This document shows, one piece after another, positions 1 through 64,000 of a stretch of 64,000 bases of DNA. Numbering within the stretch: the stretch's first letter is position 1; every line of letters starts with the position of its first letter. The position numbers were made by a program, and so were the translations under genes. The DNA is taken from the NCBI RefSeq assembly GCF_003086295.3, contig NC_092038.1, positions 102,083,837-102,147,836 of the forward strand. The letters are read 5' to 3'. Source of the stretch: Arachis hypogaea. Taxonomy: Eukaryota > Streptophyta > Magnoliopsida > Fabales > Fabaceae. Below the pieces are notes generated by a model. It worked only from the letters and a program-made list of their open reading frames with translations. It ran no database searches and was not told the DNA's origin.

Positions 1-1051
1 CAAAGGTAATAATCCAGTCAAGGTTCCATGTTAGAATATTGAACAATTACGTTGATAATGAATTTTATGTTCCATGTTTATTGTAATATTTTTTTTAAAA
101 ATGAAAAAATATTTTATTTCATTAAAAACATATGAAACGTGGAATTCAAAATATAAAAAAATAAAAAAATTCTCAAATTTCACAATACAAAAGTACAAAG
201 AGTAGGTACATTTTTTGGATGCGAACAAAAATCTAAATAAGAATAAAATAGAAACTGATATTAGGAAGTAAAAATTATAAGTAAAGTAAAAATCTCCTCA
301 TTTTCACTAATGTGAACTATTTTGTTAAAAAAAATTCATTGGACGTTTTGTTTGAAAAAATATTGTGGGTAGTATTTTTTTGTCAAAAATATCTATAAAT
401 TCTTTTTTTTAATCTTTAGTTGAGTTATTCAATCACAAACGCAAAATAAAATTAAAAGAAATACAACAAAACAAAAAAAGTTGAGCTAACAAAATAACAT
501 CTAAACATAAAAGAGATTTTCCAAAATGACTATGATTTGATTTAGTGTGTACCGGATTGTAATTTTGAAAAATCTCTTATATGTTTAGATGTTATTTTAT
601 TTGTTGAATTTTTTTTTAATTTTATTCTGCGTTTGTGGTTGAATAACTCAACTAAATATATATATAAAAAAGAATTTATAGACATTTTTGACAAAAAAAA
701 TAATACTCACAATTTTTTTCACAAAACGTCCAATGAATTTACTTTAAACAAAATAGTTCACATTAGTGAAAATCAAGAGATTCTTACTTTACTTACAATT
801 TTTACTTCTTAATGTCAGTTTCTATTTTATTCTTAGATTTTTTTCACATCCTAAAAAAAGTACGTACTCCTTGTACTCTTGTAATGTAAAATTTGAGAAT
901 TTTTCTTATATTTTGAATTCCAAGTTTTATATATTTCTTAATGAAATAAAACATTTTTTTTGCTTTTAAAAAAAATATCACAATAAACATAAAACACAAT
1001 TCATTATGAATGTAATTGTTCAATATTCTAACATGGAAATTGTTACCTTTG
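1..1051. mobile_element. Long fold-back (inverted repeat) transposable element
   Basis: Positions 1-526 and 562-1051 are imperfect inverted copies of each other around a loop of about 35 bases (527-561). The outer ends pair as CAAAGGTAAT against GTTACCTTTG, and the inner ends as AACATCTAAACAT against ATGTTTAGATGTT. The arms are very AT-rich and carry no credible protein; the short frames inside them are mirror images of each other. Such structure fits a fold-back element or a Mutator-like element reduced to its long terminal inverted repeats. The left end coincides with the window start, so the element may extend further left and its target duplication cannot be read. Confidence 0.75.
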
Positions 1052-1193
1052 AAGGCATGTTGAAAGTTTTGAGAGAACATCTCAAGTCCATGTGCTAACA
1101 CTCCTTAAAATCTATGTGTCCCTCTCAACATAAACCGTGGCTGGCTCCAGCTACAAACAAGCACCACAACACATAAACTGGTACTGCTTATAG
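1052..1193. other. Short unassigned stretch between fold-back element and pol fragment
   Basis: About 140 bases that I cannot assign. No frame, LTR end or target duplication is visible. It may be remnant flank of element A. Confidence 0.3.
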
Positions 1194-1577
1194 CGGTATT
1201 CAGCCTATGAGAATGGCAAGCTCTATAAGGAGAGAACTAAAATATGGCATGATAAAAAGATTGTCATCAGAGTCTTTGAGCCAGGTCAGAGAGTGCTTCT
1301 GTTCAATTCAAAGCTCAAACTCTTTCTTCGGAAGCTGAAATTCCGATGGTCAGGACCGTTAGTGGTTACCAAAGCATCACCGTATGGTCATGTGGAGATT
1401 CAGGAAGAGAATTCTGATAGAAAGTTTACAGTTAATGACCAGAGGTTGAAGCAGTATCTTAGAGGCGAGGTTTCGTCACAAGTCTGCTCATCTGTTGAAC
1501 TAGCAGAACTAACCGTCAAGCTAGTGACGTTAAATAAGCGCTTGTCGGAAGGCAACTCGATGTTTTTGTATCCTTAA
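1194..1577 (+). pseudogene. Integrase C-terminal fragment of a Ty3/gypsy pol (element A)
   Basis: The frame running through 1206-1577 reads as the end of a plant gypsy integrase: YKERTKIWHDKK, VFEPGQRVLLFNSKLKLF, then a chromodomain-like GPLVV..ASPYGHVEI tail. Alignment by eye with the intact element at 49817-54823 shows the same order of motifs ([39 protein letters not shown]). Everything upstream (gag, protease, RT, RNase H, integrase core) is missing, so this is a 5'-truncated relic. The continuation past the usual stop, with a phrase ending CCGTCAAGCTAGTGACGTTAAA, matches the region after the gag-protease frame of element C, which places A nearer to C than to B, F or G. Confidence 0.8.
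1530..1562 (+). promoter_or_regulatory. Degenerate post-pol hairpin of element A
   Basis: The phrase AAATAAGCGCTTGTCGG followed by AAGGCAACTCGATG corresponds to the conserved AAAGAAGCGCTT plus hairpin (loop AGGCAA) found after pol in the other elements, but the stem is damaged here. It marks the normal end of pol. Confidence 0.5.
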
Positions 1578-1737
1578 GTTTGAATTTTAATTTGATTTTG
1601 TGTATTTATTTGGTTTTGTTTACGTCCCTACTATTTTTCCTATGTTTTACATGTGTTTTGATCATGCAGAATATTAAGAACAGGAACCTGTACACTTAGA
1701 AGAATTTTTGACCACCTTGGGAGTGTTTATTGCGGAC

Positions 1738-2100
1738 TAGGAGGCGCGAAACTTGGGCTTTCGAGGTTTGCCGCCAGACACAACACACAACTTGGCTATT
1801 GCACTCTGGAAGGGTGGCACCAAACTTGGGATATCAAATTTGGCGCCACATGATGCGCACAAAGTAGGGGTGACATTCTGAAGAGGTGGTGCCAAACTTG
1901 GAGTTCTGGAGTTTGGCGCCACCATGAAGACAACTTAAGGCTGTGCTTTCTGCCAGGGGGCACCAAACTTGGCTCCCCTGGCATTTGACTTGGGATTAAA
2001 AAAAAAGGTAGGGGTGGCGCCTGCCCAAATTTGGCGCCAGGAGAAGGCACTAGTTTCGGGACTCACAGCGCCAAACTCCAAGCTTTCCAAGTTTGGCGTC
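1738..2100. repeat. Palindromic spacer repeats of GGCGCC / CCAAACTTGG type
   Basis: Several diverged units pair CACCAAACTTGG or GCGCCAAACT with a nearby TTTGGCGCCAC, giving overlapping inverted repeats; one clear example is 2068-2099, where GCGCCAAACTCCAAG faces CCAAGTTTGGCGT. This occupies the same place (between pol and the next module) as the GCGTTTAACGCC repeats of elements B, D, F and G, but with a different core. Open frames through it on the minus strand are by-products of the repeats. Confidence 0.7.
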
Positions 2101-2503
2101 AACCTTTCTATTTCCTATAATTCCTAACCAAATCTCATCAATTATGCACCAAATCTCCTCCAACCCTTTCCAATCAATGCCAAGATACCCCACTCCCCTA
2201 CATACATTCCCCAACCCATGCATCCCTTCCCACACCCGTGACCCCCTCCTAATCCGAGATACCATTCCCTTTTTTCAAACCTTTACCCCTTCCCCAAACC
2301 AATCCGTGACACCCTTCTCCTTCCCTAATATTTGTCTCCTTCCTTCCAGATTCTTCCTTTTGACCAACTTCATAAATTCACCTCTTATAGATTTTGATCC
2401 TAAACTTGCAAGGACTTTTAGGCGGTGCTTGCAACAAGTTAGACTTTATAAGGCTAGTGAAAATCTAACAGAGACCTTTGGAAGGGAAGCTGCAGAGTCC
2501 ACC
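2101..2503 (+). other. C-rich spacer running into a possible 5' extension of gag
   Basis: Positions 2101-2380 are pyrimidine-rich (runs of CCC, TTCC) and resemble the C-rich stretch that precedes ORF2 in element D (about 28070-28330). From about 2390 the frame reads DPKLARTFRRCLQQVRLYKASENL, loosely like the N-terminal extension of gag in element C (ERTLHRLRREARGKRVLREE). ORF2 and LTRs expected between pol and gag are absent, so a deletion or recombination has joined the two. Confidence 0.4.
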
Positions 2504-3769
2504 ATGGATCAGAATTGTGATGTGAATGCCAATATGGCAAATCTGAATGAGAATGAACAACCTAGAAGAGTGCTTGGCTCATACACTGCTCCCAATGTAG
2601 GTCTTTATGGAAAGAGTATTGTGGTGCCTCCTATAGCTGCAAATAACTTTGAGCTGAAGTCACAGCTGGTCACTCTTGTGCAACAAAATTGTCAGTATCA
2701 TGGACTCCCTCAGGAAGATCCAAATCAATTTATTTCTAATTTCCTGCAGATTTGTTATACTGTGAAGACCAATAGAGTGAATCCTGAGGTATATAAACTC
2801 ATGCTTGTCCCATTTGCTGTGAAGGATAGAGCAAAGATGTAGATAGATTCTCAACCCAAGGAGAGTCTGGATACTTGGGATAAGGTGGTCACTAGATCTC
2901 TGACTAAATTTTTTCCACCACAAAAGCTGACTAAGCTGAGGGTGGAGGTTCAAACCTTCCGATAGAAAGATAGTGAGACCCTTTATGAAGCCTGGGAGAG
3001 TTTCAAGCTACTGACTAGGCGATGCCCTCCGGACATGTTCTCTAAATGGACTCAGTTGGATATCTTTTATGAGGGCTTATGTGAAATGTCCAAGATGTGT
3101 TTAGATAATTCTGCAGGTGGTTCATTTCACATGAAAAAGACACCAGAGGAGACTACTGAGCTTACTGAGTTGGTTGCTAACAACCAATATTTATACTCAT
3201 CTAACAGGAATCTTGTGAACTCTGGGACTCCTCAGAAGAAAGACGTTTTATAAGTAGAAGCTTTTGATGCTCTTCTTGCTCAGAACAAAATTTTGTCTCA
3301 GCAGATGAATTTGATTACTCAACAATTGGGTGGCATGCAGGTATCAGATATCAACACTTAGAATGCACCTCAAGAGGCCCCTTATGACATGACTGGTAGC
3401 TCTATGCAAGGTGAGAATTATGATTATGCTCAATCTTCTACTGAACAGGTCAATTACATAGGGAATGCTCAAAGAAACCCCAATAATGATCCATACTCTA
3501 AGACCTATAATCAGGGGTGGAGAAATTACCCAAATTTTGGGTGGAGAGAGCAACTTCAGAGATCACAGAATTTTTAACAATAATTCTCAGGGTGATTTTC
3601 TGCAGAACAATCAAAATAACCGCCAGTTTTACTCTCATCAACTACAGCCACCACAGCAAGCAAATTCTCAGTCCCAAAAGAACACTGATTGGGAAACACT
3701 ACTAAATAATTTTATGCAGGAAACTAGAGCTTCCATCAGAAACTTGGAGGTGCAAGTAGGCTAGTTGAG
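2504..3769 (+). pseudogene. gag pseudogene of element A, 5' part
   Basis: Starting at ATG 2504 the frame gives a plant gypsy Gag: RRVLGSYTAPNVGLYG, PPIAANNFELKSQLVTLV, QEDPNQFISNFLQICYTVK, then FFPPQKLTKLRVEVQTFR, LYEAWESFKLLTRRCPPDMF and FYEGL. A Gln/Asn-rich region with NQGWRNYPNFGW follows. In-frame stops occur at 2840, in QTFR-stop-KDSE (about 2963), at 3251 and 3359, with frame slips near 3576, so no functional product is possible. The gene is cut at 3769 by the insertion of composite element B and resumes at 36084 after the target duplication TTGAG. Confidence 0.85.
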
Positions 3770-5337
3770 TGATGAGCGGATATTTTATACGCTTTTTGGT
3801 AGTGTTTTCATATAGTTTTTAGCATGTTTTATTCACTTTTTGTTATATTTTTATTAATTTTTATTCAAAAATCACACTTCTGGACTTTCCTATGAGTTTG
3901 GGTATTTTTCTGTAATTTCAAGTGTTTTTTGACTAAAATTGAGGGACCTGAGCAATTATCTGAATCAGAGGCTGAGAAAGGACTGCAGATGCTGTTAGAT
4001 TCTGACCTCCCTGCACTCAATTGCGTTTTTCTGGAGCTACAAAAATTCAATTGGCGCGCTCTCAATTGGGCTGGAACGCTAACATCTGGGCTTTCCAGAG
4101 ATGTATAATAGTCCATACTTTTCCCTAGATTTGATGGTCCAAACTGGCATTTAAACGCCAACCAAAGATCCTTTTCTGGTGTTAAACTCCGGAACTGGCG
4201 CCAGAGTTAGAGTTAAACGCCTAAACTGGCACCCAAGCTGGTGTTTAACTCCAAGAATGGCCTATTCATGTGAAAGCTTCAAAGCTCAGCCCAAACACTC
4301 ACGAAGTGGGCCCCGGAAGTGGATTTCTGCACTATCTGCACTTAGTTACTCATTTTCTGTAAACCTAGGTTACTAGTTTAGTATAAAAACTACTTTTAGA
4401 GATTTATTTTGTAACTGATGACATTCTATATCTCATATTGTATCTTCTACGGCATGAGTCTCTAAACCCCATAGGTAGGGGTGAGGAGCTCTGCTGTGTT
4501 TCAATGGATTAATGCAATTACTATTGTTTTATATTCAATCACGCTTGCTTCTGTTCTAAGATACTCACTCGTACTTCAATATGAAGAATGTGATGATCCG
4601 TGACACTAATCATCATTCTCAAATTTATGAACGCGTGCTTGACAACCACTTCCGTTCTATTTGAGCTCAACGTAGTCATTGGGCGACAGCTTGAGTGCGT
4701 ATCTCTTGGGTTTCTAATCCACGAGTTTGATTTGCATCTCCTGACAACAGAGAATTCAGACTCGTGATATTCGAACCTTCGTGGTAGAGGCTAGAACCAA
4801 TTGGCAGCATTCCTGAGATTCGAAAAATCTAAACATTGTCTGTGGTATTTCGAGTAGGATCTGGGACAGGATGACGGTGACGAGCTTCAAACTCACGAAT
4901 GTTGGGCGCAGTGACAGTGTGCAAAAGGATAGAGAGATCCTATTCTATCACAAGTGAGAACCGACAGATAATTAGCCGTGCGGTAGCTGTGCCTGGTATT
5001 TTTCATCCGAGACGAGAGATCCAACAGTTGATTGGCCGTACAGAAACTGTACCTGGACCATTTTCACTGAGAGGACGGATGGTAGCCATTGACAACGGTA
5101 ATCCACCAACATACAGTTTGCCATGGAAGGAAGCCATGCGTGTTTGGAGAAGAAGACAATAAGAAAGCATAAATCATTTTTATCACTAATCTCCTGACTA
5201 AGAGTTACAGGATAACCATGGCTTACTTCAAGCCGACAATCTCCATGGGATCGACCCTTACTCGCGTAAGGAATTATTACTTGGATGACCCAGTGCACTT
5301 GCTGGTTAATTGTACGGAGTTGCAATTCTGTGCAGCA
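3770..5337 (+). repeat. 5' LTR of composite element B
   Basis: Begins TGATGAGCGGATATTTTATA and ends TGTGCAGCA just before the primer binding site. Inside are the TAAACGCC/GGCGCCAG palindromes near 4150-4250 and a TATA-like TATAAAAAC at 4382. It matches the LTR at 34408 best, but lacks about 90 bases present there near 5165. Confidence 0.85.
4382..4390 (+). promoter_or_regulatory. Putative TATA box in LTR
   Basis: TATAAAAAC inside the 5' LTR, following a conserved CTAGGTTACTAGTTTAG block that all LTRs of this group share. The equivalent in the LTR at 30685 is TATAAATAG (31283-31291). Position and sequence fit a retrotransposon promoter; no start site can be proved. Confidence 0.4.
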
Positions 5338-5343
5338 AGTTTT

Positions 5344-5360
5344 TGGCGCCGTTGCCAGGG
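5344..5360 (+). promoter_or_regulatory. Primer binding site, tRNA-Asp
   Basis: TGGCGCCGTTGCCAGGG lies six bases after the LTR end and matches the complement of the 3' end of plant tRNA-Asp with one mismatch (A for G). It primes minus-strand DNA synthesis in Athila-type elements. Confidence 0.85.
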
Positions 5361-6637
5361 ATTGTTCGAGTTTGGACAACTGACGGTTCATCTTGTTGCT
5401 TAGATTAGGAAAAATTTATCTTCTTTTTTTTTGGTTTAAAGTCACTAAATTTGAGTCTTTTATTTTTTTTTGTCAAAAATCTTATTTTTCTTTATCAATC
5501 TTTAATTTTTCTTTGAGTCTTTTATTATTATTTTTGTTAAAATTTTAAAATTCTTATTTTCTTTTTCTATATTTTTTTGAAAATTTTTAATAAATAGATA
5601 AAAACCAATAAACTAATAATTGAGTCTTCTGTTTGAGTTTAATTTCATGTTTTATGTTTGGTGTCAATTGCATGTTTTTATTTTCCTTCAATTTTTTGAA
5701 TTGCATGTTTATATTTTTCTTCATATTTTTAATTACATGTTCTTAGTTCTTTCTTGATCTTCAAGTTGTTCTTGATAATTTCCTTTATTTTTTCTTTAAA
5801 TTTTCTTGTTTGGTGTCTTTTGTTATTTATCTTATACATTTTCGAATTATTAGAGTCCAAAGTATAAAATTTTTTTAAGTTTGGTGTTTTTTTTGTCCTT
5901 TTTTTGTGAAAAATTTTCAAAATTTGTTCTTGGTGTTCATCTTGATCTTCAAAGTGTTCTTGGTGTTCATCTGGACATTCAAAATTTTCTTGTTTGTTTT
6001 CTTTGTTTTGATCTAAAAATTCTAAATTTGGTGTCATTTTATTATTTTTCTCTTTCCTCATTAAATTCAAAAAATATCTTTTCCTTTATTTACTCATCAT
6101 TTTCGAATTTCTTAGGTTGACTTAGTCAAAATTTTTAAAATTTGGTAGTTTCTTGTTAGTCAAGTCAAAATTTTAATTTTTAAAATTTATCTTTTTTAAA
6201 TCTTTTTCAAAACAAATTCTTTTTCAATTTTCTTTTTATATTTTTCGAAAATCTTTTATAAAAATTTTCAAAATCCTTTTTCTTTTTTTTTAATTTTCGA
6301 ATTACTTGTCCTATTTTATTAGTTTGATTGAAAAATTTTAAGTTTGATGTTTTCTTGTTAAGAAAGTTTCAATCTCTAAAATTTTAAAATCGTATCTTTT
6401 TCAAAACTTCCTAACCACTTTTTCTCTCTTCATTTTTTGAAAATCCTCATCCACAATTTTTCAAATCCTTTTAATTAATTAATTAATTTAGTTTTCTAAT
6501 TTCTTTTATTTCCTTTTCTTTTCTTAATTTTTGAAACTTGCATAAATTTCTTTTTATTTACCTTATTTTAATTTCTTTAATAAAAAAAGGGGGATAAAAT
6601 TTTTATTTACAATCCACATCATCTCCCTTTCTCCATC
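5361..6637 (+). other. gag leader of element B, T-rich, with repeated TTTGGTGT motif
   Basis: About 1.3 kb of T-rich untranslated leader between primer site and gag. The motif (A)AGTTTGGTGT or close variants recurs near 5655, 5807, 5878, 6025 and 6140, plus two tandem TTCTTGGTGTTCATC units at 5929-5971. The same motif recurs in the leaders of F and G. No coding region is supported; the frame at 5881-6120 is low-complexity. Confidence 0.6.
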
Positions 6638-7953
6638 ATGGACCTAAGTGGAAATGAACAGTCCAGAAGGACTCTGGGGTCATATGCTAACCCCACTACT
6701 GCTTCATATAGGAGTAGTATCTGTTTACCCCCTATCAGATCCAGCAATTTTGAACTAAACCTTCAGCTCATTATCATGGTGCAGCAAAATTGCCAGTATT
6801 CCGATCTTCCACAGGAAGAACCTAATGAGTTTCTAGAACAGTTCTTACAAATTGCTGACACAGTACGTGATAAGGAAGTAGATCAGGATGTCTACAAATT
6901 ATTGCTATTTCTATTTGCTGTAAAAGATCAAGCTAAGAGGTGGTTAAACAACCAATCCAAAGCCAGCATAAGAACATGGAAACAGTTGTCAGACAAATTC
7001 CTGAATCAATATTTCCCTCTAAAAGGATGACACAGCTAAGGGTAGACATACAAGGCTTTAAACAAGAGGATAATGAATCTCTTTATAATGCCTGGGAGAG
7101 GTACAGAGAGATGCTATGGAAATGCTCCTCTAAAATATTTTCAGAATGGGTGCAGTTAGACATCTTCTACTACGGGCTTACAGAAAAGGCCCAGATGTCT
7201 CTAGACCACTCAACTGGTGGATCGATACACATGAGAAAGACAATTGAAGAGGCTCAAGAGCTCATAGATATGGTTGCTAAAAATCAGCATCTGTACTTAA
7301 GTAGTGAGTCCTCCATGAAAGAAGAGTCTAAAGCAGTATCCACTGAACTTAGTCCTCCAGAACAAGTTGCTGAACTCAATCAGCAACTATTTTCTATAAC
7401 AAAATAGTTAGTAGAATTTAAAGAGATGCTACAAGAAACCAAAGATGCTAACCAGAATATGGAAAAATAATTGAATCAGACAAAACAACACTTATCTAAA
7501 CAGATAATAGAAGAATGCCAAGCTGTTCATTTAAGGAGTGGAAAGATATTGAATGTCTCAACTCAAAGCAGCAGTAAGCGAAGAAAGGAACATCTGATAG
7601 AGGATGACCAATTCATGTCCAAAATCCTTCTAAGGACAGTAAGAGCCCAAAGAGAAATGATTCTGGCATTCAAACACCAAAAAAGGGTTAGAAGTCGGTG
7701 TTAAATGCCCATACAGTAGCCAATTCTGGTTCAAACGCTAGAAAAGAGTGGCAATCTAGCGTTAAATTCCTATACAGCACCCAATTTTGGCGTTCAAACG
7801 CAAATGAGGGGTTAGACACCTGCAAGTGTTGATAACAAACCCCTTAAGCAGGCTTCTCCAACCACTTCTGTAGGAAATAAACCTGCAGCAACTAAGGTTG
7901 AAGAATTTAAAGCCAAGATGCCTTATCTTCAGAAACTCCATCAAGCGGAATAG
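6638..7953 (+). pseudogene. gag pseudogene of element B
   Basis: Begins [19 protein letters not shown] at ATG 6638 and follows the gag of the intact element G almost residue for residue ([77 protein letters not shown]). A one-base deletion in CCAAAACGG near 7022 shifts the frame, and stops follow at 7405 and 7468. The linker towards protease contains the element's palindromes (7700-7810). A nonsense codon at 7951 (Q to stop before DKQFAR) is also present in element F. Confidence 0.9.
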
Positions 7954-9956
7954 GATAAACAATTTGCCCGCTTTGCAGACTATCTGGACTCTTGAAATAA
8001 AGATTCCGTTTGCAGAGGCACTTGAGCAAATACCCTCATATTGTAAGTTCATGAAAGAGATCTTAAGTCATAAGATGGATTGGAGGGAGACTAAAAACGT
8101 TTTTCTCACTGAAGAATGCAGTGCAGTTACTTTAAAAAGCTTACCAGAGAAGCTTAAGGATCCCAAAAGCTTTATGATACCATGCACATTAGAGGATGCT
8201 TGTACCAAGACAGCTTTATGTGATCTTGGGGCAAGTATCAACCTGATACCCGCATCCACTATCAGAAAGCTTGGTTTGACTGAAGAAGTCAAACCAACCC
8301 GAATATGTCTCCAACTTGCTGATGGCTCTATTAAAATTCCATCAGGCGTAATTGAGGACATGATTGTCAAGGTTGGGCCATTTGCCTTTTCTACTGACTT
8401 TGTAGTGCTGGAAATGGAGGAGCACAAGAGTGCAACTCTCATCCTAGGAAGACCTTTCCTAGCAACTGGACGGACTCTCATTGACGTCCAAAAAGGGGAG
8501 GTAACCCTGAGAGTCAATGAGGATGAGTTAAAGTTGAATGCTATCAAAGCTATGCAGCATCCAGACACATCAAAAGACTGCATGAGCGTTGATATTATTG
8601 ACTCCCTGGTAGAAGAGGTCAATATGACTGAGAGTCTCGAATCAGAGGTAGAGAACATTTTTAAAGATGTTCAGCCTGATCTAGAGGAACCAGAGAAAAT
8701 AGCAAAACCTCTGAAAACTCCTCCGGAAGAGGAAAAACCTCCCAAACCCGAGCTCAAACCACTACCACCATCCCTGACGTATGCATTTCTGGGAGAAGAT
8801 GACACTTTTCCAGTAATCATAAGCTCTGCTTTAGAGCCACAGGAAGAGAAAGAACTAATTCAGGTGCTAAGGACACACAAGACAACTCTTGGGTGGTCCA
8901 TCAATGATCGAAAGGGCATTAGCCCAGCCAGATGGATGCACAAGATCTTATTGGAGGATGATGCTAAGCCAATGGTTCAACCACAGAGGCGGCTGAATCC
9001 AACCATGAAGGAGGTGGTGCAGAAAGAGGTCACTAAGTTACTAGAGGCTTGGATTATTTATCCTATTTCTGATAGCCCCTGGGTGAGCCCTGTCCAAGTC
9101 GTCCCTAAGAAAGGAGGCATGACAGTGGTTCATAATGACAAAAATGAACTGGTTCCCACAAGAACAGTTACAGGGTGGCGTATGTGTATTGATTATAGAA
9201 GGCTCAATACAGCCACCAGAAATGATCATTTTCTTTTACCATTCAGAGACCAAATGCTAGAGAGACTAGCAGGTCACGAATACTGCTGCTTTTTGGATGG
9301 CTATTCAGGTTATAATCAAATTGCAATAGACACTCAGGACCAAGAGAAAACAGCGTTCACATGTTCATCTGGAGTATTTGCCTACAGAAGGATGCCATTT
9401 GGTCTATGCAATGCACCTGCAATCTTTCAGAGATGCATGCTCTCTATCTTCTCTGATATGGTAGAGAAATTTTTGGAAGTCTTCATGGATGACTTCTCAA
9501 TATTTGGAGACTCATTAAGCTCCTGTCTTGACCATCTAGCACTTGTTCTAAAAAGGTGCCAAGATACTAACCTGGTTTTAAACTGGGAGAAATGTCACTT
9601 TATGGTGACTGAAGGAATTGTCTTTGGGCACAGAATTTCGAACAAGGGAATAGAGTTGGATCAAGCTAAAGTAGAGGTAATTGAAAAATTACCACCACCT
9701 GCCAATGTTAAGGCAATCAGAAGCTTTCTGGGGCATGCAGGATTCTATAGGAGGTTTATAAAAGAGTTTTTAAAAATTGCGAAACCTCTGAGCAATCTGC
9801 TAGTCGCTGATACATCATTTGTCTTTGACACATAGTGTTCGCAGACCTTTAAGACTCTGAAAGCTAAGCTGGTCACAAAACCAGTCATTTCTGCACCAGA
9901 CTGGACATTACCATTCGAACTAATGTGTGATGCCAGTGATCATGCCATTAGTGCAG
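7954..9956 (+). pseudogene. pol pseudogene of element B: protease, RT, start of RNase H
   Basis: After a two-base deletion near 7985 the frame is open to 9833. It holds the protease ([21 protein letters not shown], with DLGAS in place of the usual D-S/T-G), [20 protein letters not shown], the linker rich in E and P, and the reverse transcriptase: PRRMP-type core [19 protein letters not shown] and catalytic VFMDDFSIF. A stop at 9833 (FDT-stop) precedes the RNase H start [13 protein letters not shown]. The coding sequence is then cut by element C at 9957, exactly within the RNase H catalytic block, and continues at 21293. Confidence 0.9.
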
Positions 9957-12248
9957 TGATCTAGCCATAAACTTGATAGCTACGATTTTAGGAAATTGCA
10001 CAATCGGCAAAAATTCCTTCCGGCAAGTGCACCGGTTATCGTCAAGTAAAAACTCACAATAGAGTGAGGTCGAATCCCACAAGGATTGGTTGAATGAGCA
10101 ATTCGTATTAGAAGTGTGTTCTAGTTGAGCGGATCAAGATTTAGATGAGAATTGCAGAATGTAAACTTGCATGAATTAAAGAGCGAGAAGCTAAATTGCT
10201 GAAATTAAAGGGGATGGGGTTGATTGCATGAATTGAAATTGCAGAATGTAAATAGAAAGGGAGAGATCAGAGATGGTGAGTTCATTGGGTTTCAGGAGAT
10301 ATTGAGATCTCCGAATCAAAACATCTTTATCCCTTCCTCAACCAATGCATTCATTGAATTTTGCTTGGAAATCTTATATGATTGGATCCCAATCCCTTGG
10401 CTCACCAATTCTCTCTAAAAACAAACAAATTCCCAATCCCTTGGTTTAAATGTTCATAAGAAGAGATGATGCTCGATCACTGATTATACCACACAGTTTC
10501 ATGAACCACAATTTGGTAGGATTACATGTCACAATATCCATCCAAACCCCAATCCAATTCACTGTGAGAAAGCTTCTCTAGCATGAATCCTCCATTCCTT
10601 TCCCAAGGTTCCGAAGGATTCCAATTATGGATAGTTTCTTTCCCAAGACAACTAACCAATGGAATTAGATCGAGAAGCTTTCTAACAAAATTCAAGAGAA
10701 AAGATTGAAGAAGAAGATAAAACTATTATTGATTCATTGAATTACAATAGAGCTCCCTAACCCAATGAAAGGGGTTTAGTGATTCATAGCTCAGAATTCA
10801 ATTACAAAATATGAAAAGTGTTTCCAAAGTCTCCAAAAAGTTCTTACTAACTTAAATTCTATCCTATTTATACACTTTCTAAATTGAGCTTCTGTTGTGT
10901 TTCTTGGGCTTTGAGGCCTTTCCTTGATTTCGTTTTGCCTTGGGTTTATGGTCCATAATCCTGATGAGGCTGCTGATCCAATTCTGTAACATTCATTGAG
11001 CACTTAGTGATAAACAAGTAATGACACATGACTCAACAAATTGAAATTCCAGACTCATCAATTCTTCAGGCCCAATCCTATAAACCATGATATTCAATTG
11101 GGTTTCATACCATAATACGTTTAAGTTAATGTTTGTGCTCAAATGCTAACTTAAACTTCAATATATTTGGCCAGAAACCCTTTCTAAGAGTGGCGTTTAA
11201 GTTGAAGTTTAAGTTTCAGTTTAAGGTTAAACTGAAACTTAAACGTGGAATTGGAAGAAAGCAACCCATGAGGGTAATTAATCGAACACGTTTAAGCTTC
11301 AGTTTAAGGTTAAACTGAAGCTTAAACGTGGAAATGAAGATTGCAACCCTGGAGGCAATTCTGGTCGAACACGTTTAAGCTCCAGTTTAAGGTTAAACTG
11401 GAGCTTAAACGTGGAAATGAGAAGGCAACCCTGGAGGAGCAAAAACGCCGAACACGTTTAAGCTCCAGTTTAACCTTAAACTGGAGCTTAAACGTGGGAA
11501 TGAAGAAGGTAGCCCAGGAGTGTGAATGTCGAACACGTTTAAGCTCCAGTTTGAGGTCAAACTGGAGCTTAAACGTGGAAATGGCTTCCTGGTGCATAAT
11601 GTGGTTCGAACACGTTTAACCTCCAGTTTAAGGTTAAACTGGAGGTTAAACGTGGAAATGCTCCCTTGGTGCCATTCTCATTCTGGCGTTTAACCTTCAG
11701 TTTAAGGTTAAACTGGAGGTTAAACGCCAGTTTCCTCTTTTCTCAGCTTTCATGATTCTGGCGTTTAACCTTCAGTTTAACCTTAAACTGAAGGTTAAAC
11801 GCCACTTTCAGCTTTGGTGCATTTCTTATTCTGGCGTTTAACTTCCAGTTTAAGGTTAAACTGGAGGTTAAACGCCACATTCAGCATTATATGGCTTGGT
11901 AGTTTAAGTTCCAGTTTAAGCTTAAACTGGAACTTAAACTCCACATGTGATCTTCAAGCTTCCTTTATTGATTTTGTTGCTTCCTTGCCTAGCCTCTTCT
12001 TCCCTGAAATCATCCACACAATTGCATCAAAGTCTTGCAAAATTTCATGAGAAGTCTTCCATTCATAGCATTCAAGTAATATAACTAAAAACTCATGGAA
12101 TTTGCATCAAAATTACACTGTTTGGATGATTCATTACTTTGTTGTTCATTTAACCATTCTTGGTTACTTTAAGCTCAAGAAAATGCATAAAACAACTAAA
12201 ACTAACAGAAAAATGCTAGTGAAACTAGCCTAAGATGCCTTGGCATCA
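9957..12248 (-). repeat. 3' LTR of element C
   Basis: Same length as the LTR at 19001-21292. On the minus strand it starts TGATGCCAAGGCATC at 12248 and ends GGCTAGATCA at 9957. It includes the array of long palindromes at 11207-11940. Confidence 0.92.
11207..11940. repeat. Array of ten long palindromes inside the LTR of element C
   Basis: Ten near-perfect inverted repeats of 38-48 bases, at about 11207-11244, 11287-11330, 11370-11413, 11453-11496, 11534-11577, 11611-11654, 11683-11730, 11759-11804, 11832-11877 and 11901-11940. Typical half site: CGTTTAAGCTCCAGTTTAA; the last unit is a perfect 40-base palindrome. Spacers of about 20-45 bases differ from unit to unit. The outer half-site base pairs drift through the array (CACGTTTAAGC, then CTGGCGTTTAACC, then AGTTTAAGTT) while remaining self-complementary. 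Confidence 0.9.
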
Positions 12249-13285
12249 CAACACCAAACTTAATACTTGCTTGTCCCTAAGCAAGTCCTGAGTTATTTGA
12301 GAAGAAAGTATGAAACAAAAAGCAATTACATTGGCTATATTAGCAAGCATTTGAAGTTCATCAGAAGGGTTTTATGCAGAAGGTTGCAGCATCACTTTTT
12401 CATTCTTATCAGGTAGGATTATCACTTTTTCATTGCATCCATCAAACACTGCTATGGCCTCTTGTTATTCTTATGTCCTTGGCACTTTTTCCCTTCTTTG
12501 TTTTTCTTTTTCTTAGAGCTTCTTTGCTCCTTGTTTGCTCAGTGTCATGTGTTGCACAAGCCTTTGGCATTTTCTTTTTCTTATCAGTGCACTACACATA
12601 TCCACTACAGGCATTTTAGTTCACATTTCTTCTTGAGACATTGGTGCCCAGCACCTCTTTGTGTGACTAAATGTTTTGTATTTAGGTTGCTCTTGATAAT
12701 GGACTTTTGGTTGATAATCCCGGGTTAGTTAACCCAAGTTACCAAGTGTTGAAACACTCCTAAGAACCTATTCATCCAAGCATATCCTTAATACATAAAC
12801 ACCACAGGCATTTGTCTCAGAAGTTCAAACCATTGATGCCTAGCTTATTTTCTCAATTCTTTTTTGCTTTTTGGTTGCCCTTTTTAAGTGGCTTTTTCTT
12901 CTTCTTTTTCTTCCTTTTTCATGGCCAAAGACATTTATTCATCAAGATCCATAGACATTATTCAACTTCTACACAAAATAATAATTCTACACTCAATTTT
13001 CAGTGAGCTGACTAAACAATCAAGCATGCATACCACCACTTAATTCTACTTGATTTGTCACTAATTGAGCCAAGTTACTTTTGTTCAAACTTTTCTTTTA
13101 TTTTTGGAAACAGAACAAGCATGGCAAGCATTTGTTTAAGAAGGTGAAGTTATATCCAAATATCTAGGCATTCACTTTATTCAAAGCAGTAAACCAACAC
13201 TCCTACAAAATGACTTAAAATGAAAGAAAGCTCATAAAGACAATTCACAAACTATTATTTGATTATTAAGGAACGAGACCACCTC
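12249..13285 (-). other. 3' untranslated region of element C
   Basis: About 1 kb between the ORF2 stop and the 3' LTR with no credible protein; T- and C-rich tracts give spurious plus-strand frames. Next to the LTR, on the minus strand, a hairpin at 12265-12286 (stem ACTTGCTT, inner GGGA, stem AAGCAAGT) is followed by TTAAGTTTGGTGTTG and then the LTR. This is the C version of the hairpin-plus-motif module seen in the other elements. Confidence 0.7.
12265..12286 (-). promoter_or_regulatory. Pre-LTR hairpin module of element C
   Basis: Minus strand ACTTGCTTAGGGACAAGCAAG plus T: an eight-pair stem around AGGGAC. Relative to GTTGCTTGGGGACAAGCAAC in B, D and G, one stem pair has changed from G-C to C-G, so both sides altered together. 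It is followed by TTAAGTTTGGTGTTG and the LTR start. Confidence 0.6.
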
Positions 13286-14797
13286 TCATTTGTTGCTTGG
13301 TTCTTTTTGATTCTTGGGGTCCTGCTTCTTCTTGCTTCTTACCTCTTTTTGACCACTTGTACTTCCTTTATCTTTTCTCATGAGCTTTGTCCAGAATCCA
13401 GCCTTTTTCATTGTTTCTTCCACTCCTTTTTCAAGGATCATTGCCTTGTTTATTTCTCCTTCTTTTCTCCCTTTGAAATACTCATCAAAAGATGGGAATG
13501 CTGGGTCCATCTTGTGTAGATGTTCCCCTATGTAGTTAAGCTTGATTTGAGAACTGATGTTGTAATCAGCTTGAACTGAGTATCTTGCATTCTGCAAAGT
13601 GGTGGCTTCCTTGATTGCCAGGATATTGGCATCTTGGTGTTGGCATATGTGGCTGAGGGATTCCTGTAATTGTAAATTCTGTTCCCTTTGCAGATTTAGG
13701 AATCTTGATTCAAAGTTCCTTTGCATGTCCATCATTTTTAGGTGAAAGTCCTCTTGCCTCTCTTGAGACCTCATGTATTGTTGAGACATTCCTTCCATGA
13801 TTTCCTGCATTCTGCTCATATCCATGGGGTCTCTGGGAACTTGTTGCCTTCTTTCTGGACTTCTTTGCTCTTCTTGCTCTTCTTCTCCTTCTTGCTCTGC
13901 TTCTTGCTCCTCTTCTGCTTGTTGCCCTTCTTCATTTCTTCTTTTTGTATGTCTTGGGGCAGTTGGGCCAAGAGTCATTCTGTGAGCAGTTATGGCCATT
14001 CCAGGATATAGCCAATTAGGTCTTTCATCTTCAAGTGGTACTTGGGCATCGATGCATAGTCTAATGATGGTGCTAGGGAAGTGGAGCCAGGAGTCAGGGT
14101 CACTTTTCTCACTAAACTCTTGTATCTGTTCAGCAATGAGTTTATGAACTTTGATCTCCCCTCCCACCATAATGCAATGTAGCAAGATTGCTCTTTTAGG
14201 GACTATTTCTGAAGAGTTTGCAGTGGGTAGGATGGATCTCCTAACTATTGCATACCACCCTTTAGCTTCAGGTGTTAGGTCTCCCCTTCTCAAGACTCTT
14301 GGAGCCCCTTTTGTTTTTCTCACCCATTCAGCTCTGATGGCACAAAGATCTTCAGCAATGGTCGTATAGTCAGGTTCTCCTATCATCCTTTCCTCATAAC
14401 TTGCTTGGCTGAAACGTATGTTTTTCAGGCCAAGAGTTTTCATGATTGCCTTGGGGCTGAAGTCAACTTCCACCCCTCTCACATAGCTTTTGTAGGTGGG
14501 TTCCACGGTTGGATCCTCCCTCACTGCATTTGCATAAAACTCCTTCACCAGGTTGATGTTGATCTTAGTGATTGGCTTAGTCAAGAGCTCCCACTTCCTC
14601 TTTTTGATCTTCTCCCAAATACCTGGGAACTCATCCTTTTCAAGGTCAAAGGGAACCTCAGCTAGTACCCTTTTAGGTCTCATCCATTCGGCTTGAATCT
14701 CATGGAAAACTGATTTGTATTTCCATGCATCAAATTCTCTTTCCTCCTCCATTAGCTGCTTGTCTTTTCTTCTTTTGTGACTAGATGAGGCTGCCAT
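13286..14797 (-). CDS. ORF2 of element C, plant transposon-type protein of unknown function
   Basis: An open frame of 503 aa from ATG 14797 (MAASSSHKRRKDKQLMEEER). The first half matches ORF2 of G and D in layout: a K/R-rich start, F.DLEKDEFPGIWEKIKKRKWELLTKP, VKEFYANA, YVRGV.VDFSP, then RRGDLTPEAKGWYAIVRRSILPTANSSE and AILLHCIMVGGEI.VHKLIAEQI. This is the domain I recall as a putative plant transposon protein family (Pfam PF20167-like), present in the position of env in Athila-type elements. The second half is Glu/Gln-rich (EEEQEAEQEGEEEQEEQ) and probably coiled-coil, ending in a basic tail. No signal peptide or membrane segment is visible, so 'envelope' is only a positional name. The frame is unbroken, fitting a young insertion. 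Confidence 0.8.
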   Translation of the reverse strand: MAASSSHKRRKDKQLMEEEREFDAWKYKSVFHEIQAEWMRPKRVLAEVPFDLEKDEFPGIWEKIKKRKWELLTKPITKININLVKEFYANAVREDPTVEPTYKSYVRGVEVDFSPKAIMKTLGLKNIRFSQASYEERMIGEPDYTTIAEDLCAIRAEWVRKTKGAPRVLRRGDLTPEAKGWYAIVRRSILPTANSSEIVPKRAILLHCIMVGGEIKVHKLIAEQIQEFSEKSDPDSWLHFPSTIIRLCIDAQVPLEDERPNWLYPGMAITAHRMTLGPTAPRHTKRRNEEGQQAEEEQEAEQEGEEEQEEQRSPERRQQVPRDPMDMSRMQEIMEGMSQQYMRSQERQEDFHLKMMDMQRNFESRFLNLQREQNLQLQESLSHICQHQDANILAIKEATTLQNARYSVQADYNISSQIKLNYIGEHLHKMDPAFPSFDEYFKGRKEGEINKAMILEKGVEETMKKAGFWTKLMRKDKGSTSGQKEVRSKKKQDPKNQKEPSNK

Positions 14798-15907
14798 TGG
14801 TTCTTTAGTTTTGGCAAGTGACAAGCTAAAGTTGATAAGGTGAAGTAAGAAGGTGTTGTTAGAAGTGTGGTGAGGTTGTTTTTCGGCAATAGATAGTTAT
14901 GCTATGATGAAAGGAAATGTGCAAGAAGGAGATTTGGTGGTGTGGAGCTCGTTCCCCAATTGGTTCTTTATAGTGCAAGCAAGTGAAAAATGGACGGCTA
15001 GGGTGATTTGTGAAGGATGGCTTGATGGTAAATATGTGAATCAGGGAGAAGGACGAATTGCTTTTAACTTTCTTGGAAGTATTCTGGGTGCATTAAGTTG
15101 TACATGTAGCTTTCTTTTCATGCAGAACTTCCTTTTCCCATGTGTTAGTTTCAAAGACTTATGAACTTCCTTTTTGACCAAGAACCGTACCTTCCCCCTG
15201 GTCTTTCTCCTCCATTCTTATCCTTCCTTTGTACCTGCACAAACAAACAAAATTGCTATCATTTTTCGGTCCATGTGAATAATGAATAGTACTTACACAT
15301 GTTTTTCATTCTTTTTGAATTGTAAATCAATGATTGTCTTCATGAGCTTATAACCGTGACTTTTGTGTGTATGCACACTTATTAATGGACACCAAACTTA
15401 GTGTTTGGTAATGTCTCCTGATGACATGAAATCCATGTTGGTTGTCCTTAATGAATGTGCATAATTCTAATAAATCATAGTCACTTTGGCTCTTTGATCC
15501 TAAGCAATTTTTCTACCTAAAGTAATTGAAATCAAAGTATTTAAGCATGCAATGGTATACTTGTCATGAATTTCTAAATCCAGAGGAACTTCTTGCCTTT
15601 CATTAACTGTGTTCAAAGAGGAACACCAAACTTAATGTTTGGTTATGCACCTTAAATGAAAGATTGAATACAATTTGATAAGATTTGGGGATGCCTTTAG
15701 GCACACCAAACTCAGAGACCAATTGTATTTTACATGCATTGTTTAGTGCACCTTATCAACAGTTGTCCTGAGGATTCAAGTTCATGCATAAGAAACCATG
15801 CTTTTATTAGATGCAGAGTAAAACAATAAAGAGTAAGGATACTAAAAACATGGGTTGCCTCCCATGAAGCGCTTCTTTAACGTCACTAGCTTGACGGTTG
15901 TCCCTTG
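14798..15907 (-). other. Inter-ORF spacer of element C
   Basis: About 1.1 kb between gag-protease and ORF2. On the minus strand it begins with the post-pol hairpin (15849-15866) and carries AAGTTTGGTGT motifs near 15392, 15626 and 15702. The first two sit inside small hairpins, CCAAAC and GTTTGG around TTAGT or TTAAT (15392-15408, 15626-15642). The GCGTTTAACGCC palindromes seen at this place in B, D, F and G are absent; in C the palindromes are in the LTR instead. The hairpin that precedes ORF2 elsewhere is not recognisable. Confidence 0.6.
15849..15866 (-). promoter_or_regulatory. Post-pol hairpin of element C (loop AGGCAA)
   Basis: Minus strand CATGGGAGGCAACCCATG: stem CATGGG/CCCATG around loop AGGCAA, preceded by AAAGAAGCGCTT. 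The loop is identical to the other elements while the stem differs in compensating pairs (GCTGGG in B and F, ATTGGG in D). Confidence 0.7.
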
Positions 15908-18718
15908 TTAGGGTGGATTGTAGTGCTTGATGTCTTCTCCTCTCACTATGAAAACGTCCCCATTTAATTCTTTCATGATTTCCAAATGTTCCATAGAAAG
16001 AACTTTGTTGATTGTGAACATTTGGGGGAGCTGGGAAGGAATGGGTTTGAGGCCAGGTGGGATTGGCAGATAATGACTTGATATCACTTTATCTCCCGGA
16101 GAGAAACCTTCAGTGGGAATTTTCTTGTTTCTCCACCCTCTTGGCAATTTCTTTACAATTCTTCCTTCTCTCTTGAGGATTTCTTCATCGACCCTTATGC
16201 CAGGAGGATCCTTCTGAGTTGTTTCTATTGATTTTTGTGGCTTTAACTCTTGCAATTCTTGTTTGCCTTCCAAGGACTGTTCCAGAATTTCAACTGCTGG
16301 ATTGTTTTCCTCCAAACACAGATGGCTACTATCATCCTTAGGCTCTTCAGATTCTGGTTCAGGCTCAGATGCAGGTTTGAAAACATGGAAAATGAGCTGT
16401 TCATCATGTACTCTCAAAATTAGCTCTCCTTGTTCTATATCTATGAGTGCTCTAGCAGTGGCTAGAAATGGCCTTCCTAAAATGATAGGATGTAGGTAGC
16501 TTTCCTCCATGTCCAAAATGACAAAGTCTGTGGGAAAGAAATAATTTCCCACTTTCACCAGCACATTCTCAACTACCCCTTCAGCTTGCTTTTGAGTTTT
16601 GTCAGCCAGTTGTATGATTGCATCAGTGGATCTCACCTCATTCAGTTGTAGCCTCTTCATAAGAGTCAGAGGCATCACATTTATGCTAGCTCCTAAATCG
16701 CAGAATCCTCTGTCAATTTTTGTTTCCCCTATGATGCAAGGGATATGGAAACTTCCTGGGTCTGTTTTCTTAGAGACTATGTCCTTTTTGATGAGTGCAC
16801 TGCATTCCTTGTTCATTATTACCGTTTGTCCTCCCTTCAAAACTCTTTTCTTGCTCAGCAATTCCTTCAAATACTTGATATGTGTAGGCATCTGCTGGAG
16901 GATATCAAGAAAGGGAATATTGATATGGAGAGACTTAAATGTCTCTAGGAACCTTGAATATGTTTTCCTTTTTTCACCTCCTCCTAACCTCTGAGGAAAT
17001 GGTGCTTTTGGTTGGTATGTTTCCAGCGTGCCTTCCTTTTGCATATCCTTAGCTTGCTCCGTTTCACTTTCCTGCTTAGCTTCTTCCACACTTTCTTTCA
17101 AGATTTCTGGCTCCTTTTCTGAGGGTCTGATTCCTTCTTCTTCTGAGACTTCCTTCAATATGGTGATGGCCTTGCATTCTTCCCATCTCACTCCCTTTTG
17201 TTCCCCTTTAGGATTCTTTTCTGTGTCACTAGGGAACACTGCAGTTGATTTGGGGGCCTGTTGAGATAGTTCTCCTACTCGAGCCTCCATCCACTTGAGT
17301 TTTTCGCCATGGTTCCTTAAGGTCGATCTCACATCTTCCCTAAACCTTTTCAACTCACTTATATCCTGACCCATGTTTACTAACCTTCCTTCTATCCATT
17401 TTAATTGATCTTGAAATTGTTGGTTCGGATTGGATTGGGCAGATTGGTTATTTTGGCCATGATATGGTGGTTGGGAGTAAGTGTTTTGTGTGGCTTGGTA
17501 TGATCTTTGGTTGGAGTTTTGGTATGTGGAATTGTTATGTTGGTTGTGGTTGTAAGGTTTGTGGTTTTGTGGTTGGCTTTGCTGGTTTCCCCACCCAAAG
17601 TTTGGGTGGTTTTTCCATCCTGGGTTGTAAGTGTTGGAATGTGGATCATATGATTGCCTTTGTTGGTTTCCCACATAGTTGGCCTCTTCCCAATCACCTC
17701 CTTCAGTGCTTACTTCCTCTTGATCTTGTGTGTGTATTGCAGCCACTTGCTTTGTGTCCAATTTCCTGGTGAGCTCTGCTAATTGCTTGGCAAACACCTT
17801 GTTTTGGGCTAGAATTGTATCAACATGGTTCAGCTCCATGACTCCTTTAGTGTTGTGCCTCTCTGAAGCATAGTAGTACTCATTCTCAGCCACGGTCTCA
17901 ATCACTTCAATGGCTTCTTCCACAGTCTTTTTCCTGTTCAATGAACCTCCTGATGAATGGTCTACAGCCTTCCTTGATCCATAAGAAAGTCCATCATAGA
18001 AAATATGCAATTGCACCCAGTCATGGAACATGTCTGGTGGGCATTTCCTTGTCAATTCTTTGAACCTCTCCCATGCCTCGTAGAGTGTCTCACCATCTTG
18101 TTGTCTAAAAGTCTGAACCTCAGATCGAAGCCTATTGACCTTTTGTGGAGGGTAGAAACGTGCTAGAAACTTGCTTTCCACCTCATCCCAGGTTGTTAGG
18201 CTCCCCCTTGGGAATGATTCCAGCCACTTAGCTGCCTTGTCCCTAAGTGAAAATGGGAACAAGAGCAGTTTATAGGCATCTTCTTGGACTCCATTGGACT
18301 TCACAGTGTCGCAAATTCTCAGGAATTTTGTGAGATGTTGATTTGGGTCTTCATTAGCACTCCCACCAAATGAACAATGGTCCTCCACCAATGATATTAG
18401 CTGTGGTTTGAGTTCAAAATTGTTGGCCTGAATGGGTGGTTTCTGAATGCTGCTACCACAATTCCCAAAGGTTGGGTTTATGCATGAACCAAGAACCCTC
18501 CTCTCAGGAATGGCATTGTTTCCATCAGCCCTCTCATGGTTGTGAACTTCTCTATCCATGTTAAAATCTAGAGCTTCCTCAAAATTGTCCTCAGACTCTC
18601 CTTCAGATTCTTCTTCTCTCAGTACTCTCTTCCCTCTTGCTTCCCTTCTAAGTCTATGAAGGGTCCTCTCTGGTTCGGTATATGGAGGAGTTGATGTCTC
18701 TCCTCTCCTACCTGTCAT
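15908..18718 (-). CDS. Gag-protease fused to an integrase tail (element C)
   Basis: An open frame of 936 aa from ATG 18718 (MTGRRGETSTPP). An acidic N-terminal extension precedes Gag (residues about 75-290: RRVLGSCINP, ANNFELKPQLISLV, NEDPNQHLTKFLRICDTVK, WLESFPRGSLTTWDEVE, ARFYPPQ, LYEAWERFKELTRKCP, FYDGLSY). An Asn/Gln/His-rich region with NPGWKNHPNFGWG follows; no CCHC knuckle is present. Protease follows with [12 protein letters not shown] (catalytic Asp at residue 674) and [17 protein letters not shown]. After about 100 residues the frame ends in WRNKKIPTEGFSPGDKV, LPQMFTINKV and FIVRGEDIKHYNPP, which resembles the extreme C-terminus of integrase. RT, RNase H and the integrase core are missing without breaking the frame, as if deleted cleanly. 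Gag and protease could still serve packaging; polymerase must come from elsewhere. Confidence 0.85.
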   Translation of the reverse strand: MTGRRGETSTPPYTEPERTLHRLRREARGKRVLREEESEGESEDNFEEALDFNMDREVHNHERADGNNAIPERRVLGSCINPTFGNCGSSIQKPPIQANNFELKPQLISLVEDHCSFGGSANEDPNQHLTKFLRICDTVKSNGVQEDAYKLLLFPFSLRDKAAKWLESFPRGSLTTWDEVESKFLARFYPPQKVNRLRSEVQTFRQQDGETLYEAWERFKELTRKCPPDMFHDWVQLHIFYDGLSYGSRKAVDHSSGGSLNRKKTVEEAIEVIETVAENEYYYASERHNTKGVMELNHVDTILAQNKVFAKQLAELTRKLDTKQVAAIHTQDQEEVSTEGGDWEEANYVGNQQRQSYDPHSNTYNPGWKNHPNFGWGNQQSQPQNHKPYNHNQHNNSTYQNSNQRSYQATQNTYSQPPYHGQNNQSAQSNPNQQFQDQLKWIEGRLVNMGQDISELKRFREDVRSTLRNHGEKLKWMEARVGELSQQAPKSTAVFPSDTEKNPKGEQKGVRWEECKAITILKEVSEEEGIRPSEKEPEILKESVEEAKQESETEQAKDMQKEGTLETYQPKAPFPQRLGGGEKRKTYSRFLETFKSLHINIPFLDILQQMPTHIKYLKELLSKKRVLKGGQTVIMNKECSALIKKDIVSKKTDPGSFHIPCIIGETKIDRGFCDLGASINVMPLTLMKRLQLNEVRSTDAIIQLADKTQKQAEGVVENVLVKVGNYFFPTDFVILDMEESYLHPIILGRPFLATARALIDIEQGELILRVHDEQLIFHVFKPASEPEPESEEPKDDSSHLCLEENNPAVEILEQSLEGKQELQELKPQKSIETTQKDPPGIRVDEEILKREGRIVKKLPRGWRNKKIPTEGFSPGDKVISSHYLPIPPGLKPIPSQLPQMFTINKVLSMEHLEIMKELNGDVFIVRGEDIKHYNPP

Positions 18719-18977
18719 ACAAGAACACACCACAAGCAACAAACAAGTGGAATACTCTTGGTTAATGGAAGAGTATGGTTAGAGCAGTTGAGGAATTAAT
18801 TCAAATAGTTAGTGGGTCAGTGAGTTAGTGGCTTGAATTTAAAGGCATAAAGAAAGAAAGCAAATAACAGAGTGCAGAAATTAAAATTCAACAAGTAACT
18901 TGAACTAAATTAACAAAACAAGAAAAATGCTCAATCTAGTTAACTTCCAAATGGAGAATTGTCAATCGAAAACCAAT
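18719..18977 (-). other. Leader of element C
   Basis: About 260 bases between primer site and gag-protease ATG, much shorter than the leaders of B, F and G (540-1280 bases). No coding region is supported. Confidence 0.6.
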
Positions 18978-18994
18978 CCCCGGCAACGGCGCCA
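18978..18994 (-). promoter_or_regulatory. Primer binding site of element C, tRNA-Asp
   Basis: Minus strand TGGCGCCGTTGCCGGGG, an exact match to the complement of the tRNA-Asp 3' end, six bases from the 5' LTR. It fixes the element's orientation. Confidence 0.9.
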
Positions 18995-19000
18995 TAAACT

Positions 19001-21292
19001 TGATCTAGCCATAAACTTGATAGCTACGATTTTAGGAAATTGCACAATCGGCAAAAATTCCTTCCGGCAAGTGCACCGGTTATCGTCAAGTAAAAACTCA
19101 CAATAGAGTGAGGTCGAATCCCACAAGGATTGGTTGAATGAGCAATTCGTATTAGAAGTGTGTTCTAGTTGAGCGGATCAAGATTTATATGAGAATTGCG
19201 GAATGTAAACTTGCATGAATTAAAGAGCGAGAAGCTAAATTGCTGAAATTAAAGGGGATGGGGTTGATTGCATGAATTGAAATTGCAGAATGTAAATAGA
19301 AAGGGAGAGATCAGAGATGGTGAGTTCATTGGGTTTCAGGAGATATTGAGATTTCCGAATCAAAACATCTTTATCCCTTCCTCAACCAATGCATTCATTG
19401 AATTTTGCTTGGCAATCTTATATGATTGGATCCCAATCCCTTGGCTCACCAATTCTCTCTAAAAACAAACAAATTCCCAATCCCTTGGTTTAAATGTTCA
19501 TAAGAAGAGATGATGCTCGATCACTGATTATACCACACAGTTTCATGAACCACAATTTGGTAGGATTACATGTCACAATATCCATCCAAACCCCAATCCA
19601 ATTCACTGTGAGAAAGCTTCTCTAGCATGAATCCTCCATTCCTTTCCCAAGGTTCCGAAGGATTCCAATTATGGATAGTTTCTTTCCCAAGACAACTAAC
19701 CAATGGAATTAGATCGAGAAGCTTTCTAACAAAATTCAAGAGAAAAGATTGAAGAAGAAGATAAAACTATTATTGATTCATTGAATTACAATAGAGCTCC
19801 CTAACCCAATGAAAGGGGTTTAGTGATTCATAGCTCAGAATTCAATTACAAAATATGAAAAGTGTTTCCAAAGTCTCCAAAAAGTTCTTACTAACTTAAA
19901 TTCTATCCTATTTATACACTTTCTAAATTGAGCTTCTGTTGTGTTTCTTGGGCTTTGAGGCCTTTCCTTGATTTCGTTTTGCCTTGGGTTTATGGTCCAT
20001 AATCCTGATGAGGCTGCTGATCCAATTCTGTAACATTCATTGAGCACTTAGTGATAAACAAGTAATGACACATGACTCAACAAATTGAAATTCCAGACTC
20101 ATCAATTCTTCAGGCCCAATCCCATAAACCATGATATTCAATTGGGTTTCATACCATAATACGTTTAAGTTAATGTTTGTGCTCAAATGCTAACTTAAAC
20201 TTCAATATATTTGGCCAGAAACCCTTTCTAAGAGTGGCGTTTAAGTTGAAGTTTAAGTTTCAGTTTAAGGTTAAACTGAAACTTAAACGTGGAATTGGAA
20301 GAAAGCAACCCAGGAGGGTAATTAATCGAACATGTTTAAGCTTCAGTTTAAGGTTAAACTGAAGCTTAAACGTGGAAATGAAGATTGCAACCCTGGAGGC
20401 AATTCTGGTCGAACACGTTTAAGCTCCAGTTTAAGGTTAAACTGGAGCTTAAACGTGGAAATGAGAAGGCAACCCTGGAGGAGCAAAAACGCCGAACACG
20501 TTTAAGCTCCAGTTTAACCTTAAACTGGAGCTTAAACGTGGGAATGAAGAAGGTAGCCCAGGAGTGTGAATGTCGAACACGTTTAAGCTCCAGTTTGAGG
20601 TCAAACTGGAGCTTAAACGTGGAAATGGCTTCCTGGTGCATAATGTGGTTCGAACACGTTTAACCTCCAGTTTAAGGTTAAACTGGAGGTTAAACGTGGA
20701 AATGCTCCCTTGGTGCCATTCTCATTCTGGCGTTTAACCTTCAGTTTAAGGTTAAACTGGAGGTTAAACGCCAGTTTCCTCTTTTCTCAGCTTTCATGAT
20801 TCTGGCGTTTAACCTTCAGTTTAACCTTAAACTGAAGGTTAAACGCCACTTTCAGCTTTGGTGCATTTCTTATTCTGGCGTTTAACTTCCAGTTTAAGGT
20901 TAAACTGGAGGTTAAACGCCACTTTCAGCATTATATGGCTTGGTAGTTTAAGTTCCAATTTAAGCTTAAACTGGAACTTAAACTCCACATGTGATCTTCA
21001 AGCTTCCTTTATTGATTTTGTTGCTTCCTTGCCTAGCCTCTTCTTCCCTGAAATCATCCACACAATTGCATCAAAGTCTTGCAAAATTTCATGAGAAGTC
21101 TTCCATTCATAGCATTCAAGTAATATAACTAAAAACTCATGGAATTTGCATCAAAATTACACTGTTTGGATGATTCATTACTTTGTTGTTCATTTAACCA
21201 TTCTTGGTTACTTTAAGCTCAAGAAAATGCATAAAACAACTAAAACTAACAGAAAAATGCTAGTGAAACTAGCCTAAGATGCCTTGGCATCA
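19001..21292 (-). repeat. 5' LTR of element C
   Basis: A 2292-base LTR, the same length as its partner at 9957-12248, with nine differences seen by eye (for example AGATGAG/ATATGAG, GAGATCT/GAGATTT, AATCCTA/AATCCCA, AACACG/AACATG, CCACATT/CCACTTT). It is expected to drive transcription leftwards. Confidence 0.92.
20251..20984. repeat. Second copy of the ten-palindrome array (5' LTR of element C)
   Basis: Identical layout to 11207-11940, shifted by 9044 bases. One difference falls inside the last palindrome (TTCCAATTTAAGC instead of TTCCAGTTTAAGC), which breaks its perfect symmetry at one pair. Confidence 0.9.
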
Positions 21293-22979
21293 TGCAGTAT
21301 TGGGAAAGAGGCATGATAAGCTTCTGCACGTCATTTATTATGCCAGCCGTATTTTAAATGACGCACAGAAAAATTACACAACCACATAAAAGGAGTTGCT
21401 TGCAGTGGTTTATGCCATTGACAAGTTCAGATCTTAATTAGTAGGATCAAAAGTGATTGTGTACACTGACCATGCTGCTCTTAAATATCTACTCACAAAG
21501 CAGGATTCAAAACCCAGACTTATCAGATGGGTGTTGCTTCTGCAAGAGTTTGATAAAGAAATAAGAGACAGAAAAGGGACAGAAAATTATGTATCAGATC
21601 ACTTGTCCCGAATAGAACCAGTAGAAGGGGCGTCCCTCCCTCTTACTGAGATCTATGAAACCTTTCCGGATGAGCAACTCTTTGCCATCTAGGAAGTGCC
21701 ATGGTTTGCAGACATTGCAAACTACAAGGCAGTAAGGTTCATACCCAAAGAGTACAGTAGGCAGCAATCAAAGAAGTTGATCACGGATGCAAAGTACTAT
21801 CTTTGGGATGAACCATATCTCTTCAAGAGATGTGCAGACGGAGTAATCCGTAGATGTGTGCCTAAAGAAGAAGCGCAGAGGATCCTATGGCACTGCCATG
21901 GATCACAGTATGGAGGACATTTTGGAAGTGAGCGAACAGCCACAAGAGTCCTCCAATGAGGCTTCTACTGGCCTACTCTCTATAAAGATTCCAGTGTGTT
22001 TGTGCTTAATTGCGACAGTTGCCAAAGATCTGACAATCTGCCTCACAGTTATGCCAGGCCTCAACAAGGGATCTTGGAGATTGAGTTGTTTGATGTATGG
22101 GATATTGACTTCATGGGATCTTTCCCACCATCATACTCAAACACTTATATTTTGGTGGCGGTGGATTATGTATCCAAATGGGTAGAAGCTATTGCTACAC
22201 CCACTAATGACACTAAGAGAGTGTTAAAATTCCTCCAGAAATACATCTTCAGCAGATTTGGCACCCCTAGAGTACTAATCAGTGATGGGGGCACTCATTT
22301 CTACAATAAACAGCTCTATTCTGCTTTGGTTCGTTATGGAGTTAGCCACAGGGTGGCCACTCCATATCACCCACAGACTAATGGGCAAGCTGAAGTCTCA
22401 AATAGAGAACTCAAAAGAATCCTGGAACAGACTGTAATTAACCGTAGAAGGGATTGGGCAAGAAGCTTGGATGATGCTCTGTGGGCATACAGAACAGCAT
22501 TCAAGACCCCTATAGGGACCTCTCCATACCAGCTTGTGTATGGAAAGGCATGTCACTCGCTAGTGGAACTGGAACATAAGGCCTACTGGGCAACCAGATT
22601 TCTGAACCTTGATGCTAAGTTAGCTGGAGAAAAATGATTGCTCCAGTTAAATGAGCTAGAGGAATTTAGACTCAATGCTTTTGAGAATGCAAAAATATAC
22701 AAAGAGAAAGCAAAAAGATGGCATGATAAGAAATTGTCATCCAGAGTCTTTGAGCCAGGGCAGAAAGTTCTGCTATTTAATTCTAGGCTCAGATTATTCC
22801 CCGGGAAATTGAAGTCCCGGTGGAAAGGTCCATATGTGATTACAAGTGTATCACCATATGGATATGTAGAGCTTCAGGATAATGATTCTAATAAAAAGTT
22901 CATTGTTAATGGATAGAGAGTCATTCATTATCTTGAAGGCAATTTTGAGCAAGAATGCTCAAAACTGAGGCTTGATTAA
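21293..22979 (+). pseudogene. pol pseudogene of element B, continued: RNase H and integrase
   Basis: Reading resumes at the second TGCAG copy with [19 protein letters not shown], the rest of RNase H ([24 protein letters not shown]), the zinc-binding integrase N-terminus ([20 protein letters not shown] and NCDSCQR), and the catalytic core ([37 protein letters not shown]), ending with KLRLD at 22979. Stops occur at 21387 (TT-stop-KELLAV), in FRS-stop-LVGS, at AI-stop-EVPW, LQ-stop-GFYW, GEK-stop-LLQL and at 22914 (NG-stop-RV). The stops at 21387 and 22914 are shared with element F. The product cannot be functional. Confidence 0.9.
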
Positions 22980-23020
22980 AGCTCAGTAATAGTCTAGCTA
23001 ATGACAATAAAGAAGCGCTT

Positions 23021-23038
23021 GCTGGGAGGCAACCCAGC
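23021..23038 (+). promoter_or_regulatory. Post-pol hairpin of element B (loop AGGCAA)
   Basis: GCTGGGAGGCAACCCAGC, about 40 bases after the pol stop and directly after AAAGAAGCGCTT. Six-pair stem, invariant loop. Confidence 0.7.
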
Positions 23039-23149
23039 CATTTACAAAGTATTTGTTAATTAATTGATTTTTTTACAGGTATATGTCAAGTATCTTCAAG
23101 GTAAAATAGCAATTGCTTGAATTCACAAAGTTACAAGGGAATTTGGAAG

Positions 23150-23495
23150 CTCACTGGCGTGAAAAAAAAACAGTAAGAAACATTTTGGGCTTTGAACGCC
23201 CAAAAGAAGCACCCACTGGGCGTTCAACGCCAGTGAGGGTAGCCATCTGGGCGTTAAACGCCAGAAAGGAGCATCTTCTGGGCATTGAACGCCAGAAAGA
23301 AGCACCTTCTGGGTGTTTAACGCCAGATTGACAGCGTCCTGGGCGTTCAGAAAAACGCCCAGTGACAAAGGACTTCCTGGTGTTCAACGCCAGAAAGAAG
23401 CAACAGCTGGGCATTGAACGCCCAGGAGAAGCAGCAATTGGGCGTTAAACGCCCAAAACATACAGCATTTGGGCGTTTAACGCCAGGATTATAGG
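23150..23495. repeat. GCGTTTAACGCC palindromic array of element B
   Basis: About ten diverged units with cores such as GGGCGTTCAACGCC, GGCGTTAAACGCCAG and GGGCGTTTAACGCCAG, separated by about 15-25 bases beginning AGAAAGAAGCA. The same type recurs in D, F, G, in the LTRs and in the gag-protease linkers. Confidence 0.8.
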
Positions 23496-23771
23496 GAGGA
23501 GGTAATTTCGTTTTCAATTCAAATTTTTTCCAATTTTCACGTTTCAATTCATGATTTCTTGCATAAACATGTTACAAACTCTCATCTTTCAACTTCAATT
23601 TCAAATTTTTTTTTTATCCTAAACATATTTCTTGATTTTTCTTTAATTTCTTTTCAAAACTTTTTCAAAACTCATCTATCATTTTGAACTCTTTTCAAAT
23701 CTTTTTAATTTCTTCTCATATTTTTTGAATTTCGAATTTGCCTCTCCTACTATTCCTCTCCTTTCCTTTCT

Positions 23772-23791
23772 TTTGCTTGAGGACAAGCAAA
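23772..23791 (+). promoter_or_regulatory. Pre-ORF2 hairpin module of element B
   Basis: TTTGCTTGAGGACAAGCAAA: eight-pair stem, loop AGGA, followed two bases later by TTTAAGTTTGGTGTG and, about 40 bases on, the ORF2 ATG. The same sequence pattern returns at 25018-25055 immediately before the LTR. Confidence 0.65.
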
Positions 23792-23845
23792 CCTTTAAGT
23801 TTGGTGTGATTCGCCATGATCACTGAGCTAAAACTCATCAAGATC

Positions 23846-23975
23846 ATGGCACCTAAGGGAACAAGAAGAGCAAGGATGTGACTTAAAGGAACTGAAGCGT
23901 CAGAAATTATCTCTTGAAGGACCAAGCACCCCACAGACTAGAGGAACATCCACTTCCCAAAATAAAGGTCGTTGA
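23846..23975 (+). pseudogene. ORF2 remnant of element B, internally deleted
   Basis: Begins MAPKG like ORF2 of F and G, then jumps after about a dozen codons, with a frame shift, to the last residues of that protein (DLKELKRQKLSLEGPSTPQ, ending QNKGR). About 1 kb of the gene is missing. Confidence 0.75.
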
Positions 23976-25055
23976 GTTCTAACTTTGCCTTAACTCTGTG
24001 ATAACTGTTCTTATTAGGAATTTACCTTAGAAGTTATATATTAGTAGTAGTAATTTGTATCTCTACTTTGATTTTAATTCCAATTAAGTTATAATTTATT
24101 TTTCTCATCATCATCAAACATGAATAAGATAGTAGATTTTTAGAATAAAGAGGCAATATTTTTTCGAGTTCTTAATAAGAAAAATTCTAATTATTTATAT
24201 GTGGTGGCAATACTTTTTGTCTTCTGAATGAATGCTTAAACAGTGCATATTTTTTATCTTGTTGTTTATGAATGTTAAAATTGTTGGCTCTTGAAAGAAT
24301 GATGAAAAAGAGAAATGTTATTGATGATATGAAAAATCAAAAATATTGATTCTTGAAGTAAGAAAAAGCAGTGAAAAAGCAAAAGCTTGTGCAAAAAAAA
24401 ATAGAAAGAAAAAGAAAAAGCAAGCAGAAAAAGCCAATAGCCCTTAAAACTAAAAGGCAGGGGTAAAAAGGATCCAAGGCTTTGAGCATCAATGGATAGG
24501 AGGGCCCAAAGAAATAAATCCAAGCCTAAGCGGCTAAATCAAGCTGTCCCTAACCATGTGCTTGTGGCATGCAGTTCCAAGTGAAAAGTTTGAGACTGAG
24601 TGGTTAAAGTCGTGATCCAAAGCAAAAAGAGTGTGCTTAAGAGCTCTGGACACCTCTAACTGGGGACTTTAGCAAAGCTGAGTCACAATCTGAAAAGGTT
24701 CACCCAGTCATGTGTCTGTGGCATTTATGTATCCGGTGGTAATACTGGAAAACAAAATGCTTAGGGTCACGGCCAAGACTCATAAAAGTAGCTGTGTTCA
24801 AGAATCAACATGCTAAACTAGGAGAGTCAATCACACTATCTGAATTCTAAGTTCTTATGGATGCCAACCATTCTGAATTTCAAAGGATAAAGTGAGATGC
24901 CAAAATTGTTCAGAGGCAAAAAGCTACTAGTCCCGCTCATCTAATTAGAATCTGGGCTTCACTTAAAACTCTGAGATATTATTGCTTTTTGACTTTTTTT
25001 CCTCTTTTATTTATCCAGTTGCTTGGGGACAAGCAACGGTTTAAGTTTGGTGTTG
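23976..25055 (+). other. 3' untranslated region of element B, conserved non-coding block
   Basis: About 1.1 kb without a credible frame, yet closely alike in D (29617-30684), in the tail before 34408 and in G (46845-47813). The best-kept part runs from about 24440 to 24850 (GTCACAATCTGAAAAGGTTC, GTATCCGGTGGTAATACTGG). It ends in a hairpin (25018-25037) and TTTAAGTTTGGTGTTG touching the LTR. Confidence 0.65.
25018..25037 (+). promoter_or_regulatory. Pre-LTR hairpin module at the 25056 LTR
   Basis: GTTGCTTGGGGACAAGCAAC (eight-pair stem, loop GGGA), two bases, then TTTAAGTTTGGTGTTG and the LTR start TGATGAGCGG. This is where a polypurine tract should lie, yet the tract is not purine-rich. Confidence 0.65.
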
Positions 25056-26597
25056 TGATGAGCGGATATTTTATACGCTTTTTGGGGGTAATTTCATGTA
25101 GATTTTAGTATGTTTTAATTAGTTTTTAGTAGAATATCATTAGTTTTTAGACAAAAATTATATTTCTGGACTTTACTATGAGTTTGTGTATTTTTCTGTG
25201 ATTTCAGGTATTTTCTGACTGAAATTGAGGGAGCTGAGCAAAAATCTAATTTAGGCTGAAAAAGGACTGCTGATGCTGTTGGATCCTGACCTCCCTGCAC
25301 TCGGAATGGATTTTCTGGAGCTACAGGAGCCCAATTGACGCACTCTCAATTGGGTTGGAAAGTAGACATCCAGGGCTTTCTAGCAATATATAATAGTCTA
25401 TACTTTGCACAAAGCTAGATGACGTAAACTGGTGTTCAACGCCAGTTCCATGTTGCAGTCTGGCGTCCAGCGCCAGAAACAGGTTACAAGTTGGAGTTCA
25501 ACGCCCAAAACACGTTACAACCTGGCGTTCAACTCCAGAAACAGCCCAAGCACGTGAGAGGATTAAGTCTCAGCCCCAACACACACCAACTGGGTCCCAG
25601 AAGTGGATTTCTGCACCAATTATCTTAGTTTACTCATTTTCTGTAAACCTAGGTTACTAGTTTACTATTTAAACAACTTTTAGAGACTTATTTTGGACCT
25701 GATGACATTTTCAGATCTGAACTACATACTCTTTTCACGGCATGAGTCTCTAAACTCCATTGTTGGGGGTGAGGAGCTCTGCAGCGTCTCGATGAATTAA
25801 TGCAATTACTTATATTTTTCTATTCACATATGCGTGTTCCTATCTAAGATGTTCATTCGCGCTTAATTATGGAGAAGGTGATGATCCGTGACACTCATCA
25901 CCTTCGTCAACCCATGAACATGTGTCTGACAACCACCTCCATTCTACATCAGATTGAATGAATATTTTTTAGATTCTTTAATCAGAATCTTCGTAGTATA
26001 AGCCAGATTGATGGCGGCATTCATGAGAATCCGGAAAGTCTAACCTTGTCTGTGGTATTCCGAGTAGGATTCCGGGATTGAATGACTGTGACAAGCTTCA
26101 AACTCCTGAAGGCTGGGCGTTAGTGACAGACGCAAAAGAATCATTGGATTCTATTCCAACCTGATTGAGAACCGACAGATGATTAGCCGTGCTGTGACAG
26201 AGCATCTGGACCATTTTCACTGAGAGGATGGGAAGTAGCCATTGACAACGGTGACACCATACATAGAGCTTGCCATGGAAGGAACATTGCAATTATGTTA
26301 TTGAGTTGAATATTATATTGCAGGGATTCAGAGGACAAAGCATCTCCAAAACCCCAACATATTCTCTATTACTGCATTACATGTAATTAATTCACGATCT
26401 TTTATTTTTCTAATAATTCAAACTGATAATTTTAATTGAAATCCTGACTAAGAATAATAAAATAAACATAGCTTGCTTCAAACCAATAATCTACGTGTGA
26501 TCGACCCTTACTCACGTAAGGTATTACTTGGACGACCCAGTGCACTTGCTGGTTAGTTGTGCGGATTGCAAAAGTGTGATTGCAATTTCGTGCACCA
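25056..26597 (+). repeat. Internal LTR inside composite element B
   Basis: TGATGAGCGG...CGTGCACCA, 1542 bases, closer in sequence to the LTR of F (41214) than to the outer LTRs of B (GGGGGTAATTTCATGTAG near the start). Its left neighbour is a normal 3' untranslated region, so it acts as a 3' LTR. Its right neighbour is gag-protease coding sequence of D with no primer site, and no target duplication is seen. Confidence 0.8.
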
Positions 26598-27568
26598 AGA
26601 ATGCAAGGCCATTGATATAATCAAAATGGCCGAATCCAAAGAGGAAGGGGAGGACATGAATCCCAATAAGGAAGACCTCATGGGACGTCCCCCAGATAGA
26701 AAGGAGTTCCCTATTGAGGACCTAAAGGAATCTGAGGCTCATATAGAGACCATAGAGATTCCATTAAACTTCTTTCTGCCATTCATGAGCTCTGAGAACT
26801 ATTCTTCCTCTGAAGAGGATGAAGATGTAACTAAAGAGCAAGTTGCTCAATATCTAGGAGCCATCATGAAGCTGAATGCCAAGTTGTTTGGTAATGAGAC
26901 TTGGAAAGATGAACCTCCCTTGCTCATTAGTGAACTAAATACATGGGTTTAGCAAACTTTTCCTCAAAAGAAACAAGATCCTGGTAAATTCTTAATACCC
27001 TGTACCATAGGCACCATAACCTTTGAGAAGGCTCTGTGTGACCTGAGGTCAAGTATAAATCTTATGCCACTCTCTGTAATGGAAAAACTGGGTAATCTTT
27101 GAGGTACAAGCTGCAAGAATCTCATTAGAGATGGCAGACAAGTCAATAAAACAAGCTTATGGATTGGTAGAGGACGTGCTAGTGAAGGTTAAAGGCCTTT
27201 ACATCCCTGCTGATTTCATAATCCTAGACACTGGAAAGGATGAGGATGAATGCATCATCCTTGGAAGACCCTTCCTAGCTACAGCAGGAGTTGTGATTGA
27301 TGTTGACAGAGGAGAGCTAGTCCTTCAATTGAATGGGGACTACCTTGTGATAAAAGCTCGAGGATCTTCCTCTGCAACCATGGAGAGGAAGCATGAAAAG
27401 TTTCTCTCAATACAGAGTCAAACAAAGCCCCCAAAATCACCTCTAAGTTTGGTGTTGGGAGGCCACAACCAAACTCTAAGTTTGGTATTGAGAAGCCCCC
27501 ACATTCAAACTCTAAGTTTGGTGTTGGGAGGCCCTCATCATGCTCTGAACATCTGTGAAGCTCCATGA
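26598..27568 (+). pseudogene. gag-protease fragment of element D
   Basis: The frame starts directly at the LTR end with ECKAIDIIKMAESKEEGED, matching the late gag of element C (EECKAITILKEVSEEEG). It continues through an acidic linker (NYSSSEEDEDVTKEQVAQYLG) and, after a stop at 26950, the protease region [28 protein letters not shown], in which the catalytic DLGAS is changed to DLRSS. A short frame slip near 27100 precedes EMADKSIKQAYGLVEDVLVKVKG and [20 protein letters not shown]. The end holds three or four in-frame copies of CTCTAAGTTTGGTGTTGGGA (27439-27540). RT and integrase are absent: after protease the sequence passes directly to the post-pol hairpin. Gag is truncated at its 5' side. 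Confidence 0.8.
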
Positions 27569-27606
27569 GAGCTCACTATCAAGCTATTGACATTAAAGAA
27601 GCGCTT

Positions 27607-27624
27607 ATTGGGAGGCAACCCAAT
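27607..27624 (+). promoter_or_regulatory. Post-pol hairpin of element D (loop AGGCAA)
   Basis: ATTGGGAGGCAACCCAAT, preceded by AAAGAAGCGCTT. The stem differs from B/F (GCTGGG) and C (CATGGG) at two positions with both strands compensating. Confidence 0.7.
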
Positions 27625-27764
27625 TTTTATTTATCTATATTTCTATTGTTCTTTTATGTTTTATTAGTTTTATGATCATGTGGAGTCACAAAACAATTGC
27701 AAAAATAAAAAAATAGAGTCAAAAACAGCAGAAGAAAAAGCACACCCTTGAGGAAGAGCTGTCT

Positions 27765-27965
27765 GGCATTTAAACGCCAGAAAGAAGCATCTGTCTGGCG
27801 TTTAACGCCAGAAACAAGCACCAAGCTGGTGTTTAACGCCAGAAACAAGCATCAGGCTGGCGTTAAACGCCAGAAACAGGCTACATTTGGGCGTTTAATG
27901 CCAGAAACAAGCTGCAGTCTGGTGTTAAATGCCAGGATTGCATACAGAGGGCATTTTAAATGCCT
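27765..27965. repeat. GCGTTTAACGCCAG palindromic array of element D
   Basis: About six units, for example TGGCGTTTAACGCCAGAAAC, CTGGCGTTAAACGCCAG and GGGCGTTTAATGCCAG, spaced by about 15 bases beginning AAACAAGC. Confidence 0.75.
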
Positions 27966-28388
27966 AAAAGGTGCAGGGATGAGAAATCCTTGACACCTCA
28001 AGATCTGTGGACCCCACAGGATCACCTCAGGATCTGTGGACCCTACAGGATCCCCACCTACCCCACTTCTCTCTTCTTCACACAATCCAATAACACTATA
28101 CCCTTCACCAATCACCTCAATCTCTCTTCCCCATTACCCCTTCACCAATTACATCCATCCACTCTTCCCCATAAACCCCACATACCTTCAAATTCAAAAT
28201 CTCTTTCCCACCCAAACCCACCCTAAATGACCGAACCCAAACCCTTCTCCCTCTACTATATAAACCCCTCCATCCTTCTTCATTTTCACACAACACTACC
28301 CTCTCTTCTCCCCCTTGGCCGAAACCCACACCTCTCTCCCTCTCCTCCATATCTTCTTCTTCTTCTTCTTCTTCTATTCTTTCTTCTT

Positions 28389-28406
28389 TTGCTCGAGGTC
28401 GAGCAA
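28389..28406 (+). promoter_or_regulatory. Pre-ORF2 hairpin module of element D
   Basis: TTGCTCGAGGTCGAGCAA: seven-pair stem, loop AGGT. Against TTGCTTGAGGACAAGCAA in B the T-A pair has become C-G on both sides. TAAGTTTGGTATGG follows within five bases. Confidence 0.65.
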
Positions 28407-28461
28407 CATTCTAAGTTTGGTATGGTAAAAGAATAGCTTTTTTGTTTTTCCATAATCATTG

Positions 28462-29616
28462 ATGGCACCTAAGGCTAGAGAAACCTCAAGAAAGAGGAAA
28501 AGGAAGGCAATTACTTCCACCTCTGAGTCATGGGAGATGGAGAGATTCATCTCAAAAGCCCATTAAGACCACTTCTATGAAGTTGTGGCCAAGAAAAAGG
28601 TGATCCCTGAGGTCCCTTTTAAGCTCAAAAAGGGCAAATATTCGGAGATCTGACAAGAGATTAGAAGAAGAGGATGGGAAGTTCTCTCCAATCCCATTCA
28701 ACAAGTCGGAATCTTAACGGTTCAAGAGTTGGATGCAAACGCATGGATCACTAGGAACCATGATCAAAGCATGAACCCAAATCCAAAGAATTGGCTTACA
28801 ATGGTTCAGGGAAAATGCTTAGATTTCAGTCCGGAGAACGTAAGGTTGGTGTTCAACTTGCCAATGATGTAAGAAGACGCACGCCCCTACACTAAAAGGG
28901 TCAACTTTGATCAAAGGTTGGACCAAGTCCTCATGGACATATGTGTGGAAGGAGCTCAATGGAAAAGAGACTCAAAAGGCAAGCCGGTTCAATTGAGAAG
29001 ACTGGACCTTAAGCCTGTGGCTAGAGGATGGTTAGAGTTCATCCAATGCTCCATCATCCCCACTAGCAACCGATTCGAAGTAACTGTGGATCGGGCCATC
29101 ATGATCCATTGCATCATGATTGGAGAGGAAGTAGAAGTTCATGAAGTCATCTCTCTAGAACTCTACAAAGTAGCCGAAAAGCCCTCCACCTTGGCAAGGC
29201 TAGCTTTTCCTCATCTCATTTGCCATCTATGCAACTTAGCTGGAGTTGTCATAGAAGGATACATCCTCATTGAAGAGGACAAGCCCATCACTAAGAAGAG
29301 GATGGAGTAAACAAGAGAGCCCATTAATGGATCTCAAGAGACGCATGAGGAAGCTCATCATCAAGAAATCCCTGAAATGCCTCAAAGGATGCATTTTCCT
29401 CCAAACAACTATTGGGAACAACTCAACACTTCTATAGAAGGAATGAGTCATAACATGAATTAATTAAGGGTGGAACACCAAGAGCACTCCATCATTCTCA
29501 ATGAGATTAGAGAAGATCAAAGAGCTATGAGGGAGGAGCAACAAAGGCAAGGAAGAGACATAGATGAGCTCAAAGACACCATTGGTCCTTCAAGAAGAAG
29601 GCGCCACCCTCACTAA
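28462..29616 (+). pseudogene. ORF2 pseudogene of element D
   Basis: Begins MAPKARETSRKRKRKAI. Recognisable blocks of the plant-transposon domain follow: VIPEVPFKLKKGKYSEI, RRRGWEVLSNP, MVQGKCLDFSPENVRLVFNLP, then LDQVLMDICVEG, LDLKPVARGWLEFIQCSIIP, AIMIHCIMIGEEVEVHEVI. It ends in a basic tail (RRRRHPH). Stops interrupt it after KAH, after YSEI, after NLPMM and after KKRME. The same order of motifs as in C and G shows family membership. Confidence 0.8.
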
Positions 29617-30684
29617 GGTGGACTCATTCCTTAACTTCCTTGTTCTTATCTCTTTGTGTTTCGGTTTTATGCTATATATTTGTCTATGTTTTGAGTCTTT
29701 ACTACATGATCATTAGTATTTAGTAACTATGTCTTAAGGCTATGAATAATTCCATGAATCCTTCACCTTTCTTAAATGAAAAATGTTTTTAATACAAAAG
29801 AACAAGAAGTACATGAGTTTCGAATTCATCCTTGAAATTAGTTTAATTATATTGATGTGGTGACAATACTTTTTGTTTTCTGAATGAATGCTTGAACAGT
29901 GAATATTTTTGATCTTGTTGTTTATGAATGTTTAAATTGTTGGCTCTTGAAAGAATGATTAACAAAGAGAAATGTTATTGATAATCTAAACAATCATGAA
30001 ATTGATGCTTGAAGCAAGAAAAAGCAGTGAAAAAGAAAGAAGCTTACGAAAAAAAAGCAAGCAGAAAAAGCTAATAGCCCTTAAAACCAAAAGGCAAGGG
30101 TAAAAAGGATCCAAGGCATTGAGCATCAGTGGATCGCAGGGCCCAAGGAAATAAAATCCAGGCCAAAGCGGCTAAATCAAGCTGTCCCTAACCATGTCCT
30201 TGTGTCTTGAAGGTCCAAGTAAAAAGCTTGAGACTGAGTGGTTAAAGTCGTGATCCAAAACAAAAAGAGTGTGCTTAAGAGCTTTGGACACCTCTAACTG
30301 GGGCAAAGCTGAGTCACAATCTGAAAAGGTTCACCCAGTCATGTGTCTGTGGCATTTATGTATCCGGTGGTAATACTGGAAAACAAAGTGCTTAGGGCCA
30401 CGGCCAAGACTCATAAAAGTAGTTGTGTTCAAGAATCAACATACTTAACTAGGAGAATCAATAACACTATCTGAACTCTGAGTTCCTATGGATGCCAATC
30501 ATTCTAAACTTCTAAGGATAAAGTGAGATGCCAAAACTGTTCAGAAGCAAAAAGCCACAAGTCCCACTCATCTAATTAGAACTAATATTCATTGATATTT
30601 TGGGATTTATAGTATATTCTCTTCTTTTTATCCCATTTGATTTTCAGTTGCTTGGGGACAAGCAACAATTTAAGTTTGGTGTTG
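29617..30684 (+). other. 3' untranslated region of element D
   Basis: A further copy of the conserved non-coding block also present in B and G (GTGCTTAAGAGCTTTGGACA, GTATCCGGTGGTAATACTGG). It ends in hairpin GTTGCTTGGGGACAAGCAAC (30647-30666), AA, TTTAAGTTTGGTGTTG and the LTR. No gene seen. Confidence 0.65.
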
Positions 30685-33600
30685 TGATGAGCAGATAATT
30701 TATACGCTTTTTGACATTATTTTTAGGTAGTTTCTAGTAGGATCCAGCTACTTTTAGGGATGTTTTTATTAGTTTTTATGAAAAATTCACATTTCTGGAC
30801 TTTACTATGAGTTTGTGTATTTTTTTGTGATTTCAGGTATTTTCTGGCTGAAATTGAGGGACCTGAGCAAAAATCTGATAGGAGGCTGACAAAGGACTGC
30901 TAATGCTGTTGGATTCTGACCTTACTGCACTCGAAATGGAATTTCTGGAGCTACAAAACTTCAAATGGCGCGCTCTCAATTGCGTTGGAAAGTAGACATT
31001 TAGAGCTTTCCAGCAATATAAAATAGTCCATGCTTTATTCGAGTTTAGATGATGCAAACTGGTGTTCAACGCCAGTTTCATGCTACATTTTGGATTAAAA
31101 CGCCAGAAACACGTCACAAACCAGAGTTAAACGCAAAAAACACGTTACAACATGGCGTTTAACTCCAAGAGAAGCCTTTGCATGTGTAAAACTCAAGCTC
31201 AGCCCAAGCACACACCAAGTGGGCCCCGAAAGTGGATTTCTGCACTTAGACTTATTTCTGTAAACCCTAGTAACTAGTCTAGTATAAATAGAACTTTTTA
31301 CTATTGTATTAGACATCTTGGGATTATCTTTTGATCCTTTGATCACGTTTTGGAGGCTAGCCTCTCGGCCATGCCTGGACCTTGTTCTTATGTATTTTCA
31401 ATGGTAGAGTTTCTACACACCATAGATTAAAGGTATGGAGCTCTGCTGTACCTCGAGTATTAATGCAAAGTACTATTGTTCTATTCAATTCACGCTTATT
31501 TTTATTCTAAGATATCCATTCGCACCCAAGTACCTGATAAATGTGATGATTATGTGACGCTCATCACCATTCTCACTTATGAACGTGTGCCTGACAACCA
31601 CTTTCGTTCTACATGCAAATAAGCTTGAATAAATATCTCTTGGATTCCTTAATCAGAATCTTCGTGGTATAAGCTAGAATCCTGACAAACCCCAATTTGA
31701 CGGTTTGTTCTGTATTGAATTTAGAGTATTTTGATAACCTTTTGTCACATTTAGCTTATGAATTAGCATGGTTTTGTTATCTCTCCCATATTTGTGCTTA
31801 AGTATAAAAACATGCTTTTTAAGCCTTATTATTGATGAATTCTAATTTCTCTTTGATTCCATAAGATGCCTTGATGTGTTTGCTAGTAATTACAGGATTG
31901 AAATAGGCTAGGCATGGATCAAAGGAAGCAAGGAAGGAAGCATGCAAGTGGAGAGAAGCACAAAAAGCCAAAGAGTTGATCTCGGCCAAGCACGCGTACG
32001 CGCACAAGGCGCTCGCGCGCACATTGCGAAATAGGCCAAGGACGCGCACGCGTACCATGCGCGCACGCGCCGATGATGGCACATGCCCTCACTAATGCAG
32101 CACGTGCCTGGCGATTTTGGAAGGTTTCAGCAACCAACTTTGGCGCTAAAATGCATATAAGGGCCAAGGATTGAAGGGGATTGACAACTAACACAATTCA
32201 TTCATACATAGACACACACTCACTAGGATTAGTTTAGTTTTAGTTTCTAGAGAGAGAAGCTCTCACTTCTCTCTAGAATTAGAATTAGGATTAGGTTTAG
32301 GTTAATCTCTCTTCTTAGATCTATGTTTAATTCCTACTTTGATTCAATTTTCCTTTATCAATTCTCAATCTTCGTCTCCTCCTCTTTCTAGTTATGTGTT
32401 TTAATAATTGTAATTCTTCATTTTGTCTTGGATAGATTGTTGTTCCTTTATTTCCTTTCAATAATGCAATTTGAGGTAATTCATGATAATTGTGATTTCC
32501 TTGATTGTTGGTGTTAATTCTTTGCAATAATTGTTGTTAGATTCTATTCTTGTTGTCAATTCACCATGCTTTTCCTTTATGCCTTCCAAGTGTTTGATGA
32601 AATGCTTGGTTGGATTTTAGTATAGATTTTGTTCCTCTTGGCTTTGGTTGAGTAATTAGTGACTCTTGAGTTATCTAATTCCTTTGTTGATTGATAATTA
32701 GAAGTTGCTAATCGATTTGAATATCTCTAAAGCTAGTCTTCCCTTTAGGAGTTGATTAGGACTTGAGGAATCAAATTGATTCATCCACTTGACTTTCCTC
32801 CATGGTTAGAGGTTGACTAAGTGGGAGCAATGAACAATTCTCATCACAATTGAGAAAGATAACTAGGATAGGACTTCTAGTTCTCATACCTTACCAAGAG
32901 TCTTTTATAGTTGTTAGTTTATTTTCATTGCCATTTACTTTCATGCCTCTTATCAAAACCCCAAAATAACTCACAACCAATAACAAGACACTCTATTGTA
33001 AGTCCTAGGGAGAACGACCCGAGGTTCAATACTTCGGTTTATAAATTCTAGGGGTTTGTACTAGTGACAAACAACTTTTTGTACGAAAGGATTATTGTTT
33101 GGTTTAGAGACTATACTTTACAACGAGATTTTATTAGTGAAATTCTAAACCATCAAAAATCCAATCGTCAAATCCATTGGCAGCATTCTTGAGAATCTGA
33201 AAAGTCTAAACCTTGTCTGTGGTATTCTGAGTAGGATTCAGGGATTGAATGACTGTGACGAGCTTCAAACTCGCGACTGTATGGCGTGGTGACAAACGCA
33301 AAAGAATAGTAAATCCTATTCCTGCATGATCGAGAACCGACAGATGATTAGCCGTGCGGTGACAGCGCACCTGGACCATTTTCACTGAGAGGACGAACGG
33401 TAGCCATTGACAACGGTGATCCCCCAACATACAGCTTGCCATGGAAAGAAGTAAGAATGATTGGATGAAAGCAGTAAGAAAGTAAAGATTCAGAAGGAAC
33501 ACAGTATCTTCATGCGCTTATCTGAAATTCCCACCAATGAATTACATAAGTATCTCTATCTCTATTTTATGTTTTATTTATCTTTATATTCGAAAACCAT

Positions 33601-33782
33601 TATAACCATTAGAATCCGCCTGACTGAGATTTACAAGATGACCATAGCTTGCTTCATACCAACAATCTCCGTGGAATCGACCCTTACTCACGTAAGGTTT
33701 ATTACTTGGACGACCCAGTACACTTGCTGGTTAGTTGTGCGAAGTTGTGAAGAATGTGTGTGAACCATAGTATTGTGTACCA
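30685..33782 (+). repeat. Internal LTR inside composite element B, split by a solo LTR
   Basis: Begins TGATGAGCAGATAATTTATA at 30685, holds TATAAATAG at 31283, is interrupted at 31683-33170, and ends TTGTGTACCA at 33782. About 1605 bases without the insertion. It is followed by a decayed primer site, so on its right side it behaves as a 5' LTR, while on its left it follows a normal 3' untranslated region. Confidence 0.75.
31683..33170 (+). mobile_element. Solo LTR I (Ty3/gypsy-type)
   Basis: 1488 bases, TGACAAACCCC...AATCGTCA, flanked by AATCC at 31678-31682 and 33171-33175, and inserted into the LTR begun at 30685. No internal region, so it is the product of LTR-LTR recombination. It contains a CpG-dense patch (31980-32085, CACGCGTACGCGCAC). 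The segment near 33000 (CTAGGGAGAACGACCCGAGG) is the complement of a block shared with J, K and H, so all belong to one LTR superfamily. Confidence 0.85.
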
Positions 33783-34407
33783 AGTTTTTGGAGCCATTGC
33801 TAGGGGTTGTTCGAGTTGTGAAAAGTATGAGTCACAATTTTGCCTATCAGAGGGCCCAAAGGAATAAAATTCTGACCTAAGCAGCTAAATCAAGTTGTCC
33901 CTAACCATGTGCTTGTGTCATGAAGGCCCAAGTGAAAAGCTTGGACTGAGTGGTTAAAGTCGTGATCCAAAGTAAAAGAGTGTGCTTAAGAACTCTGGGC
34001 ACCTCTAACTAGGTACTCTAGCAAAGCTGAGTCACAATCTGAAAAGGTTCACCCAGTTATGTGTCTGTGGCATTTATGTACCCGGTGGTAATACTGGAAA
34101 AACAAAATGCTAAGGGTCACAGCCAAGACTCAAAGAAGCTATGTTCAAGAATCTATCAAAGTTAAACTAGGAAAATCAATAACCTCATATGCATGATGAG
34201 TTCTGAAAGAAGCCAATCATTTTGAGTTTCAAGGGATAAAGTGAGATGCCAAAACTATTCAGAAGCAAAAACCTATAGCCCCGCTCATCTAATTTGAATT
34301 TGAGCTTCATTAAAGACTCTGAGATTTTATTGCACCATAATATTCTTTTTATCCTATTTTATTTGTCTAGTTGATTGGGGACAAGCAACAATTTAAGTTT
34401 GGTGTTG
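33783..34407 (+). other. Decayed primer site fused to a 3' untranslated tail
   Basis: TGGAGCCATTGCTAGGG (33789-33805) is a tRNA-Asp primer site with four mismatches. Some 20 bases later the sequence jumps to the conserved 3' block (from about 33840), so gag, pol and ORF2 have been deleted. It ends with hairpin GTTGATTGGGGACAAGCAAC (34370-34389, one stem pair lost), TTTAAGTTTGGTGTTG and the outer LTR. Confidence 0.7.
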
Positions 34408-36083
34408 TGATGAGCAGATATTTTATACGCTTTTTGGTAGTGTTTTCATATAGTTTTTAGCATGTTTTATTGACTTTTTGTTATATTTTTATTAATTTTT
34501 ATTCAAAAATCACATTTCTGGACTTCACTATGAGTTTGGGTGTTTTTCTATAATTTCAAGTATTTTCTGACTGAAATTGAGGGACCTGAGCAATTATCTG
34601 ATTCAGAGGCTGAGAAAGGACTGCAGATGTTATTGGATTCTGACCTCCCTGCACTCAATTGCATTTTTCTGGAGCTACAAAAATCCAATTAACGCGCTCT
34701 TAATTGGGCTGGAACGCTAACATCTTGGGCTTTCCAGAAATGTATAATAATCCATACTTTTTCCTAGATTTGATGGTCCAAATTGGCGTTTAAACGTCAG
34801 CTAAAGACCCTTTTCTGGCATTAAACACTGGAACTGGCACCAGAGCTGGAGTTAAACGCCCAAACTGGTACCTAAGTTGGTGTTTAATTCCAAGAATAGC
34901 CTATGCACGTGAAAGCTTCAAAGCTCAGCCCAAACACTCACCAAGTGGGTCCCGAAAGTGGATTTCTGCACTATCTGCACTTAGCTACTCATTTTCTGTA
35001 AACCTAGGTTACTAGTTTAGTATAAAAACTACTTTTAGAGATTCATTTTGTAACTGATGACATTCTACATCTCATATTGTATCTTCTACGGCATGAGTCT
35101 CTAAATCCCATAGGTGGGGGTGAGGAGCTCTGTTGTGTTTCAATGGATGAATGCAATTACCATTGTTTTATATTCAATCACGCTTGCTTCTGTTCTAAGA
35201 TACTCACATGTACTTCAATATGAAGAATGTGATGATCCGTGACATTAATCATCATTCTCAAATTTATGAATGCGTGCTTGACAACCACTTCCGTTCTATT
35301 CGAGCTCAACGTAGTCATTGGGCGACAGCTTGAGTGTGTATCTCTTGGGTTTCTAATCCACGAGTTTGATTTGCATCTCCTGACAATAGAGCATTCAGAC
35401 TCGTGAGATCAGAACCTTTGTGGTAGAGGCTAGAACCAATTGGCAGCATTCCTGAGATCCGAAAAGTCTAAACCTTTTCTGTGGTATTCCGAGTAGGATC
35501 TGGGACGGGATGACTGTGACGACCTTTAAACTCACGAATGTTGGGCACAGTGACAGTGTGCAAAAGGATAGAGAGATCCTATTCCGACACAAGTGAGAAC
35601 CGACAGATGATTAGTCGTGTGGTAGTTGTGCCTGGTATTTTTCATCCGAGACGAGAGATCCGACAGTTGATTAGCCGTACAAAAACTGTAACTGGACCAT
35701 TTTTGAGAGGAGGGATGGTAGCCATTGACAACGGTAATCCACCAACATACAGCTTGCCTTGGAAGGAAGCCATGCGTGTTTGGAGAAGAAGACAATAGAA
35801 AGCAAAGATTCAGAAGACATAGCATCTCTGAAACCGCAACCTGTTCTCCATTACTGAATAACAAGTATCATTCATTTCATGCTCTTTTAATTTTTACAAA
35901 CGAAATCATTTTTATCACTAATCTCCTTACTAAGAGTTACAGGATAACCATAGCTTGCTTCAAGCCGGCAATCTCTGTGGGATCGACCCTTACTCACGTA
36001 AGAAATTATTACTTGGATGACCCAGTACACTTGCTAGTTAATTGTGCAGAGTTGCAAAGCTGTGATTGCAATTCCATGCACCA
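34408..36083 (+). repeat. 3' LTR of composite element B
   Basis: TGATGAGCAGATATTTTATA...CCATGCACCA, 1676 bases. It shares with the LTR at 3770 features absent from the internal LTRs (GGTAGTGTTTTCATATAG start; GAGTGTGTATCTCTTGGGTT). It is followed by TTGAG and by the resumed gag of element A. Confidence 0.85.
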
Positions 36084-36218
36084 TTGAGCAGGCAAATACC
36101 TGAGAGACCTCCAAGTACATTTCCTGGTGATACAATAGTGAACCCAAGAGAAAACTGCAAGGCCATTCAATTGAGAAGTGGTAAAGTGTCTGGTTCTGAG
36201 ACTAAGGTCAATGAGGAG
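36084..36218 (+). pseudogene. gag pseudogene of element A, 3' part
   Basis: Continues the frame broken at 3769: LSRQIPERPPSTFPGDTIVN, then PRENCKAIQLRSGKVSG. The CKAI.LRSGK block is the one that follows gag in C (ECKAI) and G ([10 protein letters not shown]). It is cut at 36218 by the next insertion. Confidence 0.8.
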
Positions 36219-37248
36219 TGATGTGGCGGAAATTGGCCGATTAAGAATTTATAGAGAAAACAATGTTGCAAGTACAGTTCTCAACCGAATGAAATCCGCT
36301 TATCAATTTAGAAGGGGTTGTCACAAAATTTAGAAATAAAATACTGGGAATATGAATCCCAGGTCGTCTCCCTACGAGTTGCAGGGAGGGTGCTATTTTA
36401 TTAATCAGAGGTTTTCCAAGAAATTTTTGAGTTTGAGAAACAGAGAAATAGATAGTAGTAAATTCAGGTAAAAGCCTTGACTGGGAGAAGATTAAATGGA
36501 AGTTCTATCCCTGTTGAACTTTTTCAAGTGTAATAATAAAAGGGTTGTTATCCTACTTAGTTATCCCTCATATAATAAGAGAAAGTCAAGTAACTCTCAA
36601 ACTAATCCTATCGCTTACGTCCTAATCCTTTCCTAAGAAAGGAGTAGAGTCGACGATAGGAGAATTAGCCAACAACTTCCAATTAATATTAACACTTGAG
36701 TATTCCAACTCAAGGTTTTCCTTTTAATCAGCTCCCAATCAAGTTAGAGAACTACTCCATTATCATAAATATAACTTTCACAGAATTAAGAGAGGAATAA
36801 AAGAAAGACATGATAATTAATAACTAAAATTCAATTAAAAGTAAAAATGGTTCTTTGCATTAACAAATCCCAAAATCATGAACATACTTATCTAAACAGA
36901 GTCAATGGGCAATAAAAAAGTAAAGGAATGGAGAAACAAACTAGAATGACGAAGCTCCAACGGAGGTAATGAATCCTCTCAATATCCAAAGCAAAGCAAT
37001 AAAACTCTAAAACTATGAATGTGAAGAAAACCTAGAGGAATGAGTAGAATTCTCTCTAGATTCCAAAACTAAACTAAAACTCTGCAGAATGAGAATCTCT
37101 CCCGAGTCTCTGCATGTTCCCTGGCTCTAGTCTGTGCTTCTGGGCCAAAAACTGGGTCAAAACTCAGCCCAAAATCGCCCCCAGCATTTTCTGTCAATTC
37201 TGCAGATTGCGTATGTCACGCGTACACGTCGCTGGTCATCTTAGTGTA
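36219..37248 (-). mobile_element. Partial LTR K of a gypsy-type element
   Basis: Starts TGATGTGGCGG directly after the gag of A. It shares with the LTRs of J, H and I the order: GGTTGTCACAA, CCCAGGTCGTCTCCCTACGAG, GTTGCAGGGAGGG, then pyrimidine-poor sequence with AACTCAAGG and a closing TCACGCGTACACGTCGC patch. It reads as a minus-strand LTR end. It stops abruptly at a CACTA terminus. No coding capacity. Confidence 0.6.
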
Positions 37249-38322
37249 CACTACAAGAAAACCAGGATTTTGCTACGCTTTTAAAGCGTGGCGAAAAGTT
37301 GAAAAAAGCGTAGCGATAGCTTTTCGCGACGCTTTTTGAGCTACCGGCACGCTTTTGAAAGGGTCACAACTGCTAGTGTGCCGGTTGCTCTATCGCCACG
37401 CTTTTGGTGACTTATGGCCATGTTTTTTCTGTCGCCACGCTTTTATCTATTGCCACACTTTTAAGCATGGCTGTATGTGAAAGATATCGGTACGCTTTTA
37501 AAGCATGCCAATAGCTGGAGATACGGCTACGCTTTAAAGCGTGCCAACAGCGAGAGATATCGCTACGCTTTTAAAGCGTGTCAGTAGCAAATGATATGGC
37601 TACGCTTTTAAAGTGTAGCTGTTGATGACTATTGTACAATATGACTACGCTTTTAAAGCGTAGCTATAACTTTGTTAAGGTTCTATTGTTCTTTCTCTAA
37701 TCTTTGTAATAAAATCTTATAAAATTCATAGATAATTGTAAAATTTATACAATAACCATTAATTTTAAATCAACTAATCCAATCTTTATAAACTTGTCAC
37801 CAAATATAGTGTGATTGACCACATGACATGCTCTAACAAAATACCAAAAATCAAAATCATTACAACAACTATTACATTATCTACTTCCTTTACATATTAT
37901 TACATAAGAGAAAAAATTTTAGAATCAATAGGAAGTTACAAAAGAGACCACTAGTTTTTACTGAAACAAAAAAACACTACTAGTACCCAAGCTAACGAAG
38001 ATTCTAAGCAAGCTACCATCCTTGAATTTCATATTACTAATCCAGGAGCCATAATTTCAATCCAGCTGGATCATATACCAAACGCAATGCCATGCAGCTC
38101 TTGAGAAAACATGAGCCATCATTTCAAACCACCTGAAGAAAATAGATAATCTTCCTTCAAGTCTAGGAAAGTAAAGAGAAAGCCAATTAAATTACTTATT
38201 ACCGAAACTTTACCTGGTACAAGGAGGAGCAGTGTTGCTCAAATCACAACCTCCAATTTTGTATGTCCTTTTTGCAAGCACAACAACCAAAAGTATGTAA
38301 GAACATGATTGTGAGTATATGC
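37249..38322. mobile_element. One end of a CACTA DNA transposon
   Basis: CACTACAAGAAAACC at 37249 is the standard CACTA terminus, preceded by GTA, a possible three-base target duplication. Subterminal palindromic repeats follow (37275-37670). From 37670 to 38322 the sequence is AT-rich without a credible transposase frame. The opposite terminus (ending TTCTTGTAGTG) is not in the window, because element J interrupts the transposon at 38323. Confidence 0.75.
37275..37670. repeat. CACTA subterminal palindromic repeats
   Basis: About a dozen copies of GCTACGCTTTTAAAGCGTGGC or a half of it, in both orientations, spaced 20-45 bases by AT-rich sequence including GAGATATCG. They resemble the subterminal transposase-binding repeats of CACTA elements. 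Confidence 0.75.
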
Positions 38323-39719
38323 ATTGACGATCGGGTTTTCTATTGGTATAAATGTTTGGTTGTCACAAGTAACAAGCCCAATAAAATTTATAAATCGAAG
38401 TATTCAAACCTCGGGTCGTCTTCTCAAGGAATTGCAGGGAAGTTTCTTATTATTGGTTATGAAAAAATGTGTTTTTGGGGTTTTTAAGATAAGAAGCAAG
38501 AATAGTAAATGGTAATAAAAATCAAATGTCTAGAAAAGCTCTTGGAAAGGAGAAGATTAATCGGAAGTTGTATCCTTGTTGGATTTCCCAAGATTAATAA
38601 TAATAGGTTGTTGTTTCCACTTAGTTAACCCTCAACGAATGAAGGAAAGTCAAGTTAAAAGTCAACTTCTATTCACAAGTCCTAATCCTCTCCCTTGGGA
38701 AGGATTAGTGTTAGTGACTAGAGAGCCAGCAACAATAAACCCAATTACAATTTAACTCTTGAGTCTTCCAACTCAAGGGGGTCCTAATATTAATCAACTC
38801 CAAAGCCAAGTTGGGAGCCTACTCTACTAACATGAATGCCATTACACCATATTATAACATAAATTGAAGAAAGTAATAAAAAATATGAAATATCTCAAAT
38901 TGCATTAAATAGAGAATCAAATCTAACATGAAGAGTATAAGAGAATTAAGTAAAAGAACATGGAACATGGAACTCAGAAGAAATTGGAAGTTGAAATAAT
39001 AAGAAATCCTAATCCTAATCCTAAGAGAAATCCTAATTTCTAAAACCTATGAGAGAGGAGAGAATCTCCTCTCTCTCTAAAAACTACATCTAAATTATGA
39101 AAAGTGAATTATGAGTCGTCTCTGTTGTTTCCTTATGAATGGATGCATTCCCCCACTTTATAGCCTGTAATATGTGTTTTCTGAGCCAAGAACTGGGTCA
39201 AAAACAGCCCAGAATTCGCTGGTTATGAAATCTGCCACGCTGATTTTTGTCACAGTGATGCGTCTGCGTTTGCGTCGCCTAGCTGTATAGCCACTATGGC
39301 AAATTATATATCAAATCAAAGCCCTAGACGTTAGCTTTCCAACGCAACTAGAACCACATCATTTGGATCTCTGTAGCTCATGTTATGACCGTTTTAGTGC
39401 GAAGAGGTCAGGCTAACAGCTTTAGCAGTTTCTTCAGTTTCTTGTATTCCTTCTACTTTTGCATGCTTCCTTTCCATCCTCTAAGCCTTTCCTGCCCTGT
39501 AATCTCTGAAAAAACTTAACACACATATCACGGCATCTAATGGTAATAAGAGAGGATTAAGATTAGCTAAATTAAGACTAAAGAAGCATGTTTTCAGTCA
39601 TAGCACAAAATCAGGAAGGAAAAATGTAAACTCATGCAAATTATATGAATAAGTGTGTAAAGAATTGATAAAAACCACCCAATTGAGCATAAGATAAACC
39701 ATAGAATAGTGGTTTATCA
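38323..39719 (-). repeat. 3' LTR of element J
   Basis: 1397 bases in the same LTR superfamily as solo LTRs I and H (GGTTGTCACAAGTAACAA, CTCGGGTCGTCTTCTCAAGG). It includes a short CpG patch near 39236-39290. No gene inside. Confidence 0.8.
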
Positions 39720-41213
39720 ACCTCCCTACACTTAAACATTAGCATGTCCTCATGCTAAGCTCAAGTGAAGCTATAGAGGAGTGAAGAGGAATGATAGAGA
39801 GTATGCAATGCAACCTATCTATGCGGATGCAACTACATGCAAAATGTTTCTTCCTACTTGGTTAAAAGTAAATAAGTTCTCCAAGACAAAAATAATTCAA
39901 ATTCCACTAATTCAAATCATATAGTGAAAACAAGTGAACTTGTAAGAAGATAGCTCATGAAAGCAGGGAACATAGAATCAAGCGTTGAACCCTCACTGGT
40001 AGTGTATGTGCACTCTAATATCTCTAATGTATAGGGTAATTCACTCTACTCTTCTTTAGTCATACTTTCTAAACTTTGTTCTTCATCTAACCAATCAACA
40101 AATATTTAGTATACCAATGCAAACATCATGAGGTCTTTTCAAGGTTGTAATGGGGCTGAGGTAAAGGTAAGGATGTATATATAAGGCTAAGTGAGCTAAC
40201 AAAGTGAATCCTTGCTTAGTCTAAGATCTCACCTAGCATACACACTTTATATAATTTCAAAGTTCTTTACCTAGCTACCCAAATTTTTCCACTTTTGTAT
40301 TACATGCTCATGCACCAAATTTATTTTTGAATTTTATCCCATGTGCATTGGTTCTTTTTATTTTGCATTGGGGTAATTTTTGTATCCCCTTATTTAATTA
40401 CTTAAATTTTTTTGATGCACATGGTAATTTAATTTATTTTGATTTCACATGAGCATGCTTCCCAAACCTTGAAATAACTTATTCAATTTAATTCCCTTTT
40501 TTCCTATCATCCTATGTTCCCATAAAATTCCCCATACTTAAATTATACACAATATCTATCTTAAGCTTACCAAGGATTCAACTTGGGATTTTTAATTTGT
40601 TTTTCTGCTTAAGGCTAGTCATGTGGTCATAAAATAGAAGAGGGGGTCAAAAAGGCTCAAAGGGGCTAACAAAGGTGATTGAAAGGGTATGCTATTTGGG
40701 ATAAGTGAGCTAATAATCAAATGATGGCCTCAATCATATGCAAGCATGTAAATACACTAAATAATGGACATATAGAATGGAACAAAGCAAAGATTGTAAT
40801 TATAGTGAAGAAAACACACAAGAATAAAAGTTTATGGTTAAATAATGTAACCATGTAATTAGGCTCAAAATCTCACAGGTTGTGTGTTCTTTGGCTCAAA
40901 AACCATGTTCCAAATACAACTTCAAACAAATTTAACACAAAAAATTTTGATTTTAAATTAGTGAGATTCTTCAAAATAAGGTCTTTAGAAGAAATTTATT
41001 ATTTTTTAACCAAGTAGAATATGCATAAAATCAAACAAACATGCATTCAAATATGCAAATGCAACAATGAACAAACAAAGAAAATAGAGTATTGGTGTTG
41101 AAAAAAAGGTAACTAACCCCTGGAAGTCGGTATCGACCTCCCAACACTTAAAGATTGCACCATCCTCGGTGCATGCTAAGATGTGCAAGTGGATGGGGGT
41201 TGTGGTTCCTCAG
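39720..41213 (-). other. Internal 3' region of element J with two hairpin-polypurine modules
   Basis: Non-coding. On the minus strand, module 1 next to the LTR is hairpin TTAGCATGAGGACATGCTAA (39739-39758), TG, then TTTAAGTGTAGGGAGGT (39720-39736) touching the LTR. Module 2, about 1.4 kb upstream, is hairpin TGCACCGAGGATGGTGCA (41156-41173) with TTTAAGTGTTGGGAGGT just after it (41136-41153). Between them lie AT-rich stretches; I see no ORF2-like frame. Confidence 0.6.
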
Positions 41214-42752
41214 TGACGAGCAGATATTTTATACGCTTTTTGGGGGTAATTTCATGTAGTTTTTAGTATGTTTTAGTTAGTTTTTAGTATATTTTTATTA
41301 GTTTTTAGGCAAAAATCATATTTCTGGACTTTACTATGAGTTTGTGTGTCTTTTTGTGATTTCAGGTATTTTCTAGCTGAAATTGAGGGAGCTGAGCAAA
41401 AATCTGACTCAGGCTGAAAAAGGACTGCTGATGTTGTTGGATTCTGACCTCCCTGCACTCGGAATGGATTTTTTGGAGCTAAAAGAGTCCAATTGGCACA
41501 CTCTTAATTGGGTTGGAAAGTAGACATCCAGGGCTTTTCAGCAATATATAATAATTCATACTTTGCACGAAGATAAATGACGTAAACTGGCGTTTAACGC
41601 CAGTTCCATGTTGTATTCTGGCGTTCAGCGCCAGAAACAGGTTGCAAGTTGGAGTTAAACGCCAGAAACAGGTTACAACCTGGCGTTTAACTCCAGAAAC
41701 AGCCCAGGTACGTGAGAAGCTCAAACCTCAGCCCCAGCACACACTAAGTGGGCCCTAGAAGTGGATTTCTGCACCATCTATCTTAGTTTACTCATTTTCT
41801 GTAAACCTAGGTTACCAGTTTAGTATTTAAACAACTTTTAGAAACTTATTTTGTATCTGATGACATTTTTAGATCTAAACTTTGTACTTTTTGATGGCAT
41901 GAGTCTCTAAACTCCATTGTTGGGGGTGAGGAGCTCTGCAGCGTCTCGATGAATTAATGCAATTATTTCTGTTTTCTATTCAAACACGCTTGTTCCTATC
42001 TAAGATGTTCATTCGAGCTTCAATACGAATAAAGTGATGATCCGTGATACTCATCACCATTCTCAACCCATGAACATGTGCCTGACAACCACCTCCGTTC
42101 TACATTAGATTGAATGAGTATCTCTTAGATTCCTTGATCAGAATCTTCGTGGTATAAGCTAGAATCCATTGGCAGCATCCTTGAGAATCTGGAAGGTCTA
42201 AACCTTATCTGTGGTATTCCGAGTAGGATTGAAGGATTGGATGACTGTGACGAGCTTCAAACTCGTGAGTGTTGGGCATAGTGACAGACGCAAAAGGATC
42301 AATGGATCCTATTCCGACATGATCGAGAATCGACAGATGATTAGCCATGCTGTAACAGAGAATTTGGACCATTTTCACTGAGAGGATGGGAAGTAGCCAT
42401 TAACAATGGTGACGCTCTACATACAGCTTTCCATGGAAGGAGTCTTGCATGTTTGAAAGTGAGAAAGCATTATGTTACAGGGATTCAGAAGACAAAGCAT
42501 CTCCAAAACCCCAACATATTCTCCATTACTGCGTAACAATTACTTATTTTATGCCCTTCACTTTTTACAATTGAAACTAAAGAACCCTATTGGTATCCTG
42601 ACTAAGAATAATAAGATAACCATAGCTTGCTTCAAGCGAACAATCTCTGTGGGATCGACCCTTACTCACGTAAGGTATTACTTGGACGACCCAGTGCATT
42701 TGCTGGTTAGTTGTGCGGAATTACATAGTGTGAGTGTAATTTTTGTTCACCA
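41214..42752 (+). repeat. 5' LTR of element F
   Basis: TGACGAGCAGATATTTTATA...TTGTTCACCA, 1539 bases. It contains TGGCGTTTAACGCCAG-type palindromes at about 41590-41700. Closest by eye to the LTR at 25056. Confidence 0.85.
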
Positions 42753-42758
42753 AGTTTT

Positions 42759-42775
42759 TGGCGCCGTTGCCGGGG
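42759..42775 (+). promoter_or_regulatory. Primer binding site of element F, tRNA-Asp
   Basis: TGGCGCCGTTGCCGGGG, exact, six bases after the LTR end. Confidence 0.9.
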
Positions 42776-43690
42776 ATTGTTTGAGTTTGAACAACTGACG
42801 GTGAATCTTGTTGCTTAGTTAGGAAAAATTTGTCTTTTTGGTTTAGAGTCACTAGAATTGCATCTTTTATTATCCCTTTTAAAAACTTTTTCTTCAAAAA
42901 TATTATTTTTCTTTATTAACTGTTAGTTTTTCATTGAGTCTAGTTGCATGTTTTAAGTTTAGTGTCCTTTGTGTTTTTGTCATCAAAAAATTTTTATCTG
43001 TTCAATCTTTGCATTTGTTAAATGTGTCTATTTTCTTGGGAATAGTTGCCCCTTTGAGTTTTCTTTTTAAAATCTTTTTCAAAAATAATTTTTCTTTGAT
43101 TAAATCTTGTGCCAAACTTTAAGTTTGGTGTTCTCTTGTTAATTTTTCTTTAATTTTCGAAAATTTATTGTGGTTTTCTAAAAATTTTAAGTTTGGTGTT
43201 CTTTCTTTTGTTCTTGGTGTTCTTGTGAGTCTTCAAAGTGTTCTTGAGTCTTCTTTGTGTTTTGATCTTAAAATTTTTATGTTTGGTATTCCTTGGTGTT
43301 TTCCCTCCAAAATTTTCAAAAGCAAGGAACATTAGATCTAAAAATTTTAAGTCTTGTGTCTTTTGTGTGTTTTTCTCTTTCATCATAAAATTCAAAAATA
43401 AAAAATATCCTTTCTAACTAATTTTAAGCAAATATTTCGAAATTTTTTTTAAAAATTCAGATTTCAATTTCCAAAATTTTTTAATCATTTCCTTTAAAAA
43501 AAATTTCACATCTTTTTCAAAAATATCCTAAACACTTTCTCTCTCCTTACTTTTTTTCAAAATTTTTCAAAAAAATAATTTCAAATTTTTTTATTATTTT
43601 TTATTTTATTTTATTTTGTTATTTCGAAAATTATTTTTCTTATATAATAAAATAAATAAAATAAATCCACGTAATCTCCCATTCTCTATT
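42776..43690 (+). other. Leader of element F
   Basis: T-rich untranslated leader with TTTAAGTTTGGTGTTC at about 43118 and 43186 and TTTATGTTTGGTATTCC at about 43278. No coding region supported. Confidence 0.6.
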
Positions 43691-45055
43691 ATGGAACTAA
43701 GTGGAAATGAACAGTCCAGAAGGACTCTGAGGTCATATGCTAACCCCTCTACTACTTCATATGGGAGTAGTATCTGTATACCCTCCATTGGAGTCAGTAG
43801 CTTTGAGTTGAATCCTCAGCTCATTATTATGGTGCAGCAAAGTTGCCAGTATTCCGGTCTTCCACAGGAAGAACCTACAGAGTTTTTGGCACAGTTTTTA
43901 CAAATTGCTGATACAGTGCATGATAAGGAAGTATATCAGGATGTCTACAGATTATTACTGTTTTCATTTTCTTTAAAAGACCAAGCTAAGAGGTGGTTAA
44001 ATAACCAACCTAAGGCTAGCATAAGGACATGGAAACAGCTGTCAGAAAAATTCCTAAATCAATACTTCCCTCCAAAACGGATGACACAACTAAGGCTGAG
44101 CATCCAAGGGTTTAAACAAGGAGATAATGAATCCCTTTATGATTCCTGGGAGAGATACAGAGATATGCTAAGGAAATGCCCCTCTGAAATATTTTCAGAG
44201 TGGGTGCAATTAGACATCTTCTATTATGGGCTTACAGAAAAAGCTCAGATTTTTCTAGACCACTCAGCTGGTGGATCTATACACATGAGAAAGACAATTG
44301 AAGAGGCTCAAGAGCTCATTGATACAGTTGCCAGAAATCAGCATCTGTACTTAAGTAATGAGTCTTCCATGAAAGAAAAAGCTAAAACAGTAACTGCTGA
44401 ACTCAGTCCTGCAGAACAAGTTACTGAATTCAATAAGAAATTAGATTTTCTAACAAAACAGTTAGCCGAAATCAAGGAGATATTACAAGAAACAAGGATG
44501 GCTAATATGAATATGGAAGTGCAATTGAAGCAAACAGAACAGCAGTTATGAAAACAAATAATAGAAGAGTGCCAAACGGTTCAATTAAGAAGTGGAAAAA
44601 CATTAAATACCTCACTTTAAGGCAGCAGGAAGCCAAGAAATGAACAAACTGCTACCCAAAATCTCTCTGAGGATAGTAAGAGCCCAGAGAGGAATAATTA
44701 TGGCGTTCAAACACCAGAAAAGGGTGAAGGGTTGGCATTGAACGCCCAAGCCATGCTCAGTTCAGGCGTTCAAACACCAGAAACAGGCAAGAAATTGGCA
44801 TTGAACGCCCAAAAGAAGCTCAGTTCTGGCGTTCAGATGCTAGAAACAGGTAAGGAGTTGGCGTCTAATACCACTCCAGCTTCCACCCCTGGCATTCAAA
44901 TGCCAGTGGGGGATCAGACACATACAAGTGCTGATAGCAACCCCTCTAAAAAGGCTTTTCAACCCACATTTGTAGGCAATAAACCTACAGCAACTAAGGT
45001 TGAGGAATACAAAGCCAAAATGCCTTATCCTCAGAAACTCCGCCAAGCGGAATAG
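43691..45055 (+). pseudogene. gag pseudogene of element F
   Basis: ATG 43691 (MELSGNEQSRRTLRSYANP) opens a frame to a stop at 44549 that covers the whole Gag core ([94 protein letters not shown]). After the stop come KQIIEECQTVQLRSGKTLN, another stop, and a linker built from palindromes that translate as GVQTPEKG / LALNAQ (about 44700-44905). The stop at 45053 before DKQFARFVDYL is also present in B. Confidence 0.88.
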
Positions 45056-45313
45056 GATAAGCAGTTTGCCCGCTTTGTAGACTATCTCAGGACTCTTGAA
45101 ATAAAGATTCCATTTGCAGAGGCACTTGAGCAAATACCCTCTTATGCTAAGTTCATGAAAGAAATCTTAAGTCATAAGAAGGACTGGAGAGAAACTGAAA
45201 AAGTTTTTCTCACTGAAGAATGCAATGCAGTCATTCTGAAAAGCTTCCTAGAAAAGCTTAAAGATCCTGGAAGCTTTATGATACCATGCACATTAGAGGG
45301 TACTTGTACCAAG
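45056..45313 (+). pseudogene. pol of element F, first piece (pre-protease)
   Basis: [40 protein letters not shown] and FLTEECNAVIL... up to CTLEGTCTK at the CCAAG target site. It continues at 56917 with QALCDL. Confidence 0.85.
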
Positions 45314-46844
45314 TGGTGCACGAAATTGCAATCACACTTTTGCAACTCCGCACAACTAACCAGCAAGTGTACTGGGTCTTCCAAGTAATACCTTGCGTGA
45401 GCAAGGGTCGATCCCACAGAGATTGTCGGCTTGAAGCAAGCTATGGTTATCTTGTAAATCTTAGTCAGGATATCAGAAATTATCAGGATTGATTGTGAAA
45501 AGCAAAAGAACATGAAATGATTACTTGTTTTGCAGTAATGGAGAATAGGTTGAGGTTTGGAGATGCTCCATCTTCTGAATCTCTGCTTTCCTACTGTCTT
45601 CTTCTTCAAACACGCAAGTCTCCTTCCATGGCAAGCTGTATGTAGGGTTTCACCGTTGTCAATGGCTACCTCCCATCCTCTCATTGGAACGATTCCTAAT
45701 GCCCTGTCACGGCACGGCATTCCATCTGTCGGTTCTCAATCAGGCCGGAATAGAATCCAGTGATTCTTTTGCGTCTGTCACTAACGCCCCGCCTTCAGGA
45801 GATTGAAGCACGTCACAGTCATTCAATCATTGAATCCTACTCAGAATACCACAGACAAGGTTTAGACCTTCCGGATTCTCTTGAATGCCGCCATCAGTCT
45901 AGCTTATACCACAAAGATTCCGGTTAAAGAATCCAAGAGATAACTACTTAATCTAAGGTAGAACGGAGGTGGTTGTCAGTCACACGTTCGTGATTGAGAA
46001 TGATGATGATTGTCACGGATCATCACATTCATCCGAATTAAGAACAAGTATTATCTTAGAATGGAAGCAAGCATGATTGAATGAGAAACAGTAGTAATTG
46101 CATTAATCCATCAAGACACAGCAGAGCTCCTCACCCCCAACCATGGGGTTTAGAGACTCATGCTGTGGAAGAAAACATGTAAAAATGTCATAAGGTCATC
46201 AAAAGGTTGCATAGCGTCTGATACAATGTCAAAAGATCCTATAAATAGTAAACTAGTGTCCTAAGGTTTACAGAAATGAGTAAATGACAGAAAAATCCAC
46301 TTCCGGGCCCACCTGGTGTGTGCTTGGGCTGAGCAATGAAGGAATTTCGTGTAGAGACCTTTTCTGGAGTTAAACGCCAGTTCTCATGCCAGTTTGGGCG
46401 TTTAACTCCAAATTTTATGCCAGTTCCGGCGTTTAACGCTGGAATTTCTGTAGGTGACTTTGAGCGCCGGTTTGGGCCATCAAATCTTGGGCAAAGTATG
46501 GACTATTATATATTGCTGGAAAGCCCAGGATGTCTACTTTCCAACGCCATTGAGAGCGCGCCAATTGGGCTTCTGTAGCTCCAGAAACTCCGCTTCGAGT
46601 GCAGGGAGGTTAGAATCCAACAGCATCTGCAGTCCTTTTTGGTCTCGGAATCAGATTTTTGCTCAGGACCCTCAATTTCAGTCAGAAAATACCTGAAATC
46701 ACAGAAAAACACACAAACTCATAGTAAAGTCCAGAAAAGTGAATTTTAACTAAAAACTAATAAAAATATACTAAAAACTAACTAAATCATACTAAAAACA
46801 TACTTAAAACAATGCCAAAAAGCATACAAATTATCCGCTCATCA
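45314..46844 (-). repeat. 3' LTR of element G
   Basis: Plus strand TGGTGCACG...GCTCATCA. Differences from the 5' LTR include ACTCCGC/ACTCAGC, GTCTTCC/GTCGTCC, CCACAAAG/CCACGAAG and GCCATTGAG/GCCGTTGAG. Confidence 0.9.
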
Positions 46845-47813
46845 CAACACCAAACTTAAATTGTTGCTTGTCCCCAAGCAACTGAAAATAAAAATAGGAT
46901 AAAAAGAAGAGAATATACTATAGACTCCAAAATATCAAGGAAACATAGCTCCAATTAGATGAGCGGGACTAGTAGCTTTTTGCCTCCGAACAGTTTTGGC
47001 ATCTCACTCTATCCCTTGAAGTTCAGAATGATTGGCATCTATAAGAACTCAGGACTCAGATAGTGTTATTGATTCTCCTAGTTAAGCATAATGATTCTTG
47101 AACATAGCCAGTGTATGAGTCTTGGCTGTGGCCCAAAGCACTCTGTCTTCCAGTATTACCACCGGATACATACATGCCACAGACACATAATTGGGTGAAC
47201 CTTTTCAGATTGTGACTTAGCTTTGCTAAAGTCCCCAATTAGAGGTGTCCAGGGTTCTTAAGCACACTCTTGTTGCCTTGGATCACAACTTTATTTCTTT
47301 CTTCTTCTTTTTTTTTTCTTTTTTTTTTTTTTCGAAATCTCTTTTTTTTTTCTTTGTATCCACTGCTTTTTCTTGCTTCAAGAATCAATCTAATTATTTT
47401 TAGATCCTCAATAACAATTCTCTTTTTTTCTCATTCTTTCAAGAGCCAACACTTTTTAACATTCTCAAAACAACAATTTCAAGAGACATATGCACTGTTC
47501 AAGCATTCATTCAGAAAGCAAAAAGTATTGTCACCACATCAAGCTAGTTCAGCTAGTTTCAATGATAAATTTTGAAATCCTGTACTTCTTGTTCTTTTGT
47601 GATTAAAGCATTTTTCATTTAAGAGAGGTGATGGATTCATAGGACATTCATATCTTTAAGGCATAAAATTTTTAATTTTATTAATTATGGATTAAAACAA
47701 GGCTCAAAAAATAGATATAGGATGAAACTAAAAATAAAAATAGAAAACAAAACAAAGGAAAAAAAAAAGCAAACATAGGCTCCTAATGATAGAGGTTTTC
47801 ACAGAGTTAGGAC
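46845..47813 (-). other. 3' untranslated region of element G
   Basis: The complement of the conserved block of B and D (CCAGTATTACCACCGGATAC, GAACCTTTTCAGATTGTGAC). It includes a T-rich run at 47290-47350. The pre-LTR hairpin is at 46863-46882 (minus GTTGCTTGGGGACAAGCAAC), followed by TTTAAGTTTGGTGTTG and the LTR. Confidence 0.7.
46863..46882 (-). promoter_or_regulatory. Pre-LTR hairpin module of element G
   Basis: Stem GTTGCTTG/CAAGCAAC, loop GGGA, identical to B and D at the same place, 18 bases from the LTR. Confidence 0.65.
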
Positions 47814-48926
47814 TCAACAACCTTGATTTTGAGAAGTAGATGCTCCCTCAGCTTGAGAGGAGAACTTTTGGCGTTTCAATTCTTGGATTTCACGCCCCTG
47901 CTTCTCTTGCTCCTTCAGCAATTTGCAGAGCATGCAGTTCTGATTCTGCTGTTCTTCCTTCAGTTGCTCCATAGTCTCTTGCAGCTTGTTAATAGATGCT
48001 TCTAGGCTGGACCAGTAGTCAATTCTTGGGAATTCAGGGAGGAATTCCTGCGCCCTCCTCTTGATGGAGTTGTCTTGCACTTGTCCTTCCATTGACTTCT
48101 TGGTGATTGGGTGTTCAATGGGTATGAACTCATCTACTCCCATCTTCACCCCAGCCTCTTTACAGAGCAAGGAAATCAAGCTTGGGTAGGCCAATTTGGC
48201 TTCAGTGGAATTCTTATTTGCAATTGTGTAAATCTCACAAGCAATCACATGATGAACCTCCACTTCTTTTCCAAGCATAATGCAATGAATCATCACTGCT
48301 CTCTTGATGGTGACCTCAGAACGGTTGCTAGTGGGCAATATGGAACGCCCAATAAAGTCTAGCCAACCTCTTGCAATTGGCTTGAGGTCTCCCCTCTTGA
48401 GTTGGTTTGGGACACCCTTTGAATTGGTTATCCGCTTAGTCCCAGGGAGGCATATGTCCTCTAGAACTTGATCCAACCCTTTATCTACTCTCACCATCCT
48501 CCTATTGAAGGAGTCAGGATCATCTTGCAGTTGAGGTAGTTTGAAGATTTCTCTTATTTTGTCCAGATGGAAGTACATAACTTTCCCTCTGACCATGGTT
48601 CTGTAGGTATGGTAAGCAGTTCCAGTCATTCTCTGCTTATCTGTCAACCACAGATTAGAGTAGAATTCCTGAACCATGTTCCTTCCAACCTTTATTTCAG
48701 GATTGGTCAGAACTTCCCATCCTCTGTTTCGAATTTGCTCTTGGATCTCCGGATATTCATCTTCTTTCAGATCAAATTTGACTTCCGGGATCACTGACCT
48801 CAGACCCATTATTTTGTGATAATGGTCTTCATGTTCTTTGGTTAAGAACTTCTCTTGATTCCAAAGATTCTTTGGATTAGTCTCTTTCTTTCCTCTTGAG
48901 TTAGTTTGTTTTCCCTTGGGAGCCAT
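47814..48926 (-). CDS. ORF2 of element G, plant transposon-type protein of unknown function
   Basis: An open frame of 370 aa from ATG 48926 (MAPKGKQTNSRGKKETNPK). The N-terminus is basic. The conserved domain (residues about 25-265) holds KIMGLRSVIPEVKFDLKEDE, NRGWEVLTNPEIKVGRNMV, TMVRGKVMYFHLDKIREIF, LDQVLEDICLPGTK, LKRGDLKPIARGWLDFIGRS, SEVTIKRAVMIHCIMLGKEV and VHHVIACEI. A predicted coiled coil follows (SINKLQETMEQLKEEQQNQN, LKEQEKQGREIQELKRQK) with a Ser-rich tail. It belongs to the PF20167-like group. It occupies the env position but shows no signal peptide, membrane helix or glycosylation-rich ectodomain. Function unknown; nucleic-acid or Gag binding is a guess. Confidence 0.82.
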   Translation of the reverse strand: MAPKGKQTNSRGKKETNPKNLWNQEKFLTKEHEDHYHKIMGLRSVIPEVKFDLKEDEYPEIQEQIRNRGWEVLTNPEIKVGRNMVQEFYSNLWLTDKQRMTGTAYHTYRTMVRGKVMYFHLDKIREIFKLPQLQDDPDSFNRRMVRVDKGLDQVLEDICLPGTKRITNSKGVPNQLKRGDLKPIARGWLDFIGRSILPTSNRSEVTIKRAVMIHCIMLGKEVEVHHVIACEIYTIANKNSTEAKLAYPSLISLLCKEAGVKMGVDEFIPIEHPITKKSMEGQVQDNSIKRRAQEFLPEFPRIDYWSSLEASINKLQETMEQLKEEQQNQNCMLCKLLKEQEKQGREIQELKRQKFSSQAEGASTSQNQGC

Positions 48927-48980
48927 GATCTTGATAGATCTTGGCTTAGTGATCACGGAAAAGCACACCAAACTTAGAGG

Positions 48981-49002
48981 TTTTGCTTGTCCTCAAGCAA
49001 AA
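48981..49002 (-). promoter_or_regulatory. Pre-ORF2 hairpin module of element G
   Basis: Stem TTTTGCTTG/CAAGCAAAA, loop AGGA on the minus strand, then CCTCTAAGTTTGGTGTG. Confidence 0.65.
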
Positions 49003-49347
49003 AGAAAAGAAAGAAGAGAAGAGAGAGAGAGAGGAAGAGGAAATTCGAATGGTGTGAGGAATGAGGGGTGAGAAACGTTCATTTATAGAGTGGGGGGAGG
49101 AGAATTTCGAAAACAAAAGAGAGATTTGAAAGGAGATTTGAGGAGATATGGAAAGAAATTGAGAAAAGGGTGAGTTTTTGAAGAAGATTTGGGATTGATT
49201 TGAAATAGATTTGAAGAATGGTTTTGATTTGTGAAGATTTGAAAGTGAATGATGAAAGGTTGAAGTGCATTTATGTAGAAGAGTATGGGTAAAAAGAGGA
49301 AAGTTTGAAAAAAAATTGAGTTGAAAACAAAAGTGTGGTCCCCCCAC

Positions 49348-49650
49348 CTTTCTGGCGTTAAACGCCCAGAATGGCACCCATTCTGGCGTTTAACGCCCAT
49401 ATGGCACCCCTTTTGGGCGTTTAACGCCCAGCCAGGTGCCCTGGCTGGCGTTAAACGCCAGAAAACCTTCCTCACTAGGCGTTTTTCTGAACGCCCAGTG
49501 ATGCTGCACACCTGGCGTTAAACGCCCAGAATGGTGCCCATTCTGGCGTTTAACGCCCAAAATGGCACCATTCCTGGCGTTAAACGCCCAGAATGGTACC
49601 CATTCTGGCGTTTAACGCCCAAAATGCCCCTTACTGGCGTTTTTTCGCCA
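49348..49650. repeat. GCGTTTAACGCC palindromic array of element G
   Basis: About nine units alternating CTGGCGTTAAACGCCCAG and TGGCGTTTAACGCCCA, with larger mirror pairs such as CATTCTGGCG...CGCCCAGAATG, so that neighbouring units can also pair with each other. One unit is interrupted (GGCGTTTTTCTGAACGCCC). Confidence 0.85.
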
Positions 49651-49757
49651 GTAAGCTCATTTTCTCTGCTTTTTGAGCTGAATCCTTCTGTAACTCTGTG
49701 AATTCCTTCATTTTTGATATTTGCCTCTGTAGGAACTAATCATATAACCTCCTAATG

Positions 49758-49775
49758 ACTGGGTTGCCTCCCAGC
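49758..49775 (-). promoter_or_regulatory. Post-pol hairpin of element G (loop AGGCAA)
   Basis: Minus strand GCTGGGAGGCAACCCAGT; five Watson-Crick pairs plus a closing G-T wobble, about 40 bases after the pol stop, preceded by AAAGAAGCACTT. Confidence 0.7.
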
Positions 49776-49816
49776 AAGTGCTTCTTTACTGTCTTTAGCT
49801 GGACTTTCACTGAGAA

Positions 49817-52800
49817 TCACTCAAGTCTCAGTTTTGAGCATTCCTGCTCAAAATTTCCTTCAAGATAGTGCTTGATTCTCTGTCCATTAACAATGAACTT
49901 CTTGTCAGAATCAATATCCTGAAGCTCAACATATCCATATGGTGACACTCCTGTAATCACATACGGACCCCTCCAACGGGATTTGAGTTTTCCTGGAAAC
50001 AGTTTGAGCCTAGAGTTGAAGAGCAGAACTTTTTGTCCTGGCTCAAAGACTCTGGTTGACAACTTCTTGTCATGCCATTTCTTTGCCTTTTCCTTATAAA
50101 TTTTTGCATTTTCAAAGGCATTGAGTCTGAACTCCTCTAGCTCATTTAGCTGGAGCAGTCTTTTTTCACCAGCTAACTGTGCATCCATGTTTAGGAATCT
50201 GGTTGCCCAGTAGGCTTTATGTTCCAGTTCCACAGGCAAATGGCAGGCCTTCCCATACACCAGTTGGTATGGAGAGGTTCCTATAGGAGTCTTGAATGCT
50301 GTTCTGTATGCCCACAGAGCATCATCCAAGCTCTTTGCCCAATCCTTTCTTCGGGCCATCACAGTCCGTTCCAGGATTCTCTTTAGCTCTCTGTTAGAGA
50401 CCTCTGCTTGTCCATTTGTCTGTGGATGATACGGAGTTGCCACTTTGTGGCTAATTCCATATCTAACCATAGCAAGGTGTAGCTGTTTATTGCAGAAATG
50501 AGTGCCCCCATCACTGATTAGCACTCTGGGAACGCCAAATCTGCTGAAAATGTTTTTCTGGAGGAATTTCAGTACGGTCTTAGTATCATTGGTGGGTGTA
50601 GCAATCGCTTCTACCCACTTAGATACATAGTCCACTGCCACCAGAATGTAAGTGTTTGAGTATGATGGTGGGAATGGCCCCATGAAGTCAATTCCCCATA
50701 CATCAAACAACTCTATCTCTAATATCCCTTGTTGAGGCATGGCATATCCATGAGGCAGGTTACCAGCTCTTTGGCAACTGTCACAGTTACGCACAAACTC
50801 TCGGGAATCTTTATAGAGAGTAGGCCAGTAGAAGCCACATTGGAGGACTTTAGTGGCTGTTCGCTTACTTCCAAAATGTCCTCCATACTGTGATCCATGG
50901 CAGTGCCATAGGATCCTTTGTGCTTCTTCTCTGGGTACACACCTGCGGATCACTCCGTCAGCACATCTCTTAAAGAGATATGGTTCATCCCAGAGGTAGT
51001 ACTTGGCATCTGAAATTAATTTCTTTCTTTGCACATTGCTGTACTCCTTGGGTATGAACCTCACAGCTTTATAATTTGCAATATCTGCAAACCATGGAGC
51101 TTCCTGAATGGCAAAGAGTTGCTCATCTAGGAAAGTCTCAGAGATCTCAGTAGGAGGGAGGGACGCCCCAGCTACTGGTTCTATTCGGGACAGATGATCA
51201 GCTACTTGGTTCTCTATCCCTTTTCTGTCTCTTATTTCTATATCAAACTCTTGCAGAAGCAACACCCATCTGATGAGCCTGGGTTTTGAATCCTGCTTTG
51301 TGAGTAGATATTTAAGAGCAGCATGGTCAGTGTACACAACCACTTTGGATCCCACTAGATAGGATCTAAACTTGTCAATGGCATAAACCACTGCAAGTAA
51401 CTCTTTTTCTGTTGTTGTGTAGTTCTTCTGTGCGTCATTTAGAACACGGCTGGCATAGTAAATGACGTGCAGAAGCTTGTTATGCCTCTGTCCCAACACT
51501 GCACCAATGGCATGGTCACTGGCATCACACATTAGTTCAAATGGCAATGTCAAATCTGGTGCAGAGATAACTGGTGCTGTGACCAACTTAGCTTTTAGGG
51601 TCTCAAATGCCTGCAGACACTGTGTGTCAAACACAAATGGTGTGTCAGCAGCTAGCAGGTTACTCAGAGGTTTTGCAATTTTCGAAAAATCCTTTATAAA
51701 CCTTCTGTAGAATCCTGCATGCCCAAGAAAGCTTCTGATTGCCTTAACATTGGTAGGTGGTGGTAATTTTTCAATTACCTCCACCTTTGCCTTATCCACC
51801 TCTATTCCCTTGCTTGAAATTTTGTGCCCAAGGACAATTCCTTCAGTCACCATAAAGTGACATTTCTCCCAGTTTAAAACCAGGTTAGTCTCTTGGCACC
51901 TTTTCAAGACAAGTGCTAGGTGATTAAGACAGGAGCTAAATGAGTCTCCATATACTGAAAAGTCATCCATGAAGACTTCCAGAAATTTCTCTACCATATC
52001 TGAGAAGATAGAGAGCATGCACCTCTGAAAGGTTGCAGGTGCATTGCACAGACCAAAAGGCATCCTCCTATAGGCAAACACGCCAGAAGGACAAGTGAAT
52101 GCTGTTTTCTCTTGGTCCTGAGGATCTACTGCAATTTGGTTGTAGCCTGAATAGCCATCCAAAAAGCAGTAATAGTCATGACCAGCTAGTCTTTCTAGCA
52201 TTTGGTCTATGAATGGTAAAGGAAAATGATCCTTTCTGGTGGCTGTATTGAGCCTTCTGTAGTCAATACACATACGCCACCCTGTGACTGTCCTTGTAGG
52301 AACCAGTTCATTTTTTTCATTATGAACCACTGTCATGCCTCCCTTTTTGGGAACAACTTGGACAGGGCTCACCCAGGGGCTATCAGAAATAGGATAAATA
52401 ATCCCAGCCTCTAGTAATTTAGTGACCTCTTTCTGCACCACCTCCTTCATGGCAGGATTTAGCCTCCTCTGTGGTTGGACCACTGGTTTGGCATTATCCT
52501 CCAACAGGATCTTGTGCATGCATCTAGCTGGGCTAATGCCCTTAAGATCACTTATGGACCACCCAAGAGCTGTCTTGTGTGTCGTTAGCACTTGAATCAG
52601 TGCTTCCTCTTCCTGTGAATTTAAAGCAGAGCTTATAATCACTGGAAAAGTGTCACCCTCTCCCAGAAATGCATATTTCAGGGATGGTGGTAGTGGTTTG
52701 AGTTCAGGCTTGGGAGGCTTATCCTCCTCCTGAGGAATTTTCGAAAATTCCTTTGCCTCCTCTAGTTCTTCCTGATCAGGCTGAGCATCTTTGAAGATGT

Positions 52801-54823
52801 CCTCAAGCTCTGATTCTAGGCTTTCAGCCATATTGATCTCTTCTACCAGAGAGTCAATAATGTCAGCGCCCATGCAGTCCTTTGGTGTGTCTGGATGCTG
52901 CATGGCTTTTACAGCATTCAACTTGAACTCATCCTCATTGACCCTCAAGGTTACTTCCCCTTTTTGTACATCAATGAGAGTTCGTCCAGTTGCTAGGAAG
53001 GGTCTTCCTAGAATGAGAGTTGCACTCTTGTGCTCCTCCATTTCCAGCACCACAAAGTTAGTTGGAAAGGCAAATGGCCCAACCTTGACAATCATGTCCT
53101 CAATTATGCCTGATGGGTATTTAATAGAGCCATCAGCAAGTTGGAGGCATATCCGGGTTGGTTTGACTTCTCCAGTCAACCCAAGCTTTCTGATAGTGGA
53201 TGCAGGTATTAGATTGATGCTTGCTCCAAGATCACATAGGGCTGTCTTAGTGCAAGCACCTTCTAATGTGCATGGTATCATAAAGCTTCCTGGATCTTGA
53301 AGCTTTTCTGGTAAGCTCTTTAATATGACTGCACTGCATTCTTCAGTGAGAAACACTTTTTCAGTTTCTCTCCAATCCTTCTTATGACTTAAGATTTCTT
53401 TCATGAACTTAGCATAAGAAGGTATTTGCTCAAGTGCCTCTGCAAACAGAATCTTTATTTCAAGAGTCCTTAGATAGTCTGCAAAGCGGACAAATTGCTT
53501 ATCCTGCTCCGCTTGGCGGAATTTTTGAGGATAAGGCATCTTAGCTTTATATTCTTCAACCTTAGATGCTGCAGGTTTATTCCTTACAGAAGTGGTTGAA
53601 GAAGCCTTGTTAGAGGGATTACTGTCAGCACTCTCAGGTGTCTGATCTTCCCTTGGCGTTTGAACGCCAGGAATGGGTGAAGTTTGGGCGTTAAACGCCA
53701 ACTTCTCTCCCTTTTCTGGTGTTTGAACGCCAGAACTGGGCAAGGAATGGGCGTTTAACGCCAGCTTTCCTTCCCTTTCTGGCGTTTGAACGCCAATGGC
53801 ATTCCTCTCTGGGCTCTTACTGTCCTCAGAGGGATTTTGAACAGTGGTGTGGTTGTCCTCTGTCAATTGTTCCTTGTTTGGCTTTTTACTCTTTTGAGCA
53901 GTGTTACTCAGGGTCTTCCCACTCCTCAACCGAACTGCTTGACATTCCTCTGTTATCTGTTTAGATATTTGCTGTTTTGCTTGATTCAACTGCAGTTCTA
54001 TGCTCTTGTTAGCAACTTTAGTTTCATAGAGCATCTCTTTAAAGTCTGCTAACTGTTCTGTCATCAGGAGCAATTGTTGATTAAGCTCATTTATCTGTTC
54101 TTGAGGACTAGGGTCAGTGACTACTGCCATGACTTCCTCTTTTGGAGAGAACTCATTGCTAGAGTACAAATATTGGTTTCTAGCAACAGTGTCTATAAGC
54201 TCTTGAGCTTCTTCAATTGTCTTCCTCATGTGTATAGATCCACCAGCTGAGTGGTCTAAAGACATCTGAGCTTTTTCTGTAAGCCCATAGTAGAAAATGT
54301 CTAACTGTACCCACTCTGAAAACATTTCAGAGGGACATTTCCTTAGCATACCTCTATACCTCTCCCAGGCATTGTAAAGGGATTCATTATCCTCTTGTTT
54401 AAAGCCTTGGATGTCCAGCCTTAGCTGTGTCATCCTCTTTGGAGGGTAAAAATGATTCAGGAATTTGTCTGACAACTGTTTCCATGTCTTTATGCTTGCT
54501 GTAGGTTGGTTATTCAACCACCTCTTAGCTTGATCTTTCACAGCAAATGGAAACAGTAATAGTCTGTAGACATCCTGATCCACCTCCTTATCATGTACTG
54601 TGTCAGCAATTTGTAAAAATTGTGCCAGAAACTCAGTAGGTTCTTCCTGTGGAAGACCGGAATACTGGCAATTTTGCTGCACTATGATAATGAGTTGAGG
54701 ATTTAGTTCAAAGCTGCTTGCTTTGATGGGAGGTGTACAGATGCTACTCCCATATGCAGCTGTAATGGGGTTAGCATATGACCCCAGAGTCCTTTTGGAC
54801 TGATTGATCCCACTTAAGTCCAT
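49817..54823 (-). CDS. Intact Gag-Pol polyprotein of element G
   Basis: One open frame of 1668 aa from ATG 54823 ([19 protein letters not shown]). Gag occupies about residues 1-270 and has no CCHC knuckle. A linker follows (about 300-430) with [12 protein letters not shown] and translated palindromes (GVQTPE, LALNAH). Protease holds [12 protein letters not shown] (Asp 531) and [14 protein letters not shown]. Reverse transcriptase runs from about 790 with [19 protein letters not shown] and VFMDDFS (Asp 953 and 954). RNase H holds [28 protein letters not shown] and VYTDHAAL. Integrase has the HHCC zinc motif ([19 protein letters not shown] with Cys 1347 and 1350) and the D,D-35-E triad at Asp 1379 (IDFMG), Asp 1438 (SDGG) and Glu 1474 (NGQAEVSN). 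It ends in a [16 protein letters not shown] tail. All key residues are present and there is no frameshift between gag and pol, so expression as one polyprotein is expected. Confidence 0.93.
53650..53805 (-). repeat. Palindromes embedded in the gag-protease linker of element G
   Basis: Units such as TTGGCGTTTGAACGCCAG, GGGCGTTAAACGCC and TGGCGTTTGAACGCCA lie within the coding frame and are read as alternating GVQTPE and LALNAQ-type peptides. The same arrangement occurs in F (44700-44905) and, decayed, in B (7700-7810). Confidence 0.8.
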
Positions 54824-55362
54824 AATGGACAAGAGGGAAATGATAATGATTGCAAAGAGATAAATGTTGTTTTTTTTTTTTGAATAAACGAAAAAATAAA
54901 ATAAAACAAAGGAAAATTAAAGTAAAAATTCGAAAATCAAAAAGAAAATAAAATCAAAGCAAATTGAAAACTGAATCAATTAGTTAATTAAAAAGATTTT
55001 GAAAACAGCAATTAGAAAGATATGATTGAAAAATTTTTATGAAAAAGATTTGATTTTTAAAAAGAGGAAAGAGAAAAACACAAAAAGACACCAAACTTAA
55101 AATTTTAGAAAATCAAACACGAAATTTTCGAAAATTTTTAAGGGAAAAACACAAAGAGGACACCAAACTTAGAATTTTTATGAATCAAAAAGGGACTAAG
55201 AACATGCAAAAATCGAAAATTAAAAGAAAAATAAAAGCATGCAATTGACACCAAACTTAGAATATGAAACTAGACTCAACTAAAAGACTCTAAACCAACA
55301 AAAATAAAACAGTCCTAATCTAAGCAACAAGATAAACCGTCAGTTGTCCAAACTCAACAATT
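54824..55362 (-). other. Leader of element G
   Basis: About 540 bases, A-rich on the plus strand, with CACCAAACTTA (minus TAAGTTTGGTG) at about 55089, 55163 and 55250. No coding region. Confidence 0.65.
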
Positions 55363-55379
55363 CCCCGGCAACGGCGCCA
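55363..55379 (-). promoter_or_regulatory. Primer binding site of element G, tRNA-Asp
   Basis: Minus strand TGGCGCCGTTGCCGGGG, exact, six bases from the 5' LTR. Confidence 0.9.
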
Positions 55380-55385
55380 AAAACT

Positions 55386-56916
55386 TGGTGCACGAAATTG
55401 CAATCACACTTTTGCAACTCAGCACAACTAACCAGCAAGTGTACTGGGTCGTCCAAGTAATACCTTGCGTGAGCAAGGGTCGATCCCACAGAGATTGTCG
55501 GCTTGAAGCAAGCTATGGTTATCTTGTAAATCTTAGTCAGGATATCAGAAATTATCAGGATTGATTGTGAAAAGCAAAAGAACATGAAATGATTACTTGT
55601 TTTGCAGTAATGGAGAATAGGTTGAGGTTTAGAGATGCTCCATCTTCTGAATCTCTGCTTTCCTACTGTCTTCTTCTTCAAACACGCAAGTCTCCTTCCA
55701 TGGCAAGCTGTATGTAGGGTTTCACCGTTGTCAATGGCTACCTCCCATCCTCTCATTGGAACGATTCCTAATGCCCTGTCACGGCACGGCATTCCATCTG
55801 TCGGTTCTCAATCAGGCCGGAATAGAATCCAGTGATTCTTTTGCGTCTGTCACTAACGCCCCGCCTTCAGGAGATTGAAGCACGTCACAGTCATTCAATC
55901 ATTGAATCCTACTCAGAATACCACAGACAAGGTTTAGACCTTCCGGATTCTCTTGAATGCCGCCATCAGTCTAGCTTATACCACGAAGATTCCGGTTAAA
56001 GAATCCAAGAGATAACTACTTAATCTAAGGTAGAACGGAGGTGGTTGTCAGTCACACGTTCGTGATTGAGAATGATGATGATTGTCACGGATCATCACAT
56101 TCATCCAAATTAAGAACAAGTATTATCTTAGAATGGAAGCAAGCATGATTGAATGAGAAACAGTAGTAATTGCATTAATCCATCAAGACACAGCAGAGCT
56201 CCTCACCCCCAACCATGGGGTTTAGAGACTCATGCTGTGGAAGAAAACATGTAAAAATGTCATAAGGTCATCAAAAGGTTGCATAGCGTCTGATACAATG
56301 TCAAAAGATCCTATAAATAGTAAACTAGTGTCCTAAGGTTTACAGAAATGAGTAAATGACAGAAAAATCCACTTCCGGGCCCACTTGGTGTGTGCTTGGG
56401 CTGAGCAATGAAGGAATTTCGTGTAGAGACCTTTTCTGGAGTTAAACGCCAGTTCTCATGCCAGTTTGGGCGTTTAACTCCAAATTTTATGCCAGTTCCG
56501 GCGTTTAACGCTGGAATTTCTGTAGGTGACTTTGAGCGCCGGTTTGGGCCATCAAATCTTGGGCAAAGTATGGACTATTATATATTGCTGGAAAGCCCAG
56601 GATGTCTACTTTCCAACGCCGTTGAGAGCGCGCCAATTGGGCTTCTTTAGCTCCAGAAAATCCGCTTCGAGTGCAGGGAGGTTAGAATCCAACAGCATCT
56701 GCAGTCCTTTTTGGTCTCGGAATCAGATTTTTGCTCAGGACCCTCAATTTCAGCCAGAAAATACCTGAAATCACAGAAAAACACACAAACTCATAGTAAA
56801 GTCCAGAAAAGTGAATTTTAACTAAAAACTAATAAAAATATACTAAAAACTAACTAAATCATACTAAAAACATACTTAAAACAATGCCAAAAAGCATACA
56901 AATTATCCGCTCATCA
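55386..56916 (-). repeat. 5' LTR of element G
   Basis: 1531 bases, same length as its partner. On the minus strand TGATGAGCGGATAATTTGTA...GTGCACCA. A TATTTATA sequence at 56312-56319 (minus) is a possible promoter element, and GGCGTTTAACGC palindromes occur at 56440-56545. Confidence 0.9.
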
Positions 56917-57199
56917 CCAAGCAAGCTCTATGTGACCTTTGGGCAAGTATCAACCTAATACCTTCATCTACTATCAGAAAGCTTGGTTTGACTGAAGAAG
57001 TCAAACCAACCCGGATATGTCTCCAACTTGTTGATGGCTCCATTAAATACCCATCAGGCATGATTGAAGACATGATTGTCAAGGTTGGGCCATTTGCCTT
57101 TCCCACTGACTTTGTGGTGCTGGAAATGGAGGAGCACAAGAGTGCAACTCTCATTCTAGGAAGACCCTTCGTAGCAACTGGACGAACTCTCATTGACGT
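56917..57199 (+). pseudogene. pol of element F, protease piece
   Basis: Reads QALCDLWASINLIPSSTIRK through [14 protein letters not shown]. The catalytic DLGAS has become DLWAS. It stops at the GACGT duplication and continues at 58699. Confidence 0.88.
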
Positions 57200-58698
57200 T
57201 GACGTTAGGATTTTTGCTAGTAAAGAATTTTATAAAGTCACGTTGTAAGTATAGATTCTGAACCAACAGAAATCCCTTCGTACAAACGTTTTGGTTGTCA
57301 CAAGTAACAAACCCTTTAAAATTGATAACCGAGTATTCAAACCTTGGGTCGTCTTCTCAAGGAATTGCAGGGAGGTATGTTCATATTATTGGTTATGGGT
57401 TTTGTAAATTGGGGTTTTGAAAGTGAGGAACAAGTAAATTAAATGACAAATAAAATAAATAATTAACTATAAAATAAACTCTTGGCAAGATATGAAAATT
57501 CGGAAATCCTATCTAGTTACTCCTATGAGAATGGAAGTTAATCCCACTTAGTTAACCTTTGCGTAAGCAAGGAAAAGTCAAGTGAACCAATTGGTTAGAT
57601 TTTCCAAGTACTAGCCAACTCCTAAGGAAAGACTAGAGTTAGTGGAATTCCAGTTAATCAGCCGACATAACAATCAATCCTGAATAGTTGATAACTCAAG
57701 AGCTTCCAGTTAATCAATTAAAGCCAATAATATAAAAACCTAAATAAGAATCATAAATATCTGGAATACCTCAAATAACATTCATTCAAAACAGCCAAAT
57801 CTAACATGGGAAATATTCTTAAGCCAATTGAGAAACATAAATCAAACATAAATAAAAGCATTAAGTATCTCAAGGTAGAAGAGAAATATAAAGTAAAAGA
57901 AATATTGAACCTGATGAAAAGTTGAAATCCTAAATCCTTTAAGAGGAATCCTAATCCTAAATCCTAAGAGAGAGGAGAGAACCTCTCTCACTAAAACTAC
58001 ATCTAAACTATGAAAAGTAACTAATTGACCAGCTCTCTTCTTTCGGATGCATTCCTCCACTTCATAACCTCTGGTCTATGCTTTCTGGACTTGGATTTGG
58101 GCCAAAAAGGGCTTCAGAGATCGCTGGGATCGCTTTCTATAATTTCTGGTGTGTGGCTTCTCTCACGCGTCCGTGTGGGTCACGCGGTCGCGTCATCTGG
58201 AGTTTTTCGTGTCACACGGTCGCTTCAGTCATGCGTCCGCGTCATATGCGTTTCGCTTGTGGCACGCGATCGCGTCAATCATGCAATCGCGTCATTGCCA
58301 TTTCGCGCTAGCACGCGGCCGCGTTGTTTATGCGGTCGCGTCGATCCCTTTTTGTGCAAACCACGCGTCCGCGTCGTCCATGCGGATGCGTCACTGTCCG
58401 TTTCTTCAAAAACTCCATTTTATGCTTTTCTTCCATTTTTGTATATTTCCTTTTTATCCTTTAAGTCATTCCTGCCTTAGAAGATCTGAAATTACTCAAC
58501 ACACGAATCACGGCATCGAATGGCAATAAAAGATAATTAAAATTAATACTTTTAATGCCTAGAAAACATGTTTTTCACATACATCTCAAATAAGGAAGGG
58601 AAGGTAAAACCATGCAATTTCACATGCATAAGTGGGTGAAGGATTGAATAAAACACTTAAATTCAGCACAAATTATATCATAAAATATGGGTTTATCA
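57200..58698 (-). mobile_element. Solo LTR H
   Basis: 1499 bases, plus strand TGACGTTAGG...GGTTTATCA, flanked by GACGT at 57195-57199 and 58699-58703. Same LTR superfamily and orientation as J. It contains a CpG-rich repeat array (58160-58400). The pol frame of F reads correctly when it is removed. Confidence 0.9.
58160..58400. repeat. CpG-dense paired CACGCG / GCGTC repeats in solo LTR H
   Basis: About five units of 45-50 bases, each with two motifs of the type CACGCGnnCGCGTC and ATGCGnnCGCGTC (CACGCGTCCGCGT, CACGCGATCGCGTC, CACGCGGCCGCGT). In otherwise AT-rich DNA this is a marked CpG cluster. It gives spurious frames of up to 151 codons. Confidence 0.75.
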
Positions 58699-61600
58699 GA
58701 CGTCCAAAAAGGGGAAGTGACCCTGAGAGTCAATGAGGACGAGTTTAAGTTGAATGTTGTCAAAGCTATGCAGCATCCAGACACCCCAAACGACTGCATG
58801 AGCATTGATATTATTGACTCTCTGGTAAAAGAGGTCAATATGACTGAGAGTCTCGAATCAGAGCTAGAGGATATCTTTAAAGATGCTCAGCCTGATCTGG
58901 AAGAACTAGAGAGAATAACAGAACCTCTGAAAATCCCTCGGGAAGAGGGGAAACCTCCCAAACCCGAGCTCAAACCATTACCACCATCCCTAAAATATGC
59001 ATTTCTGGGAGAAGGTGATACCTTTCCTGTAATCATAAGCTCTACCTTAGAGCCACAGGAAGAGGAAGCACTAATTCAAGTGCTAAGGACACACAAGACA
59101 GCTCTTTGGTGGTCCATCAGTGATCTTAAGGGCATTAGCCCAGCCAGATGCATGCACAAGATCCTATTGGAAAGAGACGCTAAGCCAGCAGTTCAACCAC
59201 AAAGGCGGCTAAATCCAGCCATGAAGGAAGTGGTGCAGAAGGAGGCCACTAAATTACTAGAGGCTGGGATCATTTATCCTATTTCTGATAGCCCCTGGGT
59301 AAGCCCTGTCCAAGTTGTCCCTAAGAAGGGTGGTATGATAGTGGTTCATAATGAAACAAATGAACTGGTTCCTACAAGAACAGTTACATGGTGGCGTATG
59401 TGTATTGATTATAGAAGGCTCAATACAGCTACCAGAAAGGATCATTTTCCTTTACCATTCATAGACCAAATGCTAGAAAGACTAGCAGGTCATGAATACT
59501 ACTGCTTCTTGGATGGATATTCAGGTTATAATAAAATTGCAGTAGATCCCCAAGATAAAGAGAAAACAGCATTCACATGTCCATCCGGAGTATTTGCATA
59601 CAGAAGGATACCATTTGGCCTGTGCAATGCACCTGCAACCTTTCAAAGGTGCATGCTCTCTATTTTCTCTGATATGGTGGAAAAATTTCTGGAAGTCTTC
59701 ATGGATGACTTTTCAGTGTTTGAAGACTCATTCAGCTCCTGTCTTGACCATCTAGCACTTGTTCTAAAGAGGTGCCAAGAGACTAACCTGGTTTTAAACT
59801 GGGAAAAATGTCACTTTATGGTGACTGAAGGAATTGTCCTTGGGCACAAAATTTCGAACAAGGGAATAGAAGTGGATCAAGCTAAGTTAGAGGTAATTGA
59901 GAAATTACCACCGCCTGCCAATGTTAAGGCAATCAGAAGCTTTATGGGGCATGCAGGATTCTATAGGAGGTTTATAAAAGATTTTTCAAAAATCGCCAAA
60001 CCTCTGAGTAATCTGCTAACTGCTGACATGCCATTTATCTTTGATAAGGAGTGTCTGCAGGTGTTTGAGACTCTGAAAGCTAAGCTGGTCACAGCACTAG
60101 TCATCTCTGTACCAGACTGGACATTACCATTTGAACTGATGTGTGATGCCAGTGACCATGCCATTGGTGCAGTGTTGGGACAAAGGCACGACAAGCTTCT
60201 GCACGTCATTTACTATGCCAGTCGTGTTTTAAATGACGCACAGAAGAACTACACAACCACATAAAAAGAGTTACTTGCAGTGGTTTACGCCATTGACAAG
60301 TTCAGATCTTATTTAGTAGGATCAAAAGTGATTGTGTACACTGACCATGCTGCTCTTAAATATCTACTCACAAAGCAGGATTCAAAACCCAGACTCATCA
60401 GATGGGTGTTGCTTCTGCAAGAGTTTGATATAGAAATAAGAGACAGAAAAGGGACAGAGAACCAAGTAGCATATCACCTGTCCCGAATAGAACCAGTAGA
60501 AGGGGCGTCCCTCCTTCTTACTGAGATTTCTGAAAACTTTCCGGATGAGCAACTCTTTGCCATCCAGGAAGTGCCATGGTTTGCAGACATTGCAAACTAC
60601 AAGGCAGTGAGATTCATACCCAAAGAGTACAGTAGGTAGCAATCAAAGAAATTGATCACGGATGCAAAGTACTATCTTTGGGATGAACCATATCTCTTCA
60701 AGAGATGTGCAGACGGAGTAATCCGTAGATGTGTGCCTAAAGAAGAAGCACATAAGATCCTCTAGCACTGCCATGGATCACAGTATGGAGGACATTTTGG
60801 AAGTGAGCGAACAGCCACAAGAGTCCTCCAATGTGGCTTCTACTGGCCTACTCTCTATAAAGACTCCCGAGTGTTTGTACTTAATTGTGACTGTTGCCAA
60901 GGATCTGGTAATCTGCCTCATAGTTATTCCATGCCTCAACAAGGGATCTTGGAGATTGAGTTGTTTGATGTATGGGGTATTGACTTCATGGGGCCTTTCC
61001 CACCATCATACTCAAACACTTATATTCTGGTGGCAGTGGATTATGTATCCAAATGGGCGAAGCTATTGCAACACCCACTAATGATACTAAGACGGTGCTA
61101 AAATTCCTCCAGAAACACATCTTCAGCAGATTTGGTATCCCTAGAGTACTAATCAGTGATGGGGCACTCATTTTTGTAATAAACAGCTTTACTCTGCTTT
61201 GGTTCGATATGGAGTTAGCCACAAGGTGGCCACTCCATATCATCCACAGACAAATGGGCAAGGTGAAATCTCTAATAGAGAACTTAAAAGAATCTTGGAA
61301 TGGACTGTGATTAACCGTAGAAGGGATTGGGCAAGAAGCTTGGATGATGCTCTATGGGCATACAGAACAGCATTCAAAACCCCTATAGGGACCTCTCCAT
61401 ACCAGCTTGTGTATAGAAAAGCCAGTCACTTGCCAATGGAACTAGAATATAAGGCCTACTGGGCAACCAGATTCCTAAACCTTGATGCCAAATTAGCTGG
61501 AGAAAAACGATTACTCCAATTAAATGAGCTAGAGGAATTCAGACTCAATGCTTTCGAAAATACAAAAATTTACAAAGAGAAAGCAAAAAGATGGCATGAC

Positions 61601-61852
61601 AAGAAGCTGTCATCCAGAGTCTTTGAGCCAGGGCAGAAAGTTCTACTGTTTATATCTAGGCTCAGATTATTCCCCGGAAAATTGAAATCCCGGTGGAGAG
61701 GACCATATGTGATTACAAGTGTGTCACCATATGGTTACGTAGAGCTTCAGGATAATGATTCTAACAAAAAGTTCATTGTTAATGGATAGAGAGTCAAACA
61801 TTATCTTGAAAGCAATTTTGAGCAAGAATGCTCAAGATTGAGACTTAATTAA
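58699..61852 (+). pseudogene. pol of element F: RT, RNase H and integrase
   Basis: Open from 58699 to a stop at 60262: [20 protein letters not shown], the acidic-proline linker, RT with [19 protein letters not shown] and VFMDDFSVF, and RNase [14 protein letters not shown]. The stop at 60262 (TT-stop-KELLAV) and the one at 61787 (NG-stop-RV) are the same codons as in B. Further stops follow at SR-stop-QSKK and IL-stop-HCHGS, and one-base deletions near 61055 (KWgtaGAA to KWgcGAA region) and 61165 (GATGGGGGC to GATGGGGC). The integrase motifs ([33 protein letters not shown], where the A of QAE is replaced by G) remain readable. It ends at 61852. Confidence 0.9.
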
Positions 61853-62932
61853 AAGCTCAGTAATAGTCCAGCTAAAGACAATAATGAAGCGCTTGCTGGG
61901 AGGCAACCCAGCCATTAAGAAAGCTTATTTTTCAATTAATTGATTTTTATAGGTTCATATTAATTTTCTTCAAGGTAAAATGGCAATTGCATGAGTTCAC
62001 AGAGTCACAGAAGGATTCAGAGGATAAAACAGCAAAAAGAAGCTCACTGGTATAAAAAAGCCAGTAAGAGCTGTTTTGGGCGTTCAACGCCCAAAAAAAG
62101 CATCTACTAGGCGTTCAACGCCAGTAGAGATAGTCATCTGGGCGTTAAACGCCAAAAAGAAGCATCTTCTGAGCGTTAAATGCCAAAAAGAAGCACTTTC
62201 TGGGCATTGAACGCCAGATTTACAGCATCCTGGGCGTTCAGAAAAATGCCCAGTGACAAAGGAATTCCTGGCGTTTAACTCCAGCCAGAAGCAATAGCTG
62301 GGCGTTAAACGCCCAGGAGAACCTACAGATGGGCGTTAAACACCTAAAACATGCAGCGTTTGGGCGTTTAACGCCAGGATTGTGGGGAGGAGGTGAATTC
62401 GTTTTCAACTCAAATCTTTTCCATTTTTCATGTTTCAATTCATGATTTCTGGCATAAACATGTTACAAACTCCCATCTTTCAAACTTCAATTCCAAAAAT
62501 TTTTAATCCTAATTTCTAAAATTCCTTTTCAAAGATATCAAATGTATCTTAATTCATAAACACAAATTTTTTTTCTAATCCTCTTCAACTTCTTTTCAAA
62601 TCTTTTTAAATTCTTTTCAAACTCATCATAATTTCTTCTCAAAATTTAGATTTATCTTTTTCAAATATCTTTCATAACTTTTTAATTTTAAATTATATCT
62701 TTTTCCTATCATACTTATCTTTTACAAACCATATCTTCTATGTTATCTTTTTTCAAAATTTTTGAAAACCCACCCCTCCCTTTAAATCCACATTCGGCTT
62801 CCCTCCTCTCATCCACCATTCGACATTAGCTCTCCTTCTATCCCTCTCCTTTCCTTTCTTTTGCTTGAAGACAAGCAAACCTCTAAGTTTGGTGTGTTTA
62901 TCCATGATCACTAAGCCATACCCACTAAGATC
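61853..62932 (+). other. Spacer of element F between pol and ORF2
   Basis: Post-pol hairpin GCTGGGAGGCAACCCAGC (61895-61912), palindromic array (about 62070-62385), T-rich tract, and pre-ORF2 hairpin TTTGCTTGAAGACAAGCAAA (62860-62879) followed by CCTCTAAGTTTGGTGTG. No gene. Confidence 0.7.
62070..62385. repeat. GCGTTTAACGCC palindromic array of element F
   Basis: About nine units (GGGCGTTCAACGCCC, GGGCGTTAAACGCC, GGGCGTTTAACGCCAG) with AAAAGAAGCA spacers. It parallels 23150-23495 unit by unit, including the odd GGGCGTTCAGAAAAATGCCC. Confidence 0.8.
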
Positions 62933-64000
62933 ATGGCTCCTAAGGGAAAGCAAACCACTCCAAGAGGCAAGAAAGAGAATATTCCGAAACCACTTTGGAA
63001 TCAAGGGAAGTTCTTAACCAAAGAACATTCAGACCATTACTACAAAATAATGGGTCTAAGAACAGTGATCCCGGAAGTCAACTTCGATATGAAAGAAGAT
63101 GAATATCCGGAGATCCAAGAGCAAATTTGAAACAGGAGCTGGGAAATCCTAGCTAATCCTGAAACAAAGGTGGGAAGAAACATGGTTCATGAATTCTACT
63201 CTAATCTGTGGCAAACAGACAAGCAGAGAATATCTGAAAATACCCTCTATGACTATCGGACCTTGGTCAGAGGAAAGATTGTTCACATCCATCCTAACAA
63301 AATCAGGGAGATTTTTAAGCTACCTCAGCTGAAAGATAATCCAGACTCCTTTAATAGGAGAATGATGAGAACAAATAAGGGCTTGGACAAGATTCTAGAG
63401 GACATATGCCTCCCTGGAACCAAGTGGATGACCAGCACAAAGGGCGTCTCAAATCAACTCAAGAGAGAAGATCTCAAACCAGTCGCTAGAGGCTGGCTGG
63501 ACTTCATTGGGCATTCTATACTGCCCACTAGCAACCGCTCTGAAGTCACCATTAAAAGAGTAGTAATGATCCATTACATTATGTTGGGAAAAGAAGTGGA
63601 AGTTCATCAGCTGATTTCGTGTGAACCCTACATAATTGCAAACAAGAACTCCAAAGATGCCAAATTGGCTTATCCAAGCTTAATCTCTATGCTATGTAAA
63701 GATGCTGGGGTGAAGATGGGAGTAACTGAGTATATCTCAGTTGAGCGACCGATCACCAAAAAGTCAATGGAAGGACAACAAGTGCAGAACGACCCTATCA
63801 AGAGGAAAGCACAGGAGTTCCTCCCAGAAATCCCTCAAATTGAATACTGGGAGCGTCTTGAAGCATCTGTTGCCAAGTTGCAAGAAGCTATAGACCAAAT
63901 AAAGGAAGAACAGAATAATCAAAATAGCATGCTTTGCAAACTGCTTGGGGAACAAGAAGAGCAAAGGCGTGACTTGAAGGAACTGAAGCGTCAAAAGCTA
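62933..64000 (+). pseudogene. ORF2 of element F, damaged and cut by the window end
   Basis: MAPKGKQTTPRGKKENIPKP at ATG 62933, very close to ORF2 of G. A stop at 63128 (EQI-stop-NRSWEILANP) breaks it. After that the frame remains open to the window end: TLVRGKIVHIHPNKIREIF, LDKILEDICLPGTK, DLKPVARGWLDFIGHS, VHQLISCEPY and the coiled-coil KLQEAIDQIKEEQNNQNSM. Confidence 0.85.

Follow-up and report, generated by a model that had tools for sequence, protein, structure and literature searches.

Results

Elements of the locus and their hairpin-tract modules

The 64,000-nt window, that is, the whole stretch of DNA analysed here, lies on contig C3 of a 2.56-Gb genome and has the structure of a nest of elements. 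The letters B, C, E, I, K, and X for these elements are our own and may differ from those of the first-pass annotation of this DNA, whereas J is the same in both. On the minus strand, the hairpin TTAGCATG-AGGA-CATGCTAA and the tract TTTAAGTGTAGGGAGGT of element J run directly into its 3′ LTR, and a second hairpin with the tract TTTAAGTGTTGGGAGGT lies upstream of this copy (Table 1). Both J strings that the first-pass annotation had placed about 1.4 kb apart are indeed present, at a measured distance of 1,416 bases, and apart from the two J tracts nothing in the entire window matches TTTAAGTGTNGGGAGGT without a mismatch. At 41214, the 5′ LTR of element I cuts into J, whose own coding part lies outside the window; in its relative J2 (76% identity to J in 1,414 aligned columns), pieces of RNase H, integrase, and PF20167 are found upstream. 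A J-like LTR without adjoining internal sequence (57200-58698, minus strand) sits inside the pol region of element I and is probably a solo LTR.

The clearest element of the nest is K (45314-56916, minus strand), with LTRs that are 99.35% identical and a 5-bp duplication, CTTGG. Its putative PBS, TGGCGCCGTTGCCGGGG, lies 6 nt after the LTR; a tRNA-Asp PBS 5 bp after the LTR is described for Diaspora and Calypso in a passage of PMC1142308. Pfam searches on pieces of K give the order gag, protease, RT, RNase H, integrase, and then ORF2, which corresponds to PF20167, a family also present in a sunflower Athila ORF (passage of PMC11728184); K thus shows the gag-protease-RT-RNase H-integrase order with an extra ORF that is a trait of the Athila/Calypso lineage. 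Many inverted words resembling GGCGTTTAACGCCAG occur in the K linker (48971-49816, minus strand) and in the LTRs. Element E (9957-21292, minus strand) has LTRs that are 99.6% identical, a gag-protease frame, and a PF20167 ORF, and no RT or integrase in the frames scanned, so that it looks non-autonomous. At 30685-33783, an LTR is preceded by a priming module and followed by a PBS, and the next module and LTR come soon after, at 34408, which suggests unequal recombination and deletion.

On the LTR side, the layout consists of a short hairpin with an RRGR loop followed by TTTAAGT and a tract that is G-rich in the J type and G/T-rich in the K/B type. In K/B-type elements, the LTR-side module is TTGCTTG-GGGA-CAAGCAA with TTTAAGTTTGGTGTTG, and the module before ORF2 is TTGCTTG-AGGA-CAAGCAA, followed in C by TTTAAGTTTGGTGTG and in K by TCTAAGTTTGGTGTG; element I has the latter tract as well, with AAGA as the loop. 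The module of B has no internal partner within 4 kb.

Table 1. Hairpins, tracts, and tract repeats located in the window
Feature	Position	Strand	Remarks
J LTR-proximal hairpin TTAGCATG-AGGA-CATGCTAA	39739..39758	-	hairpin scan
J LTR-proximal tract TTTAAGTGTAGGGAGGT	39720..39736	-	abuts 3′ LTR starting TGATAAACC at 39719
J internal hairpin TGCACCG-AGGA-TGGTGCA	41156..41173	-	hairpin scan
J internal tract TTTAAGTGTTGGGAGGT	41136..41152	-	
K LTR-proximal hairpin GTTGCTTG-GGGA-CAAGCAAC	46863..46882	-	
K LTR-proximal tract TTTAAGTTTGGTGTTG	46845..46860	-	abuts 3′ LTR at 46844
K internal hairpin TTTTGCTTG-AGGA-CAAGCAAAA	48981..49002	-	before ORF2
K internal tract TCTAAGTTTGGTGT	48965..48978	-	ORF2 ATG at 48926
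C (in B nest) internal hairpin TTTGCTTG-AGGA-CAAGCAAA and tract TTTAAGTTTGGTGT	23772..23807	+	
C LTR-proximal hairpin and tract TTTAAGTTTGGTGTTG	25018..25055	+	LTR starts 25056
X internal hairpin TTGCTCG-AGGT-CGAGCAA and tract TCTAAGTTTGGTAT	28389..28423	+	
X LTR-proximal hairpin and tract	30647..30684	+	LTR starts 30685
B LTR-proximal hairpin (one mismatch) and tract	34370..34407	+	LTR starts 34408
I internal hairpin TTTGCTTG-AAGA-CAAGCAAA and tract TCTAAGTTTGGTGT	62860..62895	+	before ORF2
E LTR-proximal hairpin ACTTGCTTA-GGGA-CAAGCAAGT and tract ATTAAGTTTGGTGTTG	12249..12286	-	
K leader, three tract copies	55088..55261	-	no RGGA hairpin
I leader, five tract copies	42952..43359	+	up to 2 mismatches; no RGGA hairpin
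B leader, four tract copies	5651..6350	+	up to 2 mismatches; no RGGA hairpin
E linker, three tract copies	15389..15716	-	between gag-protease frame and ORF2
X linker, three tract copies	27442..27524	+	at least one behind another hairpin, AGGC loop

Base pairing of the hairpin and its spacing to the LTR

The window contains 12 hairpins with an AGGA or GGGA loop and a score of at least 6, compared to a mean of 1.8 and a largest count of 5 in 50 first-order shuffles, so that chance occurrence can be rejected; a tract follows within 0-3 nt in nine of the 12. When any 4-nt loop was allowed beside 267 tract-like seeds in 264 kb (the window and L006-L025, with 2 kb masked), 38 hairpins reached the threshold, 32 of which have the loop GGGA, AGGA, AGGG, AGGT, AAGA, or AGGC. 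Moreover, a scan on loop and spacing that ignored pairing (window, L006-L033, and L001) yielded 44 distinct sites, with at least five of the six inner pairs formed in 24, and five scrambled seeds subjected to the same scan yielded 26 sites, a single one of which is paired.

The stems vary by compensatory substitutions, and the RRGR loop stays constant. When 12 modules (11 distinct) are aligned, pairing holds in 93.2% of the cells, changes on both sides are seen in six of the eight pairs, and two-sided changes occupy 15 cells against a shuffled mean of 4.0; sliding the partner by 1-3 columns lowers pairing to 27-49%. In a wider set of 40 of the 51 distinct modules, which were chosen for at least 4/6 pairs and are accordingly biased upward, each of pairs 2 to 6 occurs as three or more standard pair types, and pairing holds in 225 of 240 inner cells; with the 3′ arms shuffled, the mean is 137 and the highest count 168. 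The counts of both sets include the shared ancestry of the copies. RNA folding of seven stretches of 77-81 nt forms the local hairpin in five, and an alternative fold has lower energy in the K internal copy and in the related contig L001; the fold z-scores are -3.7 for J at the LTR and -2.2 for K at the LTR, and reach 0.0 for L001.

Conservation of the hairpin through an encoded protein only is unlikely because the same design occurs beside the LTR, where the DNA is non-coding, and because the frame leading to the tract TAA reads the J-type hairpin in two frames in different copies (DGTEDGAK in 4, ECTEDGANF in 8, and the MHRGRC kind in 8 of 20 loci, the identity of the true ORF2 frame being shown in part).

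The distance to the LTR is narrowly set. Among 39 LTR-proximal tracts of the forms sought, many of them copies of the same families, 38 carry the hairpin, with the loop ending 25-27 nt before the LTR (25 nt in 8, 26 in 14, and 27 in 16 sites, in a scan that allowed 24-29 nt and left out two further tracts at locus edges); in the single exception, L020:856, the hairpin contains two mismatches. The stem itself stops 16-21 nt short of the LTR, and at six sites in the window the tract lies directly against the LTR start.

Conservation and lineage-specific forms

At both sites, the hairpin and tract form a conservation peak in the K/B-type families. Among nine K/X-type internal copies, mean pairwise identity is 0.77-0.95 over the hairpin (two bins) and the start of the tract (its first bin), compared to 0.62-0.65 in the CT-rich bins just before the hairpin, 0.13-0.56 at -200 to -41, and 0.42-0.52 from the tract to the start of ORF2, where identity rises. 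Similarly, 13 LTR-proximal copies show 0.86-0.98 against 0.39-0.75 in the flanks. The three J-type internal copies reach 0.87-1.0 but say little, because the upstream flank of J is an inserted element and the downstream flank ranges from 0.17 to 0.93. Between J and J2, 18 of 20 internal tract positions and 25 of 26 LTR tract positions are alike, which is not a significant excess, given that 16.5% of the 20-column windows reach 0.9.

Each lineage has a single form of the tract at both sites, TTTAAGTTTGGTGT in one and TTTAAGTGTNGGGAGG in the other. A third form is found in L001, as ACATTG-AGGA-CAATGT followed by TTTAAGTTGGGGGGAGG at 8961; L001 also carries TCTAAGTTGGGGGGTGG at 6238, which is 140 nt downstream of the pol frame and lacks this hairpin. 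The RT-region match of L001 is 61% identical to that of K, and its LTR is not recognizable in the contig. L001 and L002 (NZ_QPKJ02000021.1 and NZ_JABGCL010000066.1) are contigs of two bacterial assemblies that encode a plant-like Ty3/gypsy polyprotein, and these retroelement contigs are probably plant contamination. The hairpin scan found no module in L003 and L004, and scans of viral contigs found no relatives or matches. The two copies have changed in concert, as the first-pass annotation held, only between lineages: in four of four J-type loci, chosen for A or T at the variable LTR-side base, an A there corresponds to a G in the internal copy, and homogenization of the two copies within an element is rejected on these grounds.

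Frequency and position of the internal copy

Within 264 kb (the window and the next 200 kb), there are 21 LTR-proximal modules (20 from the scan and that of J2, with a bulged stem, added by hand), 10 of which have an internal hairpin and tract 1,246-2,310 nt upstream. The other 11, which have no internal hairpin module within 4 kb, comprise two E-type, six TGATGACA-type, and one TGATGCG-type module, the one at L024:1104, and the one at 34392, where the PBS is only 0.6 kb upstream and the internal part seems to have been deleted. E-type and TGATGACA-type elements show no internal hairpin module within 4 kb; instead, in seven of their eight copies, three plain tracts lie upstream at 1.2-1.5 kb (at 3.1-3.5 kb in the E of the window), and the remaining copy, L006:3216, has no such tracts upstream.

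Genome-wide, there are at least 8,156 matches to the J-type internal module, against 0 for the reversed control, and at least 351 to the J-type LTR module when its variable base is A or T, against 0 for the control; these lower bounds result from amplification rather than independent events. The AGGA hairpin is present in all eight J-type LTR-proximal loci studied (the first listed on C1), and four of these show an internal module, hairpin included, at 1,412-1,461 nt in flanks that end at 1.5 kb. Reciprocally, nine of 20 internal J-type loci have an LTR module at 1,388-1,492 nt, and two more have one at the locus edge (L034 and L037); the hairpins of these 20 loci prove nothing, because the search pattern demands part of the stem. 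An internal copy of the LTR-proximal tract, a trait of extra and central polypurine tracts (PPTs), is thus found in 10/21, 4/8, and 9/20 cases in the three sets.

The first-pass annotation assigned the two copies to the same positions, before ORF2 and before the LTR, in all lineages. This is so in the K/B type, with the internal module of K, C, and I about 40 nt before the ORF2 ATG and behind a CT-rich stretch (in K, also behind the TATA-like TATAAATG), but in the J relatives the internal copy is located at the 3′ end of ORF2. J2 matches PF20167 with an E-value of 4.5e-30 (L011:5569-6645), and its frame into the tract TAA, which ends in LTDGTEDGANP, overlaps this match in another frame; in J3, an ORF2-like stretch is in register with the frame into the TAA, with a stop between them (both read as they stand, with nothing mended). 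Back from the TAA, the frame is open for 19-125 codons in all 20 internal J-type loci. No copy was found between the integrase and ORF2 of J2 in a search for the tract and hairpin words. One base before the J2 ORF2 ATG (L011 near 6574, minus strand) is CTTTTTCAG / CTTTCTCTTTCCTTTTTCAG, which resembles a 3′ splice site; ORF2 may be made from spliced RNA.

Composition and repeats of the tract

Against the LTR, the K/B-type tract TTTAAGTTTGGTGTTG has seven purines among 16 bases, so that the term polypurine tract does not describe it; the J-type tract has 11 of 17, with a run of GGGGAGG or AGGGAGG. Neither has the purine-rich composition typical of extra and central PPTs; for known PPTs, the relevant passage of PMC3185511 names only single pyrimidines.

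Copies of the tract with up to two mismatches also occur on the sense strand of the leaders of K (3), I (5), and B (4), and in linkers. Over 58 kb, there are 27 sense matches and 1 antisense match (shuffle mean 1.3), to which the K internal copy, straddling a region border, is additional; none lies in gag-pol and none on the sense strand of the LTRs. The leader tract TYTAAGTTTGGTGT before gag occurs on the sense strand only and in a shared T-rich context, and palindromic contexts such as CCAAACTTTAAGTTTGG are found in the I leader.

Discussion

The duplicated cis module is real and is conserved in at least the K/B-type families. We propose, at a probability of about 0.5, that Athila-type Ty3/gypsy elements use it as a structured site of plus-strand priming and that selection maintains a second copy internally. 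RNase H would leave the LTR-abutting tract as the RNA primer, the hairpin would help to define this primer, and the internal copy would be kept because it also starts plus-strand DNA, as extra and central PPTs are thought to do elsewhere. A second priming site is favored by the LTR-abutting position, the stem covariation, the conserved internal copy, the kept LTR distance, and the lineage-specific tract form, as well as by the precedent of an extra PPT in Athila4 and Calypso (passage of PMC2829016). Against the priming interpretation stand the copies of the tract in the leaders, where a second start makes little sense; the low purine content of the K/B-type tract; the 11 of 21 modules that lack an internal hairpin module; the missing homogenization within elements, with no significant excess between J and J2; and the lower-energy alternative fold in the K internal copy and L001. 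Of the duplicated hairpin and priming tract envisaged in the first-pass annotation, the duplication, the lineage-specific form, and the K/B-type conservation hold, whereas the K/B-type tract is not polypurine and the tract is not confined to the two sites but recurs in leaders.

The internal copy might alternatively be a relic of an event in which shuffling or capture placed a 3′ region or ORF2 between two 3′ ends and the old priming module fell idle. Such an origin, which we regard as unlikely, would fit the different places of the internal copy relative to ORF2 in the two lineages, its absence from several elements, and the TCGATA that follows the J-type internal tract and resembles the LTR start TTGATA; furthermore, the 8,156 matches do not show selection, because many copies can descend from a few masters. 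An idle module would, however, be hard to square with the conservation peak over the hairpin and tract in the nine K/X-type internal copies and with the compensated stem changes at internal sites. It is somewhat less likely still that the hairpin and tract are an RNA signal apart from priming, involved in Gag binding, packaging, dimerization, or RNA processing, with an LTR-side copy that merely overlaps the primer. Leaders are the expected location of packaging signals, and both the sense-strand tract copies in the K, I, and B leaders and the palindromic contexts in the I leader point in this direction; the fixed spacing of 25-27 nt to the LTR, the lack of the hairpin in the leader copies, and the absence of J-type tracts from J-type LTRs and from the L006-L025 scan, apart from the two module sites and unrelated matches, point away from it.

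We consider it improbable that the internal module serves the 5′ side of ORF2 as a promoter component, splice acceptor, or translation leader. The position about 40 nt before the ATG in K, C, and I, behind the CT-rich stretch and, in K, the TATA-like sequence, would suit such a function. Nevertheless, the J-type module lies at the 3′ end of ORF2, and J2 has no tract or hairpin words between integrase and ORF2 and has CTTTTTCAG one base before the ATG. Because the internal copy changes its place relative to ORF2, a signal for ORF2 expression is disfavored and is rejected as a general explanation. What the internal copy retains is its distance from the LTR rather than a position relative to ORF2, a pattern that favors a function in reverse transcription.

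Plus-strand primer recognition is usually tied to purine-rich RNA/DNA, and in the HIV-1 RT, RNase H trails the polymerase by about 18 nt. With the hairpin base 16-21 nt before the LTR, we can speculate, although this is doubtful, that the RGGA hairpin is a ruler at whose base RT pauses, putting RNase H at the junction of the tract and the LTR. RT pausing before the PPT cut has been hypothesized for HIV-1 (passage of PMC3185654). If the ruler exists, primer ends would be set more by RNA structure than by purine content, K/B-type elements could prime from a mostly non-purine tract, and the hairpin and tract would constitute a portable primer module copied to an internal site. In these abundant plant elements, whose tracts need not be purine-rich, one can directly test whether primer ends can be set by RNA structure and, through the duplicated hairpin and tract, whether plant retrotransposons use two plus-strand starts.

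Comparison with known systems

An internal duplicate of the tract would, according to the first-pass annotation, be notable for plant Athila-type elements; an extra PPT has already been reported in the linkers of Athila4 from Arabidopsis and Calypso from soybean (Wright and Voytas, 2002, as cited in PMC2829016). These env-like-containing Ty3/gypsy elements likewise carry another PPT-like tract, located downstream of pol and upstream of the 3′ LTR, and the present elements appear to belong to the same lineage. The account of Athila4 and Calypso in the citing paper, through which the comparison is made, mentions no hairpin in the passages concerned. The second tract is thus of an already known kind in Athila/Calypso-type elements. 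Sireviruses, as described in the same source, also have several identical tracts upstream of the 3′ LTR, with a dyad structure at the terminal one; however, they are Ty1/copia elements in which the inverted repeat encloses the PPT and the LTR start and the upstream PPTs lack the dyad, whereas in the present elements a small hairpin precedes both tract copies.

PPTa of the beet chromovirus Bongo3 is an additional PPT over the stop codon of an ORF, as in the J type, but it overlaps the gag-pol stop rather than that of ORF2, is confined to a single chromovirus family, and is described in the relevant part of PMC3605345 with no mention of a hairpin. The central PPT of HIV-1 and PPT2 of Ty1 are also internal copies of the 3′ PPT (passages of PMC2829016 and PMC5371799); they differ in that they lie in coding pol, are purely purine-rich, and were shown by experiment, whereas priming here is inferred. 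Ty3, for which the corresponding passage of PMC5371799 knows no central PPT, resembles the present elements in that its PPT is part of a base-paired stretch of genomic RNA, but there the PPT itself pairs, with lower probability, and the part of PMC11381356 concerned mentions no dedicated upstream hairpin. In a limited literature search, which mostly stopped short of full texts, no hairpin before the PPT of Athila-type elements was described, and the portion of PMC2410132 on Athila that was covered contains nothing on a PPT, polypurine, or hairpin. Against this background, the covarying hairpin at a fixed distance from the LTR, duplicated together with the tract, looks new.
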